In this document: positions 1-64,000 of the stretch, piece after piece
Numbering within the stretch: position 1 is the stretch's first letter
How the letters are laid out: each line of letters opens with the position of its first letter
From: Paracoccus haematequi
GTDB taxonomy: Bacteria; Pseudomonadota; Alphaproteobacteria; Rhodobacterales; Rhodobacteraceae
NCBI GenBank assembly: GCA_945881965.1
Contig: CAMCVS010000001.1
Span: forward strand, 353,402-417,401
DNA: 64,000 bases
Reading direction: 5' to 3'
Made by a program: the position numbers and the translations under genes
The notes under the pieces: model-generated
What the model saw: the letters and a program-made list of their open reading frames with translations, nothing else
Database searches by the model: none
Told to the model about the DNA's origin: nothing

Positions 1-618
1 TTGGCGGTTGGGGACACGGTCGCGCTGTTCAACGGGCAGGACGGCGCATGGGATGCGGCGGTGGCGCAGGTGGGCAAGCGTGGCGGCGATCTGGTGGTCC
101 AAGCACAGACGCAGGCGCAAGGCGCGCCGCCCGACCTGTGGCTGCTGTTCGCGCCGGTGAAAAAGGCCCGCACCGATTTCATCGTGGAAAAGGCGGTCGA
201 GATGGGGGCGGCGCGGATTGCCCCGGTGATGACCGACTATACCAATGCCGAACGGGTGCGGGTGGACAAGATGGCCGCCCATGTCCGCGAGGCCGCCGAA
301 CAATGCGGCGCGACATGGCTGCCTGCGGTGGCCGAACCCGCGCGGCTGGACCGCACCTTGGCCGGATGGGATGCGTCGCGGCGGCTGATGTGGTGCGACG
401 AATCGCGCGCCGGGATGCCTGCCCGCGTGACGGGCGATCCGGGGCCATGGGCCATCCTGATCGGCCCCGAAGGCGGGTTTTCGCAGGCCGAGCGCGCGCG
501 GCTGTCGGCCCTGCCCTTTGCGCATCCCGTCAGTCTTGGCCCCCGCATCCTGCGCGCTGACACGGCGGCGGTGGCGGCGATGACACTGTGGCAGACGGCC
601 TTGGGGGACTGGCGATGA
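1..618 (+). CDS. rsmE: 16S rRNA m3U1498 methyltransferase RsmE (5' truncated by window edge)
   Basis: SPOUT-family enzyme that N3-methylates U1498 of 16S rRNA in the assembled 30S subunit, using SAM. The 205 visible residues include the end of the N-terminal PUA-like domain (residues about 1-45) and the knotted methyltransferase domain. The SAM-site motifs are IGPEGGFS (about 154-161) and LGPRILRADTA (179-189). Family members are about 240 residues and begin about 30 residues earlier, so the TTG at base 1 is probably internal and the gene continues outside the window. Its stop overlaps the next ATG by 4 bases (ATGA at 615-618), suggesting one transcript with the acetyltransferase. RsmE next to gshA is a common alphaproteobacterial order. 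Confidence 0.93.
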   Translation: MAVGDTVALFNGQDGAWDAAVAQVGKRGGDLVVQAQTQAQGAPPDLWLLFAPVKKARTDFIVEKAVEMGAARIAPVMTDYTNAERVRVDKMAAHVREAAEQCGATWLPAVAEPARLDRTLAGWDASRRLMWCDESRAGMPARVTGDPGPWAILIGPEGGFSQAERARLSALPFAHPVSLGPRILRADTAAVAAMTLWQTALGDWR

Positions 619-1463
619 TCCGAAACGCGACCCCCGCCGACATCCCGGCGCTGACGGCGTTTCTGGGCGCACATATCGAGACGTCCATGTTTCTGATGGG
701 CAATCTGGCGGCGCATGGCGTGGATGACCCGGCGCACCCGCATGGCACGCGGTTTTTTCTGCGCGACGATGCCACGGGAATCACCGCCGTGCTGGGCCAG
801 ACGAATGGCGGCTATCTGCTGTGCCAGATGCCGGGGCTGACGCGCCAAGCGGCACAGGACTGGGCGGGCGTCGTGCAAGGGCGCATCATCGGCATGACCG
901 GGCACGCCGATCAGGTCGCCGCTTTTCTGACCGCGCTGCCGCTGACCCCGGCGGATTTCCGGCTGAACCGGGTCGATCCGCAATATGCGCTGGACCTGAC
1001 CGCATTGCCAGAAACCCCGGTGACAACGCGCATGGCCACGCCCAATGACATCCCGCTGCTGACGGCGTGGTATGCCGCCTATATGGCGGAAACCGGCACC
1101 GCCCCGCCGGGGGATATCGACGTGGTGGCGCGCGACCGGGCCCTGCGCGCCGTCGGATCTCCCGACCTGCGCCTGTTGATCGACGGCGGGCCTGTCGCGA
1201 TGGCGGGCATCAATGCGGCAGCAGGCGATGCAGTGCAGGTTGGCGGCGTCTTTGTGCCGCCCGATTTGCGCGGCGCGGGCCGGGCCGGGCAGGTGGTGAC
1301 CGGCTTGCTGGCGGCGCGGCGCGAAACAGGCGCGCGCCGCGCGATCCTGTTCGCGGCGTCTGTTACGGCGGCGCGCGCCTATGTGCGCATCGGCTTTGCC
1401 CGCATCGGGGATTACCGCATCGCGCTGTTGACCGCGCCCGTCACCTTGGGGACCACGCCATGA
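615..1463 (+). CDS. GNAT-family N-acetyltransferase
   Basis: Predicted cytoplasmic acetyl-CoA-dependent acyltransferase of 282 residues, substrate unknown. The C-terminal half carries the GNAT acetyl-CoA loop in the stretch VGGVFVPPDLRGAGRAGQVV (about residues 210-229), followed by the helix and a final strand pattern ending in ARAYVRIGFARIGDYRI. The first half looks like a degenerate second GNAT fold, beginning MIRNATPADIPALTAF, so this is likely a two-lobed member. The start at 615 was chosen over an upstream alternative at 588 because it overlaps the rsmE stop by ATGA. Its own stop overlaps the next gene in the same way. Confidence 0.8.
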   Translation: MIRNATPADIPALTAFLGAHIETSMFLMGNLAAHGVDDPAHPHGTRFFLRDDATGITAVLGQTNGGYLLCQMPGLTRQAAQDWAGVVQGRIIGMTGHADQVAAFLTALPLTPADFRLNRVDPQYALDLTALPETPVTTRMATPNDIPLLTAWYAAYMAETGTAPPGDIDVVARDRALRAVGSPDLRLLIDGGPVAMAGINAAAGDAVQVGGVFVPPDLRGAGRAGQVVTGLLAARRETGARRAILFAASVTAARAYVRIGFARIGDYRIALLTAPVTLGTTP

Positions 1464-1999
1464 GCTTTCTGCGCCCGGACGCCACCGCCCTTGTCGCCCG
1501 CTGGTGGGGTGCGGGGTTCAGCATCGCGGTGGCGCTGATCGGGGTTTACTGGGGTTTGACCGCCTTTGGCTTTGTCCGCTGGCTGGGCTGGGCGCTGGTC
1601 CCGCTGGGCTTGGTCGCCGCTATTGCAGCGGCACAAAAGGCGCGGTTCGGCGCGGGCGGCGGTGGGGCGGGCGTGGTCAGTGTGGACGAGGGCCGCATCA
1701 GCTATTTCGGGCCCACCGATGGCGGCGTGGTGGCGCTTGACGATATTACCCGCCTGTCGCTGGACCGCCGCGGCGTCCCGCACACATGGCGGATCGACCG
1801 GCCCGGACAGCCCGCGCTGACGATCCCCAATGATGCCGAAGGCGCGGGCGCGCTGTTTGACGCCTTTGTCACCCTACCGGGTCTGTCGATCGAAACCCTG
1901 CTGGTGGCGCGGCGTGGCGCGCCCAGCACCGCGCCCGGTCAAATCCATGTGATCTGGCAGCGCGCCCCCACCGCGATCCGGCCCCTTGCCTTGCATTGA
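1460..1999 (+). CDS. Hypothetical two-helix membrane protein
   Basis: Protein of 179 residues that I do not recognise at family level. Two hydrophobic segments near the N terminus (about residues 17-37 and 40-58) form a membrane hairpin. A Gly-rich linker (about 64-71) then leads to a soluble domain of about 110 residues with beta-rich character and no cysteine pairs or nucleotide-binding motif. This resembles small bacterial PH-like or membrane-anchored sensor domains, but that is a guess. Translation is coupled to the preceding acetyltransferase by a 4-base ATGA overlap. Confidence 0.7.
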   Translation: MSFLRPDATALVARWWGAGFSIAVALIGVYWGLTAFGFVRWLGWALVPLGLVAAIAAAQKARFGAGGGGAGVVSVDEGRISYFGPTDGGVVALDDITRLSLDRRGVPHTWRIDRPGQPALTIPNDAEGAGALFDAFVTLPGLSIETLLVARRGAPSTAPGQIHVIWQRAPTAIRPLALH

Positions 2000-2007
2000 C
2001 AGTGCCG

Positions 2008-2030
2008 GGGAAACCTCGCACTGGTTTCCC
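2008..2030 (+). terminator. Stem-loop between the membrane-protein gene and gshA
   Basis: GGGAAACC, loop TCGCACT, then GGTTTCCC forms an 8-bp perfect stem in the 63-base gap before gshA. There is no U-run after it, so it is either a weak terminator or a structured leader for gshA, whose ribosome site (CGGAGG) lies at about 2051-2056. Confidence 0.4.
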
Positions 2031-2062
2031 GCCTGACCCGCGCGCACAACCCGGAGGTTCCG

Positions 2063-3427
2063 ATGTCCATTCCTCAATCCGGTGGCGGCCCCATCGAGCG
2101 GCCCGAACAACTGGCCGAATACCTCGCCTCGGGCTGCAAGCCGAAATCCGAATGGCGGATGGGGACCGAGCATGAAAAGTTCGGCTATATCAAGGACACG
2201 CTGGCGCCGCTGCCCTATGACGGCCCCGTTTCGGTGCGCGCGATGCTGGAAGGGCTGCGCGACGCCTTTGGCTGGGCCGAAGTGCGCGAGGGCGGCCATC
2301 TGATCGGCCTGCAAAAGGCGGGCGCGAATGTCAGCCTTGAACCCGGCGGGCAATTGGAACTGTCGGGCGCAATCCTGAACGATCTGCACGAAACGCGGGC
2401 CGAGCTGGACAGCCACCTGGCCGAGGTCAAGGTGATCGGTGACCGTATCGGGGCGGGATTTTTCGGCATGGGGGCCGCGCCGGTCTGGACGCATGACCAG
2501 ATGCACATGATGCCCAAGGGCCGCTATCGGTTGATGACGCCTTACATGGGGCGCGTCGGTGGCATGGGCACGTCGATGATGTATCGGACCTGCACCGTGC
2601 AAGTGAACCTCGATTTCGCCTCCGAGGCCGACATGGTCAAGAAACTGCGCGTTGCGTTGGCATTGCAGCCGGTGGCGACAGCACTTTTCGCCACCTCGCC
2701 GTTCTTTGAAGGCAAGCCGAACGGGCACCGGTCGTGGCGGTCCCGCATCTGGCGCGATCTGGATGCGGCGCGGACGGGCATGTTGCCTTGGGCCTTCGAG
2801 GACGGCATGGGGTTCGAACGCTATGCCGATTACGCGCTGGATGTGCCGATGTATTTCGTCTATCGCGACGGGCGCTATATCAATGCGCTGGGGCAATCCT
2901 TCCGCGATTTCCTGAATGGTGAATTGCCCGCCCTGCCGGGGCAGGTGCCGACACTGTCGGATTGGGCCGATCACCTGACCACCTGTTTCCCCGAGGCGCG
3001 GGTCAAGAAATACATGGAAATGCGCGGCGCGGATGCCGGGCCTGCCGATCATACCGTGGCGCTGTCGGCGTTCTGGGTCGGGCTGATGTATGATCAGGGC
3101 GCCCTAGACGCCGCATGGGACATCGTGAAAGGCTGGGATGCCGCCACCCGCGAGGGGCTGCGCGTCGCCGCGTCCGAACGCGCGCTGGCGGGCGAGGCGG
3201 GGGGTGTGCGTCTGGGCGATCTGGCGGCGCGGGTGCTGGATCTGTCGGCGGCGGGGCTGAAAGCGCGCGCCGTGCTGGACGCGGGCGGACGCGACGAGGT
3301 GCATCACCTCGACGTACTGCGTGACCGTGTGGCGCGGGGTGCCAGCCGCGCCGATGACCTGCTGGCGGCCTATCACGGTGACTGGGGCGGTGACCTCAGC
3401 CGGGTTTACGCATCGGAAAGCTATTGA
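2063..3427 (+). CDS. gshA: Glutamate-cysteine ligase (plant/alphaproteobacterial type)
   Basis: ATP-dependent ligase making gamma-glutamylcysteine, the first step of glutathione synthesis, in the cytoplasm. The 454-residue length and features match the GCS2/plant-type class rather than the E. coli class. They include RMGTEHEKFGY near residue 34, a Gly-rich GGQLELSGA segment (about 95-103), and MYRTCTVQVNLDFAS (about 173-187). The start has a good ribosome site (CGGAGG). It ends TGATG, sharing one base with the following lipoprotein start. Glutathione need fits the glutathione peroxidase at 55504 in the same window. Confidence 0.95.
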   Translation: MSIPQSGGGPIERPEQLAEYLASGCKPKSEWRMGTEHEKFGYIKDTLAPLPYDGPVSVRAMLEGLRDAFGWAEVREGGHLIGLQKAGANVSLEPGGQLELSGAILNDLHETRAELDSHLAEVKVIGDRIGAGFFGMGAAPVWTHDQMHMMPKGRYRLMTPYMGRVGGMGTSMMYRTCTVQVNLDFASEADMVKKLRVALALQPVATALFATSPFFEGKPNGHRSWRSRIWRDLDAARTGMLPWAFEDGMGFERYADYALDVPMYFVYRDGRYINALGQSFRDFLNGELPALPGQVPTLSDWADHLTTCFPEARVKKYMEMRGADAGPADHTVALSAFWVGLMYDQGALDAAWDIVKGWDAATREGLRVAASERALAGEAGGVRLGDLAARVLDLSAAGLKARAVLDAGGRDEVHHLDVLRDRVARGASRADDLLAAYHGDWGGDLSRVYASESY

Positions 3428-4026
3428 TGCGGCGCCTGCTTCTGGCACTGCCGCTGGCGCTGGCAGGCTGCATCGACGCCGATGTCGCGCTGGATTTCAC
3501 CGACCCCGACACCATGCTGGGCCGGTTCGACATCACCCTGTCGCGCCAGCTGTATGACATGACCGGTGGGAATTTCTGCAAGGATGGCACCGAGGCGCTG
3601 ACCACCGACACCGCCCGCTGCACCACCGAACGCCGCGTGCCGCTGGCCGAGGTGCTGGAAAAGGGCAGCGCCGCACTGGGCGACGGCGAATTCGCCACCG
3701 ACGAAGGGTTGCGGATCATGGCGATCGACGACAACCGCCTGCGCGTCAGTTTCGACTTTTCCAAGATGGAACAGAAAGACAAACCGCAGGATATGGCCGG
3801 GATGGAAGGCATGGTGCGCGCCGCATTGGCCGGTCATTCCTTTGTGTTCCGCGTCAAGGCGTATCGCATCCTGTCCACCACGGGCACGCTGTCGGCAGAT
3901 GGCAAGGAAGCCAGCCATGTCATCCCCGTCACGGCCTTTCTGGACAGCCCGCCGTCTGTGGGCGGCGATTTCGTGACCGAATTGCAATTGCGGCAGGTCT
4001 GCCGGTTCTGGGTGTTCTGCGATTAG
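3427..4026 (+). CDS. Hypothetical lipoprotein
   Basis: Protein of 199 residues with a textbook lipoprotein signal. It has Arg-Arg at residues 2-3, a hydrophobic run LLLALPLALA, then the lipobox LAGC with the acylated Cys at about residue 15. The mature part is soluble with scattered cysteines (around residues 50, 64 and 191-198), and I recognise no domain. The ATG at 3427 is preferred to the TTG at 3424 because it overlaps the gshA stop (TGATG). The gene probably shares the gshA transcript; the next gene starts 3 bases after its stop. Confidence 0.8.
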   Translation: MRRLLLALPLALAGCIDADVALDFTDPDTMLGRFDITLSRQLYDMTGGNFCKDGTEALTTDTARCTTERRVPLAEVLEKGSAALGDGEFATDEGLRIMAIDDNRLRVSFDFSKMEQKDKPQDMAGMEGMVRAALAGHSFVFRVKAYRILSTTGTLSADGKEASHVIPVTAFLDSPPSVGGDFVTELQLRQVCRFWVFCD

Positions 4027-4029
4027 GCC

Positions 4030-5214
4030 ATGACCGATCAGTCAAGCTATGATGTGGTGATCGTCGGCGGCGGGATCATGGGGTCCGCGACGGCGTGGTG
4101 GTTGTGCGAACTGGGGTTCACCGGCCGGGTTGTGGTGATCGAACGCGACACCAGCTTTGCGCGGGCGGCGTCAACCTTGTCGGCGTCCTCCATCCGGCAG
4201 CAGTTTTCCGACACGCTGAACATCCGCATTTCGCAATTCGCCGCCGATTTCATCCGCGACTTCCCGGCGCGGATGGGCGATGCCCGCGTGCCGCCAGTGA
4301 CGTTCAACAGTTTCGGCTATCTGTATCTGTCCGATAGCGCTGCGATGTCGGATCAGTTGCTTTCTGCCCATAATGTGCAAGTTGCCGCAGGCGCGGGGAC
4401 GCGGTTGCTGACGCCTTCGGAAATTGCCGCAGACTACCCGTTCTATGACCTGACCGGCATCGAATTGGGCAGTCTGAACACGGTTGACGAAGGCTATTGG
4501 GACGGCGGCACTGTGTTCGAATGGTTCCGCCGGTTGGCCCGCGCGCGGGGGGTGGACTATGTTCAGGCCGAGGTCGCGGCAATCCTGCGCGATGGCGCGC
4601 GGGTATCGGGTGTGCGGCTGGCGGATGGCACGGTCATCAACGCGGGCGTGGTGGTGAATTCGGCGGGCACGCGGGCGGCGACGCTGGCCGCCACGGCAGG
4701 TGTCACCATTCCGGTGGAACCGCGCAAACGGTTCGTCTGGGTGGTGCGGCTGGAAACCCCGCTATCCCGCGCGCTGCCGCTGACCATCGACCCGACCGGG
4801 GTCTATGTGCGTTCCGACGGGGCGAATTATCTGGCCGGGTGCGCCCCCGACCCCGACCCCACCGTGGACCCCGACGATTTTGCCCCCGACCCGGCGATCT
4901 GGCAGGATCACGTCTGGCCCGCGCTGGCCACCCGCATCCCGGCGTTTGAACGGCTGCGGATCGTGACCGAATGGGTGGGGCAGTATGATTACAATACGCT
5001 CGATCAGAACGCCATTGTCGGCGCGCATCCTGACATCAGTAACCTGCTGTTCCTGAATGGATTTTCCGGGCATGGGTTGCAACAGGCCCCCGCGATGGGG
5101 CGCGGTATGGCCGAGCTGATTCTCCACGGCGGGTATCGCAGCCTGGACCTGACGCCCTTGGGCTTTGCCCGCCTGACCGATGGCACGGCGCGGCGGGAAC
5201 ACGCAATTATCTGA
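4030..5214 (+). CDS. FAD-dependent oxidoreductase, DAO/sarcosine-oxidase-like
   Basis: 394-residue flavoprotein expected to oxidise an amino acid or secondary amine, passing electrons to oxygen or to a quinone/ETF. The dinucleotide fold VVIVGGGIMGSATAWWL lies at about residues 9-25, and a C-terminal FAD-contacting segment reads NGFSGHGLQQAPAMGRGMAE (about 337-356). The order and length match the DadA/SoxB/FOXRED1 group. The substrate cannot be read from sequence. It follows the lipoprotein with a 3-base gap and overlaps the convergent RNA methyltransferase by 8 bases. Confidence 0.85.
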   Translation: MTDQSSYDVVIVGGGIMGSATAWWLCELGFTGRVVVIERDTSFARAASTLSASSIRQQFSDTLNIRISQFAADFIRDFPARMGDARVPPVTFNSFGYLYLSDSAAMSDQLLSAHNVQVAAGAGTRLLTPSEIAADYPFYDLTGIELGSLNTVDEGYWDGGTVFEWFRRLARARGVDYVQAEVAAILRDGARVSGVRLADGTVINAGVVVNSAGTRAATLAATAGVTIPVEPRKRFVWVVRLETPLSRALPLTIDPTGVYVRSDGANYLAGCAPDPDPTVDPDDFAPDPAIWQDHVWPALATRIPAFERLRIVTEWVGQYDYNTLDQNAIVGAHPDISNLLFLNGFSGHGLQQAPAMGRGMAELILHGGYRSLDLTPLGFARLTDGTARREHAII

Positions 5215-6307
5215 TCGGATCGGTCCGCCACAGCGTGATCGACAGCCCGCCATGCGATACCGGCGGGCCGGGGGGCAGAAAGGGCAGGCCCGTCGCCTTG
5301 GCGAGCCCGCCATCTGATGTGACCAGCCCGACGCGCCAGCCCTTGAACCGCGTCTTTAACGTCGTCCCCAGCGCGCCATACAGGGCGAACAGCAGCTTGC
5401 GTTCCCCGATCCGCGCGCCATAGGGCGGGTTGACCATCACCAGACCGGGTGGGCCATCGGGCGGCGCTGCATCCGATATCGGGGCGCGGGTGAAACGACA
5501 CCAGTCCGATAGCCCCGCCCGCGCTGCATTGGCCACAGCACCCCGGATCGCGCCATCATCCCGGTCTGATCCATAGAACCGCAGCACCGAGGCGCGCGGC
5601 GCGGGCGGTGTCAGCGCGCCATACGCCACCGGATCGAACGTCGCCAGTTGCTGGAACGCGAAATCCCGCGCGCGACCGGGCCACAGGCCCGCCGCGAGTT
5701 CTGCTGCCTCCAGCACGAATGTGCCCGACCCGCACATCGGGTCAACCAGCGGTTCATCGGGCCGGAACCCGCATTGCGCCAGAAACCCCGCCGCCAGCGT
5801 TTCGCGCAGCGGCGCCTTGCCGACATATGTCTTGAAGCCGCGTTTATGCAGGCTGTCGCCGGATGTATCGACCGACAGGGTGCAGAGGTCATCTGCGATG
5901 CGCAGTTTCACCGTCACGGGCGCGTCGGCGGCGATCGTCGCGCCAAATGCCTGCAACGCGCCTTCGATCCGCTGCCGCGCTGCGCCGGCGTGATAGATTT
6001 TCGAGGCCTGCGTGGCCGCCTCGACCTTGACCGGCACGTCCGCGCGCAGCACGTCGCCCCACGGGAATTTTCGCGCGCGTTTGTCAAGTTGCGCCAGATG
6101 CATGGCGCGGAATGACCCGATGCGCGCCAGCACATGCGTGGCCGTGCGCAGGGTCAGGTTGGCGCGCCAGACATCGGGCCATGTGCCCATGATCGTGACA
6201 CCGCCGGGGATCACGCCCGTGACGGGGAATCCCGCCGCTATGGCCTCGGCCTGCAGGGTCGGCTCCAGACCGGGGGCGGTGGACAGCAGGATTTCAAAGG
6301 GTTCCAT
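5207..6307 (-). CDS. THUMP-domain class I RNA methyltransferase (RlmL/YpsC-like)
   Basis: 366-residue SAM-dependent methyltransferase predicted to modify a guanosine (m2G) in 23S rRNA or tRNA. An N-terminal ferredoxin-like plus THUMP region (about 1-160) starts MEPFEILLSTAPGLE. The Rossmann methyltransferase domain has motif I/X DPMCGSGTF (about 188-196) and the catalytic NPPYG (about 297-301) typical of N2-guanine or N6-adenine enzymes. It is shorter than E. coli RlmL and corresponds to its first methyltransferase module only. It is monocistronic and converges on the FAD oxidoreductase. Confidence 0.87.
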   Translation of the reverse strand: MEPFEILLSTAPGLEPTLQAEAIAAGFPVTGVIPGGVTIMGTWPDVWRANLTLRTATHVLARIGSFRAMHLAQLDKRARKFPWGDVLRADVPVKVEAATQASKIYHAGAARQRIEGALQAFGATIAADAPVTVKLRIADDLCTLSVDTSGDSLHKRGFKTYVGKAPLRETLAAGFLAQCGFRPDEPLVDPMCGSGTFVLEAAELAAGLWPGRARDFAFQQLATFDPVAYGALTPPAPRASVLRFYGSDRDDGAIRGAVANAARAGLSDWCRFTRAPISDAAPPDGPPGLVMVNPPYGARIGERKLLFALYGALGTTLKTRFKGWRVGLVTSDGGLAKATGLPFLPPGPPVSHGGLSITLWRTDPIR

Positions 6308-6370
6308 GCGCCCCTGTAGCGCGCCCGCGCGCGCGGCGAAAGGGTCAGGCCAAAGGATCAGGCCAAAGGA

Positions 6371-6586
6371 TCAGGCCGGTTCGCGGATCATCGGCACCGC
6401 CGCCAACGCGAGTGGCGACAGGCCCGCGCCGCCTGCCCGCACATGGGCCAAAAGGGCGGCGCGCATCCGGGGATCCCAGAAATCGTTCAGATGCGCGGCG
6501 ACGCGGGCGGCCTGATCGGTGCCGGGCTGGGTGGCGAAAAACGTGGCGATCTGGTTCGCCATCTGGATCAGTTTGTCGGGTGTCAT
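6371..6586 (-). CDS. fdsD: NAD-dependent formate dehydrogenase, delta subunit
   Basis: 71-residue protein matching FdsD, the small accessory subunit of the soluble FdsABG formate dehydrogenase, required for assembly or stability in related species. It is helical, begins MTPDKLIQMANQIATFFAT and has the central HLNDFWDPRMR segment conserved in the family. It is the last gene of the operon and overlaps the fdhD stop by ATGA (6583-6586). Confidence 0.9.
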   Translation of the reverse strand: MTPDKLIQMANQIATFFATQPGTDQAARVAAHLNDFWDPRMRAALLAHVRAGGAGLSPLALAAVPMIREPA

Positions 6587-7338
6587 CGGACGTCCGTGAT
6601 GCGATAAGGGTGGCTGAAAACCTCATGGCTGGTGGCCCGCACCAGTGCGGCCAGCGTGATCCCCGCGTCCTCCGCCAACCGCACGGCCTGCGCGGTGGGG
6701 GCGGATACGGCGATTATGATAGGCGCTCCGGCAAAGGCGCATTTCTGCACCATTTCGGTGGAAACGCGGCTGGTCAGCACCACCGCGCCCGTCGCCGGGT
6801 CGATGCCTGCGGTCAGCAGCGCACCAATCAGCTTGTCCAGCGCGTTGTGGCGGCCCACATCCTCGCGCGCAATTACGATGCCCTGCCCCGGCACCCAGAA
6901 CCCCGCCGCATGCATCGCGCGGGTCTGGTCATGCCCCGGCTGATGCAGGCGTAACCGGTCGGGCGCGGCGCGCACCTGATCGTCGGATAGGGTCCAACCG
7001 GCCCGCACCTGCGGCAAGGGCCGCAGCGCCTGTTCCAGACTGTCGATGCCGCACAATCCACAGCCCACCGGCCCTGCCAGCATACGCCGCCGTTCGGTCA
7101 GCGCCGCGGCACAATCATCGGCCAGCCACATCCGCGCCTCGATGCCGGCGTCGGACTCGACCACCTCCATCTCGGTGATCTGGTCGGGCCGCGCGATGCC
7201 CTCGGTCAGGGTGAACCCACGCGCGAAGTCGGCGATATCCGCAGGCGTCGCCATCATCACCGCGAGCGTCGATCCGTGATAGACCAGCGCAACCGGCACT
7301 TCCTCGGCCAACACGCGCGGGTGGCGTGGCGCGTTCAT
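6583..7338 (-). CDS. fdhD: Formate dehydrogenase sulfurtransferase FdhD (FdsC)
   Basis: 251-residue chaperone that delivers sulfur to the bis-molybdopterin cofactor of formate dehydrogenase. The conserved Cys pair is in GCGLCGI (about residues 118-124), and the family region REDVGRHNALDKL is present near residue 177. The start at 7338 is fixed by the ATGA overlap with the fdsA stop; a longer open frame upstream lies inside fdsA and is not used. It sits between fdsA and fdsD as in the R. capsulatus fdsGBACD operon. Confidence 0.94.
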   Translation of the reverse strand: MNAPRHPRVLAEEVPVALVYHGSTLAVMMATPADIADFARGFTLTEGIARPDQITEMEVVESDAGIEARMWLADDCAAALTERRRMLAGPVGCGLCGIDSLEQALRPLPQVRAGWTLSDDQVRAAPDRLRLHQPGHDQTRAMHAAGFWVPGQGIVIAREDVGRHNALDKLIGALLTAGIDPATGAVVLTSRVSTEMVQKCAFAGAPIIIAVSAPTAQAVRLAEDAGITLAALVRATSHEVFSHPYRITDVR

Positions 7339-10223
7339 TCGGCGGCGGGCAGGATGCGGCGGGCCGCAGATGCCTGCGCGGCATAGCTTTCCTGCCAGTC
7401 GGACGGGCCATTCGACGCGCTGACCTGCACCGCCGTCACCTTGTATTCCGGGCAATTGGTCGCCCAGTCGGAATAGTCGGTTGTGATGACATTCGCCTGC
7501 GTATCGGGGTGGTGGAAGGTGGTGTAAACGACACCGGGGCTGACGCGATCCGTCACCTGCGCGCGCAGCGTGGTTTCGCCCGCCCGCGACGCCAGCCGCA
7601 CCCAATCGCCGTCTTTCAGGCCGCGCACCTCGGCATCATGGGGGTGGATTTCCAGCACATCCTGATCGTGCCAGACTACATTCGCGGTGCGCCGGGTCTG
7701 CGCGCCGACGTTATACTGCGACAGGATGCGCCCCGTGGTCAGCAACAGCGGGAACCGCGCGCCGGTCTTTTCCTCGGTCGCGACATATTCGGTGACGATG
7801 AACCGCCCTTTGCCGCGCACGAAACCATCGACATGCATCAGCGGCGTGCCATCTGGCACCTTGTCGTTGCAGGGCCATTGCACCGAGCCCTTTTGCTCCA
7901 GCACATCATAGCTGACACCGGCAAAGCTGGGCGTGGTTGCGGCGATTTCGTCCATGATTTCCGACGGATGGGCGTAGGCCCACGTCGCCCCCATCGCATT
8001 GGCCAGCATCTGGGTGATTTCCCAATCGGCATAGCCGTTGCGCGGGGCCATCACGCGGCGCACGCGGTTAATGCGGCGTTCGGCATTGGTGAATGTGCCG
8101 TCTTTCTCCAGAAACGTCGATCCGGGCAGGAACACATGCGCGTAATTCGCTGTTTCGTTCAGGAACAGATCATGCACGATGACGCAGTCCATCGCGGCAA
8201 GGCCAGCGGCGACATGCTTGGTATCCGGGTCGGATTGCAGGATATCCTCGCCCTGGCAATACAGGCCCTTGAACGTGCCCTCGACGGCGGCATCCAGCAT
8301 GTTGGGGATGCGCAGGCCGGGTTCGGGGTCGAGGGCCACACCCCATACGGCCTCGAATGTCGCTCGCGCTTCGGGCAGTTTCACATGGCGATAGCCCGGC
8401 AATTCATGCGGGAACGACCCCATGTCGCACGACCCCTGCACGTTGTTCTGCCCGCGCAACGGGTTCACGCCGACGCCGGGGCGACCGATATTGCCGGTCA
8501 GCATCGCCAGATTGGCAATCGCCATCACGGTGGTGGTGCCCTGGCTGTGCTCGGTCACGCCAAGGCCGTAGTAAATCGCCCCATTGCCCCCGGTCGCGAA
8601 CAGCCGCGCCGCCGCGCGCAAGTCTGCGGCGGGAACGCCGGTCAACAGTTCCACCGCCTCGGGCGCATGACGCGGATTGGCGATGAATTCGGCGTAATGC
8701 TGGAATTCGTCCCAATCGCAACGCTCGCGGATGAAGGTCTGATCCATCAGCCCTTCGGTCACGATCACATGCGCCATGGCCGATACCACGGCCACATTGG
8801 TGCCGGGCCGCAGGGGCAGATGATGCGCGGCCTGAATATGGGCGGAGCGAACCAGATCGGTGCGGCGCGGATCGACCACGATCAGCTTGGCCCCCGCGCG
8901 CAGGCGTTTCTTCAGGCGGCTGGCAAACACCGGATGCCCGTCGGTGGGGTTCGCGCCGATCACCAGCACGACATCGCTGTGTTCGACCGAATCGAAATCC
9001 TGCGTTCCGGCGGATGTGCCGAACGTCTGGCCCAGCCCATATCCGGTGGGCGAATGGCAGACCCGCGCGCAGGTGTCGGTGTTGTTGTTGCCAAACACCG
9101 CTCGGGCCAGTTTCTGCACCAGATAGGTTTCTTCGTTGGTGCAGCGCGAGGATGTGATCACGCCGATGGATTTCTGGCCGTATGTGGCCTGCAATCCGCG
9201 CATCCGTTCGGCGGCGTATGTGATCGCCTCGGGCCATGATACCTCGCGCCACGGCTCAGAGATGGCGTCGCGGATCATTGGGCGCAGGATGCGGTCCTGA
9301 TGGGTGGCGTAGCCATAGGCGAAGCGGCCCTTGACGCAGCTATGGCCACGGTTCGCCGCGCCGTGTTTCCACGGCACCATACGCACCAGTTGGTCGCCGT
9401 TCAGTTCCGCCTTGAAATTGCAGCCCACGCCGCAATAGGCGCAGGTGGTGATGACCGACCGGGTGGGCTTGCCCAGATCCGCCACCGATTTTTCCTGCAA
9501 CGTGCCAGTCGGGCAGGCCTGCACACAGGCCCCGCAACTGACACAATCCGAGGTCAGGAAGGTATCGTTCTTGCCGCCCGCCTTGACCCGGCTGTCAAAT
9601 CCGCGCCCTTCGATGGTCAGGGCAAATGTGCCCTGCACCTCTTCGCAGGCGCGCACGCAGCGCGAACAGACGATGCATTTCGCGGGGTCATAGGCGAAAT
9701 AGGGGTTGGTTTCGTCCTTGGGGATATAGCGGGCGTTGAGTTCACCCCCCGCGCGGGTCTGGAAATGGTTGTCGCCGGGCGCGTAACGCACATCGCGCAG
9801 GCCCACTATCCCCGCCATGTCCTGCAATTCGCAATCGCCGTTCGCGCTGCACGTCAGGCAATCCAGCGGATGGTCGGAGATATACAGCTCCATCACGCCC
9901 TTGCGCAGTTTCTGCACCTTGGCCGATTGCGTCCGCACCACCATGCCATCCGCCACCGGCGTGGTGCAGGACGCGGGCGTGCCGCGCCGCCCCTCGATTT
10001 CCACCACGCAGAGCCGGCAGGACCCGAAAGCGTTGAGGTTGTCCGAGGCACACAGTTTCGGCACCGTGATCCCCGCCAGCGCCGCCGCCCGCATGACCGA
10101 TGTGCCACCGGGCACGGTAACGGCAATCCCGTCGATGTGCAGCGTGACGGGCACGCCATGCGCCGCCGGCGTGCCGAAATCGGTATCGGGAAAGGCGTCT
10201 GATGGCAGGCGGAAATCCTTCAT
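7335..10223 (-). CDS. fdsA: NAD-dependent formate dehydrogenase, molybdopterin alpha subunit
   Basis: 962-residue catalytic subunit oxidising formate to CO2. An N-terminal NuoG-like part has a [2Fe-2S] site (Cys58, 69, 72, 86), a HPLDCLTC...C site and two ferredoxin-type [4Fe-4S] motifs (CIVCSRCVRAC and DCVSCGACVQACP). The molybdopterin oxidoreductase core follows, with its own cluster starting CAYCGVGC and the active-site segment CARVCHSPTGYGLGQ. The metal ligand there is Cys, not selenocysteine. A C-terminal molydop-binding domain ends the protein. Electrons pass via the clusters to FdsB. The 13-base gap to fdsB and the overlap with fdhD indicate one transcript. Confidence 0.97.
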   Translation of the reverse strand: MKDFRLPSDAFPDTDFGTPAAHGVPVTLHIDGIAVTVPGGTSVMRAAALAGITVPKLCASDNLNAFGSCRLCVVEIEGRRGTPASCTTPVADGMVVRTQSAKVQKLRKGVMELYISDHPLDCLTCSANGDCELQDMAGIVGLRDVRYAPGDNHFQTRAGGELNARYIPKDETNPYFAYDPAKCIVCSRCVRACEEVQGTFALTIEGRGFDSRVKAGGKNDTFLTSDCVSCGACVQACPTGTLQEKSVADLGKPTRSVITTCAYCGVGCNFKAELNGDQLVRMVPWKHGAANRGHSCVKGRFAYGYATHQDRILRPMIRDAISEPWREVSWPEAITYAAERMRGLQATYGQKSIGVITSSRCTNEETYLVQKLARAVFGNNNTDTCARVCHSPTGYGLGQTFGTSAGTQDFDSVEHSDVVLVIGANPTDGHPVFASRLKKRLRAGAKLIVVDPRRTDLVRSAHIQAAHHLPLRPGTNVAVVSAMAHVIVTEGLMDQTFIRERCDWDEFQHYAEFIANPRHAPEAVELLTGVPAADLRAAARLFATGGNGAIYYGLGVTEHSQGTTTVMAIANLAMLTGNIGRPGVGVNPLRGQNNVQGSCDMGSFPHELPGYRHVKLPEARATFEAVWGVALDPEPGLRIPNMLDAAVEGTFKGLYCQGEDILQSDPDTKHVAAGLAAMDCVIVHDLFLNETANYAHVFLPGSTFLEKDGTFTNAERRINRVRRVMAPRNGYADWEITQMLANAMGATWAYAHPSEIMDEIAATTPSFAGVSYDVLEQKGSVQWPCNDKVPDGTPLMHVDGFVRGKGRFIVTEYVATEEKTGARFPLLLTTGRILSQYNVGAQTRRTANVVWHDQDVLEIHPHDAEVRGLKDGDWVRLASRAGETTLRAQVTDRVSPGVVYTTFHHPDTQANVITTDYSDWATNCPEYKVTAVQVSASNGPSDWQESYAAQASAARRILPAAE

Positions 10224-10236
10224 CGGCGGCTCCTGG

Positions 10237-11769
10237 TCATTCTGCGGCAGATTGGGCTGCGGCCTTGCGGGCGGGGGCGAAATCGTCGGGGAAATGGGTC
10301 AGCGCGGACATCACCGGATAAGGGGTGAACCCGCCAAGGGCACACAGGCTGCCGTCCTTCATCGTCTCGCACAGGTCGGTCAGCAGCGGAATCGCACCCG
10401 CGTCGCCGCCTGCGATACGGTCGATGGTTTCCACGCCGCGCACCGCGCCGATGCGGCAGGGCGTGCATTTGCCGCAGCTTTCCACCGCGCAAAATTCCAT
10501 CGCGAACCGCGCGAGGTTCAGCATATCCGCGCTGTCGTCATGCACGACAATTCCCGCATGGCCGATCAGCGCGCCCTTGCGGTCAAATTCCTCATAGCCG
10601 ATGGGCGTGTCGAATTGCGACGGCGGCAGGTAAGCCCCCAGCGGCCCGCCGACCTGCACCGCCTTGACGGGCCGCCCGCTGGCCGTGCCGCCCGCGATGT
10701 CATGGATGATTTCGCCAAGGGGCAGGCCGAACGCGGTTTCAAACAGCCCACCGCGCGCGACATTGCCCGCGATCTGCAACGGCATGGTGCCGCGTGACCG
10801 GCCAAGGCCAAAGCCCGCGTAATGCGCCGCGCCCTTTTCGAGGATCACGGGCACGGTGGCCAGCGACAGCACGTTGTTGACCACAGTCGGCTTGCCAAAC
10901 ACCCCTTCCAATGCGGGCAGCGGCGGCTTGGCGCGCACGATGCCGCGCTTGCCTTCGAGCGAGTTCAGGAGCGAGGTTTCCTCGCCACAGACATAGGCCC
11001 CCGCGCCGACGCGGATCTCCAGATCAAAGGCGGGGCCGGTGCCCATGACCGACGCCCCGATCACCCCCGCATCACGCGCGATCCGCACGGCATCCGACAT
11101 CACAGCGATGGCATCCGGATATTCCGACCGGATATAGACGAAACCCTTGGTCGCCCCCGTCGCCAACCCTGCGATCACCATGCCCTCGATCAGGCAGAAC
11201 GGGTCGCCTTCCATCAGCATGCGGTCGGCGAAGGTGCCGCTGTCACCCTCATCCGCATTGCAGACGATGTATTTCTGCGGCCCCGGCGCATTGCGCACCG
11301 TTTCCCACTTGATGCCCGTCGGAAACCCCGCCCCGCCGCGCCCGCGCAATCCACTGGCGGTCACCTCGGCCACGATGCCCGCCTGATCCATCGCCAGCGC
11401 GCGCCGCAGACCCACCAACCCGCCATGCGCCGCGTAATCCTCCAGCGACAAGGGGTCGATCAGCCCGACGCGGGCGAAGGTCAGCCGGGTCTGCCGCGCG
11501 AAGAACGGGATATCCGCGACCGTGCCGTGACAGCGCAACGTGCCGTCCAGCAGCGCCGTGGCATCACCGGGCGCAACCGGGCCATAGGCCAGACGCACAC
11601 CGTCCCGTTCCACCTCGACCAGCGGTTCCAGCCAGACCATGCCGCGCGATCCGTTGCGGATGATCTGCGCCGTCTGGCCACGCCGCGCGGCCTCGGCTGC
11701 AATCGCTTCGGCCACAGCATCGGACCCAAGGGCGCGGGCGGCGGCATCGCGGGGCACGTAGATCTTCAT
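10237..11769 (-). CDS. fdsB: NAD-dependent formate dehydrogenase, NADH/FMN beta subunit
   Basis: 510-residue NuoF-like subunit that reduces NAD+ with electrons from FdsA. An N-terminal thioredoxin-like extension (about 1-110) is followed by the FMN/NAD domain with GRGGAGFPTGIKWE and CGEETSLLNSLEGKRG. A C-terminal SLBB and cluster domain carries ESCGKCTPCRIG, the [4Fe-4S] ligands. The start overlaps the fdsG stop by ATGA (11766-11769), so the two are translationally coupled. Confidence 0.96.
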   Translation of the reverse strand: MKIYVPRDAAARALGSDAVAEAIAAEAARRGQTAQIIRNGSRGMVWLEPLVEVERDGVRLAYGPVAPGDATALLDGTLRCHGTVADIPFFARQTRLTFARVGLIDPLSLEDYAAHGGLVGLRRALAMDQAGIVAEVTASGLRGRGGAGFPTGIKWETVRNAPGPQKYIVCNADEGDSGTFADRMLMEGDPFCLIEGMVIAGLATGATKGFVYIRSEYPDAIAVMSDAVRIARDAGVIGASVMGTGPAFDLEIRVGAGAYVCGEETSLLNSLEGKRGIVRAKPPLPALEGVFGKPTVVNNVLSLATVPVILEKGAAHYAGFGLGRSRGTMPLQIAGNVARGGLFETAFGLPLGEIIHDIAGGTASGRPVKAVQVGGPLGAYLPPSQFDTPIGYEEFDRKGALIGHAGIVVHDDSADMLNLARFAMEFCAVESCGKCTPCRIGAVRGVETIDRIAGGDAGAIPLLTDLCETMKDGSLCALGGFTPYPVMSALTHFPDDFAPARKAAAQSAAE

Positions 11770-12254
11770 CCCGCCACCTCGGCCAAAAGCGCATCAAAGG
11801 CGGCGGGCGACACGCGCCCCATCAAACGATTCTGCCCCTGCCCGTCCACCATAACAGCGGGCGCACAGGCGCAGAGGCCCAGGCAATAGATCGGTTCCAG
11901 CGTCACCGCGCCATCCGCCGTGGTGCCGTGCCAATCCACCCCCAACCGCGCGCGGGCGTGATCTGCAAGCTGGTCGGCCCCCATCGCCTTGCACGCCTCG
12001 GCCCGACAGATTTTCACCACATGCCGTCCGGCGGGCGTCTCGCGGAAATCGTGGTAAAAGGTCATCACGCCATGCACCTCGGCGCGGGTGATGTTCAGCC
12101 GCTGGGCGATCAATGGCAGCGCGGCCTCGGGCACATGGCCAATGGCGGCTTGCAGCGCGTGCAGGATCGGCAACAAAGGCCCCTCAAGGTGCATCTGGCT
12201 GTCGATGATGGCGCAAAGCGCGGCATCAGATGGCAGAGAGTCGATGAGGGTCAT
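11766..12254 (-). CDS. fdsG: NAD-dependent formate dehydrogenase, gamma subunit
   Basis: 162-residue NuoE-like [2Fe-2S] protein partnering FdsB. Cluster ligands are in the pattern CRAEAC and CLGLCACAP in the C-terminal thioredoxin-like half; the N-terminal helical half carries TRAEVHGVMTFYHDF. The start MTLIDSLPSD was chosen because it has a GGAG ribosome site about 8 bases upstream. The open frame extends further upstream into the ffh region but lacks any family similarity there. It is the first gene of the fds operon, divergent from ffh. Confidence 0.95.
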   Translation of the reverse strand: MTLIDSLPSDAALCAIIDSQMHLEGPLLPILHALQAAIGHVPEAALPLIAQRLNITRAEVHGVMTFYHDFRETPAGRHVVKICRAEACKAMGADQLADHARARLGVDWHGTTADGAVTLEPIYCLGLCACAPAVMVDGQGQNRLMGRVSPAAFDALLAEVAG

Positions 12255-12325
12255 GGGATACTCCGGTATGCCGCGCAGCATGTCGCGGGCATCATGGGTA
12301 ATCAATATCGTAATCCTGTGAGGCG

Positions 12326-12340
12326 ATAGGTTTTGCCTAT
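12326..12340. promoter_or_regulatory. Candidate LysR-type operator upstream of fdsG
   Basis: ATAGG-TTTTG-CCTAT is a perfect 5-bp dyad 72 bases upstream of the fdsG start. LysR-family regulators (FdsR in relatives) commonly bind such interrupted dyads to activate divergent or downstream operons. No LysR gene is in the window, so the regulator would act in trans. Confidence 0.4.
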
Positions 12341-12366
12341 TGTCGCTGTCACACGCCTGCCACATC

Positions 12367-12395
12367 TTGACTCGGGTGGCGTCCTGCCCTAACCG
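12367..12395 (+). promoter_or_regulatory. Candidate sigma-70 promoter for ffh
   Basis: TTGACT (12367-12372), a 17-base spacer and TAACCG (12390-12395) fit a housekeeping promoter with a good -35 and weak -10. Transcription would start near 12402 and yield a leader of about 140 bases before ffh. Confidence 0.35.
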
Positions 12396-12405
12396 CACAG
12401 GTATC

Positions 12406-12481
12406 CCGGAGGCAAACAGGCTTCCGGTCCACCTCACCCGTGGATCGCCCCCCGTCAGCGCGTTGCGCCCACGGGGTCGAT
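12406..12481 (+). promoter_or_regulatory. Structured leader upstream of ffh (two stem-loops)
   Basis: First stem-loop: CCGGAGGC, loop AAACAG, GCTTCCGG (12406-12427, 8 bp with one G-U pair). A flanking GGTGG (12375-12379) could pair with CCACC (12429-12433). Second stem-loop: CCCCGT (12450-12455) with ACGGGG (12471-12476), extended by GATCG/TCGAT-type flanks. It matches no riboswitch I know. The most likely reading is a structured 5' leader or a small RNA in the ffh/fds divergent gap. Confidence 0.35.
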
Positions 12482-12543
12482 TGTCGTTTTCCACCTCGGC
12501 CCCCATATGGGACCGGACACAGCAACCCGCGAAAGGACCGCGC

Positions 12544-14052
12544 ATGTTTTCTTCCTTGTCAGAGCGCCTTGGCAGCGTTTTCGACCGGCTGACGAAACAG
12601 GGTGCCCTGTCCGAAGATGATGTGCGCGCCGCGCTGCGCGAAGTCCGCGTCGCGCTGTTAGAGGCCGACGTGTCGCTGCCGGTGGTGCGCGATTTCATCA
12701 AGGCGGTCGAGAAAAAGGCGACCGGCGCGGCGGTGACCAAGTCGATCACGCCGGGGCAGCAGGTGGTCAAGATCGTCCATGACGAATTGATCGCGGTGCT
12801 GACCGGCGACAGCGATCCGGGGCGGCTCAAGATCGACAACCCGCCCGCACCCATCCTGATGGTGGGCCTGCAAGGGTCGGGCAAGACGACGACGACGGCG
12901 AAACTGGCCAAGCGGTTGAAAGACCGCGAGGGCAAGAAGGTGCTGATGGCGTCGTTGGACACCAACCGCCCCGCCGCGATGGAACAGTTGGCGATTCTGG
13001 GCGCGCAGATCGGCGTCGATACCCTGCCCATCGTCAAGGGCGAAGACCCGGTGGCGATTGCGCGCCGCGCGAAAACGCAGGCGGCTTTGGGCGGCTATGA
13101 CGTTTACCTGCTGGATACCGCAGGCCGGTTGCACATCGACGCCGAACTGATCGCACAGGCCGCCGCCGTGCGCGACGTCGCCAACCCGCGCGAAACGCTT
13201 TTGGTGGTTGATGGCCTGACCGGGCAGGACGCGGTCAATGTGGCGACCGAATTTGACGCCAAGATCGGCGTCACCGGCGTCGTGCTGACCCGGATGGACG
13301 GCGACGGGCGCGGCGGTGCGGCGCTGTCGATGCGGGCGATCACCGGCAAGCCGATCCGCTTTGTCGGCCTTGGCGAAAAGATGGACGCGATCGAGGTGTT
13401 CGATCCGTCCCGCGTCGCAGGCCGCATTCTGGGAATGGGCGATATCGTAGCCCTGGTGGAACGCGCACAGCAGACCTTCGAGGCCGAACAGGCCGAACGC
13501 ATGATGCGGCGGTTCCAGAAGGGTCAGTTCAACATGAACGACCTGAAGATGCAGTTGGACCAGATGCTGAAGATGGGCGGCATGGAAAGCATGATGGGGA
13601 TGCTGCCCGGCATGGGCAAGATGGCGTCGCAGGCGCGCGAGGCCGGTCTGGACGACAGGATGCTGAAACGCCAGATCGCGCTGATCCAGTCGATGACGAA
13701 AAAGGAACGCGCCAACCCCGACCTGTTGCAGGCCAGCCGCAAGAAACGCATCGCGGCGGGGGCGGGGCTGGATGTGTCCGACCTGAACAAGCTTTTGAAA
13801 ATGCACCGCCAGATGGCCGACATGATGAAAAAGCTGGGCGGCAAGGGCGGGATGCTGAAACAGGCGATGGCCAGCATGATGGGCAAAGGCGGGATGCCCG
13901 ACATGAAAGACCCCGCTGCGTTGGAAGCTGCCGCAAAGCAGTTGCAGGGCAAGATGCCGGGGCTGGGTGGCATGGGCGGGTTTGGTGGCATGGGCGGCAT
14001 GGGCGGCATGAAGCTGCCGGGTGGGCTGTCGGGGTTCGGCAAGAAGAAATGA
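12544..14052 (+). CDS. ffh: Signal recognition particle protein Ffh (SRP54)
   Basis: 502-residue GTPase that with 4.5S RNA binds signal sequences of nascent membrane proteins and targets ribosomes to FtsY. It has an N-terminal helical bundle (about 1-85) and a G domain with P-loop GLQGSGKTTTTAKLA (about 107-121) and DTAGRLHID. The Met-rich M domain (about 300-430) ends in a Gly/Met-rich tail. The start MFSSLSERLGS follows AAAGGA; a longer frame from 12340 has no similarity and is rejected. It starts a chain of six genes coupled by ATGA overlaps. Confidence 0.97.
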   Translation: MFSSLSERLGSVFDRLTKQGALSEDDVRAALREVRVALLEADVSLPVVRDFIKAVEKKATGAAVTKSITPGQQVVKIVHDELIAVLTGDSDPGRLKIDNPPAPILMVGLQGSGKTTTTAKLAKRLKDREGKKVLMASLDTNRPAAMEQLAILGAQIGVDTLPIVKGEDPVAIARRAKTQAALGGYDVYLLDTAGRLHIDAELIAQAAAVRDVANPRETLLVVDGLTGQDAVNVATEFDAKIGVTGVVLTRMDGDGRGGAALSMRAITGKPIRFVGLGEKMDAIEVFDPSRVAGRILGMGDIVALVERAQQTFEAEQAERMMRRFQKGQFNMNDLKMQLDQMLKMGGMESMMGMLPGMGKMASQAREAGLDDRMLKRQIALIQSMTKKERANPDLLQASRKKRIAAGAGLDVSDLNKLLKMHRQMADMMKKLGGKGGMLKQAMASMMGKGGMPDMKDPAALEAAAKQLQGKMPGLGGMGGFGGMGGMGGMKLPGGLSGFGKKK

Positions 14053-14564
14053 TGCCGCCCGTGATGCCTCCTTTGTTGCATACCGCGCGCCTGGTGCTGC
14101 GCCCGATGGGGCCGGGGGATTTCCCGGCCTACGCGGCGTTCATGGCCAGCCCGCGCGCGGCGTTCATGGGCGGGCCTTATGACACGCGCGCGGCTTGGGG
14201 CATTTTCTGCCATGACGCGGCGGGCTGGGCGCTATTTGGCCATGGCGCGCTGATGATCGAGGCGGATGGCGTCACGGTCGGACAGGTCGGCATCAGCCAT
14301 GGGCCGTTGTTCCCGGAACCAGAGCTGGGCTGGCTGTTGTATGACGGCCATGAACGGCAGGGTTACGCCACCGAAGCCGCCGCCGCGCTGCGTGCCCATG
14401 CCCTCGCCGCCGGTCTGCCGTCGCTGGTCAGCTATACCGACGCCGAAAACTATGCCTCGCAGGCCGTGGCGCAGCGACTTGGCGCGGTGCTGGACCCGGA
14501 CGCTGTGCCGCAGGATGCGGGCGATCTGGTCTGGCGTCACCCGGTCAAGGGTGGACAAGCATGA
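14049..14564 (+). CDS. GNAT acetyltransferase, tandem copy 1
   Basis: 171-residue RimJ/RimL-type N-acetyltransferase. Opening strand LLHTARLVLRPMGPGDF is followed by the acetyl-CoA segment PELGWLLYDGHERQGYATEA (about residues 93-112). It is the first of four adjacent paralogues and overlaps the ffh stop by ATGA (14049-14052). Substrate unknown; the ribosomal neighbourhood makes a ribosomal-protein or small-molecule target possible but unproven. Confidence 0.85.
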   Translation: MMPPVMPPLLHTARLVLRPMGPGDFPAYAAFMASPRAAFMGGPYDTRAAWGIFCHDAAGWALFGHGALMIEADGVTVGQVGISHGPLFPEPELGWLLYDGHERQGYATEAAAALRAHALAAGLPSLVSYTDAENYASQAVAQRLGAVLDPDAVPQDAGDLVWRHPVKGGQA

Positions 14565-15097
14565 TTCCGCGTCTGGAAACACCGCGTCTTGTCCTGCGTG
14601 CCGCCACCTTGGACGATTTCCCGGCGTTCCGGGATTTCTACATGGGGCCACGGTCGCATTACGTGGGCGGGCCGCTGACGGCGGAACTGGCGTGGCGGAT
14701 GCTGGCGATGGAAATCGGGCATTGGTCGCTGAAGGGTTTTGGCCGCTTTATCGTCGCAGAACGCGCGACGGGCGCGCCGGTGGGTCTGGTCGGCCCGTTC
14801 GAACCCTATGGCTGGCCGGAGCCCGAACTGGGCTGGGACCTGTTCGATGGCCACGAGGGCAAGGGGTATGCCACCGAGGCCGCGATGGCCGCGCGGGCCT
14901 ATGCCTATGGCGAACTGGGCTGGCCCACCGCGATCAGCCTGGTGAAACCCGCCAACACCGCGTCGGCGCGTGTCGCGCAGCGGTTGGGTTGTGTGCTGGA
15001 CAGCACATTTACCCATGAACGCCACGGCCCGATGCAGGTCTGGCGTCACCCTGCGCCTGAAACGCTGGCCGATGGCGGCATGGGGGCCTACGCATGA
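14561..15097 (+). CDS. GNAT acetyltransferase, tandem copy 2
   Basis: 178-residue RimJ/RimL-type acetyltransferase with MIPRLETPRLVLRAATLDDF at the N terminus and PELGWDLFDGHEGKGYATEA in the acetyl-CoA loop. Among the four tandem copies it looks closest to copy 4 in the loop. The start overlaps the copy 1 stop by ATGA (14561-14564), so the genes are translationally coupled. Substrate unknown. Confidence 0.85.
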   Translation: MIPRLETPRLVLRAATLDDFPAFRDFYMGPRSHYVGGPLTAELAWRMLAMEIGHWSLKGFGRFIVAERATGAPVGLVGPFEPYGWPEPELGWDLFDGHEGKGYATEAAMAARAYAYGELGWPTAISLVKPANTASARVAQRLGCVLDSTFTHERHGPMQVWRHPAPETLADGGMGAYA

Positions 15098-15615
15098 CCC
15101 TGCACAGCGTAGATATTCCGGTGATCGAGACCGCACGCCTGATCCTGCGCGCGGGCCGCGAAACCGATCTGGACGCGCTGGCCGCGTTTTATGCGTCGGA
15201 TCGTGCGGCCTATGTCGGCGGGCCGATGGACCGGGTGCAGTCCTGGCTGGCGATTGCGGCGGGGCTGGGACATTGGCTGATCCGGGGCTATGGCATGTGG
15301 ACAATGGAGGACCGTGTGACAGGCCTGCCCTGCGGGCGCTGCGGGTTCATCTTCCGCGAGGGCTGGCCGGAGCCGGAACTGGGCTGGCAGGTCTGGGATG
15401 GCTTCGAGGGCAACGGGCTGGCCCATGAGGCGGTCGTGGCGGCGCGGGATCATGGCGCGCGGTACTTCGGGCTGGATAGCGTGGTGTCCTATATCGACCC
15501 CGCAAACCTGCGGTCGCAACGTCTGGCCATCCGGTTGGGTGCGGTGCATGATGGCGACACCACCTTGCTGGGCGGCCCGGTGCAGGCGTGGCGGCATCCG
15601 CGGGTGACAGCATGA
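15094..15615 (+). CDS. GNAT acetyltransferase, tandem copy 3
   Basis: 173-residue RimJ/RimL-type acetyltransferase. N-terminal IETARLILRAGRETDLDALA; loop PELGWQVWDGFEGNGLAHEA. This loop is the most divergent of the four (GNGLAHEA in place of GKGYATEA), which may mark a different substrate or weaker catalysis. It overlaps copy 2 by ATGA (15094-15097). Confidence 0.85.
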   Translation: MTLHSVDIPVIETARLILRAGRETDLDALAAFYASDRAAYVGGPMDRVQSWLAIAAGLGHWLIRGYGMWTMEDRVTGLPCGRCGFIFREGWPEPELGWQVWDGFEGNGLAHEAVVAARDHGARYFGLDSVVSYIDPANLRSQRLAIRLGAVHDGDTTLLGGPVQAWRHPRVTA

Positions 15616-16163
15616 CCGCCTTCCACATCACCGGCGAAAGCCTGATCCGCATCCCGACGCTGGAAACCGCGCGGCTGCGGCTGCGCGCGCCCGAGGCGCA
15701 AGATTTCGACGCCTATGCCGCCTTCCGCGCCTCGGCCCGGTCGGTGACAGTGGGCGGGCCGTTTGACCGGGTCGCGGCCTTTGGGCAGTACTGCGCCATC
15801 ATCGGGCATTGGCAATTGCGGGGGTTTGGCCGCTGGATCGTGGCGGATATCGTGACCGACGCAGCCCTTGGCATCGCGGGTCTGCACCACCCCGAGGATT
15901 GGCCAGAACCCGAGATCGCATGGTCGCTGTTCGATGGGGCCGAGGGCAAGGGGTATGCGTCCGAGGCCGCGATTGCCGCGCGCGGCTATGCCTATGACGT
16001 GCTGGGATGGGCGACAGTGGCCAGCCTGATCATGCCGACGAATACCCGGTCCGGCGCCGTTGCCGCCCGCGTTCAGGCGCGCCGCGAGGGCAGCTATGAT
16101 CACCCGCAACTCGGCCCGCTGGACATCTGGCGGCACCTGCCACCCGAAAGGATCCTCGCATGA
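15612..16163 (+). CDS. GNAT acetyltransferase, tandem copy 4
   Basis: 183-residue RimJ/RimL-type acetyltransferase. The start MTAFHITGESLIRIPTLETA at 15612 overlaps the copy 3 stop by ATGA; an upstream in-frame codon at 15588 lies inside copy 3. Acetyl-CoA loop: PEIAWSLFDGAEGKGYASEA. It is followed, with another ATGA overlap, by the chorismate mutase gene. Confidence 0.85.
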   Translation: MTAFHITGESLIRIPTLETARLRLRAPEAQDFDAYAAFRASARSVTVGGPFDRVAAFGQYCAIIGHWQLRGFGRWIVADIVTDAALGIAGLHHPEDWPEPEIAWSLFDGAEGKGYASEAAIAARGYAYDVLGWATVASLIMPTNTRSGAVAARVQARREGSYDHPQLGPLDIWRHLPPERILA

Positions 16164-16453
16164 GTGACGCCGCAAAAGCCGCCGACATCCTGAAGGACCA
16201 CCGCGCCAGCATCGACCGGCTGGACGCGATCCTTGTCTACACGCTGGGAGAGCGGTTCAAGCACACCCAGGCCGTTGGCCGCCTGAAGGCGGAACATGGC
16301 CTGCCCCCTTCCGACCCGGACCGCGAAGAGCGGCAGATCGCGCGGCTGGAAGGGCTGGCGCGGGATGCCGATCTGGACCCGGAATTCGCGAAAGCCTTCC
16401 TGCAATTCATCATCCGGGAAGTGATCCAGCACCACAGGAAACACCAATCCTGA
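16160..16453 (+). CDS. Chorismate mutase, AroQ type
   Basis: 97-residue all-helical chorismate mutase converting chorismate to prephenate for Phe/Tyr synthesis. The helix-1 pattern HRASIDRLDAILVYTLGERF carries the active-site Arg, followed by VGRLKAEHGLPPSDPDREE and a C-terminal helix FLQFIIREVIQHHRKHQ. It is stand-alone rather than fused to prephenate dehydratase. Position before rpsP is common in Rhodobacteraceae. It is the last member of the ATGA-coupled chain from ffh. Confidence 0.9.
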   Translation: MSDAAKAADILKDHRASIDRLDAILVYTLGERFKHTQAVGRLKAEHGLPPSDPDREERQIARLEGLARDADLDPEFAKAFLQFIIREVIQHHRKHQS

Positions 16454-16504
16454 TCCATCCGGCGGAATGTCCCGCCAAAAACGCCATTACAAAGGAGAAA
16501 CCCA

Positions 16505-16867
16505 ATGGCCATGAAAATCCGTCTCGCCCGTGGCGGCTCGAAAAAGCGCCCGTTCTATTCCATCGTTGCCTCCGATTCGCGGTCGCCGCGCGATGGCCGC
16601 TTTGTCGAAAAGCTGGGCACCTATAACCCGATGCTGGCGAAAGACAGCGAAGACCGCGTCAAGATGAACATGGAGCGCGTGACCTATTGGCTGGGTCAGG
16701 GCGCACAGCCGACCGACCGCGTGGCGCGTTTTCTGGAAGCCGCCAACGTGATCGAAAAGAAGGTCCGCGCCAATGAAAAGGCCGGGGTTCCCGGCAAGGC
16801 CGCGCAGGAACGCGCCAAGGCCAAGGCCGCCAAGGCGGCAGCGGCGGACGAGGCGACGGCCGAGTAA
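16505..16867 (+). CDS. rpsP: 30S ribosomal protein S16
   Basis: 120-residue S16, needed for 30S assembly. N terminus [20 protein letters not shown] and [11 protein letters not shown] are diagnostic. The last 35 residues are an Ala/Lys-rich tail, typical of alphaproteobacterial S16. The ribosome site AAAGGAG lies 7 bases upstream of the ATG. First gene of the rpsP-rimM-(sulfotransferase)-trmD-rplS-rpmE block. Confidence 0.97.
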
Positions 16868-16905
16868 GCAATCCCTTTGGGGATTGGCCCTGCGGCAGCG
16901 GGGCT

Positions 16906-16963
16906 GGGGGGCGCTGCCCCCCCGGCTTCGCCGTCCCCCCGGGATATTTTTGAACCAGAGAAG
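16906..16963. repeat. Dispersed GC-rich palindromic repeat, copy A
   Basis: Starts GGGGGGCGCTGCCCCCC and continues with GGCTTCGCC and CCCCCCGGGATATTTTTG, making two adjacent self-complementary blocks. A near-identical copy lies in reverse orientation at 35223-35280, and a shorter relative at 23691-23742. It lies in the rpsP-rimM gap, where it may act as a REP-like mRNA stabiliser or partial terminator. Confidence 0.75.
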
Positions 16964-17010
16964 CCGGGGACGGCGGTTCGTCCCGGCAAGCGTGCGACAG
17001 GAGCGCGGTC

Positions 17011-17514
17011 ATGGATGATCTGATCTGCGTCGGCGCGATCATGGGGGCCTTTGGGGTTCATGGCGAGGTGCGGCTGAAGAGCTTCACCGCTGACCCCGAG
17101 GCGATCGGGTCTTATGCGCCGCTGCTGACGCAGGACGGGCGCGCGTTCAAGGTGCAGTTGACGCGGGCCGTCGCGAATGGCTTTGCGGCGCGGTTGTCGG
17201 AGGTGCGCACGCGCGACGACGCCGAGGCGTTGAAGGGCACGTCGCTGTTTGTGCCGCGTGCGCGGTTGCCGTCGCTGCCCGATGACGAATTCTATCACGC
17301 CGACCTGATCGGGCTGGAGGTGCGCGATACCGGCGGGGTGCTGCTGGGCCGCGTCAAATCGGTGCAGAACCACGGTGCGGGCGATATCCTTGAGGTGCAG
17401 GCGGTGGGGAAAGCGGGCACGATCCTGTTGCCATTCACGCTGGCCGTGGTGCCGACGGTGGACCTGACGGCGGGGCGGATCGTGGTTGATCCGCCCGAGG
17501 GGCTGCTGGACTAG
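17011..17514 (+). CDS. rimM: Ribosome maturation factor RimM
   Basis: 167-residue 16S rRNA processing and 30S head maturation factor that binds S19. The N-terminal beta-barrel begins [20 protein letters not shown] (about 4-23); the PRC-barrel C-terminal domain contains [13 protein letters not shown] and ends PPEGLLD. It follows rpsP in the conserved order and is separated from it by the repeat at 16906-16963. Confidence 0.96.
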
Positions 17515-17517
17515 GCC

Positions 17518-18303
17518 ATGCGTATCGTGCTGCACGCGGGGTTTCACAAGACCGGGACCACGTCTGTGCAGCGGTTCCTGCGCGGCAATCGCGCGGTGCT
17601 GCGGCGGCATGTGCGGGTGTTTACCCGGGAGGGGCAAGAGCCGCTGTGCGAGGCGGCGCGGGCGTTTTCGGTGACGCGCGATGCGCTGGACCGCGCGCTG
17701 TTGGCAGCGGAATGGGGGCGGTTCGTGGCGGCGCTCGATGTCAGCGATCCGCGCCCGGTGCTGATGTCATCCGAGGATCTGTCGGGGCATATGCCGGGGC
17801 GGCATGGGGTCATGCGCTATGATGCCGCGGCGCTGATCCTGGGTGATCTGGCGGCGACGCTGCCGAAGGGTGCGGCGTTGACCGTGGCGCTGTCGCTGCG
17901 CGAGACGGGGGCATGGCGGCGGAGCTGCTGGGCGCAGCATGTGCGCGCGACGCGGCATCTGGGCGGGTTGGCGGAATATCTGTCGGGCCCTCGCACGGAC
18001 TTGGCGGTTGACGCGCAGGCGGTGCAGGAGGCGTTGGACGCGCGCGGGCGGGTCGTGACGCAGGTCGTTACTTGGGCCCTGGAGGATCAGCGCGGGCCGT
18101 TCGGCCCTGCGGCCCCGTTGCTGGAGATGCTGGACTTGCCCGCGCGGGTGCTGGCGCGGCTGACCCCGCCTGTCCATGTCAACGCCAGCCTGCCGGACGC
18201 CGTGATGGCGGAATTGCTGGCGCTGAACCGGTCCGATCTGGACCCCGTCACCTGGGCGCGGGCCAAACGCGCGGTGATTGACGCCGCGCAGCGCGCGCAC
18301 TAG
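17518..18303 (+). CDS. Sulfotransferase-like P-loop protein
   Basis: 261-residue protein with a sulfotransferase-type 5'-phosphosulfate loop GFHKTGTTSVQRFL at residues 8-21, preceded by strand MRIVLHA. A possible 3'-phosphate-binding Ser/Arg region occurs at VALSLRETGAWRRSCW (about 122-137). The acceptor is not identifiable. It lies 3 bases after rimM and 9 before trmD, so it is cotranscribed with translation genes, an unusual neighbour. Its codon use is as GC-rich as its neighbours, so recent transfer is not indicated. The fold call is by motif only. Confidence 0.7.
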   Translation: MRIVLHAGFHKTGTTSVQRFLRGNRAVLRRHVRVFTREGQEPLCEAARAFSVTRDALDRALLAAEWGRFVAALDVSDPRPVLMSSEDLSGHMPGRHGVMRYDAAALILGDLAATLPKGAALTVALSLRETGAWRRSCWAQHVRATRHLGGLAEYLSGPRTDLAVDAQAVQEALDARGRVVTQVVTWALEDQRGPFGPAAPLLEMLDLPARVLARLTPPVHVNASLPDAVMAELLALNRSDLDPVTWARAKRAVIDAAQRAH

Positions 18304-18312
18304 GGCAACGGC

Positions 18313-19104
18313 ATGTCTGACACCCCGCCTTCACGTTCCCACGGCCGTCTGGTGCCGCGCGCCAGCGCGCAGCCGCGCGATCTGATGGCAGAGGCGGAAT
18401 TGGCGCGGGCCTTTACGGCGCGGGTGATCACGCTGTTGCCGGATGCGTTTCCCGGCATCCTGGGCGACAGCCTGACGGGGCGCGCGCTGGCCCTTGGGCT
18501 GTGGCAGTTGCAGGTGACGGATTTGCGCCAGTTCGGTCAGGGGCGGCACCGCAATGTCGATGACACGCCTGCGGGCGGTGGGGCGGGCATGGTGATCCGG
18601 GCGGATGTCGCGGCAGACGCGATCCGCGCAGCGACAGCGGCGGCGCGGGGGCGCGCGCCCTTGGTGTATCTGTCGCCACGCGGGCAACGCTTTGATCAGG
18701 CGATGGCGCGCGATTGGGCGGCGGGGGATGGCGTCACGCTGTTCTGCGGCCGCTTTGAAGGGCTGGACCAGCGGGTGATTGACGCCTTCGAGATGATCGA
18801 GGTGTCCTTGGGTGATTTCGTCATGACCGGGGGCGAGATCGCAGCGCAAGCGATGCTGGATGCCACTGTGCGCCTGCTGCCCGGTGTGCTGGGCAATGCC
18901 GACAGCACCGTTGAGGAGAGTTTCAGCGTGGGCCTTCTGGAACATTCGCACTACACCCGCCCCGCCGACTGGGAGGGCCGCGCCATCCCGGACGTGCTGC
19001 AATCGGGTAACCACGCGCGCATTGCCGCGTGGCGGCGCGCCGAGGCCGAGCGGATCACGCGGGAACGGCGGCCTGATCTGCTGGGGCCGCCGCGAAAGGC
19101 TTGA
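18313..19104 (+). CDS. trmD: tRNA (guanine37-N1)-methyltransferase TrmD
   Basis: 263-residue SPOUT enzyme making m1G37 in tRNA, which prevents frameshifting. Knot motifs VYLSPRGQRFDQ, LFCGRFEGLDQRV and SLGDFVMTGGE, and the C-terminal SHYTRPADWEG are all present. An N-terminal extension of about 30 residues precedes the usual FTARVITLLPDAFPG start, so translation may begin later than the ATG at 18313. Part of the rpsP-rplS block. Confidence 0.95.
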   Translation: MSDTPPSRSHGRLVPRASAQPRDLMAEAELARAFTARVITLLPDAFPGILGDSLTGRALALGLWQLQVTDLRQFGQGRHRNVDDTPAGGGAGMVIRADVAADAIRAATAAARGRAPLVYLSPRGQRFDQAMARDWAAGDGVTLFCGRFEGLDQRVIDAFEMIEVSLGDFVMTGGEIAAQAMLDATVRLLPGVLGNADSTVEESFSVGLLEHSHYTRPADWEGRAIPDVLQSGNHARIAAWRRAEAERITRERRPDLLGPPRKA

Positions 19105-19332
19105 TCTGCGGGCGCAACGCGCCTATACGGCCTCTGCCCGCAGCCGATTCCGGTTTGCGGGCCGCTTTTCTTTTTGGGGCCGGTTTGCGTCGGCGGGCCC
19201 TGAAAGGCGCGACAGACGATAACAGGCGGACCATTCTTTGGCGGGCGCGACAGCGGACCCGATGCTGACCCAAAGTTCCGGACCGCCGCACACCGTCACG
19301 GGCCAACCGTGCGCAACATAGGAGTTGATCAG

Positions 19333-19716
19333 ATGAACCTGATCGCACAGATCGAGGCGGAACAGATCGCCGCTTTGGGGAAAACCATCCCCGATTTCAA
19401 GGCGGGTGATACCATCCGCGTGGGTTACAAAGTGACCGAAGGCACCCGGAGCCGCGTGCAGATGTACGAAGGCGTGTGCATCAGCCGCAAGAACGGATCG
19501 GGCATCGCCGGATCGTTCACCGTACGCAAGATTTCCTTTGGCGAGGGCGTGGAGCGCGTGTTCCCGCTGTATTCGACCAACATCGATTCGATCACCGTGG
19601 TCCGTCGCGGCAAGGTGCGCCGCGCCAAGCTGTATTACCTGCGCGACCGTCGCGGCAAATCGGCCCGGATTTCCGAGGTCACGAATTACAAACCCAAATC
19701 CGACGCTGCGGTCTAA
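19333..19716 (+). CDS. rplS: 50S ribosomal protein L19
   Basis: 127-residue L19 at the 30S/50S interface. Signature segments [20 protein letters not shown] and [13 protein letters not shown] are visible. The ATG at 19333 is placed by the AGGAG site 8 bases upstream; the longer frame from 19309 is unlikely. A 228-base leader precedes it (19105-19332) without any other gene. Confidence 0.97.
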
Positions 19717-19727
19717 GGAGCACCACG

Positions 19728-19949
19728 ATGAAAAAGGGCATTCACCCCGACTATCACTTCATCGAAGTGAAGATGACCGATGGCACCACCTTCAAGGTCC
19801 GTTCGACTTGGGGCAAGGAAGGCGAGACGATGGCACTCGACATCGACCCCACCGTGCACCCGGCCTGGACCGGTGGCGGCCAGCGCCTGATGGACACCGG
19901 CGGTCGCGTCACGAAGTTCAAGAACAAATATGCGGGTCTTGGATTCTGA
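19728..19949 (+). CDS. rpmE: 50S ribosomal protein L31 (zinc-free type)
   Basis: 73-residue L31, starting [20 protein letters not shown] and ending KNKYAGLGF. It contains no cysteine, so it is the C-minus form that does not bind zinc. Ribosome site AAGGAG lies 7 bases upstream; 11 bases separate it from rplS. A terminator follows. Confidence 0.96.
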
Positions 19950-19973
19950 TCCCACGCGCTTGTGCCAGATATG

Positions 19974-20001
19974 CGCCGTCCCGGACCGGGGCGGCGTTTT
20001 T
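19974..20001 (+). terminator. Rho-independent terminator after rpmE
   Basis: CGCCGTCCC pairs with GGGGCGGCG across a 5-base loop (one G-U pair), directly followed by TTTTT. It ends the translation operon. Confidence 0.85.
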
Positions 20002-20100
20002 CGTTGGTGCGGGATGCCGGGTCTGTGGTGCGATCTGCTTGATGCAACGGCGCGGATAGGATAGCGCCTTTCCGGTATCGCAATCCGGGGGATGCATCCG

Positions 20101-20910
20101 ATGTCGCATATCATCGTCGTCGGCAACGAAAAGGGCGGCGCGGGCAAATCCACCGTGTCGATGCATGTCGCCTCGGCCTTGGCGCGGCTGGGATATCGGG
20201 TTGGCGCGCTGGATCTGGACATGCGGCAGCAATCCTTTGCCCGCTATATCGAGAACCGGCAGAAATACCTGACCGGAGAGGGGCTGACCCTGCCGTCCCC
20301 GGTGCTGGTCAACCTGCCCGATGTGGACAATGACGCGCTGAAACAAGGCGAAAACCCCTATGACCAGCGGCTGAATCGTGCGTTGGCCACGCTGGAACCC
20401 GAAAGCGACTTCATCGTCATCGACTGCCCCGGCTCGCATACCCGGCTGTCACAGGTCGCCCATTCGCTGGCTGATACGCTGATCACGCCCCTGAATGACA
20501 GTTTCATCGACTTTGACCTGCTGGCGCGGGTGGATACGGACGGCAAGAAAATTCTCGGCCCGTCGGTCTATGCCGAAATGGTCTGGTCGGCGCGGCAGAT
20601 GCGGGCGCAGGCGGGGCTGAAACCCATCGACTGGGTGGTGATGCGCAACCGTCTGGGCGCGCAGAACATGTTCAACAAGCAGAAGATGGAAGAGGCGCTG
20701 GACAACCTGGCCAAGCGGATCGGGTTCCGCACCGCGCCGGGGTTTTCCGAACGGGTGATTTTCCGCGAGCTGTTTCCGCGCGGGCTGACGCTGTTGGACC
20801 TGCGCGATGTCGGCGTGCGCAGCCTGAACATCTCGAACGTGGCGGCGCGGCAGGAATTGCGCGACATGGTCAAGGCGCTGAAGCTGCCAGAGGTCAAGGC
20901 GGATTTCTGA
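20101..20910 (+). CDS. mipZ: Division-plane positioning ATPase MipZ
   Basis: 269-residue ParA/MinD-type ATPase. In Caulobacter, MipZ forms polar gradients from ParB complexes and blocks FtsZ assembly away from midcell. The deviant Walker A NEKGGAGKST (about residues 8-17), DLDMRQQSFARYIENR, the switch region IDCPGSHTRLSQ and VIFRELFPRGLTLLDL near the C terminus match MipZ closely rather than chromosome-partition ParA. The ATG at 20101 is favoured over 20092 by spacing to GGGGG at 20087-20091. Confidence 0.92.
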   Translation: MSHIIVVGNEKGGAGKSTVSMHVASALARLGYRVGALDLDMRQQSFARYIENRQKYLTGEGLTLPSPVLVNLPDVDNDALKQGENPYDQRLNRALATLEPESDFIVIDCPGSHTRLSQVAHSLADTLITPLNDSFIDFDLLARVDTDGKKILGPSVYAEMVWSARQMRAQAGLKPIDWVVMRNRLGAQNMFNKQKMEEALDNLAKRIGFRTAPGFSERVIFRELFPRGLTLLDLRDVGVRSLNISNVAARQELRDMVKALKLPEVKADF

Positions 20911-20913
20911 CGA

Positions 20914-21777
20914 TCAGGCGCGGCGCAGCGCGACCCAGTTTGACAGCGCCAGCGCGCCCAACACCACCACGCCGCCGGTCAGGGTCCAGGGGCCGGGATT
21001 TTCGCCCATCACCACCCAGACCAACAGCGGCGCCAGCACCGATTCCAGCAGCAACAACAGGGCGACCTCGGCGGACGGGATGAAACGCGGTCCGATGGCC
21101 ATGAATACGGCGGAGGCGGTGATGAAGGCGGCATGGGCGACCGACAGGCCGATCTGCGGCGCGGTCATCGCCAGATCGCCCGCCAGCCCAAGCCCCAGCA
21201 ACGCGGCCACGCCCAGATAGGACAGCCCGACGGCGGGCACCATCGACACCGCCTTGACCTGCCGCACCAAGGTCAGCCCCAAGGCGTAAACCGCCGACAC
21301 CGCCAGCGCCAGCAGATCACCTGCCAGCGATGCGCCCTCGGTTTCGCCCGACCCATAGGCGATGATCGCCAACCCCGGCACGACCGCCAGCATGGTCCAG
21401 ACCATGCGCACGCTGATCGCCTCGCCCAGCAGCAGGCGGGAAAACAGCGCGGCAAAGACCGGCATCGACGCGATGATGAACACCACATTCGCCACGCTGG
21501 TCAGCGACACCGCCAGCACGAACAACACCCCCGACGCACCGACGCTGGCCATATAGGCCCAGCCCTTCCACCCCGTGGCCAGCACAGCGGCAAAGGGCGC
21601 GCGCCCCGCGCGCAGGCCGAACCACAGGATGATGGCCATCCCGACGAACAGCGCGCGCCAGAACGCAATCACCAGCGCATCCGCCGCGATCAGCCGCACG
21701 AACAGCGAATCGGGCACGATGGCCAGCGCGCCCAGCGTGGTGAACAGCAGTCCCTTGACCTGATCGGACTGTGTCAT
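20914..21777 (-). CDS. DMT-superfamily (EamA) permease
   Basis: Inner-membrane transporter of about 287 residues with ten predicted helices in two EamA repeats, probably an efflux carrier for metabolites or amino acids. The repeat ends GLAIIAYGSGETEG and the second-half LLLLESVLAPLLVWVVMGENP are typical. The start MTQSDQVKG at 21777 is chosen by similarity to other members. A TTG at 21813 overlapping the marR stop (TTGA) would give translational coupling and is an alternative. It converges on mipZ with a 3-base gap. Confidence 0.85.
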   Translation of the reverse strand: MTQSDQVKGLLFTTLGALAIVPDSLFVRLIAADALVIAFWRALFVGMAIILWFGLRAGRAPFAAVLATGWKGWAYMASVGASGVLFVLAVSLTSVANVVFIIASMPVFAALFSRLLLGEAISVRMVWTMLAVVPGLAIIAYGSGETEGASLAGDLLALAVSAVYALGLTLVRQVKAVSMVPAVGLSYLGVAALLGLGLAGDLAMTAPQIGLSVAHAAFITASAVFMAIGPRFIPSAEVALLLLLESVLAPLLVWVVMGENPGPWTLTGGVVVLGALALSNWVALRRA

Positions 21778-21809
21778 GCAGCGCGGCATGACGCGGGGTG
21801 GCGGCAGCG

Positions 21810-22247
21810 TCAATCCCGTCCCGCCAACTGCTTCAGCGCCGCGCGCAATGCCGCCGCCTGTTCCGTGGCCAAGCCCGCCACCAGCGCCGCGTCATGCGTC
21901 CGCGCGGTGGCGCACAGGTCGCGATAGGCCGCCTCTCCGGCCGGGGTCAGGGTGAGGAACTCGGTGCGGCGGTCGGCGTCGGCCCGCGCGCGGGTCAGAA
22001 ACCGCTTGGTTTCCAGCGCCGATACCGCGCGGCTGATCTTGGTCTTGTGCATCCGTGACCGCGCGCCGATGTCGGTCGCGGTCATGCGGCCATAAAGCCC
22101 CAGATGGAACAGCACCCGCCATTCGGTGCGCAACATGCCGTAACGGTCGCGATAGACCCGCTGAAACGACAGCGACGCCGCCTCGGCGGCCTGATTGAGC
22201 AGATAGGGCAGGAAATCCTGCAAGGCGAAATCATCATTTTCCGGCAT
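21810..22247 (-). CDS. MarR-family transcriptional regulator (likely homogentisate operon repressor)
   Basis: 145-residue winged-helix regulator with [21 protein letters not shown] as its DNA-reading helices (about 63-82) and the wing [17 protein letters not shown]. It is divergent from hmgA with a 71-base gap containing a TTGT/ACAA dyad, so it is the best candidate to repress hmgA-fahA and respond to an aromatic ligand. The start at 22247 has GGAGG 5 bases upstream; 22259 is possible but lacks a spaced ribosome site. Confidence 0.87.
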
Positions 22248-22264
22248 CGCGGCCTCCATCCCTG

Positions 22265-22277
22265 TTGTTAGTTACAA
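22265..22277. promoter_or_regulatory. Candidate MarR operator between marR and hmgA
   Basis: TTGTTAGTTACAA has matching outer half-sites TTGT and ACAA. It lies in the short divergent gap, between the starts of the MarR gene and hmgA, where a repressor could control both. Confidence 0.4.
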
Positions 22278-22318
22278 AATCAACCGATACGTCCGCAACA
22301 GTCTTGGAGGAGCGCGTG

Positions 22319-23674
22319 ATGAATCAGCAGACCCGCCCAACCGGCCTGATCCAGGCCCCCGCGCCTGTCGGCACCATGCCGGGATACATGCCCGGATTCG
22401 CCAATGATTTCGAAACCGAGGCGCTGCCCGGTGCCCTGCCCCAAGGCATGAACAGCCCGCAAAAATGCAATTACGGGCTTTACGGCGAACAACTGTCCGG
22501 CACGGCCTTTACCGCCGAACGCCCCGAACGAACGTGGTGCTATCGCATCCGCCCGTCGGTGAAACATTCGGCACGATATCACAAGATCGACCTGCCCTAT
22601 TGGAAATCCGCGCCGCATGTGGACCCCGATGTGATTTCGCTGGGCCAATACCGCTGGGACCCGGTGCCGCATAAAGGCGAGGCGCTGACATGGCTGACCG
22701 GGATGCGCACCATGACCACGGCGGGCGATGTGAACACGCAGGTCGGCATGGCGGCGCATGTCTATCTGGTGACCGCGTCGATGCAGGACGCCTATTTCTA
22801 TTCTGCCGACAGCGAATTGCTAGTGGTCCCGCAGGAAGGCCGCCTGCGGTTCGCCACCGAACTGGGGATCATCGACATCGCGCCGCAAGAGATCGCCATC
22901 CTCCCGCGCGGGTTGGTTTACCGCGTCGAGGTGCTGGAAGGGCCCTGTCGCGGCTTTGTCTGCGAGAATTATGGCCAGAAATTCACCCTGCCGGGGCGCG
23001 GCCCCATCGGGGCCAACTGCATGGCCAACCCGCGCGATTTCAAGGCCCCGGTGGCGGCGTTCGAGGACCGCGAGGTGCCTTCGACGCTGACGGTGAAATG
23101 GTGCGGGCAGTTTCATGTGACGGATATAGGGCAAAGCCCCTTGGACGTGGTCGCCTGGCACGGCAATTACGCGCCCTTGAAATATGACCTGACCACCTAT
23201 TGCCCGGTTGGCGCGATCCTGTTCGATCATCCCGATCCGTCGATATTCACCGTGCTGACCTCGCCGTCGGGCGTGCCGGGGACGGCCAACATCGACTTTG
23301 TGCTGTTCCGCGAACGCTGGCTGGTGGCCGAGGACACGTTCCGCCCGCCATGGTATCACAAGAACATCATGTCGGAACTGATGGGCAACATCTATGGCCA
23401 GTATGACGCGAAACCTCAAGGGTTTGTACCAGGCGGCATGTCACTGCACAACATGATGCTGCCGCATGGCCCGGATCGCAACGCGTTCGAAGGCGCATCG
23501 AACGCGGCGCTGAAACCGCACAAGCTGGACCATACCATGTCCTTCATGTTCGAAACCCGGTTCCCGCAGCACTTGACCCGCTTTGCCGCGCAGGAAGCCC
23601 CGTTGCAGGACGATTACATCGACTGCTGGACGTCGCTGGACAAGAAGTTCGACGGCACGCCCGGCAAGAAATAA
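22319..23674 (+). CDS. hmgA: Homogentisate 1,2-dioxygenase
   Basis: 451-residue Fe(II) ring-cleavage enzyme converting homogentisate to maleylacetoacetate in tyrosine/phenylacetate catabolism. Diagnostic N-terminal [19 protein letters not shown], and the C-terminal iron-ligand region [20 protein letters not shown] followed by [12 protein letters not shown], are intact. The start MNQQTRPTG at 22319 follows TTGGAGG. The next gene, fahA, completes the pathway except for maleylacetoacetate isomerase, which is not in the window. Confidence 0.97.
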
Positions 23675-23690
23675 CTGTGACAGGCGTCGA

Positions 23691-23742
23691 GGGGGGCGCT
23701 GCCCCCCGCCTTCGGCCCCCCCGGAGTATTTCGGGCAAAATG
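23691..23742. repeat. Dispersed GC-rich palindromic repeat, copy C (variant)
   Basis: GGGGGGCGCTGCCCCCC then GCCTTCGGC, CCCCCCCGG and AGTATTTCGGGCAAAATGAA. It shares the first 17 bases exactly with copy A at 16906 and the overall two-block layout. It lies in the hmgA-fahA gap. Confidence 0.7.
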
Positions 23743-23779
23743 AATGGGAACGGGCCCTGTCCCGCAGAAAGGATCACGC

Positions 23780-25036
23780 ATGCCATTGCTGCCCAGCTGG
23801 ATCGACAGCGCGAATAGGCCGGACAATCCCTTTCCGCTGAACAACCTGCCGTATGGGGTGTTCTCGACTGGCGATGACGACCCGCGCTGCGGCGTGGCGA
23901 TCGGCGACATGATCCTGGATTGCCGCGCGGCGGAAGAGGCGGGGCTGTTGGCGTTCGACGCAGGCCCGCTGTTCGACGTGCCGTTCTGGAACGAGGTGAT
24001 GGAGGCGGGGCCAGACCTGTGGGCGGCGCTGCGGGCGCGGCTGATGGTGCTGCTGGGCGAAGGCGCAGGTGAGCGCGCGCAAGTGGCACCCTGTCTGGTG
24101 CCGCAGGCGGGGGCGATGATGCACCTGCCGTTCCTGGTGTCGGAATATACCGATTTTTATGCCGGGCGGCATCATGCGTTCAACGTAGGCGTGATGTTTC
24201 GGGGCGCGGACAATGCGCTGCCGCCGAACTGGCTGCACCTGCCGATTGGCTACAACGGGCGGGCGTCGTCGGTGGTGGTGTCGGGCACAGATGTGCGCCG
24301 CCCCTGGGGGCAGGTGAAATCCCCCGATCACGCGCTGCCCGCGTTCCAGCCGTCGCGGCGGTTTGACTTTGAGCTGGAACTGGGCGCGGTGGTGGGCATG
24401 GCCAGCGACGGCCCGGTGACGGTGGACGAGGCCCATGCGATGATATTCGGCTATGTGCTGCTGAACGACTGGTCGGCGCGCGATATCCAGGCCTGGGAAT
24501 ACCAGCCGCTGGGGCCGTTTCAGGCCAAGGCGACAGCGACCACCATCAGCCCGTGGATCGTGACGGGGGCCGCGCTGGACCCGTTCCGGGTGGCCTGCCC
24601 CGCGCGGGAGTTTCCGCTGCTGCCGCATCTGCGGGATACGGGGCCGATGCTGTATGACATTGATTTGTCAGTCACTCTGACCCCCGATGGCGGGGCGGCC
24701 ACGACCATCGCGCGCACCAATTACCGCGAGATGTATTACTCCGCGCCGCAGCAACTAGCGCATCACACCACGTCCGGGTGTCCGATGAATGCGGGCGATC
24801 TGTTGGGGTCGGGCACGATTTCGGGGCCGACCAAGGACAGCCGGGGGTCGCTGCTGGAACTGTCCTGGGGCGGCAAGGAACCGATCACGCTGGACGGCGG
24901 CGTGACGCGCAGCTTCCTGGAGGATGGCGACACCCTGACCCTGCATGGCGCGGCGCGGGGTGATGGATTTACCATCGGGTTCGGCACCTGCGCGGGGCGG
25001 TTGATCCCGGCGCTGCCCGATCCCTATGCGCGCTGA
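23780..25036 (+). CDS. fahA: Fumarylacetoacetase
   Basis: 418-residue hydrolase splitting fumarylacetoacetate to fumarate and acetoacetate, the last step of homogentisate catabolism. Catalytic and metal-site segments are YTDFYAGRHHAFNVGVMFRG (about 116-135), the acidic FELELGAVVGM (about 194-204) and NDWSARDIQAWEYQPLGPF. The ATG at 23780 follows AAAGGA. The acetoacetate it releases could be activated by the acetoacetyl-CoA synthetase at 46893. Confidence 0.96.
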   Translation: MPLLPSWIDSANRPDNPFPLNNLPYGVFSTGDDDPRCGVAIGDMILDCRAAEEAGLLAFDAGPLFDVPFWNEVMEAGPDLWAALRARLMVLLGEGAGERAQVAPCLVPQAGAMMHLPFLVSEYTDFYAGRHHAFNVGVMFRGADNALPPNWLHLPIGYNGRASSVVVSGTDVRRPWGQVKSPDHALPAFQPSRRFDFELELGAVVGMASDGPVTVDEAHAMIFGYVLLNDWSARDIQAWEYQPLGPFQAKATATTISPWIVTGAALDPFRVACPAREFPLLPHLRDTGPMLYDIDLSVTLTPDGGAATTIARTNYREMYYSAPQQLAHHTTSGCPMNAGDLLGSGTISGPTKDSRGSLLELSWGGKEPITLDGGVTRSFLEDGDTLTLHGAARGDGFTIGFGTCAGRLIPALPDPYAR

Positions 25037-25100
25037 AACGTAGGGCGGGTGCTTGTCACTCGCCACCGAAACGCAGAGCGGGTGCTCGTCACCCGCCACC
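25035..25100. repeat. Tandem 33-bp hairpin repeat between fahA and the MBL gene
   Basis: Two adjacent 33-base units (25035-25067 and 25068-25100), 29 of 33 bases identical. Each contains an inverted repeat of the form GCGGGTG / CACYCGC. Unit 1 overlaps the fahA stop by two bases. The hairpin core resembles the one at 34685-34711 read on the opposite strand. Confidence 0.75.
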
Positions 25101-25116
25101 CTTGAAAGGACAGACC

Positions 25117-26067
25117 ATGGCCAAGGCTTTCGCGTCGCAAGGCGACATGACCGAGAAAAAGATCAGCTTTACCGAGGTCGGTGACGGCCTCTGGGCCTTT
25201 ACCGCCGAGGGCGATCCCAATTCCGGCGTCATCATCGGCGATGAGTCGGTGATGATCGTCGAGGCGCAGGCAACCCCCCGTCTGGCGGCCAAGGTGATCG
25301 AAAAGGTCCGTTCCGTGACTGACAAGCCGATCCATCACCTGGTGCTGACGCATTACCATGCCGTGCGCGTGTTGGGCGCCAGCGCCTATGGTGCGCGCGA
25401 GATCATCATGTCGGACGTGGCGCGCGCGATGGTGGTCGAGCGGGGGCAGGAGGATTGGGACAGCGAATTCGGCCGCTTCCCGCGCCTGTTCCAGGGGCAC
25501 GAAAGCATCCCCGGCCTGACCTGGCCCACCACCACGTTCAGCGACCGGCTGACCGTCTATCTGGGCAAGCGGCGCGTCGACATCATGCATCTGGGGCGCG
25601 CGCATACGGCGGGCGACGCGGTGATCCATGTGCCCGATGCGAACGTCATGTTCACCGGCGATATCGTCGAATACCATTCCGCCTGCTATTGCGGCGACGG
25701 CCATTTCGCGGACTGGGGCGATACGCTGGACGCGATCAAATGGTTCGACGTTGACGCCATCGCGCCAGGGCGTGGGGACGCGCTGATGGGCAAGGCGATG
25801 GTCGAGGACGCGATTGAAAACACCCGCGATTTCGTGGCCTCCACCTATCGCCCCGCCGCGCGCGTGGCCGCCCGTGGTGGCAGCCTGAAAGACGCGTGGG
25901 ATGCCGTGCGCGCGGAATGTGATCCGAAATTCAAGGACTACGCGATCTACGAGCATTGCCTGCCGTTCAACGTCGCGCGCGCCTATGACGAGGCCCGCGG
26001 CATCGACACGCCGCGCATCTGGACCGCAGCGCGCGATCTGGAGATGTGGCAGGCGTTGCAGGGCTAA
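25117..26067 (+). CDS. MBL-fold (metallo-beta-lactamase superfamily) hydrolase, variant metal motif
   Basis: 316-residue alpha-beta-beta-alpha metallohydrolase-fold protein, probably cytoplasmic, in the homogentisate operon. The usual HxHxDH is replaced: residues 79-84 read HYHAVR, so the Asp and third His are lost. The later metal positions HLGRAHTAGD and FTGDIVEYH are kept. It may therefore bind one metal or act as a thioesterase/lactonase-like variant. Start at 25117 follows GAAAGGA. The substrate might be an aromatic-pathway thioester or lactone, but this is inference. Confidence 0.85.
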   Translation: MAKAFASQGDMTEKKISFTEVGDGLWAFTAEGDPNSGVIIGDESVMIVEAQATPRLAAKVIEKVRSVTDKPIHHLVLTHYHAVRVLGASAYGAREIIMSDVARAMVVERGQEDWDSEFGRFPRLFQGHESIPGLTWPTTTFSDRLTVYLGKRRVDIMHLGRAHTAGDAVIHVPDANVMFTGDIVEYHSACYCGDGHFADWGDTLDAIKWFDVDAIAPGRGDALMGKAMVEDAIENTRDFVASTYRPAARVAARGGSLKDAWDAVRAECDPKFKDYAIYEHCLPFNVARAYDEARGIDTPRIWTAARDLEMWQALQG

Positions 26068-26071
26068 CGCG

Positions 26072-26272
26072 ATGAAATACGGGCCAACGCGGGGCGAGGC
26101 GATCTTCTGGCTGGTGTTTTCGCTGACGGGCGTGGCGGGGCTGCTGGTCACGCTGATCGTGCCGGACTGGCGCGGGATATTGCTGTCGGAAATCGGGGTG
26201 CTGGCGTTGATCTTTTTCGGCGGCACGGCGATCTGGGCGGCGCGGAAATTGCGGCAAGGGAATGGGACATGA
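26072..26272 (+). CDS. Small two-helix membrane protein
   Basis: 66 residues, about 7 kDa. Two hydrophobic helices (about residues 10-28 and 37-56) are separated by VPDWRGILLS and end ARKLRQGNGT, probably with both termini cytoplasmic. Family not recognised. It starts 4 bases after the MBL gene and overlaps the monooxygenase start by ATGA (26269-26272), so it is tightly coupled to that enzyme. Confidence 0.75.
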   Translation: MKYGPTRGEAIFWLVFSLTGVAGLLVTLIVPDWRGILLSEIGVLALIFFGGTAIWAARKLRQGNGT

Positions 26273-27867
26273 ACAAGATCTTTGAACTGCCGCTATACCC
26301 TTACGCGCGTCACGCCGATCAGGATGCGGCCACGCCCGCGCGCCGCCGGGTGGTGGTCATTGGCGCAGGCCCCGTCGGCCTTGCCGCCGCCATTGATCTG
26401 GGGATGCAGGGCATCGAGGTCGTGGTGATCGACGACAACGACAAGGTCAGCTTTGGGTCGCGCGCCATTTGTTTCGCCAAGCGCACGCTGGAAATCGCCG
26501 ACCGGCTGGGGCTGGGCGCGCCGTTGGTCGAAAAGGGCGTGCAGTGGAATGTCGGCAAGGTGTTTTTCGATACCCGCAAAGTCTATGAATTCAATCTGTT
26601 GCCCGAGGACGGCCATCGCCGCCCGGCATTCATCAACCTGCAACAGTATTACATCGAAGATCATCTGGTCGCCCGCCTGCGCGCGCTGGAGGCCGAGGGT
26701 GCGCCGGTGTCGATCCGGGGCGGCAGCCGGGTAAGCGCGATTGAGGACCACGCCGATCATGTGGCGCTGACAGTCTCGACGCCCGAAGGCCCCTATGTGC
26801 TGGAGGCTGATTGGGTCATCGCCTGTGACGGCGCGAACAGCCCGACGCGGCAGGCGATGGGGCTGGATTTCGTGGGCCGGGTGTTCGAGGACAATTTCCT
26901 GATCGCCGATGTGATCATGGATGCCGAATTTCCCACCGAACGCTGGTTCTGGTTCGACCCGCCGTTCAATCGCGGCCAATCAGCGCTGTTGCACAAGCAG
27001 CCCGATGGTGTCTGGCGGATTGACCTGCAACTCGGTTGGGACATCGACAAGGACCACGAGAAAAAGCCCGAAAACGTCATCCCGCGCCTGAAGGCGATGC
27101 TGGGCGATGATGTGGACTTCAGCCTTGAATGGGTGTCGATCTATACGTTCCAGTGTCGCCGGATGGAAAAGTTCCGCCATAACCGGGTGATCTTTGCGGG
27201 TGACAGCGCCCATCAGGTCAGCCCGTTCGGTGCGCGGGGCGCGAACAGCGGCCTTCAGGATGTCGATAACCTGTGCTGGAAACTGGCGCTGGTGATCAAG
27301 GGCGCAGCCCCCGATAGCCTGCTGGACAGCTATGATGCGGAACGCATCCATGGCGCGGACGAGAATATCCTGAACTCGTCCCGGTCCACCGATTTCATCA
27401 CGCCAAAATCCGAGATCAGCCGCGTATTCCGCGATGCGGTGCTGGACCTGTCGGAACATCACGCCTTTGCCCGGCCTCTGGTGAATTCGGGGCGGCTGTC
27501 GATGCCCTGCCGCTATGACACCTCGGGGCTGAACGGGGTGGACGCGCTGCCGGGTGGGCCCGACCGCACGCGCCCCGGTGCCCCCTGCCCCGATGCGCCA
27601 GTCGGCAACGGGTTCCTGCTGGATCATCTGCGGCAGGGTTTCACCCTGCTGGGGCTGAACACAGATGTCGCAGATGTGAATGCGGGCGGCATTGCCGCCC
27701 GCGCGCTGCCGCTGCGCGCCTCCGGCGCGCTGGTCCAGCGGTATCTTGGCGGCGCTGAAAGCGCCGTCTATCTGATCCGCCCGGATCAGCATGTGGCGGC
27801 CCGTTGGGCCGCCTTCGACGCCACCGCCGTCCGCGCCGCGTTGCGGCGCGCCACCGGGCAGGCGTAA
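26269..27867 (+). CDS. FAD-dependent aromatic monooxygenase (MhpA/MhaA-like)
   Basis: 532-residue class A flavoprotein hydroxylase. FAD-binding VIGAGPVGLAAAIDLGMQG (about 26-44), the DG motif VIACDGANSPTRQ (about 183-195) and the GD motif VIFAGDSAHQVSPFGARGAN (about 307-326) are intact; a thioredoxin-like C-terminal domain follows. In the hmgA-fahA operon it most plausibly makes homogentisate, for example from 3-hydroxyphenylacetate as the P. putida MhaA does with a small partner protein MhaB. Substrate assignment is inferred from context only. Confidence 0.85.
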   Translation: MNKIFELPLYPYARHADQDAATPARRRVVVIGAGPVGLAAAIDLGMQGIEVVVIDDNDKVSFGSRAICFAKRTLEIADRLGLGAPLVEKGVQWNVGKVFFDTRKVYEFNLLPEDGHRRPAFINLQQYYIEDHLVARLRALEAEGAPVSIRGGSRVSAIEDHADHVALTVSTPEGPYVLEADWVIACDGANSPTRQAMGLDFVGRVFEDNFLIADVIMDAEFPTERWFWFDPPFNRGQSALLHKQPDGVWRIDLQLGWDIDKDHEKKPENVIPRLKAMLGDDVDFSLEWVSIYTFQCRRMEKFRHNRVIFAGDSAHQVSPFGARGANSGLQDVDNLCWKLALVIKGAAPDSLLDSYDAERIHGADENILNSSRSTDFITPKSEISRVFRDAVLDLSEHHAFARPLVNSGRLSMPCRYDTSGLNGVDALPGGPDRTRPGAPCPDAPVGNGFLLDHLRQGFTLLGLNTDVADVNAGGIAARALPLRASGALVQRYLGGAESAVYLIRPDQHVAARWAAFDATAVRAALRRATGQA

Positions 27868-27870
27868 GCC

Positions 27871-28062
27871 ATGGACCTGATCCTGACCCCCAATCTGCAA
27901 AAGGCAGATGACGCTTACGCGGCTTTGCTGGCCGCGCATGACGGGCTGACCAAGGCGCAATCCGACGCGCTGAATGCGCGGCTGATTCTGATCCTGATCA
28001 ACCATATAGGGGATCCTCAGGTGCTGACACAGGCGCTGGAGGCCGCGAAACCCCGCGCTTGA
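27871..28062 (+). CDS. DUF2783 small protein (possible monooxygenase partner)
   Basis: 63 residues, helical and soluble, with the family pattern TPNLQKADDAYAALLAAHDG and LNARLILILINHIGD. It starts 3 bases after the flavin monooxygenase stop. DUF2783 proteins usually accompany such monooxygenases. The small coupling protein MhaB of P. putida 3-hydroxyphenylacetate hydroxylase is a comparable size, so this is a candidate equivalent, not a proven one. Confidence 0.8.
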   Translation: MDLILTPNLQKADDAYAALLAAHDGLTKAQSDALNARLILILINHIGDPQVLTQALEAAKPRA

Positions 28063-28114
28063 TCCGCAGCCTCGCTTGATCTAGTTATCATGTTAAGCAT
28101 ATGGGGAGGATATG

Positions 28115-29524
28115 ATGCGCTGGACCGACTATCCCAAATGGGGCACATGGGCTGCGGATTGGGCCGCGCGCTATCACGCGGGGCTGCGCGACAAACCCGT
28201 GCGCGCGCAGGTGAAACCGGGCGCGACGCTGGCCGCCCTGCCCATGTTAGCGCCCGATGCGCCCGAGCCGATGGACGCGATCCTTGCGGATTTCGAAGCC
28301 ATCATCATGCCCGGCATCACCCATTGGCAGCACCCCCGGTTCTTTGCCTATTTCCCGTCGAATGCCGCGCCGGCATCGGTGCTGGCCGATCAACTGGTCG
28401 CCGCCATCTCGCCGCAATGCATGTTGTGGCAGACCTCGCCATCGGCCACCGAATTGGAAACCCGGATGATGGACTGGCTGCGCCAGGGCATCGGCCTGCC
28501 GGATGTGTTTCAGGGCGTGATTCAGGACAGCGCTTCCACGGCAACCTTGGCCGCCGTGCTGACCATGCGCGAACGCGCGCTGGATTGGGCGGGCAACCGC
28601 GACGGGCTGTCGGGGCAGCCGCGCCTGCGGGTCTATGCCAGCGTCGAGGTGCATAGCTCGGTTGATCGCGCGATCTGGATCGCCGGGGTGGGCCAAGAAA
28701 ACCTAGTCCGCATCCCCACCCACGGCCCGCTGCGCGCGATGGACCCTGCCGCGCTGGCGGCGCAGATTGCCGCCGACCGTGCCGCGGGGTTCCTGCCTGC
28801 GGGGGTGATCGCCTGCACGGGTGGCACCGGCACCGGGGCCTGCGACGACATCGCCGCTGTTTGTGCCGTGGCGCAGGCCGAGGGGCTGTATGTCCATGTC
28901 GATGCCGCATGGGCGGGCGCCGCAATGATCTGCCCCGACTACCGTCATCTGTGGGCGGGCGTGGACATGGCCGATTCCGTCGTGCTGAACCCGCATAAAT
29001 GGCTGGGCACGCAGTTTGACCTGTCGGCGCATTTCATCCGCGATCCGGGTGCCCTGACCCGGACCTTGGCGATCCAGCCGGAGTATCTCAAGACCCATGG
29101 CGCGGACGGCATCATCAACTATTCCGAATGGTCTGTCCCCTTGGGCCGCCGATTCCGCGCGCTGAAACTGTGGTTCCTGCTGCGCGCCTATGGCATGGAC
29201 GGGCTGCGCGGCATGATCCGCAACCATGTGACATGGGCGGAAACGCTGGCCGAACATATCCGCGCCACGCCGGGGTTCCGCATCGTGACCGAACCCGTGC
29301 TGTCGCTGTTCACCTTTCAATACGCCCCCGCAGGGAAGGATGCCGATGCGCTGACTCTGGCCTTGGTGCAGGCGGTCAATGACGATGGGCGCATCTACCT
29401 GACCCAGACGCGGGTGAACGGCGTGCTTGTCATCCGGTTTCAGGCAGGCCAGTTTGATGCGACCGAGGCCGATGTGATGACCGTACATACCGTTCTCACC
29501 GAACTTGCCGCCAGATTGGAGTGA
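28115..29524 (+). CDS. PLP-dependent aromatic-L-amino-acid decarboxylase family
   Basis: 469-residue group II decarboxylase removing CO2 from an aromatic amino acid such as DOPA, Tyr, Trp or Phe. The PLP lysine is in LNPHKWLGTQFD (about 295-306), the cofactor Asp in YVHVDAAWAGAAM and the ring-stacking His in EVHSSVDRAIW. N-terminal HPRFFAYFPSN and LWQTSPSATELE are typical. The ATG at 28115 is spaced correctly from GGGGAGGA, though 28112 is possible. It starts an operon with the aldolase and GntR gene. Confidence 0.88.
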   Translation: MRWTDYPKWGTWAADWAARYHAGLRDKPVRAQVKPGATLAALPMLAPDAPEPMDAILADFEAIIMPGITHWQHPRFFAYFPSNAAPASVLADQLVAAISPQCMLWQTSPSATELETRMMDWLRQGIGLPDVFQGVIQDSASTATLAAVLTMRERALDWAGNRDGLSGQPRLRVYASVEVHSSVDRAIWIAGVGQENLVRIPTHGPLRAMDPAALAAQIAADRAAGFLPAGVIACTGGTGTGACDDIAAVCAVAQAEGLYVHVDAAWAGAAMICPDYRHLWAGVDMADSVVLNPHKWLGTQFDLSAHFIRDPGALTRTLAIQPEYLKTHGADGIINYSEWSVPLGRRFRALKLWFLLRAYGMDGLRGMIRNHVTWAETLAEHIRATPGFRIVTEPVLSLFTFQYAPAGKDADALTLALVQAVNDDGRIYLTQTRVNGVLVIRFQAGQFDATEADVMTVHTVLTELAARLE

Positions 29525-29527
29525 CCC

Positions 29528-30292
29528 ATGCCTGCGCCTGAAAACACCTTCAAGTCGCGCCTGTTGGCGGGTGAACGCCTGATCGGCTGCTGGGCAGGGT
29601 TTGCCGACCCCTATGCGACCGAGGTCACCGCGACCGCCGATTTCGACTGGCTGGTGATCGACGGCGAACATGCGCCGAATGACATTCCTACCATCATGGC
29701 GCAGTTGCAGGTGTTGGCTGGTCGGCACAGCCATGGCGTGGTGCGCCTGCCCGTGGGCAATGACTGGCTGATCAAGCAGGCGCTGGATATCGGCGCGCAG
29801 ACGCTGCTGATCCCGATGGTCGACAGCGCAGAACAGGCTGCGGCGCTGGTCCGCGCCATGCGTTACCCACCCGAGGGCATCCGGGGGTCGGGCGCGGCGC
29901 TGGCGCGGGCCACGCAGTTCTCGCAGGCGACTGACTATGTGCAGACCGCCAATGACCAGATGTGCCTGCTGTTGCAGGTCGAAACCCGCGCGGGGATCGC
30001 CGATCTGGATGCGATCACGCAGACGCCGGGCGTGGATGGCGTGTTCATCGGGCCATCTGATCTGGCCGCCGACATGGGCTATCCGGGGCGGTCCGACGCG
30101 CCCGAGGTGCAGGACACCATCCAGCGCGCGCTCGCCCGCATCCGCGAATTGGGCAAGGCGCCGGGGATTCTGGCCACCGATGACGCGACCGCGCAACGTT
30201 ATGCCGGATGGGGCGCGCAGTTCCTGGCGGTGGGCATCGACGTCGTGCTGCTGGCGCAGGCCGCGCGCGCGCTGGCCGCGCGCTGGCGCTGA
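29528..30292 (+). CDS. HpcH/HpaI-family class II aldolase
   Basis: 254-residue metal-dependent aldolase cleaving 4-hydroxy-2-oxoacids to pyruvate (or releasing oxaloacetate-type products). In the 4-hydroxyphenylacetate pathway HpaI cleaves 4-hydroxy-2-oxoheptanedioate. Catalytic segments are WLVIDGEHAPND (about 38-49), RLPVGNDWLIKQALDIGAQT, the metal Glu in QVETRAGIADLDAI and the Asp in GPSDLAADMGY. Other hpa genes (hpaBC, hpaD, hpaE) are absent here. It follows the decarboxylase after 3 bases. Confidence 0.88.
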   Translation: MPAPENTFKSRLLAGERLIGCWAGFADPYATEVTATADFDWLVIDGEHAPNDIPTIMAQLQVLAGRHSHGVVRLPVGNDWLIKQALDIGAQTLLIPMVDSAEQAAALVRAMRYPPEGIRGSGAALARATQFSQATDYVQTANDQMCLLLQVETRAGIADLDAITQTPGVDGVFIGPSDLAADMGYPGRSDAPEVQDTIQRALARIRELGKAPGILATDDATAQRYAGWGAQFLAVGIDVVLLAQAARALAARWR

Positions 30293-30296
30293 CAGG

Positions 30297-30944
30297 GTGG
30301 CGGGGCAGACCGATACCATCGTCGCGGCGATCCTGTCGGCAATTGAAACCGGCACGCTGAACCCCGGCGATGTGATCAGCGAAGCCGACCTGCTGGCCGC
30401 GCACAAGGTCAGCCGCACCCCGGTGCGCGAGGCGCTGATCCAGTTGGAAACCGCCGGTCTGGTGCAGCGCCTGCCGCGCAAGGGCGCGGTGGTGTTCAAA
30501 CCGACGCTGGCGGAATTTCTGGCGATCCTTGAAGTGCATGCGAAGCTGGAGGGCCAGGCGGCGGGGCTGGCCGCGCGGCGGTTGTCACCCGCGATGGCCG
30601 AACGGTTGGAACAGGCGGTTGCCGCCTGCGAACACCATGCGGCCACGTATGGCGACGGCGCGCCCGACCTCTATTACCAGTGCAACCTGCAATTCCACCG
30701 CGTCGTGGCCGAGGCGGCGGGCAATCCGTTCCTCTTGGACCTGATCAAGACCAACGCGCGCAAGCTGATGGCCTATTACCGCGCCCGCTATCGCTATGCT
30801 GGCGCGATTGCCGATAGTGCCCGCGACCACCGTGTGATTGCCACCCTGATCGTGGCGCGCGACCCAGAGGCCGAGGCGGCGATGGCCCGCCATGTCGCCT
30901 TTGATCAGGTCACGGCAATGGACCTGCTGGCAGCGCTGGGTTAA
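30297..30944 (+). CDS. GntR-family regulator, FCD (FadR-like) domain
   Basis: 215-residue regulator. The winged helix contains GDVISEADLLAAHKVSRTPV (about 26-45) and LIQLETAGLVQRLPRKGAVV. The FCD ligand domain has the metal-type pattern ending ARDPEAEAAMARHVAFDQ. The start is taken as the GTG at 30297, five bases after the aldolase stop; no ATG fits. It probably controls the decarboxylase-aldolase operon it ends. It overlaps the convergent amidotransferase by 4 bases. Confidence 0.83.
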   Translation: MAGQTDTIVAAILSAIETGTLNPGDVISEADLLAAHKVSRTPVREALIQLETAGLVQRLPRKGAVVFKPTLAEFLAILEVHAKLEGQAAGLAARRLSPAMAERLEQAVAACEHHAATYGDGAPDLYYQCNLQFHRVVAEAAGNPFLLDLIKTNARKLMAYYRARYRYAGAIADSARDHRVIATLIVARDPEAEAAMARHVAFDQVTAMDLLAALG

Positions 30945-31651
30945 CCCGCGAAAAACCGCGCCAGCGCCCCCGCCATGGCCGCGCGATCCGGGGTGCGCGC
31001 CAACGTGGCCCGCGCCGTTGCGATCACATCGGCGGGCAGCTTGCCGCCCAGATGATCGGTCAGCGCGGCGATGAATTCCGGCGTGATTTCCGGGTGATAT
31101 TGCGTGGTCCAGACCCGGTCACCGATGCGGAACCCGCCATTGGGGCAATCATCTGACGTCGTCAGCAGTTCGGCCCCGTCTGGCAGGCGCGTGACCTGTT
31201 CGTTATGCGCCGCCGCCAGCACCAGCACATCGGGCAGTCCCGCCATCCACGGCGCGCGCGCCACCACCCGCGTTTGCCAATGCCCCAGCACCCAAGCGCG
31301 CGAGCGTTCCACCCGCCCCCCTAGCGCCAGCGCCACCGCCTGATGGCCAAAGCACGCCCCGAACAACGGCACGCCCTGCGCCACCGTATCGCGGATCACG
31401 TCCAGCAATTGCGCCACCCAAGGATCAGGGTCATGCACCGAGGCCGGGCTGCCCGTGACGATCACCCCGTCAAAACCCGCCACATCAGGAAACACGCCCT
31501 GCGTCGCGTCGAACACATCGACCGCCCAATCCGGCCGCGCCAGCGCGATCAGCGCGCGGAACTTGTCGCCGTCGCGGGGATGACGCGCGGAAAATTCGCT
31601 GACGTCCGTGTTGCACATCAGGACAGCCAGCCGTTTCGCATCAGACGCCAT
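30941..31651 (-). CDS. Class I glutamine amidotransferase-like hydrolase
   Basis: 236-residue stand-alone GATase domain of the GMP-synthase type. The nucleophile is Cys100 in GACFGHQ, and the partner His186/Glu188 lie in QYHPEIT. Start at 31651 follows AAAGGGG. No synthetase domain is attached, so it may hydrolyse a gamma-glutamyl amide, as AtdA2/TdnT-type proteins do in aniline catabolism. It is divergent from the P450-glutamine synthetase-ferredoxin genes across a 67-base gap holding a dyad, which suggests joint control. Confidence 0.88.
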   Translation of the reverse strand: MASDAKRLAVLMCNTDVSEFSARHPRDGDKFRALIALARPDWAVDVFDATQGVFPDVAGFDGVIVTGSPASVHDPDPWVAQLLDVIRDTVAQGVPLFGACFGHQAVALALGGRVERSRAWVLGHWQTRVVARAPWMAGLPDVLVLAAAHNEQVTRLPDGAELLTTSDDCPNGGFRIGDRVWTTQYHPEITPEFIAALTDHLGGKLPADVIATARATLARTPDRAAMAGALARFFAG

Positions 31652-31670
31652 CACAATCCCCTTTACATAC

Positions 31671-31686
31671 TTAAAACCGCTTTTAA
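31671..31686. promoter_or_regulatory. Perfect dyad in the GATase/P450 divergent promoter
   Basis: TTAAAA-CCGC-TTTTAA is an exact inverted repeat, strikingly AT-rich for this genome and centred in the 67-base divergent gap. It is a likely regulator-binding site or overlapping back-to-back -10 regions. Candidate binders nearby are the GntR protein (30297) and the HpaR-like MarR protein (34771). Confidence 0.55.
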
Positions 31687-31718
31687 TATACAAAACATGT
31701 GAAGGAAAGGCCCCGCCC

Positions 31719-32975
31719 ATGACGGTCTGGACACCCAGCGATGACGGTTTCGCCGACATCACCAGCCACGACGCCTATCTGGCCGGTCCGCCGCACAACA
31801 CCTTTGCCCGGATGCGCCGCGACGATCCCTGCGCCTGGACGGATTACCCGCAAGGCGAGGGCTTCTGGTCGATCACCCGGCAGGCCGATATTCTGGCCTG
31901 CAACGGCAAGCCCGACATCTTTTCCTCCGCACGTGGCATCCGGATGGAGGATCAGACCTACGCCGAATACCTCGCCCGCCGCACCTTTCAGGAAACCGAC
32001 GCGCCCGACCACATGATGACCCGGATCAAGGTCGCACGCGCCTTTTCGCCGGGGGTGGTGGCGGGATTTGAACAGGCCATCCGCGATCTGTGCGATGAAA
32101 TTCTGGACGAGGCGCTGGCGCAGGATGAATTCGACGCAACCAAGGCCATTGCCCGCCAATTGCCGATGCGGATGCTGGGCCGGATTCTGGGCCTGCCCGA
32201 GGCCGACCTGCCTTGGCTGGTGGAAAAGGGTGACGCGCTGATCGCCAATACCGATCCCGATTTCACGGCGCATGTGCTGGACCGCATGACGACGGATGAG
32301 TTTCGCCTGATGCCGTTCAATTCGCCCGCCGGGGCGGAATTATACATCTATGCCAAAGACCTGATGGCGCAGAAGGCGGCGGCGGGGGACACTGGCGGCG
32401 TTCTCCACATGATCCTGCAACCGGCCAAGGACGGCAGCACGATCACCGAGGAAGAATTCCGCAACTTCTTTTGCCTGCTTGTCGCCGCCGGGAACGACAC
32501 CACCCGCTATTCCATCGCGGCAGGCATACAGGCGCTGTGTCATCAGCCGGAACTCTTGGCGCAGATGCAATCCGGCAGCGTATGGGATACCGCCCCGGAC
32601 GAGATCATCCGCTGGGCGACGCCCGCCACCTATTTCCGCCGCACCGCCGCGCAGGATACCGAATTGCATGGGAAAACGATCCGCGCGGGCGACAAGGTGA
32701 TCTATTGGTTCGCCTCTGGCAACCGCGACGACGCGGCCTTTGCCGACCCGTTCCGCGTGGACCTGTCGCGCAAGCCCAACCCGCATCTGTCATTTGGTCA
32801 GGGCGGGCCGCATATCTGTCTGGGCATGTGGCTGGCGCGGCTGGAGGTGCGGGTGCTGTTTCAGGAACTGTCGCGCCGTCTGGCGCATATCGAACCGGCA
32901 GGGCCACAGAAATTCCTGCGGTCAAACTTTGTCGGCGGGATCAAGGAATTGCCCGTGCGCCTTAAGCGCACATAG
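31719..32975 (+). CDS. Cytochrome P450
   Basis: 418-residue soluble bacterial P450 monooxygenase. The I-helix oxygen-activation motif AAGNDTTR and the heme loop SFGQGGPHICLGMW (Cys at about 367) are present, with an ExxR-type helix around DEIIRWATPATYFRR. No membrane anchor. The redox partner is presumably the [2Fe-2S] ferredoxin at 34372; no ferredoxin reductase is nearby. Start at 31719 follows GAAGGAAAGG. Context with a glutamine synthetase-like ligase suggests an amine or gamma-glutamyl amide substrate. Confidence 0.94.
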   Translation: MTVWTPSDDGFADITSHDAYLAGPPHNTFARMRRDDPCAWTDYPQGEGFWSITRQADILACNGKPDIFSSARGIRMEDQTYAEYLARRTFQETDAPDHMMTRIKVARAFSPGVVAGFEQAIRDLCDEILDEALAQDEFDATKAIARQLPMRMLGRILGLPEADLPWLVEKGDALIANTDPDFTAHVLDRMTTDEFRLMPFNSPAGAELYIYAKDLMAQKAAAGDTGGVLHMILQPAKDGSTITEEEFRNFFCLLVAAGNDTTRYSIAAGIQALCHQPELLAQMQSGSVWDTAPDEIIRWATPATYFRRTAAQDTELHGKTIRAGDKVIYWFASGNRDDAAFADPFRVDLSRKPNPHLSFGQGGPHICLGMWLARLEVRVLFQELSRRLAHIEPAGPQKFLRSNFVGGIKELPVRLKRT

Positions 32976-33004
32976 AATCGCCCGTGCGCGTAGTGCGCAA
33001 ATAG
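32948..33004 (+). repeat. Tandem 28-bp hairpin repeat over the P450 stop codon
   Basis: Unit 1 (32948-32975) includes the last codons and TAG stop of the P450 gene. Unit 2 (32977-33004) lies just downstream; 22 of 28 bases match. Each has GTGCGC-5 nt-GCGCA, so each can form a short stem. It looks like a local duplication of the gene end. Confidence 0.65.
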
Positions 33005-33074
33005 CTTTGCGCGGCCGCATCCGCCGCGCCTAGACTGAAAACGGGGCATAAGACCCCAGCCAAGGGAGACGACC

Positions 33075-34364
33075 ATGAAACCCCGCCTGCGCGCCCTGTT
33101 CTGCGATCATCTGTCGATCATGCGGGGCAAATACCTGCCGGAATCGAAAATCGGCACCGCCGGCACCCGCTTTTGCCAATCGCAATACGGCGTGCATTAC
33201 GACAAGGATTTGCTTCCCGCGCCCGGCGCGATGCTGTTCGACGGTCTGCCCGACATGGAGTTGCGCTGGCTGGCCAGCGAAATCCGCCCCAGTTGGGAAC
33301 GCGACACGCAGATTGTCGTGGGCGATCTGTATGACAATGCAGGCGCACCCCTGCCCATGTGCGGGCGCGGCGCGCTGAAACGCGCGGTGGCGGATTGGCA
33401 GGCGATGGGGCTGTCGCCGAAAGTGGGGATCGAACTCGAGGCGTTTGCCTTTACCCGCCAGCCCGACGGCAGCCTTGCGCCCTATGATACCCCCGGCGGG
33501 CATGTCTATGGCACCGGGCCTTTCGCCGATCCCTTGCGGTTCAACGATGCGATCTGGGAACGCGCCGAGGCGGCGGGGTTCGATCTGGAACTGATCACCA
33601 GCGAATATGACACGCCGCAGTTTGAATACACGCTGAAATTCGACGATGCGCTGCGGGCGGTGGACAGCACGGTGCTGTTCCGCCTCTTGGCGCGCGAGGT
33701 GGCGTTTGACCACGGCGTGATCCTGACCTTCCTGCCCAAGCCGATCCCGGAAAAGGGCGGCTCGGGGATGCATGTCAATTTCTCGTTCGCAGACAGCACG
33801 GGGCGCAATGTGTTCGACAACGGCCCCAAGGGCGGGCCCGATCACATGACCGATCTGGCGCGCGGTTGCGTGGCCGGGCTGGTGCATCATCACAAGGCGC
33901 TGGCGGGGCTGACCGCGCCCACCACGCTGTCCTATCACCGGCTGAAACCCGGCACGCTGTCCGGGCATCTGGGCAATTGGGGCGGCGATCACCGCAACGT
34001 CACCACGCGCGTGTCGGGCGAGGGCGGATACAAGGCGCGGCTGGAACACCGGATGGCGGACGCGTCATCCAACCCCTACACCGCCGTCGCCGCCGTGTTG
34101 CAGGCCGCGCGGCTGGGGGTGGCCAATGGCTATGCCTTGCCGGCGATGGAATCGGGTGACGGGTTCGAAAGCTGGGACGCGGCGGAGACCACGGCGCTGA
34201 CGCTGGGCGCGGCGATGGATGATCTGGCGGCGGATACCACGCTGCAAGCGGCGGTGGGACAGATGCTGTGCGACAACCACATCTTCATGAAGCGCGCCGA
34301 GGTCGAAAAAACCGCCGCGCTGGACGGTGCGGCGTTGCGTGATTTCTACATCTGGTATGTGTGA
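33075..34364 (+). CDS. Glutamine synthetase-like gamma-glutamyl amide ligase
   Basis: 429-residue GS-fold ligase. Metal/substrate motifs are GIELEAFAF (about 117-125), SEYDTPQFEY (about 176-185), GSGMHVNFSF (about 232-241), the HRLKPGTLSGHLGNWGGDHR region and RLEHRMADASSNPYTAVAAV. The GHLGNWGG stretch departs from the usual glutamine synthetase sequence, so the acceptor is likely an amine other than ammonia (as in PuuA, IpuC, AtdA1, PipC). Ribosome site AAGGGAG. It lies between P450 and ferredoxin. Confidence 0.88.
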   Translation: MKPRLRALFCDHLSIMRGKYLPESKIGTAGTRFCQSQYGVHYDKDLLPAPGAMLFDGLPDMELRWLASEIRPSWERDTQIVVGDLYDNAGAPLPMCGRGALKRAVADWQAMGLSPKVGIELEAFAFTRQPDGSLAPYDTPGGHVYGTGPFADPLRFNDAIWERAEAAGFDLELITSEYDTPQFEYTLKFDDALRAVDSTVLFRLLAREVAFDHGVILTFLPKPIPEKGGSGMHVNFSFADSTGRNVFDNGPKGGPDHMTDLARGCVAGLVHHHKALAGLTAPTTLSYHRLKPGTLSGHLGNWGGDHRNVTTRVSGEGGYKARLEHRMADASSNPYTAVAAVLQAARLGVANGYALPAMESGDGFESWDAAETTALTLGAAMDDLAADTTLQAAVGQMLCDNHIFMKRAEVEKTAALDGAALRDFYIWYV

Positions 34365-34371
34365 GGGCGTG

Positions 34372-34683
34372 ATGCGCGTAACCTGGGAACTGCCCGATGG
34401 CAGCACAATCACCGCCGACGTCACCGATGGCAGCAACCTGATGGAGGCCGCCGTGGCGGCAGGCGTGCCCCGCGTTCTGGGCGAATGTGGCGGCAACCTC
34501 GCCTGCGCCACCTGTCATGTCTACGTGGCCGAGGGCTGGCAAGCGGCAACCGGCGCGCCGGGTGAATTCGAAGACGCCATGCTGGATGCCACCGAAGCCC
34601 CGCGCGGACCGGGATCGCGCCTGTCCTGCCAGATCATCGCCAGCGCGGCACTCGACGGTCTGCTGCTGCGCGTCCCCGGCTGA
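34372..34683 (+). CDS. [2Fe-2S] ferredoxin, putidaredoxin type
   Basis: 103-residue ferredoxin. Cluster ligands Cys39, Cys45, Cys48 and Cys86 appear in GECGGNLACATCHVYVAEG and SRLSCQII, the pattern of P450-reducing ferredoxins. The start at 34372 follows GAGGG and lies 7 bases after the ligase stop; a GTG at 34369 is possible. It is the likely electron donor of the P450 two genes upstream. Confidence 0.93.
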   Translation: MRVTWELPDGSTITADVTDGSNLMEAAVAAGVPRVLGECGGNLACATCHVYVAEGWQAATGAPGEFEDAMLDATEAPRGPGSRLSCQIIASAALDGLLLRVPG

Positions 34684-34684
34684 A

Positions 34685-34711
34685 GATGGGTGAAATCACC
34701 CATCCTACGGA
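34685..34711. repeat. Hairpin repeat after the ferredoxin gene
   Basis: GATGGGTGA-AA-TCACCCATC is a perfect inverted repeat followed by CTACG. Read on the minus strand it becomes CGTAGGATGGGTG..., like the CGTAGGGCGGGTG core at 25039. It may serve as a weak terminator. Confidence 0.5.
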
Positions 34712-34770
34712 CGTGTCCCGCAGCCCCCGCTCCCTTGCGCGCCCCGCCCTGCCCGCGCTAACACACCGGC

Positions 34771-35205
34771 ATGGCTGACCTGACCCCCGACACCAACCGC
34801 TCGCTGCCCATCGCGCTCTTGCGGGCGCGGGAAAAGGTCATGGGACCGATCCGCGCCATGCTGGCCGATGTCGGGATCACCGAACAGCAATGGCGCGTTT
34901 TGCGGGTGCTGGATGAACGCGGCCCGCTGGACCCGACCGAAATCGCCGACCGGTCCTGCCTGCTGATGCCATCGCTGACCCGCATCCTGCACACGCTGGA
35001 TACCAAGGGCCTGATCACCCGTGCCGCCCATACCACCGACCGCCGCCGCCAGATCATCACCATCAGCGCCGCAGGCCGCCAGTTGATCCGCGACAACCTG
35101 CACGAGGCGCAGCGCCTGAACGCCTGGCTGCGGCAATCCTTCGGGCAGGACAAGCTGGACCGCTTGCTGGACTTGTTGAACGAGTTGGACCGGCTGGATC
35201 GCTGA
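34771..35205 (+). CDS. hpaR: MarR-family regulator, HpaR-like (homoprotocatechuate type)
   Basis: 144-residue winged-helix regulator. SLPIALLRAREKVMGPIRAM and GITEQQWRVLRVLDERGPLD closely follow HpaR, the repressor of homoprotocatechuate degradation; recognition region ADRSCLLMPSLTRILHTLD. Yet no hpa meta-cleavage genes lie next to it. The nearest relative pathway gene is the HpaI-type aldolase at 29528. It might instead control the adjoining P450 cluster. Confidence 0.85.
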   Translation: MADLTPDTNRSLPIALLRAREKVMGPIRAMLADVGITEQQWRVLRVLDERGPLDPTEIADRSCLLMPSLTRILHTLDTKGLITRAAHTTDRRRQIITISAAGRQLIRDNLHEAQRLNAWLRQSFGQDKLDRLLDLLNELDRLDR

Positions 35206-35222
35206 TCCGCCGCGCCTATCGC

Positions 35223-35280
35223 TTCTCTGGTTCCTAACTATCCCGGGGGACGGCGAAGCCGGGGGGCAGCGCCCCCTCTG
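35223..35280. repeat. Dispersed GC-rich palindromic repeat, copy B (inverted)
   Basis: Its reverse complement reads CAGAGGGGGCGCTGCCCCC, then GGCTTCGCC, CCCCCGGGATAG and AACCAGAGA, matching copy A at 16906-16963 almost end to end. It lies between the convergent hpaR and UPF0261 genes. Confidence 0.75.
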
Positions 35281-35283
35281 CGC

Positions 35284-36516
35284 TCACCGCCGGACGAGCC
35301 CCTCGGCCACCCAGGCATCGAACTGCGCCAGCACCGCGTCGCAAAAAGCCGCATCGTTGATGTGGCAATCCAGCGTGGTCAGCGTCACGTTGGGCGGGCA
35401 GGCGGATTGCATCTCGGCGCAGAACGCGGCAAGCCCCGCGGCATCATGCAACGGGCCATCGGGGCGGTCCCATTCATTGCAGCCTTGTGCGGGCAGGAAA
35501 AACGCCACCGGCCCTGTCGCGCGGGACAGTTTCGCGGCGATCACGCACGCCACCTCGCGCCGTTCGCCCGCGTCCAGCACCACGGACGTCAAGAGCCGGT
35601 TATGCGCATGCGCCGCACGCCCCGCCAGCCGGTCGGGCATAGCCTGCCAGCCGATCAGATCGACCAGATCATAACAGGCGGGGGCCACCAGTTGCGGGAT
35701 GCCCGCTCGGCCTGCGTTTTCCAGCCGGTCAGGCCCCGCCGAAATGCCCGACCCCATCAGGTGGTTGACCACCTCTTGCGGGGCGAAATCCATCACGCAG
35801 GCGAAAGCGCCCTGCGCGGCCAGCGATTCAAACGCGCGCCCCCCCATGCCGGTGGCATGGAACACCGCAACCTCGAACCCCCGCGCCTCCAGCGCCGGTT
35901 TCAGCGTCACCATGTAGCGCAGGATGGTCTTGCCAAAGCTGGTCATGCCGACCAGCGGGCGATCCCGCGCCGGGGGCTCGACGGCGCGCGCCGCGCCCAG
36001 CACCGCGCCCGCCGCCTGGGACAAGGACGACTTGCAGACCGAATTCAGCCCATACAATCCCCCCGCCCACAAGATCATCTGGATATCTGCCGCGATGCGT
36101 TCCGGCGGCAGCATCGCGGAAAAGCTGACGGTGGACACCACGTATTTCGGCACCCCCAGCGGCAGCGCCGCGCAGACGTCCAGCGCAAGGTCCGTGCCCA
36201 TCGTGCCGCCCAGCACAATGACGCCATGCACGCGCGCCGCTTGCCACAGCGCCACCGCCTGTGCCGCCGCCCCCCGCGCCATGATTTGCATCGCGGTGTT
36301 TTCGTCCTCAGCGGCAATCGCATCCGCGATGCTGGACCCGCCCGCCGCCGCCACGTCATGTTTCGACACATCGCAGGGCCGTTTCGGATCGCCCAGCACG
36401 CTGACATCCATCGTCACTACACCGCCACCTTGGGCGCGGATCACGTCGGCCAGATAGGTCAGCTCGTCATCCTTGGTGTCAAAGGTGCCAACGACGAGGA
36501 TGGTCTTGTGGGTCAT
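35284..36516 (-). CDS. UPF0261 (Tm-1-like ATP-binding) protein
   Basis: 410-residue cytoplasmic protein starting MTHKTILVVGTFDTKDDELT, the hallmark of UPF0261/Tm-1-like proteins. Also seen: GGTMGTDLALDV and TSFGKTILRYMVTL. Related plant Tm-1 binds ATP through this domain, but its bacterial biochemical role is unknown to me. It is usually paired with a TIM-barrel partner, absent here. The start is set by the ATGA overlap with the kinase stop (36513-36516). Last gene of the tct operon. Confidence 0.88.
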   Translation of the reverse strand: MTHKTILVVGTFDTKDDELTYLADVIRAQGGGVVTMDVSVLGDPKRPCDVSKHDVAAAGGSSIADAIAAEDENTAMQIMARGAAAQAVALWQAARVHGVIVLGGTMGTDLALDVCAALPLGVPKYVVSTVSFSAMLPPERIAADIQMILWAGGLYGLNSVCKSSLSQAAGAVLGAARAVEPPARDRPLVGMTSFGKTILRYMVTLKPALEARGFEVAVFHATGMGGRAFESLAAQGAFACVMDFAPQEVVNHLMGSGISAGPDRLENAGRAGIPQLVAPACYDLVDLIGWQAMPDRLAGRAAHAHNRLLTSVVLDAGERREVACVIAAKLSRATGPVAFFLPAQGCNEWDRPDGPLHDAAGLAAFCAEMQSACPPNVTLTTLDCHINDAAFCDAVLAQFDAWVAEGLVRR

Positions 36517-37442
36517 GTCACAGCCTCCAGATATCTGCGCGCCAACGGTTCGGCTTGGGCAATCGCGCGGGCCGATCGTTCCGCGCCGCCGGGTTCGTGC
36601 AGGCGCGGCACGATCCAGCCGGGATAGGTCAGCGCGCGCAGGCACAGGAACAGGTCCAGCGTGGCCGGGTCCACAGGCCTGCGAATGGCATAACCATCCA
36701 GCAGTGCGGCGCGTAGGGCGGGGTAATCGGGCGCGGCAAGCTGGCGGAACAGGAAGGTTGCCAGATCGAAATCGCGGTATCCCCAGCCGCCATCGTCAAA
36801 GTCGATCAGCGCCAGTTGGTCGCCGTCCAGCATCAGGTTTTCGGTGATTGCATCGGCATGGATCAGGCCGAAATCCGGCGCATCCAGCCGCGCCAGATGG
36901 GCACGCGCGGTATCGCGCGCGGCCAGAAACAGCGCGCGTTGGTCCGCGGTCAGATGCGGATGGTCCCAGAACGGCCCCCACAGCGGCGCATCGCCCGCCA
37001 ATCCCGCCGCATCCCAGCACGGCCGCGTAAACCCTGCGGGCGGGGTCCAAGCATCTGACAAATCATGCAACTGCGCCAGCAGCGCCCCCAACTGCCGCAC
37101 CAGTGCCACCCTGTCGGTCACGCCGTCCAGCGCGCCCTGTGCGCCCAGCATCCGCCCCGGCAGCCATGAAATCACGCTGACCTGCACGCCTGCAACCGTT
37201 TCCACCAGCCGCCCGGCGCGGGACAAGACTGGCGCGGGCACCTGCATGCCACCCCGCGCCAGCCATGCCATCCAATCCAGTTCCGAGATCAGTTCGGCAT
37301 CGCTGCGATACCCCACCCGGTGCAGCCGCAGGGCATGGCCCCCCACCTGATACACCGCGTTTTCCCGCCGTGCCGCCAGCCGCACGTTGCAGGGCGACAG
37401 GCCCCATTGGGCGGCCGCGATCTTGGCCACCGCGTCACTCAT
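36513..37442 (-). CDS. APH-family phosphotransferase (hydroxylysine-kinase-like)
   Basis: 309-residue kinase of the choline/aminoglycoside phosphotransferase fold. Catalytic loop FGLIHADAITENLMLDGDQL (Asp about 202) and the metal-binding IDFDDGGWGYRDFDLATF are clear; the N-terminal lobe has RRENAVYQVGGHALRLHR. Beside a class III PLP enzyme resembling phospho-lyases, it most likely phosphorylates the hydroxyl of an amino alcohol or hydroxy-amino acid. The longer frame to 37811 lies inside the neighbouring gene. It overlaps both neighbours by ATGA. Confidence 0.85.
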   Translation of the reverse strand: MSDAVAKIAAAQWGLSPCNVRLAARRENAVYQVGGHALRLHRVGYRSDAELISELDWMAWLARGGMQVPAPVLSRAGRLVETVAGVQVSVISWLPGRMLGAQGALDGVTDRVALVRQLGALLAQLHDLSDAWTPPAGFTRPCWDAAGLAGDAPLWGPFWDHPHLTADQRALFLAARDTARAHLARLDAPDFGLIHADAITENLMLDGDQLALIDFDDGGWGYRDFDLATFLFRQLAAPDYPALRAALLDGYAIRRPVDPATLDLFLCLRALTYPGWIVPRLHEPGGAERSARAIAQAEPLARRYLEAVT

Positions 37443-38725
37443 GGCAGTGGCGTTTCCGCCAGCACCGCGTCCAGCGTGTCCATCACCTGATCGACATTGG
37501 CGCGGGAAAACGGCAGCGGCGGGCGCATTTTCAGCACGTTGTAATGGCGGCCCAGGAAGTTCAGCAGCACCCCGCGCTGGCGCATCGCGTTGACGACGCG
37601 CTTGGTGAACGCCGTGGCGGGCGTCTTGCTGGCACGGTCCAGCACCAGATCGGCGCCAAAGAACAACCCCCGCCCGCGCACATCGCCGATGGCCTGATGC
37701 CGCGTCGCCAGCTCGGCCAGCCGGTCCTTGGCATAGGCCCCCACATCGGCCGCGTTGGCCTGCAAGCCTTCGTCCTGCACCACGCGCAAGGTCGCCATCG
37801 CGGCGGCACAAGACACCGGATTGCCGCCAAAGGTGTTGAAATAGCGGAAATTGCTGCGAAATGCCTGCATCGTGGCAGAAGGGGCCACAACGGCCGCTAC
37901 CGGATGCCCGTTCGCCATCGGCTTGCCCATGGTCACGATATCCGGCGTGAACCCCATCATCTGGTGGCCCCAGAAATGGCTGCCCATGCGGCCAAAGCCC
38001 GGCTGCACCTCGTCTGCGATGATCACGCCGCCCGCGCGCCGCACCACCGCCACCGTCGGGTCCAGCCAGCCCGGCGGCAGGTCGGAAAAGCCTTCATTGG
38101 CAAAGAACGGGCACAGCATCAGCGCCGAGAACCCGTAGCCGCGTTGATTCAACGCGGTTATCTGGGCATCAACGGCGGCGGCGAACGCCTGCGCGTGGGC
38201 CATCCCGGCCTCACCACCCAGGGGCCGATAGCTGTCGGGCGCGGGCACAAAGGCGACAGACTCCCAATACCCCCCCGGCGGCGGGTTCGACCGCGACAGT
38301 TGATGCGTGGCGGTGGTGTTGCCGTGATAGGTGTGATCGGTGGCGATCACGCCGGTCTTGCCAGTCAACGCCTGCGCCATCCGCAGCGCCACGTCATTCG
38401 CCTCGGACCCGGTGCAGCACAACAATGCAGTGTCGAAAGGCGGGCCGAACGTCGCCGTCAGCGCCTCGATGTAGTCAAGGATACCCTCGTGCAGATACCG
38501 CGTATGGGTGTTCAGCGTCGCGGCCTGCTGCGCAATCGCCGCCACCACGCGCGGGTGGCAATGGCCGACATGGGGCACGTTGTTGTAGCAGTCCAGATAT
38601 TGCCGCCCGTCTGCGTCCCACAGATGCACACCCTGCCCCCGCACCAGATGCACGGGGTCTTCGTAAAAGGTCGAGGTATTCGGCCCCAACAGCCGCGCGC
38701 GGCGTTGCAACAGGCTTTCGGTCAT
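37439..38725 (-). CDS. Class III PLP enzyme, phospho-lyase (ETNPPL/PHYKPL)-like aminotransferase
   Basis: 428-residue fold-type I PLP enzyme. The cofactor Asp is in IIADEVQPGFGRMG and the Schiff-base Lys in IVTMGKPMANGHPV. The segment YLDCYNNVPHVGHCHPRVV followed by LNTHTRYLH resembles human ethanolamine-phosphate and phosphohydroxylysine phospho-lyases more than ordinary aminotransferases. With the adjacent kinase and aldehyde dehydrogenase it could remove phosphate and ammonia to give an aldehyde. Start at 38725 overlaps the dehydrogenase stop (ATGA). Plain transamination remains possible. Confidence 0.83.
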   Translation of the reverse strand: MTESLLQRRARLLGPNTSTFYEDPVHLVRGQGVHLWDADGRQYLDCYNNVPHVGHCHPRVVAAIAQQAATLNTHTRYLHEGILDYIEALTATFGPPFDTALLCCTGSEANDVALRMAQALTGKTGVIATDHTYHGNTTATHQLSRSNPPPGGYWESVAFVPAPDSYRPLGGEAGMAHAQAFAAAVDAQITALNQRGYGFSALMLCPFFANEGFSDLPPGWLDPTVAVVRRAGGVIIADEVQPGFGRMGSHFWGHQMMGFTPDIVTMGKPMANGHPVAAVVAPSATMQAFRSNFRYFNTFGGNPVSCAAAMATLRVVQDEGLQANAADVGAYAKDRLAELATRHQAIGDVRGRGLFFGADLVLDRASKTPATAFTKRVVNAMRQRGVLLNFLGRHYNVLKMRPPLPFSRANVDQVMDTLDAVLAETPLP

Positions 38726-40203
38726 AGCTGGATCCACGCGGTTTTCAGGTCTTGATACTTGTCCATCGCATGCAGCGATTTGTCATGACCATTGCCCGAT
38801 TGTTTGACGCCGCCAAGCGGAACCGTCATGTCGGTGCCGCCATAGGTGTTCACATGCACCACCCCGGCGCGCAACCCCGCCACCATGCGATGCGCGCGCG
38901 ACAGGTTGCTGGTCCAGACCCCTGCCGCCAGCCCGTAATCGGTGGCGTTCGCCAGTTGCAGCGCCTGATCCTCGGTGTCAAAGGCGGTGACGGCCAGCAC
39001 AGGGCCGAACACTTCCTCGCGGAACAGGCGATGCTGGGGGGCCACGTCCGTGACGATGGTGGGGGCCATGTAGGTGCCGCCGGTTTCGGTCAGGATGCGG
39101 GTGCCGCCGGTGACAACCGTCGCGCCCTCGCGCGTGGCATCGGCGACAAATCCCAGATTGCCCGCAAGCTGGCGTTCGGAATTGACTGCGCCGACATGCG
39201 TGTCCAGCGACAGGGGATCGCCCACGCGCAGTTTCGCGGCCTCAGCGGTCAACATCGCGACGAAGTCATCATGGATGCGCCGTTCCACGAGCAGGCGTGA
39301 GCCTGCCACACAGACCTGCCCGGAGTTGCGGAACAGGCCGTTGGCGCTGACGCGGGCGGCCTGCGCCAGATCAGGCGCATCGGCAAACACCACATTGGGC
39401 GATTTGCCGCCCAGTTCCAGATAGACCCGTTTCAGGTTCGATGCGGCGGAGGCCTGCAACAGCCGCCGCCCCGTCGCGCCCGACCCGGTGAACACCAGCA
39501 CATCCACGTCCATCGACAGCGCCAGCGCCTCGCCCGTCACATGCCCCGGCCCGGTGACGACATTCAGCACACCGGGCGGCAGGCCCGCATCCAGACAGAT
39601 CTGCGCCAGTCTGAGCAGCGACAAGGACGCGGTTTCGGCGGGTTTCAGCACCACGGAATTCCCCGCCGCCAAGGCTGGCGCCAGTTTCCACGCCCCGATC
39701 ATCAGCGGGAAATTCCACGGCACAATCGCGCCGACCACCCCCACCGGCCCGCGATGCACCAAGGCCAGCACATCGGGCGCAGTTGGCGCGATATCACCAT
39801 AAATCTTGTCCAGCGCTTCGGCGCAATAGCGGAAGGTGCCCGCCGCCGATCCGGCCTCGGCCTTTAGCGCCATGGATATTTCGGTGCCATTGTCGCGCAC
39901 GCCCAAGACGGTCAGGGCCAGCGCGTCCGCCGCGATGCGGTCGGCGATGCGGTGCAGCACCGCCTTGCGCGCGGCGGGCGATTGCCGCGACCAGCGGCCA
40001 TCGACGAACGCGGCCCGTGCATTGGCGCAGGCGCGGGCGACATCATCGGCGCCAGCCACCGCCAAGGTCGTCAACGCGGACCCGTCGATGGGCGAGGTGA
40101 CCGGCATCACCCCCTGCCCATCCAGCCAGTCGCCACCAATCAGCAGGCGTTGCGGCGGGATGGTTTCCGCGCGCAGCGCGTCGATCCGGGATTGGTCGGT
40201 CAT
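38722..40203 (-). CDS. Aldehyde dehydrogenase, PuuC-like
   Basis: 493-residue NAD(P)-dependent aldehyde dehydrogenase. General base Glu in LELGGKSPN and catalytic Cys in FRNSGQVCVAGSRL are intact; VPWNFPLMIGAWKLAPALAA and the C-terminal GNGHDKSLHAMDKYQDLKTA resemble PuuC (gamma-glutamyl-aminobutyraldehyde dehydrogenase). In this operon it should oxidise the aldehyde made by the neighbouring PLP enzyme. The start MTDQSRID at 40203 overlaps the tctA stop by ATGA; the longer frame runs into tctA. Confidence 0.92.
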   Translation of the reverse strand: MTDQSRIDALRAETIPPQRLLIGGDWLDGQGVMPVTSPIDGSALTTLAVAGADDVARACANARAAFVDGRWSRQSPAARKAVLHRIADRIAADALALTVLGVRDNGTEISMALKAEAGSAAGTFRYCAEALDKIYGDIAPTAPDVLALVHRGPVGVVGAIVPWNFPLMIGAWKLAPALAAGNSVVLKPAETASLSLLRLAQICLDAGLPPGVLNVVTGPGHVTGEALALSMDVDVLVFTGSGATGRRLLQASAASNLKRVYLELGGKSPNVVFADAPDLAQAARVSANGLFRNSGQVCVAGSRLLVERRIHDDFVAMLTAEAAKLRVGDPLSLDTHVGAVNSERQLAGNLGFVADATREGATVVTGGTRILTETGGTYMAPTIVTDVAPQHRLFREEVFGPVLAVTAFDTEDQALQLANATDYGLAAGVWTSNLSRAHRMVAGLRAGVVHVNTYGGTDMTVPLGGVKQSGNGHDKSLHAMDKYQDLKTAWIQL

Positions 40204-41684
40204 GTCGTTACCTCTTTGCGCGCTTTCCAGTCGGCCCGGACGGTCATCACGATCAACAGCGCCAGCGCCGCCACCATGATGGCCGAAATCGGCCGGGTGA
40301 CGAAGATCGTCAGATCGCCATTGGCCCCGCCCAGCGCCTGCCGCATCCGGCCTTCCAATATTGGCCCCATCACCAGCCCCAGCAGGATGGGCGTCAGCGG
40401 CCAGCGATGGCTGCGCAGGATGAAGCCGAGCAGGGCAAAGGCCATCGCAATACCGACATCGGTGAAATTGTAATTCGACGCATAGGTGCCGATCAGCGAC
40501 AGGGTCAGGATCGCCACGCCAAGGAAACGCTTGTTGATCAGCGCGGCGCGCGCGATCAGCCCGGTCGCCAGCAGCAGAAAGCCGATGATGATGAAATTCA
40601 TCACCAAAAGCGTCCAATACAAACCCGCGACAAATTCCGGCCTTGTCAGGAACAGGTCCGGTCCGGGCACCACGTTATGCACCAGAAACACCGCCAGCAT
40701 CATCGCCGTCAGTTCCTCGCCGGGGATGCCCAGCGCCAGCATCGGGATCAGCGCGGCGGGGGGGACGGAATTGTTGGTGGCTTCAGAGACGATGATGCCC
40801 TCGGGCGCGCCCTTGCCGAAAAGATGACCTTCGGGCGACAGCTTGCGCGCCCAGACGTAATTGACCTGTTGGGCCAGAAACTCGCCCACCCCCGGCATGA
40901 TGCCGCACAGGATGCCAAAGGCGGATGACCCGAACAGGGTGCGCGGATACCGGAACACTTCGCTGAAACCGTCAAAGAACCGCCCCTTCAACTGCACCAC
41001 GGCAGGCGGGGCGCCGCGCGCGGTCAGTTGCACCAGCGCCTCGGACATGGCGAACAACCCGATCACCATCGGCACCAAGGGGATGCCGCCCAGCAATGCG
41101 GGGCTGCCGAACGTGTAGCGCTGTGTGGAAAATGCCGTCTCGATCCCCACGGTGGACAGGAACAGCCCGAACGCCATCGCCGCCGCGGCGGCGACCCGCG
41201 CGCCGGTATGCCCGATCACCACCAGCACCAGCGCTGCCAGCGCCAGCATGGCAAATTCCGCCGAGCCGAAGTTTTTCGCCACCTTGGCCAAAGGCAGCGT
41301 CAGCAACATCAGCGCCAGCACCGCCAGCACGCCGCCTACGAACGAACTGGAATAGGCGAGCGACATCGCCCGCCGCGCCTCACCACGAAGCACAAAGGGC
41401 CGCGCCTCCAACGCGGTCAGCACGGCCACCGGGCTGCCGGGTGTGTTGATCATGATGGCCGGGATGGCCGATCCATAAGCCGATCCGCAATAAACCCCCA
41501 ACAGCAATGTCATGCCGGTCAGGGGTTCCATCGCGAATGTCGTGGGCAGCAGGATCGAAATCGTCACCGCCGCCCCCGCACCGGGGATCGCGCCGACCAC
41601 CACGCCAAGGATCGCGCCCACCACCATGGCCAAAGCCACCGACGGGTCGCCAAGTTGCATCAGGCCGGTCCAGAGAAACTCCAT
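40200..41684 (-). CDS. tctA: Tripartite tricarboxylate transporter, large permease TctA
   Basis: 494-residue inner-membrane protein with about 11-12 helices, the main channel of a secondary solute importer. Family segments GAIPGAGAAVTISILLPTTF and GVYCGSAYGSAIPAIMINTP near the N terminus and GIMPGVGEFLAQQVNYVWAR in the middle are evident. It is driven by an ion gradient with TctB and the periplasmic TctC. It lies 9 bases after tctB and overlaps the aldehyde dehydrogenase. Confidence 0.95.
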   Translation of the reverse strand: MEFLWTGLMQLGDPSVALAMVVGAILGVVVGAIPGAGAAVTISILLPTTFAMEPLTGMTLLLGVYCGSAYGSAIPAIMINTPGSPVAVLTALEARPFVLRGEARRAMSLAYSSSFVGGVLAVLALMLLTLPLAKVAKNFGSAEFAMLALAALVLVVIGHTGARVAAAAAMAFGLFLSTVGIETAFSTQRYTFGSPALLGGIPLVPMVIGLFAMSEALVQLTARGAPPAVVQLKGRFFDGFSEVFRYPRTLFGSSAFGILCGIMPGVGEFLAQQVNYVWARKLSPEGHLFGKGAPEGIIVSEATNNSVPPAALIPMLALGIPGEELTAMMLAVFLVHNVVPGPDLFLTRPEFVAGLYWTLLVMNFIIIGFLLLATGLIARAALINKRFLGVAILTLSLIGTYASNYNFTDVGIAMAFALLGFILRSHRWPLTPILLGLVMGPILEGRMRQALGGANGDLTIFVTRPISAIMVAALALLIVMTVRADWKARKEVTT

Positions 41685-41693
41685 GTCGTGTCC

Positions 41694-42251
41694 TTAGAAC
41701 CAGCGGATCAGAACGGTGCGCACCGCCTGCGGAAAGATGTCGTAAAGGTCCGGCGCGGGCATCCAGACACCAAGGCCCATGCGGAATACCGCGATCATGA
41801 AGGCGCACAGCCCGACCCCCGCCAGCGCCCAACGGACCGACCACAGCCCCGTGCGCCAGATCAGGAACAGCACGAACCCCAGCGTCGCCACCCCATAGCC
41901 CGCATGATGGATCAGCCAAAGATAGGCCGCGAACCAGCCCAGGTATTCCACGGGCCGCGCCCAGCCCAGCAGCGCCGCCCGCGCCGCCGCCCATTCGGCG
42001 GGCAGCGGCGGATTGCGCCGCAGGTCAGCCACATCGCGCCACAAGGTGATCAGGTTTGCCGCGACAAGGATCGTCAGCGCGATCCCCGGCATCAGCCAGG
42101 GCTGCGTCCACCAGCCGCCGCGCGCATTGGATCGCGTGGCCACCTCGATCGCCGCCAGCAGCCCGCCCGACGCGGCGGTAAAGATCACCGTCAGCGCGAG
42201 GCTTTCCAACCGGCTGGCCGGTTGTGGCGCGTGGGGGTCCGCATCATCCAT
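41694..42251 (-). CDS. tctB: Tripartite tricarboxylate transporter, small permease TctB
   Basis: 185-residue protein with four hydrophobic helices, the small membrane component linking TctC and TctA. TctB sequences are weakly conserved; assignment rests on size, topology, position between tctC and tctA, and the C-terminal FRMGLGVWMPAPDLYD typical of the family. Confidence 0.9.
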   Translation of the reverse strand: MDDADPHAPQPASRLESLALTVIFTAASGGLLAAIEVATRSNARGGWWTQPWLMPGIALTILVAANLITLWRDVADLRRNPPLPAEWAAARAALLGWARPVEYLGWFAAYLWLIHHAGYGVATLGFVLFLIWRTGLWSVRWALAGVGLCAFMIAVFRMGLGVWMPAPDLYDIFPQAVRTVLIRWF

Positions 42252-42305
42252 GACGGCGCTCCTGTAAGGGCGCGAGGGGTGCCCCGCGCCCGCCTGAGGG
42301 TCAGG

Positions 42306-43247
42306 TCACTCGGTCACGCCCAGCTTTTCGCGCAGGGCGGCCAGATCGGTCATATCCTTGGCGACCTGTGCGGTGGCGGCCGCCTGATTCTGCCAATAGA
42401 CCAGCGCGCCGGTGGTCTTGGCGATCTCTTGCGCGGCATCGCTGGCCAGCACGGTCTGCGAAATTGCGGCAATCTTGTCCTTGACTGCCTGCGGCGTGCC
42501 CTTGGGCACAAAGAACCCGTTCCACAGCGACGCGCCTGCGAGTGCCGGCACCTGTTCGCCCAGCGTGGCGACATCAGGCGTGATCGCGGTGCGGTCGCCG
42601 GTGATGGTGGCCAACACCTTGATATCCTTCAGACACGGCAGCACCAACTGTGCCGTGGTGTTGATCACATCGGCGTCGCCATTGGCCAGCGTCGAACAAT
42701 CCACCGCATCAAACGCGGCCTCGGCGGCGAATTTGCCACCCAGTTCGGCCATACCGAAGAACGTCATCATCGTCGGCTCAATGCCATAGCCGAAATGGCC
42801 CAGCCGCACGTCAGCGGTTTTGGAATGGGCGGCCAGTTCGGCCATGGTGCCATAGGGCGCATCCGCCTTGGTCGCGATCAGGAAGGGATAGGTCAGGAAG
42901 ATGCCCACCGGTTCCAGCGCATCGGCGGCAATCTGCGCGTCCTTGCCCATGGTCTTGACCGTCGGGATGCCCACGGTGAACGACCCGATAGTATAGCCGT
43001 CGGGCTTGGCGGTGGCCACGGCCAGACCGCCGATCACGCCGCCGCCGCCGGGTTTGTTCACCACGGCCGCCGGTGCGCCGGTCTGTTTCTGGAATTCTTC
43101 CGCGATCATGCGGGTCAGCACATCCTCCAGATCGCCGGGCGGCCACGGCACGATGAAGGTGACGGGCTTTTCCGGGTATTCCGCCAGCGCAAGGCCGGCA
43201 CTCAACGCCAGCGCGGCGGCGCTGGAAAGCAGGGTCTTGAAGGTCAT
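42306..43247 (-). CDS. tctC: Tripartite tricarboxylate transporter, periplasmic binding protein TctC (Bug family)
   Basis: 313-residue solute receptor. A signal peptide with a hydrophobic core and cleavage after SAGLALA (about residue 22) leads to the mature protein beginning EYPEKPVTFIVPWPPGDLED. PGGGGVIGGLAVATAKPDGY is the ligand-loop hallmark of Bug proteins. The PPGDLED region differs from the usual PGG(S/T)D, hinting at an unusual ligand. First gene of the minus-strand operon, divergent from iclR. Start at 43247 is set by the signal peptide. Confidence 0.93.
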   Translation of the reverse strand: MTFKTLLSSAAALALSAGLALAEYPEKPVTFIVPWPPGDLEDVLTRMIAEEFQKQTGAPAAVVNKPGGGGVIGGLAVATAKPDGYTIGSFTVGIPTVKTMGKDAQIAADALEPVGIFLTYPFLIATKADAPYGTMAELAAHSKTADVRLGHFGYGIEPTMMTFFGMAELGGKFAAEAAFDAVDCSTLANGDADVINTTAQLVLPCLKDIKVLATITGDRTAITPDVATLGEQVPALAGASLWNGFFVPKGTPQAVKDKIAAISQTVLASDAAQEIAKTTGALVYWQNQAAATAQVAKDMTDLAALREKLGVTE

Positions 43248-43285
43248 CGGTCGTCTCCCTGATGTCCGCACGCCTTGCTGGCGTC

Positions 43286-43310
43286 GGTTCATTATGTGAA
43301 CCATCGGTTC
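43286..43310. promoter_or_regulatory. Candidate IclR operator: three alternating half-sites
   Basis: GGTTCA-TTATG-TGAACC (43286-43302) is a perfect 6-bp dyad, and GAACC-ATC-GGTTC (43298-43310) overlaps it. The array lies 38-62 bases upstream of tctC and 110 upstream of iclR, as expected for IclR control of the transporter operon. Confidence 0.6.
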
Positions 43311-43419
43311 TAAAACAGATTGACAGGCGCGTGACGAGTCTGTCAACAGTTTTGAAAGCGGGCGGGGCAAACCCTGCGCCGCTGCCCGAACCCCAGGCAG
43401 GACACCACGCAGGATCGAA

Positions 43420-44193
43420 ATGGGAACCGTTGCCAAAGCCCTGTCATTGCTGGATCATTTCATCCCGGCGCGGCCTTTGATCGGGCTGTCCGACATGGCG
43501 CGGCTGGCGGGGGTGAACAAGGCCACCGCGTATCGCCTGTTGTCCGAATTGCAGGCGGCGGGGTTTGTCGAACAGGCGGGTGCGGCGCGGGAATACCGGC
43601 TGGGGCCTGCGGTCTTGCGGCTGGCGGCGTTGCGCGAGGCGACCGTGCCGATGCGCGAGGCGGCGCTGGACGTGCTGCGCGCATTGGCCGAGGACACGGG
43701 CGAAACCGCGCATATGTCGCTGTTGCAGGGCGGGCGGCTGGTGACGATGGTGCATGCGCTGTCATCGCGGCACGGCACGCGGGTGACGATGGATGACGCC
43801 TCCGTGCTGTCGTTTCATGGCACCGGATCGGGTCTGGCAATCCTGGCCCATCTGCCCGACGCCGAGGCGGCGGCGATCCTGTCGCAACCCCTGCGCGCGC
43901 ATACGCCCGACACCGTCACCGACCCGGCCCGTCTGCGCGCGCTGATGGCCGAGGTGCGCCGCAGCGGTGTGGCTGTCAGCGTCGGTGGATTTGAAAAAGA
44001 CGTTCATTCCCACGCCGCGCCGTTGTTTGATCCGAACGCCCACGTGATCGGCGCGATTGCGGTCGCCGCCCCGGTGGCGCGGATGACACCAGACCTTGCC
44101 AGCACCATTCGCGCCGCGCTGATCCGCGCCGCGTCCGACCTGACCGAACGGCTGGGCGGCACCCCGCCCCGCGATGCCCAGCATGCAGCCTGA
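43420..44193 (+). CDS. IclR-family transcriptional regulator
   Basis: 257-residue regulator. The N-terminal winged helix has LIGLSDMARLAGVNKATAYR (about 20-39) and LLSELQAAGFVEQ. The effector domain includes FHGTGSGLAILAHLPD and VSVGGFEKDVHSHAAPLFD. It is divergent from tctC with a strong palindromic array between them, so it probably controls the tct-ALDH-kinase operon and perhaps the aminotransferase 12 bases downstream. Confidence 0.92.
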   Translation: MGTVAKALSLLDHFIPARPLIGLSDMARLAGVNKATAYRLLSELQAAGFVEQAGAAREYRLGPAVLRLAALREATVPMREAALDVLRALAEDTGETAHMSLLQGGRLVTMVHALSSRHGTRVTMDDASVLSFHGTGSGLAILAHLPDAEAAAILSQPLRAHTPDTVTDPARLRALMAEVRRSGVAVSVGGFEKDVHSHAAPLFDPNAHVIGAIAVAAPVARMTPDLASTIRAALIRAASDLTERLGGTPPRDAQHAA

Positions 44194-44205
44194 AGGATTG
44201 CACCG

Positions 44206-45558
44206 ATGAAAGACCAGAACTGGCTGAAAGAACACAACGCGCGGTCGATGTGGCACCCGATGACGGCCCCCGCCGACAGCCTGATGAACCCACCCACCAT
44301 CGTGACCGAGGCCGATGGCGTCTGCATCACCGATGTGGACGGGCACCGCGTGGTGGATGGCGTCGGGGGGCTTTGGAATGTCAACCTTGGCTTTTCCTGC
44401 CAGCCGATCAAGGACGCGATTTATGCGCAACTGAACCGGTTGCCGTATTATTCGACGTTTCGCGGCACGTCGAACGACGCGGTGATTGAATTGTCGGAAA
44501 TGCTGCGCGACTTTTTCGCCCCCGATGGCGTGACGCGGGCGTTCTATACCTCGGGCGGCTCAGACTCGGTGGAAACCGCGCTGCGGCTGGCGCGGCAGTA
44601 TCATAAAATCCGCGGCGAGGCGGGGCGGACAAAATACCTCAGCCTCAAAAAGGGCTATCACGGCACGCATTTCGGCGGGGCATCGGTGAACGGCAACGCC
44701 AATTTCCGCACCGCCTATGAGCCGCTCATGCCCGGCTGTTTCCACATCCCCGCGCCCTATACCTATCGCAATCCCTTCAACGAAAGCGATCCCGAACGGC
44801 TGGCCGCACTGTGCCTTGCGACGCTGGAGGATGAGATCGCGTTTCAGGGCGCATCCACCATCGCCGCTTTCATCATGGAGCCGATCCTTGGCGCTGGCGG
44901 CGTGATCCCACCGCACCCGTCCTTCATGCCCGGTGTTGCCGCCATCTGCCGCAAGCATGGCATCCTGTTGATCGCCGACGAGGTGATCACCGCCTTTGGC
45001 CGCACCGGGGCTTGGTCTGGCAGCCGCTTGTGGGGCGTGCAGCCCGATTTCATGTGCACCGCCAAGGCGATCACCAGCGGATATTTCCCGTTCGGCGCCG
45101 TGATGATCGGGGACGCGGTGGTGCAGGTGTTCGAGGGCGACAAGACGGGCGCGGCGGCCATCGGGCACGGCTATACCTATTCCGGGCATCCTGTGGGCGC
45201 GGCGGCGGCCATCGCCTGCCTGCGCGAAACCGAACGCCTGAACGTCGCTGACAACGCCGCCGCGCGCGGCGCGGAACTGTTCGCGGGGTTGCAGGCATTG
45301 CAGGCGCGGCACGACATTATCGGCGATGTGCGCGGCGGGCATGGGTTGATGTGCGCGATGGAACTGGTCAGCGACCGCACCACCAAGAAACCCATCGACA
45401 AGGCCACCATCGCCCGTTTGCAGGAATTGACCTATCGCGCGGGCGCGATGGTGCGGGTGTCGGGCGCAAATGTGATCATGTCGCCGCCCTTGATCCTGAC
45501 ATCCGCCGATGTGCAGGTGATCCTGTCAGCGCTGGAGGCGGGCTTTTCGGGCCTCTGA
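44206..45558 (+). CDS. Class III aminotransferase (omega-amino acid:pyruvate type)
   Basis: 450-residue fold-type I aminotransferase. SMWHPMTAPADSL at the N terminus, AFYTSGGSDSVETALRLARQ, cofactor Asp in LIADEVITAFGRTG and PLP Lys in MCTAKAITSGYFPFGAV are typical of beta-alanine, GABA or putrescine:pyruvate aminotransferases. It starts 12 bases after iclR and is likely cotranscribed. Together with the divergent operon it suggests catabolism of an amine or omega-amino acid. Confidence 0.9.
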   Translation: MKDQNWLKEHNARSMWHPMTAPADSLMNPPTIVTEADGVCITDVDGHRVVDGVGGLWNVNLGFSCQPIKDAIYAQLNRLPYYSTFRGTSNDAVIELSEMLRDFFAPDGVTRAFYTSGGSDSVETALRLARQYHKIRGEAGRTKYLSLKKGYHGTHFGGASVNGNANFRTAYEPLMPGCFHIPAPYTYRNPFNESDPERLAALCLATLEDEIAFQGASTIAAFIMEPILGAGGVIPPHPSFMPGVAAICRKHGILLIADEVITAFGRTGAWSGSRLWGVQPDFMCTAKAITSGYFPFGAVMIGDAVVQVFEGDKTGAAAIGHGYTYSGHPVGAAAAIACLRETERLNVADNAAARGAELFAGLQALQARHDIIGDVRGGHGLMCAMELVSDRTTKKPIDKATIARLQELTYRAGAMVRVSGANVIMSPPLILTSADVQVILSALEAGFSGL

Positions 45559-45645
45559 TCTGGCCTCTGGCCCGTGCGGCATCGCCCCTTGCCATGCGCC
45601 CTCGTGACGGTAGTCTGCCAACAGGGGACATCAGGGGAGGTTGGC

Positions 45646-46896
45646 ATGGAACGGGTTTCACCCGAGGCGGCGGGATTTGACGCCGCGCGGCTGTCGCGCA
45701 TCGACGACTGGATGCAGTCCTATGCGGATCGCGGGCGGTTTCCCGGCGCATCCGTGCTGATCGCGCGCGGCGGGCGCGAAGTGCATTTCGCCGCGCGTGG
45801 CCTGCGCGATGTCGAGGCGGGCGCACCCATGACCCGCGATACGCTGGTGCGCATCTATTCGATGACCAAGCCCATCACCTCGGTCGCCATCATGATGCTG
45901 GTGGAACGCGGGCTGTTCCATCTGGACGCGCCGATATCGGATTTCCTGCCCGAATTTCGTGATTGTCGCGCGCTGATCCCCGGAGCGACGTCGATTGACC
46001 AGACCGAACCCTGCGCCACGCCCACGGTGCATCACCTGCTGACGCATACATCGGGCCTCAGCTATCCGTTCAACACCGGCGTCCTGCCGCGCGCGATGGA
46101 CGAGATGGGGATCATCTTCCGGTCGGATTCGGGTTTGTTGGCCGATCAGGTCCGCACGTTGGCCACGCTGCCTTTGGCGTTCCGGCCCGGCAAACGCTGG
46201 GAATATTCGGTCGGCATCGACGTGCTGGGCCGCATTGTCGAGGTCGTCTCGGGCCAGACGCTTGGCGATTTTTTCACGTCCCAGATTTTTGCCCCGCTGG
46301 GCATGACCGAGACGGGGTTTTCCGTGCCGGATGGCGGCTTGCCGCGGTTTGCGGCGCTGTATACCTCGCTGGCGGGTAACCCGATGGCGCTTGGCAATCG
46401 CGCCGAAACCGGCAGCGACGGACCGCTGCTGCGCCGGATCGATGGGCAAGACGGATCGCCCTGGGCCAATGCGACCATGCATTCGGGTGGCGGCGGGTTG
46501 GTGTCGTCCATCGACGATTACATGCGCTTTGCCGATATGCTGCGCGCGGGTGGGGCGGGGGCGCATGGGCGGATCATCTCGCCCAAGACGCTGGCCTTCA
46601 TGATGCGCAACCATCTGCCCGGCGATATCGCGTCGATGGGACCGACCAGTTTTGCCGAACAACCGATGGAGGGGATGGGGTTCGGCCTTGGCGGCGCGGT
46701 GCTGCTGAACCCCGGCCGGGTGCGCGCGGCGGGATCGGTGGGCGATTTCAGTTGGGGTGGCATGGCATCGACATTCTTCTGGGTCGATCCGGTGCATGAC
46801 ATGGCGGTGGTGTTCCTGACGCAATTGTCGCCCTCGTCCAGCTATCCGTCGCGGTCCGAACTGAAAGCCGTGGTGCACGGGGCCTTGATCGCATGA
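45646..46896 (+). CDS. Serine hydrolase, beta-lactamase (class C/EstB) family
   Basis: 416-residue hydrolase without a clear signal peptide. The nucleophile Ser is in IYSMTKPITS (SxxK, about residues 74-77) and the Tyr base in WEYSVGIDVLG; SGGGGLVSSIDDYMRF is a family block. Members are esterases, amidases or peptidases rather than true beta-lactamases. The start at 45646 follows GGGGAGG. It overlaps the acetoacetyl-CoA synthetase start by ATGA. Confidence 0.87.
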   Translation: MERVSPEAAGFDAARLSRIDDWMQSYADRGRFPGASVLIARGGREVHFAARGLRDVEAGAPMTRDTLVRIYSMTKPITSVAIMMLVERGLFHLDAPISDFLPEFRDCRALIPGATSIDQTEPCATPTVHHLLTHTSGLSYPFNTGVLPRAMDEMGIIFRSDSGLLADQVRTLATLPLAFRPGKRWEYSVGIDVLGRIVEVVSGQTLGDFFTSQIFAPLGMTETGFSVPDGGLPRFAALYTSLAGNPMALGNRAETGSDGPLLRRIDGQDGSPWANATMHSGGGGLVSSIDDYMRFADMLRAGGAGAHGRIISPKTLAFMMRNHLPGDIASMGPTSFAEQPMEGMGFGLGGAVLLNPGRVRAAGSVGDFSWGGMASTFFWVDPVHDMAVVFLTQLSPSSSYPSRSELKAVVHGALIA

Positions 46897-48854
46897 CCCG
46901 GCCCGTATTGTGGACCCCCACGCCCGCCCGCGCGGCGGCCAGCCGGATGGCGGATTTTACCCGTTGGCTGGAGGATCATCGCGGCCTGCGCTTTGCCGAT
47001 TATCCGGCGATGTGGGACTGGTCGGTCAGCGATCTGGAAGCCTTCTGGCAGGCGATCTGGGACTATTGCGACCTGCGCGCCAGCGTCGCCCCCACGGCGA
47101 TGCTGGGTAGCCGCGTCCTGCCGGGGGCGGAATGGCTGCCGGTCGCGCGGCTGAACCTCGCCGATCAGGTGCTGCGCCATGCAGAAACCCGGCCCGATGA
47201 TGTCGCGGTGATATTCCGGTCGGAAACCTTTGGCCGCAGCGAATTGACATGGGGCCAGCTTGCCCGCCAATCCGCCGCGCTGGCGGCGCGTCTGGCCGCG
47301 ATGGGTGTGGCGACTGGCGACCGCGTGGTGGCGATCCTGCCCAATCATCAGGCGGTGCTGGTGGCGTGGCTTGCTACGATCCGGCTGGGCGCGGTGTGGT
47401 CGCTGTGCGCGCCCGACATGGGGCATGTGGCAATCCTTGACCGGTTCCAGCAGATCGCGCCAAAAGTGCTGATCACGCAGGACGGCTATGTCCATGCGGG
47501 CAAGACCATCGACCGCCGCGCGATCAACGCCACGATCCGCGAAGGGTTACCGTCTGTCACCACGCATATCGTCGTCCCGGTCGTGGGGGATGTGCCTGCA
47601 GACGCAACCCCATGGGCCGGGCTGACCGATGGCGATGCACCGACGGCGACCGCCCAAGTGCCCTGTGACCACCCGCTGTGGATCGTCTATTCATCCGGCA
47701 CCACCGGCAATCCGAAACCCATCGTGCATGGCCATGGCGGCGTTCTGTTGGAATTCAGCAAGCAGGCGCTGCACACCGATGTCGGCCCGGATACCCGGTT
47801 CTGCTGGCTGACCTCATCCGGCTGGATCATGTGGAATTCGCAATGGCACGCGCTGATGCAGGGGGCGACGGTGCTGTGCATCGACGCCGCCCCGCATCAC
47901 CCCGACATGATGGCGATCTGGCGCATGGTGTCCGAAGAACGGCTGACCTTTTTCGGTGCAGGAGCCGCCTATTTCACCGCCTGTCAGAAGGCGGGCATCC
48001 GGCCCATCGACCTTGACCTGACCGCCCTCACGGCCATCGGGTCCACCGGGTCACCCCTGCCGCCCGAGGCCTATGACTGGTTCTACCGCGATGTTGCGCC
48101 CGATGCGTGGCTGGCGCCCATATCAGGCGGCACCGACCTTGCCGGGGCCTTTGTCTGCGGCAATCCGATGTTGCCGGTGCGCGCGGGCGAAATGCAGTGC
48201 CGGTCGCTGGGCAATGCCGTGCGCGCCTTTGACCCCGACGGGCGCGAGGTGTTCGACACCGTGGGTGAATTGGTCTGCACCGCGCCCCTGCCCTCGATGC
48301 CGCTGTACTTCTGGGGCGACACCGACGGGTCACGCCTGCGGGCGGCCTATTTCGACACTTTCCCCGGCGTCTGGACCCACGGCGACTGGATCGAGATCAC
48401 CCCCGCAGGCGGGTCGGTGATCTATGGCCGCTCGGACGCCACCATCAACCGCAAGGGGTTGCGGATGGGGTCATCCGAGATTTACCGCGCGGTCGAAAGC
48501 CTGCCCGAGATCATGGACAGTCTTGTGGTCGATCTGGAGTTTCTGGGCCGCGACAGTTTCATGCCGCTGTTCGTGGTGCTGGCCCCCGGTGCCACGCTGG
48601 ACGCGGGCCTGAAGGCGCGGATTGCCGATGCCATCAAGATCAGCCTTGGCCCCCGATTCGCCCCCGATGACGTGCAGGCCATCGCCGCCGTCCCGCGCAC
48701 CCTGTCGGGCAAGAAACTGGAAGTGCCGGTCAAGAAGCTGTTGCTCGGCGGCGATCCGGCGCGCGTGGTCAACCGCGATTCGATGGCCAACCCCGACAGT
48801 TTCGACTGGTTCATCGCCTATGCCCGCACCCGCGCGGCGGGCAACGCGGGTTGA
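46893..48854 (+). CDS. Acetoacetyl-CoA synthetase
   Basis: 653-residue acyl-adenylate enzyme activating acetoacetate to acetoacetyl-CoA. ATP loop IVYSSGTTGNPKPIVHGHGG (about 266-285), STGSPLPPEAYDW and the C-terminal VPRTLSGKKLEVPVKKLLLG match acetoacetate-CoA ligases; the N-terminal WTPTPARAAASRMADFTRWL is also specific. It could use acetoacetate from fumarylacetoacetate hydrolysis (23780) or from amino acid and ketone catabolism. Coupled to the serine hydrolase by ATGA. Confidence 0.94.
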   Translation: MTRPVLWTPTPARAAASRMADFTRWLEDHRGLRFADYPAMWDWSVSDLEAFWQAIWDYCDLRASVAPTAMLGSRVLPGAEWLPVARLNLADQVLRHAETRPDDVAVIFRSETFGRSELTWGQLARQSAALAARLAAMGVATGDRVVAILPNHQAVLVAWLATIRLGAVWSLCAPDMGHVAILDRFQQIAPKVLITQDGYVHAGKTIDRRAINATIREGLPSVTTHIVVPVVGDVPADATPWAGLTDGDAPTATAQVPCDHPLWIVYSSGTTGNPKPIVHGHGGVLLEFSKQALHTDVGPDTRFCWLTSSGWIMWNSQWHALMQGATVLCIDAAPHHPDMMAIWRMVSEERLTFFGAGAAYFTACQKAGIRPIDLDLTALTAIGSTGSPLPPEAYDWFYRDVAPDAWLAPISGGTDLAGAFVCGNPMLPVRAGEMQCRSLGNAVRAFDPDGREVFDTVGELVCTAPLPSMPLYFWGDTDGSRLRAAYFDTFPGVWTHGDWIEITPAGGSVIYGRSDATINRKGLRMGSSEIYRAVESLPEIMDSLVVDLEFLGRDSFMPLFVVLAPGATLDAGLKARIADAIKISLGPRFAPDDVQAIAAVPRTLSGKKLEVPVKKLLLGGDPARVVNRDSMANPDSFDWFIAYARTRAAGNAG

Positions 48855-49006
48855 TGCCGAAAAATTGGTCGGAAAAACTGCCCAATTCGCGGATTTCGGG
48901 CAGATAAAACTGTTGCGGGTTAGCGCGTTGCCCCGTTAACGTGACGACGGAGCCGCAAAAAGAATGGCTTGAAGATCAAACTACAACACGGAGAGGAGAA
49001 CCTTCC

Positions 49007-50095
49007 ATGGATCGTCGTAAGTTTCTGCGGGGCGCCGCGGTTGCTGGCACTGGTGCCAGCCTGCTGGCCGCGCCCGCCATCGCTCAAGAGCGCAAGTCGC
49101 TGGTGATCGTGTCCACCTGGCCGCGCGATTTCCCCGGTCTGGGTCTGTCGGCGCAGCGTCTGGCGCAGCGCATCGGTGAAATCTCGAACGGCCATTTCGC
49201 CGTCGAATATTTCGCCGCGGGCGAGCGCGTCGGCGCGTTTGACGTGTTCGACGAAGTGGCCTCGGGCAACAGCCAAGCCTATATCGGCGCGGAATACTAT
49301 TGGGGCGGCAAGCACCCGGCCTACAACTACTTCACCTCGGTGCCGTTTGGCATGTCCACGCAGGAATGGACCGCATGGGTCCAGTATGGCGGCGGTCAGG
49401 AACTGTGGGACGAGCTGGCAGGCGGTTTCGGTCTGAAGGCCATCACCTGCGGCTCGACCGGGACGCAGGCCGGTGGCTGGTTCAACAAGGAAATGGAAAC
49501 GCCCGACGACTTCAAAGGTCTGAAGATGCGTATTCCTGGCCTCGGCGGTCAGGTTCTGACCAAGATGGGCGCATCGACCGTGTCGCTGCCGGGCGGCCAG
49601 ATCTATGAAAACCTGGTGTCGGGTGCCATCGAAGCGACCGAATGGGTCGGGCCGTACAATGACTACTTCATGAAGTTCTATGAAGCGGCCAAGTTCTACT
49701 ACACCGGTGGCGTCCACGAGCCGGGCGGCGGTCTGGGCTTTGCGATGAACGCAACCTGGTACAGCACCCTGACCGACTGGGAAAAGGCCGTCCTCGTTGC
49801 AGCGTGCAACGAAGAGCACAATGCCTCGCACTCCGAAGCCATGGCCAAGAACGGCGAGTATCTGGCCAAGCTGATCAACGAGCAAGGCGTTCAGGTTCGT
49901 GCGTTCTCGGACGAGATCTGGGATGCCTTCGGTGACGGCGCGACGCAGGTCTTCGAAGAGGTCCGCGCGCATTCGCCGCTGGCCGCCAAGGTGGACGACC
50001 ACTTCCAGAAGGCGCTGCGTCAGATCGGCGGCACCATCAACGCGCTGGAAGGCACCTTCCTGAAGCAGCGTAACCGCGTGCTGGGCATCGGCTGA
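49007..50095 (+). CDS. TRAP transporter solute-binding protein, TakP-like (DctP family)
   Basis: 362-residue periplasmic receptor with a Tat-type signal (DRRKFLRG, residues 2-9; cleavage after PAIA). Segments AGGWFNKEMETPDDFKGLKM and IEATEWVGPYNDYFMKFYE match TakP, the 2-oxoacid-binding protein of R. sphaeroides, whose Trp/Arg-rich site binds a keto acid with Na+. The start at 49007 follows GGAGAGGAG. Codon use is less extreme in GC than its neighbours, suggesting high expression. A strong terminator follows before the permease genes. Confidence 0.92.
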   Translation: MDRRKFLRGAAVAGTGASLLAAPAIAQERKSLVIVSTWPRDFPGLGLSAQRLAQRIGEISNGHFAVEYFAAGERVGAFDVFDEVASGNSQAYIGAEYYWGGKHPAYNYFTSVPFGMSTQEWTAWVQYGGGQELWDELAGGFGLKAITCGSTGTQAGGWFNKEMETPDDFKGLKMRIPGLGGQVLTKMGASTVSLPGGQIYENLVSGAIEATEWVGPYNDYFMKFYEAAKFYYTGGVHEPGGGLGFAMNATWYSTLTDWEKAVLVAACNEEHNASHSEAMAKNGEYLAKLINEQGVQVRAFSDEIWDAFGDGATQVFEEVRAHSPLAAKVDDHFQKALRQIGGTINALEGTFLKQRNRVLGIG

Positions 50096-50116
50096 TCCGG
50101 CCTCTGGAATAATCAG

Positions 50117-50147
50117 GCAAGCGGGGCATCTCCCCGCTTGCTTTTTT
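50117..50147 (+). terminator. Strong terminator between TRAP receptor and permease genes
   Basis: GCAAGCGGGG, 5-base loop, CCCCGCTTGC, then TTTTTT. It should stop most transcripts after the receptor gene, so that receptor exceeds permease unless there is read-through or a second promoter. Confidence 0.9.
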
Positions 50148-50232
50148 GTATTGTCGGCCTGCACGTCACCCTTGCTGTGACGCCACGATGGCTGCCGCAC
50201 AACGCGCACAATCTTCATGCATGGGGGAAGTC

Positions 50233-51228
50233 ATGGCCAACACGGTCGGTGCCGCTGCGATAACATACCAAGGCCAACCTGCGCCGCTGTGGCGGGCCTT
50301 TGGTTGGGGCCTTCTGGGTGCCCTTGTCGCATTTCTGATCAACAACGTGCTGAATGTCGGCTGGGAGGCCCCACGCCTCGTCGATATCGCCACCAGCGGG
50401 ATCGCTGCCGCTTGGCAGCCGCTGGCGATCTATCTGGTCTGTATCGGCATAGGCATTGCGGTGGCGCTGTCGCGTCCCGACATGGCGCTGCGGGCTGATG
50501 CTGCCCGCATCCATGCATTCAACGTCTATCTGCTGCGCTCGCTGTTCTGGGCCGTGTTCCTGATTGGCATCGTCGATTCGGTGATCGCCGTCTTGCGGGT
50601 CGAGGGTTTCTTGCCCGGACTGGTCGGCGAAGAGATGGCGCGCGAATTCACCCGGTCGGCCTTTGTGGCGCCGATGTTCCATTTCCCGCTGATCGCGCTG
50701 GGGTTCGTGATCGGAGCCTTTACCCGGTCCCTGGGGTTTACTTGGCTCGCGCTGTTGATTGTGGCGTCCGAACTGCTGATCGTGTTCACGCGGTTCATCT
50801 TTTCCTATGAACAGGCACTGATGGGCGATCTGGTGCGGTATTGGTATGCCGCGCTGTTCCTGTTTGCCTCGGCATACACACTCTATGAAGAGGGCCATGT
50901 GCGGGTCGATATCTACTATGCCTCCCGCAATAGCCGCATGAAGGGCGCATTGAACACGGTCGGCACCATCCTGTTGGGCATCCTGACAGTGTGGGTCATC
51001 ATGGCGCTGGCGATGAACGGCAAGACCTCCGTGGTGAATTCACCGGTTTTCAACCTGGAAATCACCCAGACAGGTGGCAACGGCATGTTCATCAAGTACC
51101 AGATGGCCGCGTTTCTGGCGATTTTCGCTGTGACGATGATCATCCAGTTCGTCAGTTATCTGTTCGAGTCCGTGGCCGACTGGCGCGGCGAACCGGGCAA
51201 ACGCAACATTATTGGCACTTCGCAGTAA
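50233..51228 (+). CDS. TRAP transporter small permease (DctQ-like), long form
   Basis: 331-residue inner-membrane protein, nearly twice the usual DctQ length (about 160-200). It has extra N-terminal helices (about residues 20-90) before the DctQ core containing VRYWYAALFLFASAYTLYEE and GHVRVDIYYASRNSRMKGAL. The ATG at 50233 is preceded by GGGGGAAG. This long form is typical of the TakP-type branch. Twelve bases separate it from the large permease. Confidence 0.88.
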   Translation: MANTVGAAAITYQGQPAPLWRAFGWGLLGALVAFLINNVLNVGWEAPRLVDIATSGIAAAWQPLAIYLVCIGIGIAVALSRPDMALRADAARIHAFNVYLLRSLFWAVFLIGIVDSVIAVLRVEGFLPGLVGEEMAREFTRSAFVAPMFHFPLIALGFVIGAFTRSLGFTWLALLIVASELLIVFTRFIFSYEQALMGDLVRYWYAALFLFASAYTLYEEGHVRVDIYYASRNSRMKGALNTVGTILLGILTVWVIMALAMNGKTSVVNSPVFNLEITQTGGNGMFIKYQMAAFLAIFAVTMIIQFVSYLFESVADWRGEPGKRNIIGTSQ

Positions 51229-51240
51229 GGCGGTCACATC

Positions 51241-53895
51241 ATGGAAATCTTCTTTCTGGTTGTTCTGATGCTCGTTATGGCGGGTGCGCTTGGTTCCGGC
51301 TATCCCGTCGCCTTTGCGCTACCGGGGGCTGCTGTGATCACGATCGGGCTGGCCGCTGGAGCGGGCTTGCTGTTTGCAGGTTCGACGGACGCCTATTTCC
51401 ACTCGGGCGGGCCGTCGCAATGGTTGTCGGCCGGGGTGACCAACCTGCGCGGCACCTTTTGGGACGTGGACCGGGATACGCTGATCGCCATTCCGCTGTT
51501 CATCTTCATGGGCATCATGTTGCAGCGTTCCAAGATCGCCGAGGATCTGCTGGTCGCGATGGCGCAGTTGTTCGGCCCGGTGCCGGGTGGTCTGGGGATT
51601 TCGGTGGTGTTCGTAGGGGGGCTGCTTGCAGCCACCACCGGCATCGTCGGCGCGACTGTGGTGGCGATGGGCCTGATTTCGTTGCCCGCGATGATGCGCA
51701 ACAACTATTCCATCCCGCTGGCCACCGGCACCATCGCCGCCTCCGGCACGCTGGGCCAGATCATCCCTCCCTCTATCGTGTTGATCATTCTGGCGGACCA
51801 GTTGGCCTCGGCCACCGACCAGGCCTCGACGGGGCGCAAAGAGCTTTACACGCAGGCCACCGGCGACGCGCAGATGCCGTCTGTGTTCGACGTGGGCTCG
51901 ACATCTGCGGGCGAGATGTTCCTGGGCGCGCTGGTGCCGGGGCTGATGCTGGTGCTGATCTACATGATCTACATCCTGATCTTCGCGATCTTGAACCCGA
52001 AACGCGCCCCCGCCGTGCCCTTCGAGGGCAAGATGGACGGCGCGTTCTGGGGCCGGATCGCCATCACCCTGATCCCGCCGCTGGCGTTGATCTTTCTGGT
52101 GCTGGGCTCGATCATCACCGGCGTCGCCACCGTGAACCAGGCCGGTGCCATCGGGGCCGCAGGCGCGATGGTGATGGCGGGTTACAGGCTGGGTAACCCC
52201 AGCCCCAGCACCTACCTGCCGGTCTTGGTCGCGGGCATCGGGTTCGTGTTGATCGCGCTGGCGGTGTCGATCTGGCCGATGAACCTGAAGGCGGCGCAAT
52301 CTGCGTCAGACTGGACCGGCATCCTTGTGGGCCTGCTGGGCTCGGTCACCCTGATCGGGGCCATCGTCTGGTCGGGTTTTCGGGTGTTCCGCTTTGAAAA
52401 CACACTGAACGACGTGATGCTGGATACGGCGAAAACGACATCGCTGGTGTTCGTCATCCTGTTGGGCGCGGCCATGCTGACCGCCGCGTTCCGCGCCTTT
52501 GGCGGCGAGGAATTGGTGCGCGAGTTCCTGCTGGGCTTGCCCGGCGGGTTCTGGACCCAATTCATCATCGTGATGGCCGTGATCTTCTTCATGGGCTTCT
52601 TTCTCGATTTCATCGAGATCGCCGTGGTGGTGGTGCCAATCGTGTCGCCCATCCTGCTGGCCGACCCGTCGGCCAACATTACAGCCGTCTGGCTGGGCGT
52701 GATGATCGGCCTGAACATCCAGACGTCGTTCTTGACGCCGCCCTTTGGCTTTGCACTATTCTATCTGCGCGGTGTTGCTCCAAGCAGCATCACCACTGGG
52801 CAGATCTATCAGGGCGTTGTGCCGTTCATCGCGCTGCAATTGCTGGCGCTGACCATTGCGGGCTATATCCCCAGCCTGGTGAACTACATGCCGCTCCGGT
52901 CGGCCTATCTGTCCGAAACCGCGCCGCCGCCGAAAAACCCGCGCTTGCAGTATTGCGTCGACGAACAGGTCTATGCGCTGGTGGAAAGCGGCACGGCCAC
53001 GCCTTCGGCGGCGATTGCCGCGCTGCGGGGCGCGGACCTGTCGGCCCTGCCCGCCGATCTGCAAGCCGGCCTGACCAAGTCGATGGATCAGGGCGAGGCA
53101 GCTTTGGCGCTGATCCCTGGGATACGAACCGCCAGCGCGGCCGTCGCCGAAGCCGCCCCTGGCTATCGCCCGGTGCAACAGGCGGTGCGCGCGGTGGAAA
53201 AGAAGATCCGCCGCATCCAGAAGCACATTGCGGAACTGGATCAGGAATCCGCTCGTCTGCTGAGCGAAGGCGACGCCGTCCGCAATGCGGAAATCGACGC
53301 TGAAAAGGCCGGACTGCTGGCGGAAATCGACGCGCTGCGCGCTGAAATCCCCGCCGACTGGGACCCGGTGCATGATGCATTCGAAGTGATTGTGAAAGCC
53401 GAGGACACGGCGCGGGCCAGCCATCGCCGCGCCGCCGACAGCGCCTATGAAGAGGCCGCTGCCGTGCTGGCCACGCTGGCGGGAACGGAAACGCTGCTGG
53501 CGCTGGAACCCGAAATCGTGGCACAGCGCGCGGCCGTGGAAACCGGCGACCCCGAAGCGACAATGGCGGTGCTGGAAGACCTGGCTGCCCGCGTCCGCGC
53601 GGTCGAAGGTGCGGGTGATGTGCGCACGGGTCTGGTGAACGCCCGCCGTGTGCTGGACCGGACGCCGAATGACCGGGCGGCTGCTGTGGCGGCCATCGAC
53701 GCATCGCTGGCGGCACTGGAAGGTCAGAAAGTCTGGCGTGACAAGGCCGATGCCGCGCGTCCGGCGGTGCGGGCCTATGTCGATGCGATCCAGACCACGC
53801 TGGGTGCGCGCGCCCTGCCGCGTCTGACGCGGGATCAGGCGGTCTATGCCGCGTCCTGCAACGCCAACCACCGCGACATCTCGCTCAGCTTCTGA
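51241..53895 (+). CDS. TRAP transporter large permease (DctM-like) with helical C-terminal extension
   Basis: 884-residue protein. Residues 1-550 are the DctM channel, about 12 or more helices, with GGLLAATTGIVGATVVAMGL, SGTLGQIIPPSIVLIILAD and NIQTSFLTPPFGFALFYLRG. A polar insert lies at about 195-225. Residues 550-884 are hydrophilic, Ala/Glu/Arg-rich and predicted helical or coiled-coil (for example VEKKIRRIQKHIAELDQES), absent from standard DctM of about 430 residues. The tail may contact the small permease or a cytosolic regulator; that is inference. Confidence 0.92.
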   Translation: MEIFFLVVLMLVMAGALGSGYPVAFALPGAAVITIGLAAGAGLLFAGSTDAYFHSGGPSQWLSAGVTNLRGTFWDVDRDTLIAIPLFIFMGIMLQRSKIAEDLLVAMAQLFGPVPGGLGISVVFVGGLLAATTGIVGATVVAMGLISLPAMMRNNYSIPLATGTIAASGTLGQIIPPSIVLIILADQLASATDQASTGRKELYTQATGDAQMPSVFDVGSTSAGEMFLGALVPGLMLVLIYMIYILIFAILNPKRAPAVPFEGKMDGAFWGRIAITLIPPLALIFLVLGSIITGVATVNQAGAIGAAGAMVMAGYRLGNPSPSTYLPVLVAGIGFVLIALAVSIWPMNLKAAQSASDWTGILVGLLGSVTLIGAIVWSGFRVFRFENTLNDVMLDTAKTTSLVFVILLGAAMLTAAFRAFGGEELVREFLLGLPGGFWTQFIIVMAVIFFMGFFLDFIEIAVVVVPIVSPILLADPSANITAVWLGVMIGLNIQTSFLTPPFGFALFYLRGVAPSSITTGQIYQGVVPFIALQLLALTIAGYIPSLVNYMPLRSAYLSETAPPPKNPRLQYCVDEQVYALVESGTATPSAAIAALRGADLSALPADLQAGLTKSMDQGEAALALIPGIRTASAAVAEAAPGYRPVQQAVRAVEKKIRRIQKHIAELDQESARLLSEGDAVRNAEIDAEKAGLLAEIDALRAEIPADWDPVHDAFEVIVKAEDTARASHRRAADSAYEEAAAVLATLAGTETLLALEPEIVAQRAAVETGDPEATMAVLEDLAARVRAVEGAGDVRTGLVNARRVLDRTPNDRAAAVAAIDASLAALEGQKVWRDKADAARPAVRAYVDAIQTTLGARALPRLTRDQAVYAASCNANHRDISLSF

Positions 53896-53913
53896 TCAGG
53901 GATTTCGCAAACC

Positions 53914-53944
53914 AAAAGGGGCGGTCCATCGGACCGCCCCTTTT
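53914..53944. terminator. Bidirectional terminator between convergent genes
   Basis: AAAAGGGGCGGTCC-ATC-GGACCGCCCCTTTT is a perfect 14-bp stem with A and T runs on both sides, able to end both the TRAP operon and the opposing FAD-dehydrogenase gene. Confidence 0.95.
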
Positions 53945-53966
53945 CCATTGCGCCACCCTGACCGCG

Positions 53967-55367
53967 TTACGGCAGCACCTTGCCGGGGTTCAGGATGCCC
54001 TGCGGGTCCAGCGCCGCCTTGATCGCGCGCATCGCCGCCAGTGCCACCGGGTCTTTGCGCCGCCGCATCGACGGCAGTTTCGACACCCCGATGCCGTGTT
54101 CCGCGCTGAACGATCCGCCAAGCGTCAAGGCCACATCCTCGACCGCCTCAAGGATACGGTCATGCACATCGGGGTCTTGTGACGCCGGAAACACCGAATA
54201 ATGCACGTTGCCGTCGCCTAGATGGCTGACGACATTCGTCGTGAAACCGGGGTCGATCCCCGGCATCATCGCATCGGCGCGGCGCAAGAATTCCGGCACC
54301 TTGTCAACAGGCACCGCGACATCGGTGTTGATCGAGGGCACGCGTGACGCGATCATCATGCCCGCCGCCTCGCGCCGCGCCCACATCTCGCGCCGCTGTG
54401 CCTCGGATTGCGCCACGACGGCGTCGATGACATGGCCGGTCTCAAAGAGCGCGCCAAGCACCGATTCCAGCTTGTTGCCCAAGGGCAGGCTGCCATCCGC
54501 GCCGGGGGCACATTCCTCGGCCACGGTGGACGCAATTTCCACCAGGATGTTGACCTGATGCGGCGCGTCAAAGGGTTCTTTCGCGTCGGGGAACACCTGT
54601 CGGTGATATTCGACGTAACCGCGCGGCATGTATTCGAATGCCTCGACCCGGCCCCCCGTCGCCTCTTGCAAGCGGTTCAAAAGTTCCAGCGCGCCTTCCA
54701 GCGAGGGCGCGGCGACCATCGCGGTGGCATAGGCGCGCGGGCGCGGGAACAGTTTCAACACGGCGGCCGTGATGATGCCCAGCGTGCCTTCGGCCCCGAT
54801 CAAGAGGTGTTTCAGGTTATAGCCGGTGTTGTCCTTGTGCAGTTCTGTCATCGCGTTCAGGATTTCGCCGGTAGGCAGCACCGCCTCGATCCCCAGCACA
54901 AGATCACGGGTGTTGCCATAGCGCAGCACATTGGACCCGCCCGCATTGGTCGACAGCATGCCGCCGATCATGCAAGAGCCGCGCGCGCCGAATGTCATCG
55001 GAAAGATCAGGTCATGCGCGCCCGCCGCGTCATGCACCGCGTTCAGGATCACGCCCGCCTCGACGATGGCGATGCGCGCGGCGGGGCGCACCTCGCGGAT
55101 GCGGTTCATCCGGTCGGTCGAGATCATCAGCGCGCCTTCGGCCTTGCATCCCCCCGACAGGCCCGTGCCACCCGAAATCGGCACGACTGGCGTGCCGGTG
55201 GCATTGGCCCATTTCAGGATCTCGGACACCTCGGCCACCGACCCCGGCCGCGCCACGCCCAGCGGGTTCCAATGGTAATTCCCAGTCCAGTCCCGGCTCC
55301 AGCGATCTGCCGCGCCGCCTGTGGCCACGTTCTGCGCGCCGACGATGTTTGCTACCTGATCCAGCAT
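53967..55367 (-). CDS. FAD-linked hydroxyacid dehydrogenase (GlcD/D2HGDH-like)
   Basis: 466-residue VAO-family flavoprotein oxidising a 2-hydroxyacid such as D-lactate, D-2-hydroxyglutarate or glycolate. PCMH FAD domain: PVVPISGGTGLSGG and GGMLSTNAGGSNVLRYGN. C-terminal domain: NVVSHLGDGNVHYSVF, FSAEHGIGVSKL and the ending DPQGILNPGKVLP. It faces the 2-oxoacid-type TRAP operon across a shared terminator, which hints at linked 2-oxo/2-hydroxyacid metabolism. Substrate not assignable. Confidence 0.91.
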   Translation of the reverse strand: MLDQVANIVGAQNVATGGAADRWSRDWTGNYHWNPLGVARPGSVAEVSEILKWANATGTPVVPISGGTGLSGGCKAEGALMISTDRMNRIREVRPAARIAIVEAGVILNAVHDAAGAHDLIFPMTFGARGSCMIGGMLSTNAGGSNVLRYGNTRDLVLGIEAVLPTGEILNAMTELHKDNTGYNLKHLLIGAEGTLGIITAAVLKLFPRPRAYATAMVAAPSLEGALELLNRLQEATGGRVEAFEYMPRGYVEYHRQVFPDAKEPFDAPHQVNILVEIASTVAEECAPGADGSLPLGNKLESVLGALFETGHVIDAVVAQSEAQRREMWARREAAGMMIASRVPSINTDVAVPVDKVPEFLRRADAMMPGIDPGFTTNVVSHLGDGNVHYSVFPASQDPDVHDRILEAVEDVALTLGGSFSAEHGIGVSKLPSMRRRKDPVALAAMRAIKAALDPQGILNPGKVLP

Positions 55368-55503
55368 GAGGCCCTCCCAAGCCTGTGTCCTGACCTGCGG
55401 TTTCCCGCCGCACCCCCGCCCGTTTCTGCGGCTGCGACCCAGTTGTCACTGGACCGCAATGCAAGTTTGTCTAACTGAACGATAAGGGCTCACCACAAGG
55501 ACG

Positions 55504-56070
55504 ATGACCATGCTGATACTGCTGCGCAAGGGGTATGTGTTTATCCTGATGGCGTTGTTGGCGCTTGCCGCGTCGATCGTGCTGACATCGCCGGTCAAGG
55601 CGGCGGGGCCGTTCACCTTTCCCGCCATCGAAGGCGGCACCCACGCGCTGGACGCTTGGCGCGGGCGTCCGGTTCTGGTGGTCAACACCGCCTCGCAATG
55701 CGCCTTCACGCCGCAATACGATGAATTGCAGGCGCTCTTTGACCGCTACAAGGATCGCGGCTTGGTCGTTCTGGCGGTGCCGTCGGACGATTTCAATCAG
55801 GAACTGGCCAGCGCGGGCAAGGTCAAGGAATTCTGCGCGGTGAATTTCAACCTGACGCTGCCGATGACGGATATCACCCATGTCAAAGGGGCCAAGGCGC
55901 ACCCGTTCTTTGCCTGGGTGAAATCCAGCAGTGGGTTCACGCCGGGGTGGAATTTCAACAAGGTGCTGATCGCGCCGGATGGCAGCATCGCGGGCACCTT
56001 CGGGTCAACGGTGAAACCGCTGTCGGGCAAGATCACCGCGCCGATCGAGGCGATGCTTGGCAAAAGCTGA
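55504..56070 (+). CDS. Glutathione peroxidase, exported form
   Basis: 188-residue peroxidase of the GPx fold reducing hydroperoxides with a thiol. The peroxidatic Cys is in NTASQCAFTPQYDELQALF (about residue 68) and the partner Trp in GWNFNKVLIAPDG. An N-terminal hydrophobic segment (about 8-27) ending VKAAG suggests a signal peptide or membrane anchor, placing it in the periplasm. The start at 55504 follows AAGGA; 55510 is an alternative. Confidence 0.9.
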   Translation: MTMLILLRKGYVFILMALLALAASIVLTSPVKAAGPFTFPAIEGGTHALDAWRGRPVLVVNTASQCAFTPQYDELQALFDRYKDRGLVVLAVPSDDFNQELASAGKVKEFCAVNFNLTLPMTDITHVKGAKAHPFFAWVKSSSGFTPGWNFNKVLIAPDGSIAGTFGSTVKPLSGKITAPIEAMLGKS

Positions 56071-57238
56071 CGCTGCCACGACGTTGGAAACAGAACCCGC
56101 GCGTTTCCCGGACGCACGTTTCATCGGATCGGAAATCTATCGCCATTCGTCCTATGGCGGCTGGCACCCGCTGCGCATCCCGCGCGTCAGCACGACGATG
56201 GACCTGTCGCGCGCGCTTGGATGGCTGGGGCCGGGGAATTACATCACCAGTCCCCGCGCAAAGGCGGCGGCGCTGAGCCATTGGCACGACCCTGCCTATC
56301 TGGCGGCCCTGCAACGCGCCGAGGAAACCGGGGCTGTCGATGCCGCCACGCGGGCGCGGCACAATATCGGCACCCATGCCAATCCGATATTCCCCGAGGT
56401 CTGGCGCCGTCCCGCGACATCGGCGGGGGCGGCCCTGATGGCTGCCGAAATGCTGGCCGCGCCGGGGCGCATCTTTGCGCCCGCCTGCGGCACCCATCAC
56501 GGGTTGCCCGACCGCGCCAACGGGTTCTGCTATCTGAACGATCCGGTGCTGGCGATCCTCGCGCTGCGCCGACAGGGCCTTAGGCGCGTCGCCTATGTCG
56601 ATCTGGACGCGCATCATTGCGACGGGGTGGCGCATGCCTTTGCCGCTGATGCCGACGTGCTGCTGATCTCGACCCATGAGGAAAACCGCTGGCCGCGCAC
56701 TGGCGCGCTGACGGACGCGGGCGCTGGGGCGGGCCTTGGGGCCATGTTCAACCTGCCGCTGCCCGCAGGTGTCAACGACGACGCGTTCGCGCTGATCACC
56801 GACCGGCTGATCCTGCCTGCGGTCACGGCGTTTCGTCCCGACGCGCTGGTGATCCAATGCGGGTCTGACGCGCTGGCCGATGATCCGCAATCGCGGCTGA
56901 TGCTGTCGAACCGCGCGTTGTGGGCGACCTTGGCGGCGCTGATGCCGCTGTCGGATCGGGTGCTGGTGACGGGCGGCGGCGGGTATAACCCGTGGTCGGT
57001 GGGCCGCGCCTGGACCGGGCTGTGGGGCGTGGTGGCGGGGTTCGACGTGCCGGATGTGCTGCCCGCCCCGGCAGAGGCGGTGCTGCGCGCGCTGTCATGG
57101 CCGCAATCCCGGCTGGGACGCAACCCGCCTGCGCATTGGTTCACCACGCTGGCGGATGCGCCGCATCACGGGCCGATCCCAGATGCGGTGCGTGCGCGTC
57201 TGGATGTGCTGACCGCGCGGCTGGCGGTATGGGTTTAG
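56057..57238 (+). CDS. Histone deacetylase/AcuC-family hydrolase
   Basis: 393-residue zinc amidohydrolase of the HDAC superfamily. Active-site PACGTHHGLPDRANGFCYLN (about 140-159), metal ligands in YVDLDAHHCDGVAHAF and CGSDALADDP, and the Tyr loop GGGGYNPWSVGRAW are complete. In bacteria such enzymes deacetylate acetyl-CoA synthetase lysines, acetylpolyamines or small amides. No ATG fits the N terminus; the TTG at 56057, with GAGG upstream and inside the peroxidase end, is taken as start, and the TTG at 56084 is possible. Confidence 0.88.
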   Translation: MAKADAATTLETEPARFPDARFIGSEIYRHSSYGGWHPLRIPRVSTTMDLSRALGWLGPGNYITSPRAKAAALSHWHDPAYLAALQRAEETGAVDAATRARHNIGTHANPIFPEVWRRPATSAGAALMAAEMLAAPGRIFAPACGTHHGLPDRANGFCYLNDPVLAILALRRQGLRRVAYVDLDAHHCDGVAHAFAADADVLLISTHEENRWPRTGALTDAGAGAGLGAMFNLPLPAGVNDDAFALITDRLILPAVTAFRPDALVIQCGSDALADDPQSRLMLSNRALWATLAALMPLSDRVLVTGGGGYNPWSVGRAWTGLWGVVAGFDVPDVLPAPAEAVLRALSWPQSRLGRNPPAHWFTTLADAPHHGPIPDAVRARLDVLTARLAVWV

Positions 57239-57423
57239 CGGGGCTGGCAGGCGGGATGCGCCAGATGCACGGCTTGGCTCAGGCATTGCGCGCAGAAATA
57301 CCCGCACCCAGCCTTGGCCCAGACCGTCACCGGTTCCGCTTGCAGCATCGCGCCGCAGCCGTCGCATTTCAGGGTCGCATAGATCGTGGCCAGCCGGTCG
57401 GATGGCATCTCGAATATCTCCAT
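57235..57423 (-). CDS. Small zinc-ribbon protein
   Basis: 62 residues, unrecognised family. Two Cys pairs, CDGC (about 20-23) and CAQC (about 44-47) with an extra Cys before each region, suggest a treble-clef or zinc-ribbon. A consensus ribosome site (AGGAGG, 6 bases from the ATG) supports it as real despite its size. It overlaps the deacetylase end by 4 bases in convergent orientation. Confidence 0.75.
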   Translation of the reverse strand: MEIFEMPSDRLATIYATLKCDGCGAMLQAEPVTVWAKAGCGYFCAQCLSQAVHLAHPACQPR

Positions 57424-57442
57424 GGCCCCTCCTGCCTGCGGG

Positions 57443-57733
57443 TTACTTGCGTTTGGTCAGCCGTTTCGCATTCGCCTTGGTCTGACGGGCCACCGGGGCC
57501 AATGCGGCGCGAGCCACGGCCTCGGGGCCCTGCCCCATCACCGCCGCCGTGCCTGCCGCAATGCCCGCCTTGGTAAAGGCGCGGGTCTTTTCCGCGATCA
57601 TTCGCTGGCCCTCGCCCTTGGGCAGAGGGGTCAGCCCCATCATGCCCGCCATGCGGATCGAGACCACCAATTGCGCCTCTGCCAACATCTGCGCCGTGCG
57701 CATCCCTGTAATCCAAAACGACAATGCCGACAT
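57443..57733 (-). CDS. Small phasin-like or unknown helical protein
   Basis: 96 residues, rich in Ala/Met/Lys; MSALSFWITGMRTAQMLAEA at the start and a basic tail TKANAKRLTKRK. Amphipathic helices resemble short phasin-like proteins of Rhodobacteraceae, but I cannot assign a family. The ATG at 57733 is chosen by CAGGGG upstream; the frame extends farther without support. It lies 19 bases upstream of the zinc-ribbon gene and is probably cotranscribed. Confidence 0.65.
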   Translation of the reverse strand: MSALSFWITGMRTAQMLAEAQLVVSIRMAGMMGLTPLPKGEGQRMIAEKTRAFTKAGIAAGTAAVMGQGPEAVARAALAPVARQTKANAKRLTKRK

Positions 57734-57855
57734 GAAAACCCCTGACCGAATCATACCTGCGCACGTTGCGCGGCCTGCGTGACACCCCCATGACCCTGCG
57801 CCGCCCTCTGCGCAATGCAAGCAGATCTCGCCAGCGGAACACCGCCGCTTTGATC

Positions 57856-57884
57856 TTGACGCGCGAACGGCGAGAGAATAATCA
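57856..57884 (+). promoter_or_regulatory. Promoter of tRNA-Met
   Basis: TTGACG, 17-base spacer, TAATCA, 12 bases before the tRNA gene. Good match to the sigma-70 consensus. Confidence 0.6.
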
Positions 57885-57896
57885 GCAGCACGGTTT

Positions 57897-57973
57897 GGCG
57901 GAGTAGCTCAGTTGGTTAGAGCAGCGGAATCATAATCCGCGTGTCGGGGGTTCAAGTCCCTCTTCCGCTACCA
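57897..57973 (+). tRNA. tRNA-Met (CAT anticodon), elongator
   Basis: 77 bases with encoded CCA. Acceptor GGCGGAG/TTCCGCT, D-arm GCTC...GAGC, anticodon arm GCGGA-ATCATAA-TCCGC with CAT, and T-arm GGGGG-TTCAAGT-CCCTC. The pairing of the first base rules out an initiator type. CAT could also be an isoleucine tRNA modified by TilS, which sequence reading alone does not exclude. Confidence 0.93.
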
Positions 57974-58108
57974 CCCTCTCCTTATCCCTAACTATGCATA
58001 GTGACAGTCTGTGCTGTTGCGGCCCCCGGTCGTCCATGCGTGACGCAGGATTATCCTGCCGTGACCGGCCACGAAGCCCAGTCCGCGCCAGTCAGCGCCA
58101 GTCAGCCC

Positions 58109-58137
58109 TTGACGGTCCGCGCGATTCCACCTAAACG
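58109..58137 (+). promoter_or_regulatory. Candidate promoter of rpmB
   Basis: TTGACG (58109-58114), 17 bases, TAAACG (58132-58137). The transcript would begin near 58144, upstream of the terminator-like hairpin at 58155. Confidence 0.5.
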
Positions 58138-58154
58138 ACCCAAATCGAATTCGG

Positions 58155-58180
58155 GGCACCGCTGCGTGTGGTGCCTTTTT
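58155..58180 (+). terminator. Terminator-like hairpin in the rpmB leader
   Basis: GGCACC, 9-base loop, GGTGCC, then TTTTT. It lies between the candidate promoter and rpmB, so it may act as an attenuator. Alternatively it could end a short upstream transcript. Confidence 0.6.
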
Positions 58181-58228
58181 GTGTCGCCGGGGACATGCGC
58201 CCTGCTGATCAAGACCAAGGGGAACACC

Positions 58229-58537
58229 ATGTCGCGCCGCTGCGAACTGACCGGAAAAGGCCCGATGTCTGGCAACACTGTCAGCCATGCCAACAACAAA
58301 AGCCGCCGTCGCTGGCTGCCGAACCTCAATGAGGTCACGCTGATGTCGGAAACGCTGAACCGTGGCGTCAAGCTGCGGATTTCTGCGGCAGCGCTGCGGT
58401 CGGTGGATCACCGGGGCGGGATCGACGCGTTTCTGGCCAAGGCCAAGGACGACGAGCTGTCGGCCAACGCCATGAAGATCAAGAAAGAGATCGCCAAGGC
58501 GACCGTGACTGCCGCTGCGGCTGCTGCAACCGCCTGA
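58229..58537 (+). CDS. rpmB: 50S ribosomal protein L28
   Basis: 102-residue L28. The N-terminal [20 protein letters not shown] and [15 protein letters not shown] are diagnostic; it has the longer C-terminal tail common in alphaproteobacteria ([14 protein letters not shown]). Start at 58229 follows AAGGGGA. Monocistronic, flanked by a leader hairpin and a terminator. Confidence 0.96.
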
Positions 58538-58556
58538 TCTTATCCTTGTTTTCCAG

Positions 58557-58590
58557 ACAGCCCCCGCGCCTTGCGCCGGGGCTGTTTTGT
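58557..58590 (+). terminator. Rho-independent terminator after rpmB
   Basis: ACAGCCCC pairs with GGGGCTGT around a GC-rich loop that can pair further, followed by TTTTGTT. Confidence 0.88.
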
Positions 58591-58670
58591 TGCGCTTTGT
58601 CGCAGGCCGGCGCAAAGCCCACAGCACTTTTTGACATGCACCCGGTAGCGGCGGGCGATATACGCAACGC

Positions 58671-59021
58671 ATGACATTCTCGCGCACCTCTGTTCTGGCC
58701 CTGCTGCTGGCCCTGGTGATGGTCCTGACCAGTCAGGCCATGGCGGTGGCGCGCAGTGCTGCCGGTCCCTCCGGGCTGATCGAGCTGTGCACCGGGACCG
58801 GCCCGATCATGGTGGCTGTTGATGCGAACGGCCAGCCGGTCGGTCATCCGCATATCTGCCCCGATTTCGCCGCCCATGCGTTTGATGTGGGCGCGGGCAT
58901 GGCCCCCTGCGCCCCTGTGCGCCAGATCGCCCGCGCGCTGCGCTTTGATACGCTGCCCGTTACCGCGCTGTCCCGCATCGCGCCTGCACCCCAGGCCCGT
59001 GGCCCGCCCTTTACCGTCTGA
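58671..59021 (+). CDS. DUF2946-like exported small protein (copper context)
   Basis: 116 residues. A signal peptide or membrane anchor (about 8-25, ending SQAMA) is followed by LIELCTGTGPIMVAVDANGQ and GHPHICPDFAAHAF, resembling DUF2946 proteins found with copper-handling genes. Cys, His and Met residues may bind metal. It lies 44 bases before the PCu(A)C copper chaperone gene and is probably cotranscribed. Confidence 0.7.
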   Translation: MTFSRTSVLALLLALVMVLTSQAMAVARSAAGPSGLIELCTGTGPIMVAVDANGQPVGHPHICPDFAAHAFDVGAGMAPCAPVRQIARALRFDTLPVTALSRIAPAPQARGPPFTV

Positions 59022-59065
59022 ACCCGGCCTTCATCTTTGATTTCCGACGACGAAAAGGATATCCC

Positions 59066-59581
59066 ATGTCGTTCCCCATGTTCCGCGCGGCGCTGCTGGC
59101 CGCAATCGCCCTCGCCACCCCCGCCCTTGCGGCGGATATCGAAATCCATGACCCCTATGCGCGGACATCATCTGCGATGGCCACATCCGGCGCGGCCTTC
59201 ATGGTGATCCACAACCACGGCACCACGCCCGATCGCCTGATCGGGGCGGCCTCGCCGGTCGCCGAAAAGGTGGAACTGCACACCCACAAGGAAAACGCCC
59301 AGGGCGTGATGCAGATGATCCATGTCGCAGAAGGCTTTGACCTGCCCGCCGGTGGCGAAATCCTGATGCAGCGCGGCGGGCATCATGTGATGTTTCTGGG
59401 CCTGACCGCGCCCTTGAACCAGGGCGATACCGTGCCGGTCACGCTGACGTTCGAAAAGGCGGGCGACGTCGTCGTCGCGGTTCCTGTCGATCTGGACCGC
59501 AAGCCGGATCACGGCACGATGAACCACGGCACCATGGACCACGGCAAGATGGACCACGGCAAGGCCAAGACCGGCGGCTGA
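59066..59581 (+). CDS. Periplasmic copper chaperone PCu(A)C
   Basis: 171-residue exported protein that delivers Cu(I) to the cytochrome c oxidase CuA or CuB site. A signal peptide is cleaved after PALA (about residue 22). The copper site uses the conserved His/Met set in EKVELHTHKENAQGVMQM and GGHHVMFLGL. The C-terminal tail (about 148-166) repeats HGTM/HGKM, an additional Cu-binding extension. Ribosome site GAAAAGGA. Confidence 0.93.
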   Translation: MSFPMFRAALLAAIALATPALAADIEIHDPYARTSSAMATSGAAFMVIHNHGTTPDRLIGAASPVAEKVELHTHKENAQGVMQMIHVAEGFDLPAGGEILMQRGGHHVMFLGLTAPLNQGDTVPVTLTFEKAGDVVVAVPVDLDRKPDHGTMNHGTMDHGKMDHGKAKTGG

Positions 59582-59612
59582 TCCCGGCGCCCGGAAGGCC
59601 GCAGGCCTGACA

Positions 59613-59656
59613 GCCCGCGCCGACGGCCCCCTGCGGGGCCCGAGGTGCGGGCTTTT
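59613..59656 (+). terminator. Terminator after the PCu(A)C gene
   Basis: GCCCGC (59613-59618) pairs with GCGGGC (59647-59652) around an inner GGCCCC/GGGGCC hairpin, followed by TTTT. Confidence 0.75.
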
Positions 59657-59761
59657 CCGTTTTGGGGTTGCTTTTACCGCCCTGTTCCTTTACCCGCCTC
59701 GCTTCATGCGGTCATACAGCCTTGGAGGATGTCCGCACCACGCAACAAAAGGATTTGTGAT

Positions 59762-60361
59762 ATGGCTGGAGAAATTCCTGACCTGCACGCCGAAGTCCGG
59801 ACGGGAACAGGCAAGGGCGCCGCTCGTCAGGCTCGTCGGAACGGTATGGTGCCGGGGGTGGTTTACGGGGGCGGCAAAGACCCGCTGTCGATCAACATGC
59901 CCTACAATGCACTGCTGAAGAAACTGAAACAGGGCCGGTTCCTGTCGACGCTGTTCAACCTGAAGATCGAGGGCGAAGACGACGTCCGCGTGATCTGTCG
60001 TGGTGTGCAGCGTGACGTGGTCAAGGATCTGCCCACACATGTTGACCTGATGCGCCTGCGCCGCACCAGCCGCGTGGCGCTGTTCATCCATGTCACCTTC
60101 ATCAACCACGAGGCCTCGCCGGGTCTGAAGCGTGGCGGCGTGCTGACCGTGGTGCGTCCCGAGGTCGAACTTGAGGTGCTGGCCGGTGACATCCCGGATC
60201 ACATCACCGTCGATCTGACCGGCAAGGCCATCGGCGACGTGATCCACATCAGCGATGTGGTGTTGCCCGAAGGCGCCAAGCCCACCATCGACCGCGATTT
60301 CGTGATCGCCAACATCGCGGCACCGTCGGGGCTGCGCGCAGAAGACAACGCCGAAGCCTGA
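59762..60361 (+). CDS. rplY: 50S ribosomal protein L25/general stress protein Ctc
   Basis: 199-residue CTC-type L25, 5S rRNA-binding. N-terminal L25 domain with [20 protein letters not shown] (about 7-26), then the C-terminal beta domain with [20 protein letters not shown]. Start at 59762 follows AAAGGA; a longer upstream frame is rejected. The rplY-pth pairing is conserved widely. Confidence 0.96.
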
Positions 60362-60383
60362 TCGGCGGTTTCACACGGATGCG

Positions 60384-60414
60384 AAGGCGTGGCAGACCCC
60401 TGCCGCGCCTTTTC
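60384..60414 (+). terminator. Terminator between rplY and pth
   Basis: AAGGCGTGGCAG, loop ACCC, CTGCCGCGCCTT (12 bp, one G-U pair), then TTT. It implies pth has its own promoter in the following 48 bases or depends on read-through. Confidence 0.88.
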
Positions 60415-60462
60415 CTTTGGCCGCACCACGGTTAGTCTGGCGTGGCGACAGGAGGGTGACAG

Positions 60463-61188
60463 ATGCAGCTTTGGGTCGGCCTGGGCAATCCGGGCGCAAA
60501 ATACGCAGGCAATCGGCACAATATCGGCTTCATGGCGCTGGACCGGATCGCCGCCGAACATGGGTTTCCCCCGTTCAAGGCGCGGTTTCAGGGGGCGCTG
60601 AGCGAAGGCCGCATCGGCGCGGCCCGCGTGATCCTGCTAAAGCCCGAAACCTTCATGAACCTGTCCGGCCAATCGGTGGGCGAGGCGATGCGGTTCTACA
60701 AGCTGGACCCGGACGTGGTCACCGTCTGGCATGACGAGCTGGACCTTGCACCCTTTCGTGTGCGGTTGAAACAGGGCGGCGGGCATGCCGGGCACAATGG
60801 CTTGCGGTCGATCCACGCCCATATCGGCGAGGGCTATCCCCGCGTGCGTCTGGGCATCGGCCATCCCGGTCACAAGGACCGCGTGGCGGGCTATGTCCTG
60901 TCAGATTTCGCCAAGGCCGAAGGTGACGGGATGGACGATCTTCTGCGCGGGATCGCGGATGGCGCGCCGCTGCTGGCCGCAGGTGACGGGCCGGGGTTCC
61001 TGAACGCCATCGCGCTGCGCACCGCAACGCCGCGCAACAGCGGAACGGCGCGGGCAGAGGCCGCGGAAACGCCTGTTACAAAGCCCGTCCCAAAGCCCGT
61101 GACACCGCCTGTCAGAGCGTCTGATGCCCCACCCGCGTCGCCCTCACCCGCAACACCCTTGGCGCGCCTCTTGGACCGGTTCAAGTGA
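60463..61188 (+). CDS. pth: Peptidyl-tRNA hydrolase
   Basis: 241-residue Pth recycling peptidyl-tRNA. Active-site GLGNPGAKYAGNRHNIGF (His about 20), KPETFMNLSGQSV, DELDLAPFRVRLKQGGGHAG and HNGLRSI are intact within residues 1-190. The final 50 residues form a Pro/Ala-rich, probably disordered tail (KPVPKPVTPPV...), longer than E. coli Pth (194). Ribosome site GGAGG. It overlaps the next gene by GTGA. Confidence 0.96.
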   Translation: MQLWVGLGNPGAKYAGNRHNIGFMALDRIAAEHGFPPFKARFQGALSEGRIGAARVILLKPETFMNLSGQSVGEAMRFYKLDPDVVTVWHDELDLAPFRVRLKQGGGHAGHNGLRSIHAHIGEGYPRVRLGIGHPGHKDRVAGYVLSDFAKAEGDGMDDLLRGIADGAPLLAAGDGPGFLNAIALRTATPRNSGTARAEAAETPVTKPVPKPVTPPVRASDAPPASPSPATPLARLLDRFK

Positions 61189-62228
61189 CGGCCCTGACCG
61201 ACGCCTTTCGCCACCAATCCCGCGCCTGCGCGAACCTTGGATCGCCCTTCATGGCGCGGCTGATGGCGCTCTGTGCTGATCACTGGCCGCTCGACGCGCA
61301 CATCGCCGCGCGCTTTGCCGCCTGGCCCGGTGACGTGGGCCCGTCCGGTGCATCGCTGCCGCTGCGGCTGGCAGGCGCGCTGCATGCGCTGGTACTGACC
61401 GGGACCGCGCCCAGACTAGCCGCCGTCTATCCGCCGCATGACGCGACCGATGCCGCCCTGTTGGCCGCCGTGCGCGCAGCGCTGACGGATCACGCGGCGT
61501 TCATAGACACTTGGGTCGCCAGCCCGCCCCAGACCAACGAGGTGCGCCGTGCGGGCGCAGTGCTGGCCGTAGCCGCGCTGCTTGCAGCGCGGTTCCCCGG
61601 TTTGCCGCTGCGCCTGTCCGAACTGGGGGCCAGCGCGGGATTGAACCTGATGTGCGACCGCTTTGCGCTGGACCTGCCGGGTTTGACGCTGGGCGATCCG
61701 CAAGCCCACTTGCGCCTCTCGCCCGACTGGCGCGGCCCGCTGCCCGCCCATGCCCCGATCACGGTCACCGACCGGCGCGGCGTTGACCTGAACCCGCTGG
61801 ACCCCACCAATCCCGATCACGCGTTGCGGCTGTTGGCCTATCTCTGGCCCGACCAGCCAGACCGCATCGCGCGCACCCGCATGGCCATCGCGCAGGCCCG
61901 CGCCCCGGTGGACCAAGGCGACGCCGCGCCCTGGCTGGCCGCGCGGCTGGCCGAACCGGCACCTGGTACGATCCACCTCGTGTATCACACCATCGCCTGG
62001 CAGTATTTCCCCGCCACCACTCAAGCCGAAGCCACCGCCGCACTGGTCGCCGCAGGGGCCCGCGCCACGCCCGATACGCCGCTCGCGTGGTTCGGGATGG
62101 AGGCGGACGGGCACAGCCCCGGCGCGGCGCTGACGCTGCGGCTGTGGCCCGGTGATCTGACCATGTCGCTCGGCCGCGCCGATTTCCACGGCCGCTGGGT
62201 GGACTGGCAGGCCCTCGCGCCTATGTGA
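61185..62228 (+). CDS. DUF2332 family protein
   Basis: 347-residue protein of unknown function, starting TALTDAFRHQSRACANLGSP. The block LPLRLSELGASAGLNLMCDR (about 143-162) resembles a methyltransferase-like SAM loop, and HLVYHTIAWQYFP is another family block. The start is GTG at 61185, coupled to the pth stop (GTGA). Nothing in context fixes a role. Confidence 0.85.
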   Translation: MTALTDAFRHQSRACANLGSPFMARLMALCADHWPLDAHIAARFAAWPGDVGPSGASLPLRLAGALHALVLTGTAPRLAAVYPPHDATDAALLAAVRAALTDHAAFIDTWVASPPQTNEVRRAGAVLAVAALLAARFPGLPLRLSELGASAGLNLMCDRFALDLPGLTLGDPQAHLRLSPDWRGPLPAHAPITVTDRRGVDLNPLDPTNPDHALRLLAYLWPDQPDRIARTRMAIAQARAPVDQGDAAPWLAARLAEPAPGTIHLVYHTIAWQYFPATTQAEATAALVAAGARATPDTPLAWFGMEADGHSPGAALTLRLWPGDLTMSLGRADFHGRWVDWQALAPM

Positions 62229-62247
62229 CCCGTGAATGGAGGCCGTC

Positions 62248-62628
62248 ATGCCCAACGCAACCACCCCCTACCCCAACCGCAACGTCCTTGGCGGCCCGTT
62301 GGAGGGCTGTTCCACCGCGCCGATGACCGGCTTTTTCCGCGATGGCCAGTGCAGCACCTGCGCCGCCGATACCGGCAGCCACACCGTCTGCGCCGTGATG
62401 ACCGCCGAATTTCTGGCGTTCTCGAAATACGTCGGCAACGACCTATCCACGCCGCACCCGGAATACCGCTTTCCGGGCCTGAAACCCGGCGACCGCTGGT
62501 GCCTCTGCGCCGCAAGGTTCCTGCAAGCCCACGCCGAAGGCTGCGCCCCGCAAGTGCATCTGGCAGGCACACATGAACGCGCGCTCGATGTGGTGCCGCT
62601 GGATGTGCTGCGGGAGTATGCGGTCTGA
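62248..62628 (+). CDS. DUF2237 family protein
   Basis: 126-residue conserved protein of unknown function, with NVLGGPLEGCSTAPMTGFFR, DTGSHTVCAVMTAEFLAFS and LKPGDRWCLCAARF. Cys residues at several conserved positions suggest metal binding or catalysis. The ATG at 62248 has GGAGG 6 bases upstream and is preferred to 62236. A terminator follows. Confidence 0.88.
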   Translation: MPNATTPYPNRNVLGGPLEGCSTAPMTGFFRDGQCSTCAADTGSHTVCAVMTAEFLAFSKYVGNDLSTPHPEYRFPGLKPGDRWCLCAARFLQAHAEGCAPQVHLAGTHERALDVVPLDVLREYAV

Positions 62629-62639
62629 TCGAAAAACCG

Positions 62640-62666
62640 AAGGCCGGGATGATACCCCGGCCTTTG
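62640..62666. terminator. Bidirectional terminator between DUF2237 gene and trpB
   Basis: AAGGCCGGG, 7-base loop, CCCGGCCTT, then TG; an A-run (AAAAA) precedes it for the opposite strand. It lies between convergent genes. Confidence 0.85.
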
Positions 62667-62690
62667 TTGTGATTGGCTGTCAGACCGTCC

Positions 62691-63923
62691 TCACACCTTC
62701 ATGTCAAAGCCCAGATGCTTGGCGACGGTAACGATGTCTTTGTCGCCACGTCCGCACATGTTCATCACGATGATATGCTCGCGCGGCAGCGTCGGCGCGA
62801 TTTTCATCACATGGGCCAATGCGTGGGCAGGCTCCAGCGCGGGAATGATGCCTTCCAGCTTGCACGATAGCTGGAACGCCTCCAGCGCTTCCTTGTCGGT
62901 GATGCTGACATATTGCGCGCGGCCGATGTCGTGAAGCCAGGCGTGTTCGGGCCCAATGCCGGGGTAATCGAGGCCCGCCGAGATCGAATAGCCTTCGAGG
63001 ATCTGGCCGTCGTCATCCTGCAACAGGTAGGTGCGGTTGCCGTGCAGCACGCCGGGACGCCCACCGGTCAAGCTGGCGCAATGTTCCATCCGGTCATCGA
63101 CGCCACGGCCCCCGGCCTCGACCCCGATGATGTTCACGGTCGGGTCATCCAGGAACGGATAGAACAGCCCCATCGCGTTCGACCCGCCGCCGATTGCCGC
63201 GATCAGCGTGTCGGGCAGGCGGCCCGCGCCTTCTTGTTCGGCCAATTGCCAGCGCACCTCTTTTCCGATGATCGACTGGAAATCGCGCACCATCGCCGGA
63301 TAGGGGTGCGGACCCGCGACCGTGCCGATGCAATAGAACGTGTCGCGCACATTGGTGACCCAGTCGCGCAGCGCGTCGTTCATCGCATCCTTCAACGTGC
63401 CGCGCCCCGATGTCACGGGCACCACGGTGGCCCCCAGCAGCTTCATGCGGAACACGTTGGGCGCCTGACGTTCGACATCATGCGCGCCCATGTAGACCAC
63501 GCATTGCAGACCGAACTTGGCGCAGACGGTGGCGGTGGCCACGCCATGCTGGCCCGCGCCGGTTTCCGCGATGATCCGGGTCTTGCCCATGCGGCGCGCC
63601 AGAATGATCTGGCCCAGCACGTTGTTGATTTTGTGCGCGCCGGTGTGGTTCAGCTCGTCGCGCTTCAGATAAATCTTGGCACCGCCCAAGGCTTCCGTCA
63701 GCCGTTCGGCGTAATACAGAGGCGAGGGGCGGCCGACGTAATGCTGCCACAGCCAATCCATTTCCGCCCAGAAGGTCGGATCGGTCTTGGCGTGTTCATA
63801 GCGCTCTTCCAGTTCCAGGATCAGCGGCATCAGCGTTTCCGACACGAACCGCCCGCCGAATTGGCCGAACCGGCCCTTGTCGTCAGGTCCGGTCATGAAG
63901 CTGTTGATTCCGTCCTCGGCCAT
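62691..63923 (-). CDS. trpB: Tryptophan synthase beta chain
   Basis: 410-residue PLP enzyme condensing indole with serine. The PLP Lys is in [20 protein letters not shown] (about 86-105), [19 protein letters not shown], the phosphate loop GGGSNAMG and the C-terminal NMCGRGDKD are all present. The ATG at 63923 follows GGGGAG. In relatives trpF precedes it; the remaining 77 bases to the window edge hold no recognisable coding end. Confidence 0.97.
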
Positions 63924-64000
63924 GCGCCTGTCTCCCCTGTTTACAGACCATGGGTGTAGCGCCCCGGCGGGGGCGGGGAAAGAGGGCGTTCTGACGCTTT

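Follow-up and report, generated by a model that had tools for sequence, protein, structure and literature searches.

A cytochrome P450, a glutamine-synthetase-like ligase and a [2Fe-2S] ferredoxin, encoded divergently from a class I glutamine amidotransferase-like protein (GAT) in Paracoccus haematequi, probably constitute a module that glutamylates and oxidises aromatic amines and feeds the homoprotocatechuate (hpa) pathway. The genes lie in a stretch of 64,000 nucleotides (the window) together with genes for HpaI-like and HpaR-type proteins and an aromatic amino-acid decarboxylase (DDC) (Table 1). The genomic comparisons presented below lend good support to this class of pathway, and from them we infer every reaction, the substrate and the site of hydroxylation.

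The four-gene core and its conservation

A preliminary description of this DNA had recognised the GAT gene on one strand and the P450, ligase and ferredoxin genes on the other. This arrangement is confirmed, with Pfam matches for all four products and two divergent strands. The best solved relatives are plant gamma-glutamyl peptidase 1 (9k7i) for the GAT, CYP125MRCA, CYP124, CYP268 and CYP126 for the P450, and putidaredoxin for the ferredoxin. No NCBIfam GS model scored above its cut-off with the ligase.

Table 1. Annotated features of the window, numbered from its first nucleotide
Feature	Position	Strand	Basis
Aromatic amino-acid decarboxylase (DDC)	28112..29524	+	PF00282
HpaI-like 4-hydroxy-2-oxoheptanedioate aldolase	29528..30292	+	TIGR02311, 350 bits, just below cut-off (369)
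GntR/FCD regulator, start not fixed	30285..30944	+	Pfam
Class I glutamine amidotransferase-like protein (GAT), predicted gamma-glutamylamide hydrolase	30941..31651	-	GATase PF00117
Promoter/operator-like element TTTACATAyTTA-N10-TAATATACA	31662..31692	+	Conserved across homologous GAT/P450 gaps
Cytochrome P450	31719..32975	+	p450 PF00067
Glutamine-synthetase-like ligase, predicted gamma-glutamylamide synthetase	33075..34364	+	Gln-synt_C PF00120; residue table and tree
[2Fe-2S] ferredoxin, putidaredoxin type	34372..34683	+	Fer2 PF00111
HpaR-type MarR regulator	34771..35205	+	TIGR02337, 135 bits, above cut-off (121)
UPF0261 (Tm-1-like) protein, recurrent neighbour	35284..36516	-	Family match
APH-family kinase, possible amino-alcohol kinase	36513..37442	-	PF01636
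Class III PLP enzyme, phospho-lyase type	37439..38725	-	Solved relatives
Aldehyde dehydrogenase	38722..40203	-	PF00171; PuuC-like, below cut-off
Tripartite tricarboxylate-type transporter, whole	40200..43247	-	PF01970, PF07331, PF03401
TctA	40200..41684	-	
TctB	41694..42251	-	
TctC	42306..43247	-	
IclR regulator	43420..44193	+	PF01614, PF09339
Class III aminotransferase, PRK07481 subfamily (AT6)	44206..45558	+	NF005683, 726 bits, above cut-off (575)

All nine catalytic columns checked in the ligase alignment (E129, E131, E212, E220, H269, R339, R344, E357 and R359 of GlnA) are kept in each of the 18 rows. The two ammonia-site residues of GlnA behave differently: throughout the nine rows of the window-ligase clade D50 is replaced by C or A and E327 by L or M, the window ligase itself having C and L. 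Glutamine synthesis from ammonia was rejected in view of this loss. The retention of metal- and glutamate-site residues without those of the ammonia site argues, as was first proposed, for an amine-glutamylating enzyme as opposed to a glutamine synthetase. The paper on the GoaS class and NpaA1, which acts in relation to 1-naphthylamine, describes enzymes that conserve the sites for ATP, glutamate and metal but have lost the GS flap Glu and Asp50', most members also having an extra N-terminal '15th motif' (PMC11335346). The window ligase likewise keeps the GS metal and glutamate residues and has lost Asp50 and the flap Glu; its partner is a P450, whereas that of NpaA1 is a dioxygenase, and its clade is apparently absent from the sequences analysed there. 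In the ligase tree it falls in a separate 100/100 clade with both IpuC and PuuA outside, and orthology with the Puu-type polyamine ligase was rejected. Other GS-like genes of the host genome are nearer to the Puu (polyamine) kind. Genes of the window-ligase kind are at present annotated 'glutamine synthetase family protein'.

In a sample of 295 genomes of the host's family, 58 carry the ligase, and the set is found in marine genera such as Ruegeria, Phaeobacter, Leisingera and Tritonibacter. The best named relatives of the host are the ground for regarding it as Rhodobacteraceae-like. A search for the four-gene neighbourhood across genomes, suggested in the preliminary description, found it conserved: among 54 loci, derived from 58 ligase places outside the host's own genome, the P450 lies near the ligase in 51, the GAT in 50 and the ferredoxin in 23. 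The active-site motifs are intact in the full-length matches. GxC[F/Y]GxQ and HPE are each found in 47 of 48 GATs (44 and 45 with stricter patterns), AGNDTT and the heme-loop H-x-C in 51/51 P450s (the latter 43 by pattern and 8 by eye), and the 2Fe-2S motif C-x(4,6)-C-x2-C in 23/23 ferredoxins. Further neighbours in these loci are the transporter (31), AT6 (27), UPF0261 (18) and DDC (8), and a GntR/FCD regulator adjoins the GAT in 29. Known substrates of transporters of the tripartite tricarboxylate type are mostly carboxylates, which counts against the amine pathway proposed below.

The start codons of the GAT and P450 genes are separated by 67 bases (31652-31718). The perfect dyad noted earlier in this gap is present as its only one (TTAAAA-CCGC-TTTTAA, 31671-31686); however, it forms just the middle of a longer conserved element of promoter/operator-like character, which replaces it as the candidate operator. 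The dyad alone is weak, because an equally good one arose in 67 of 2000 shuffled versions of the gap. With up to three mismatches the larger element matches once in the window and never in 100 shuffles. With up to 4 mismatches of 21 it is found in 86 of 115 homologous GAT/P450 gaps, a number that includes the window and combines two sets of loci with some genomes in common, and in 0 of 2300 shuffled gaps. Its central 10 bases vary among gaps. The element may be read as a -35 sequence TTTACA, a 16-base spacer and a -10 sequence TAATAT, with overlapping inverted half-sites.

Association with the homoprotocatechuate pathway

The preliminary description favoured cyclic or alkyl amines as substrates; the context of HpaD, HpaI and an aromatic decarboxylase points instead to an aromatic arylethylamine. 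The nearest solved relatives of the window DDC are DOPA and tyrosine decarboxylases, and comparison with 1js3 shows that the active-site His and Tyr, which we take to mark a decarboxylase, are kept. HpaD is encoded on another contig of the host genome (C2, 77% identity), in a 20-kb stretch with matches to hpaF, E, D, G and H and no match to HpaI or HpaR. The sole HpaI match of the own-genome search is the window gene, and the two places together hold a complete HpaF, E, D, G, H and I set, in which HpaE and HpaF are assigned by matches of 40% and 49% identity. The host thus resembles known hpa systems, with HpaI and HpaR at the window locus and HpaFEDGH elsewhere; it would differ in having the P450/ligase/GAT set and the decarboxylase where HpaBC would feed the pathway. 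For HpaB, no PF03241 match was found in the host genome. The Acinetobacter-type 4-HPA hydroxylase has an acyl-CoA-dehydrogenase fold and could be among nine unsorted PF08028 matches in the host genome.

In order to relate the module to these genes, co-occurrence was counted in the 295 genomes (58 with the ligase and 237 without), using a threshold of E 1e-80 for HpaD and Fisher tests that treat related genomes as independent. HpaD is present in 50/58 ligase-positive and 44/237 ligase-negative genomes (odds ratio 27), and DDC in 53/58 and 85/237 (odds ratio 19). DDC is a link only partly independent of HpaD, because its association with the ligase is significant in HpaD-negative genomes (7/8 against 50/193) and vanishes in HpaD-positive ones (46/50 against 35/44, p 0.13, not significant). 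HpaB is not depleted alongside the ligase (7/58 against 22/237, p 0.47), which weakens HpaB exclusion as an argument for the P450. In favour of the module, HpaB was matched in just 15 of the 94 HpaD-positive genomes; against it, 36 HpaD-positive genomes have neither ligase nor HpaB. Since eight of the 58 ligase-positive genomes lack HpaD at this threshold and seven have HpaB, the module neither always needs hpa nor only replaces HpaB.

Outside the host's family, 8 of 385 genomes searched gave a match (the host's own not counted). Two of these loci (L199 and L202) adjoin hpa genes, and four (L201, L195, L197 and L198) have a DDC match by the P450/ligase or transporter genes. L198, the one annotated among the four loci of its bacterial family (f37), encodes in one stretch an HpaE-like dehydrogenase, a LigB-type dioxygenase, an HpaG-like hydrolase, DDC, P450, ligase, ferredoxin and ferredoxin reductase. 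The best solved relative of the dioxygenase is 3,4-dihydroxyphenylacetate 2,3-dioxygenase (8iq8), followed by 2-aminophenol dioxygenases, and the hpa-like matches score below curated cut-offs.

Proposed pathway and alternatives

We propose that the ligase would use ATP to join the gamma-carboxyl of glutamate to an arylethylamine, that the P450, supplied with electrons by the ferredoxin together with a reductase whose gene lies elsewhere (a candidate is the homologue at C4:270040), would hydroxylate the gamma-glutamyl amide, and that the GAT would hydrolyse it to glutamate and the oxidised amine. This order, anticipated in the preliminary description, appears to fit the gene set. AT6 and the aldehyde dehydrogenase could then yield the arylacetate, the kinase and phospho-lyase acting in place of AT6 on beta-hydroxy amines, and hpa enzymes, including the window-encoded HpaI, would cleave the ring. 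The most likely substrate would be tyramine, made from tyrosine by the neighbouring decarboxylase, and the most likely oxidation would be ring 3-hydroxylation to gamma-glutamyl-dopamine in place of HpaBC, with 3,4-dihydroxyphenylacetate as the product that feeds hpa. An aromatic-amine glutamylation/P450 module that feeds hpa is probable, and we hold the explanation as a whole with moderate confidence. Tyramine 3-hydroxylation is a tentative assignment. More speculatively still, the set may represent a widespread roseobacter route that handles tyramine and biogenic phenolic amines related to it. The P450 of this route would make the catechol on the gamma-glutamyl amide, giving homoprotocatechuate without HpaBC, and with the kinase and phospho-lyase the route would reach octopamine- and noradrenaline-type amines.

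The kinase/phospho-lyase pair suggests beta-hydroxy amines and counts against the main explanation. The P450 might, though this is unlikely, hydroxylate the side chain (beta) to a gamma-glutamyl-octopamine-type product; after GAT action the kinase would phosphorylate the alcohol and the phospho-lyase would remove phosphate and ammonia, leaving an arylacetaldehyde. Both enzymes are encoded in the window, their best solved relatives being 6ef6, presumably an aminopropanol kinase, and phospholyase 5g4i and ethanolamine-phosphate phospho-lyase 6tor. Between phospho-lyase and ligase there is a weak association (36/58 ligase-positive against 84/237 ligase-negative genomes), and the scheme is the closest in logic to Ipu, whose product is an amino alcohol (PMC6776027). 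However, it leaves the catechol required by HpaD unexplained, and the pair was matched in just 5 of the 54 loci. Some genomes that lack the ligase also have the pair next to hpa genes (L182, L183 and L184, regions picked for a phospho-lyase near HpaD), indicating that it can act without the P450.

O-demethylation by the P450 of a methoxylated arylethylamine such as 3-methoxytyramine, or conversion of another aromatic amine ending in homoprotocatechuate, would also give a catechol and fit the HpaD, DDC and HpaI context. We consider it improbable; no one-carbon (formaldehyde or tetrahydrofolate) gene stands among the families named for the neighbourhood. There is also a slim chance that the four genes are unrelated to their neighbours, for example biosynthetic, and co-occur with hpa through large catabolic genomes or certain clades. 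The association counts treat related genomes as independent, and 15 of the 54 loci have hpa D, G, H or I within reach, in support of the main explanation, whereas the other 39 do not. Against this, the phospho-lyase, as common as HpaD, has no significant link to HpaD in the same 295 genomes (45/94 HpaD-positive against 75/201 HpaD-negative, p 0.10), and families other than the host's show the linkage again, with the genes in other orders and, in L198, with another type of dioxygenase. Least probable is a module of the Ipu kind that serves short alkyl amines or the cyclic amines first suggested: the enzyme kinds are the four of pTC1 and the Ipu chemistry is described (PMC6776027), but the gene context is aromatic, identity to the pTC1 proteins is low (ligase 30%, P450 26%), the ligase clade is separate, and the [2Fe-2S] window ferredoxin and the pTC1 ferredoxin do not match.

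Relation to described systems

The combination had been thought undescribed. The Ipu pathway of Paenarthrobacter (Arthrobacter) aurescens TC1 already subjects isopropylamine to the same glutamylation, P450 oxidation and hydrolysis with GAT, P450, ferredoxin and IpuC (PMC6776027). In pTC1 (AAur_pTC10065-10069) as in the window, the four kinds form one cluster. The window ligase is, however, not orthologous to IpuC, and the window GAT matches pTC10062 (30% identity) and pTC10065 over just 44 residues. The window also differs from pTC1 in that the latter has its own ferredoxin reductase and, in the stretch viewed, no hpa or decarboxylase genes. A Roseobacter litoralis proteome lists a protein under the name 'ipuC' (PMC4103551). 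Beyond the Ipu, NpaA1 and R. litoralis papers, we found in the open-licence literature no description of a glutamate-tag/P450 version for aromatic amines or of the hpa link.

The principle of tagging, oxidising and untagging is thus known for other amines; what appears to be new is the proposed arylethylamine version and its link to hpa, which turns an unassigned P450/ligase set into a testable aromatic-amine pathway. If correct, the proposal would add arylethylamines to the alkyl amines and anilines known to undergo N-glutamylation-assisted oxidation, explain the catechol source in genomes with HpaD and without HpaB, and provide names for the ligase genes.

The mycobacterial pip/mor systems for cyclic amines, typified by a CYP151-type P450 and its small ferredoxin, resemble the window set in P450, ferredoxin and GS-like gene. 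The window appears to differ in its [2Fe-2S] putidaredoxin-like ferredoxin and its GAT; to our knowledge, pip/mor has a different ferredoxin type and no GAT. The aniline/chloroaniline-type cluster (AtdA1/AtdA2 kind) of Delftia plasmid pNB8c pairs a GS-like ligase with a type 1 GAT, as does the window. Its oxygenase is a Rieske dioxygenase with reductase, whereas the window has the P450, and the Rieske family is absent from the window proteins scanned (22.3 to 46.9 kb). The two ligases are far apart in the tree, but both have Leu at the GlnA Glu327 column, and the GATs share 37% identity over 203 aa.

Four-gene module and ligase active site

The P450, glutamine-synthetase-like ligase, ferredoxin and class I amidotransferase (GAT) genes, which the preliminary description had read as a candidate amine oxidation system, were all found intact in the window. 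The P450 and ligase genes are 99 bases apart and the ligase and ferredoxin genes 7 bases apart, while GAT is divergent from the P450 gene across 67 bases. This gap carries the element TTTACATAyTTA-N10-TAATATACA. When up to 4 mismatches over its 21 positions are allowed, the element recurs in 86 of the 115 gaps compared and in none of the shuffles; exact matches, one per locus, occur in 58 of 210 loci, some of which overlap. It can be read as a promoter in which inverted half-sites overlap, and GntR is our guess for its partner. The GAT and GntR genes run towards each other and overlap at their ends.

The closest solved relatives are CYP125, CYP124, CYP268 and CYP126 for the P450, putidaredoxin for the ferredoxin, plant gamma-glutamyl peptidase 1 for GAT and true glutamine synthetases for the ligase, with PA5508 and a methylamine ligase ranking lower. 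The ligase was aligned in 18 rows that included Escherichia coli GlnA, PuuA, IpuC (the isopropylamine-pathway ligase), the pNB8c ligase and two glnT-annotated ligases from methylated-amine or sarcosine-oxidase gene clusters. All 18 rows carry the identical letter in each of the nine metal, ATP or glutamate columns examined. Asp50 and Glu327 (GlnA numbering) are present in GlnA only, the window ligase having Cys and Leu, respectively, in these columns; PMC11335346 reports loss of these residues in amine-glutamylating enzymes. When the window ligase is aligned with solved synthetases by Phmmer, the same replacement is seen in its flap (PGYEAP to PGTLSG). The tree places the window ligase, with support of 100/100, in a clade that has nine rows, covers at least five families and is separate from IpuC, PuuA and the others. 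Two more glutamine-synthetase-like genes of this genome, with a GAT between them (contig C1, about 37-41 kb), are nearer PuuA in the tree.

Conservation and association with hpa genes

Window-type ligase was detected in 58 of 295 sampled family genomes (E 1e-60). Regions of up to 20 kb were taken for 54 of the 58 places outside the own genome (G069, G095, G136 and G155 omitted), and neighbours were counted as tblastn matches with coverage of at least 50% and identity of at least 38% (30% for GAT and TctB). P450 lies near the ligase in 51 of the 54 loci and GAT in 50, followed by the TctA/TctC transporter (31), GntR (29), the class III aminotransferase AT6 (27), IclR (25), ferredoxin (23), the window-type aldehyde dehydrogenase (20), UPF0261 (18), hpa D, G, H or I (15), the aromatic amino-acid decarboxylase DDC (8) and the kinase or phospho-lyase (5). 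A second set, sharing many genomes with the first, comprised the 80 best matches among 452 named relatives and contained P450 in 78, GAT in 76, GntR in 66, ferredoxin in 59, transporter in 50, AT6 in 46, hpa D/G/H/I in 23 and DDC in 22. In a subgroup at about 45-52% identity (L077, L082-L087), transporter, GAT, P450 and ligase are consecutive on one strand. One mixed cluster (L078) has a ligase 51% identical behind a transporter of the second subgroup and, beside it on the opposite strand, GntR, ferredoxin and P450 (76%) of the first. Ruegeria sp. TM1040 has a gene for an FkbM-family methyltransferase between ligase and aminotransferase, with paaABCD upstream; the methyltransferase gene has a relative in many loci (tblastn, cluster c15).

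A rival reading holds that the module and the hpa genes are associated by chance. With relatedness ignored, HpaD (94 of 295 genomes) is present in 50/58 genomes with the ligase versus 44/237 without it (odds ratio 27, p 4e-22), and DDC (138 of 295) in 53/58 versus 85/237 (odds ratio 19). As a control we used the phospho-lyase (120 genomes of the same sample, a set that takes in long fused proteins), whose link to HpaD was not significant (45/94 versus 75/201) and whose link to the ligase was mild (36/58 versus 84/237). Again ignoring relatedness, the ligase-DDC link is statistically absent within HpaD-positive genomes (46/50 versus 35/44, p 0.13) and is kept within HpaD-negative ones (7/8 versus 50/193, p 0.0007). 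HpaB (PF03241), found in 29 of the 295 genomes (28 above cut-off), is not depleted with the ligase (7/58 versus 22/237), and 36 HpaD-positive genomes have neither ligase nor HpaB.

Distribution of the pathway and the downstream block

In the own genome HpaD (77% identity) lies on contig C2, with HpaF, E, G and H matches within the same 20 kb; this stretch gave no match to HpaI or HpaR. The sole HpaI match of the genome (98% complete) and an HpaR are in the window, and the pathway and the module therefore have genes in common across both places. A search of the genome for HpaB found none; an Acinetobacter-type hydroxylase is possible. A ferredoxin reductase on contig C4 is 57% identical to its counterpart in locus L198. 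The gene order upstream of DDC-HpaI recurs in relatives, the FAD-dependent hydroxylase being present in 15 of the best 80 named loci, and homogentisate may be a second sink.

Coordinates of features
Feature	Position	Remark
Homogentisate dioxygenase, FAD-dependent hydroxylase (NF006002), metallo-beta-lactamase-fold protein, putative fumarylacetoacetase	window 22319-27867	first two above cut-off; last from reading alone, no family scan
HpaI	window 29528-30292	
GAT/GntR overlap	window 30941-30944	4 bases
HpaR	window 34771-35205	above its cut-off
UPF0261 (Tm-1-like)	window 35284-36516	recurrent beside aldehyde dehydrogenase/transporter block
APH-family kinase and phospho-lyase	window 36513-38725	4-base overlap, as for amino-alcohol breakdown
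Beta-lactamase-fold serine hydrolase (PF00144)	window 45646-46896	weak match, below cut-off, to the methyl acetate hydrolase AcmB
FkbM-family methyltransferase	L173:17430-18176	

AT6, IclR, transporter, aldehyde dehydrogenase, phospho-lyase, kinase and UPF0261 are all in the window. In ligase-negative regions selected for a phospho-lyase near HpaD, these genes also adjoin hpa genes (L182-L184), and most of the AT6-to-UPF0261 block is present in L185. Because the block keeps company with hpa genes even where the ligase is missing, it probably makes arylacetates from catechol-type amines alone, and the P450/ligase/GAT set would extend its range to amines still requiring oxidation. The UPF0261 protein may represent an uncharacterised step in aromatic amine catabolism.

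Rival readings of this oxidation are that the P450 acts by side-chain hydroxylation or by O-demethylation; another is that the module serves an alkyl-amine route. PMC6776027 already describes glutamylation, P450 oxidation and hydrolysis of isopropylamine, steps shared with the proposed module route. For aniline-type amines and 1-naphthylamine, glutamylation is paired with dioxygenases (PMC11335346), where the window module has a P450. We found no description in the open-licence literature of a version linked to an aromatic decarboxylase and hpa genes.

Ligase loci in other families

Outside the family, ligase matches were obtained in eight genomes besides our own among 385 sampled from the class (E 1e-70). 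Two of the loci (L199, L202) adjoin hpa genes, a third (L201) has consecutive DDC, transporter, GAT, P450 and ligase genes, and a fourth (L200) has only a weak HpaR-like match. In the more distant Novosphingobium EMRT-2, a catechol 1,2-dioxygenase gene is adjoined by P450, ligase and aldehyde dehydrogenases, GAT being absent from the stretch examined. In four loci from one genus (L195-L198) an HpaG-like gene accompanies P450, ligase and ferredoxin, and three of these loci have a DDC match. Detailed annotation of L198 gave MarR, an HpaE-like dehydrogenase, a LigB-type dioxygenase, an HpaG-like hydrolase, DDC, P450, ligase, ferredoxin and ferredoxin reductase. The sole NCBIfam match of this dioxygenase is TIGR02298 (3,4-dihydroxyphenylacetate 2,3-dioxygenase; 131 bits versus a cut-off of 316), a protein family different from the HpaD of the co-occurrence counts (TIGR02295, above cut-off). 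Its best solved relative is 8iq8, a 3,4-dihydroxyphenylacetate 2,3-dioxygenase, followed by 2-aminophenol dioxygenases.
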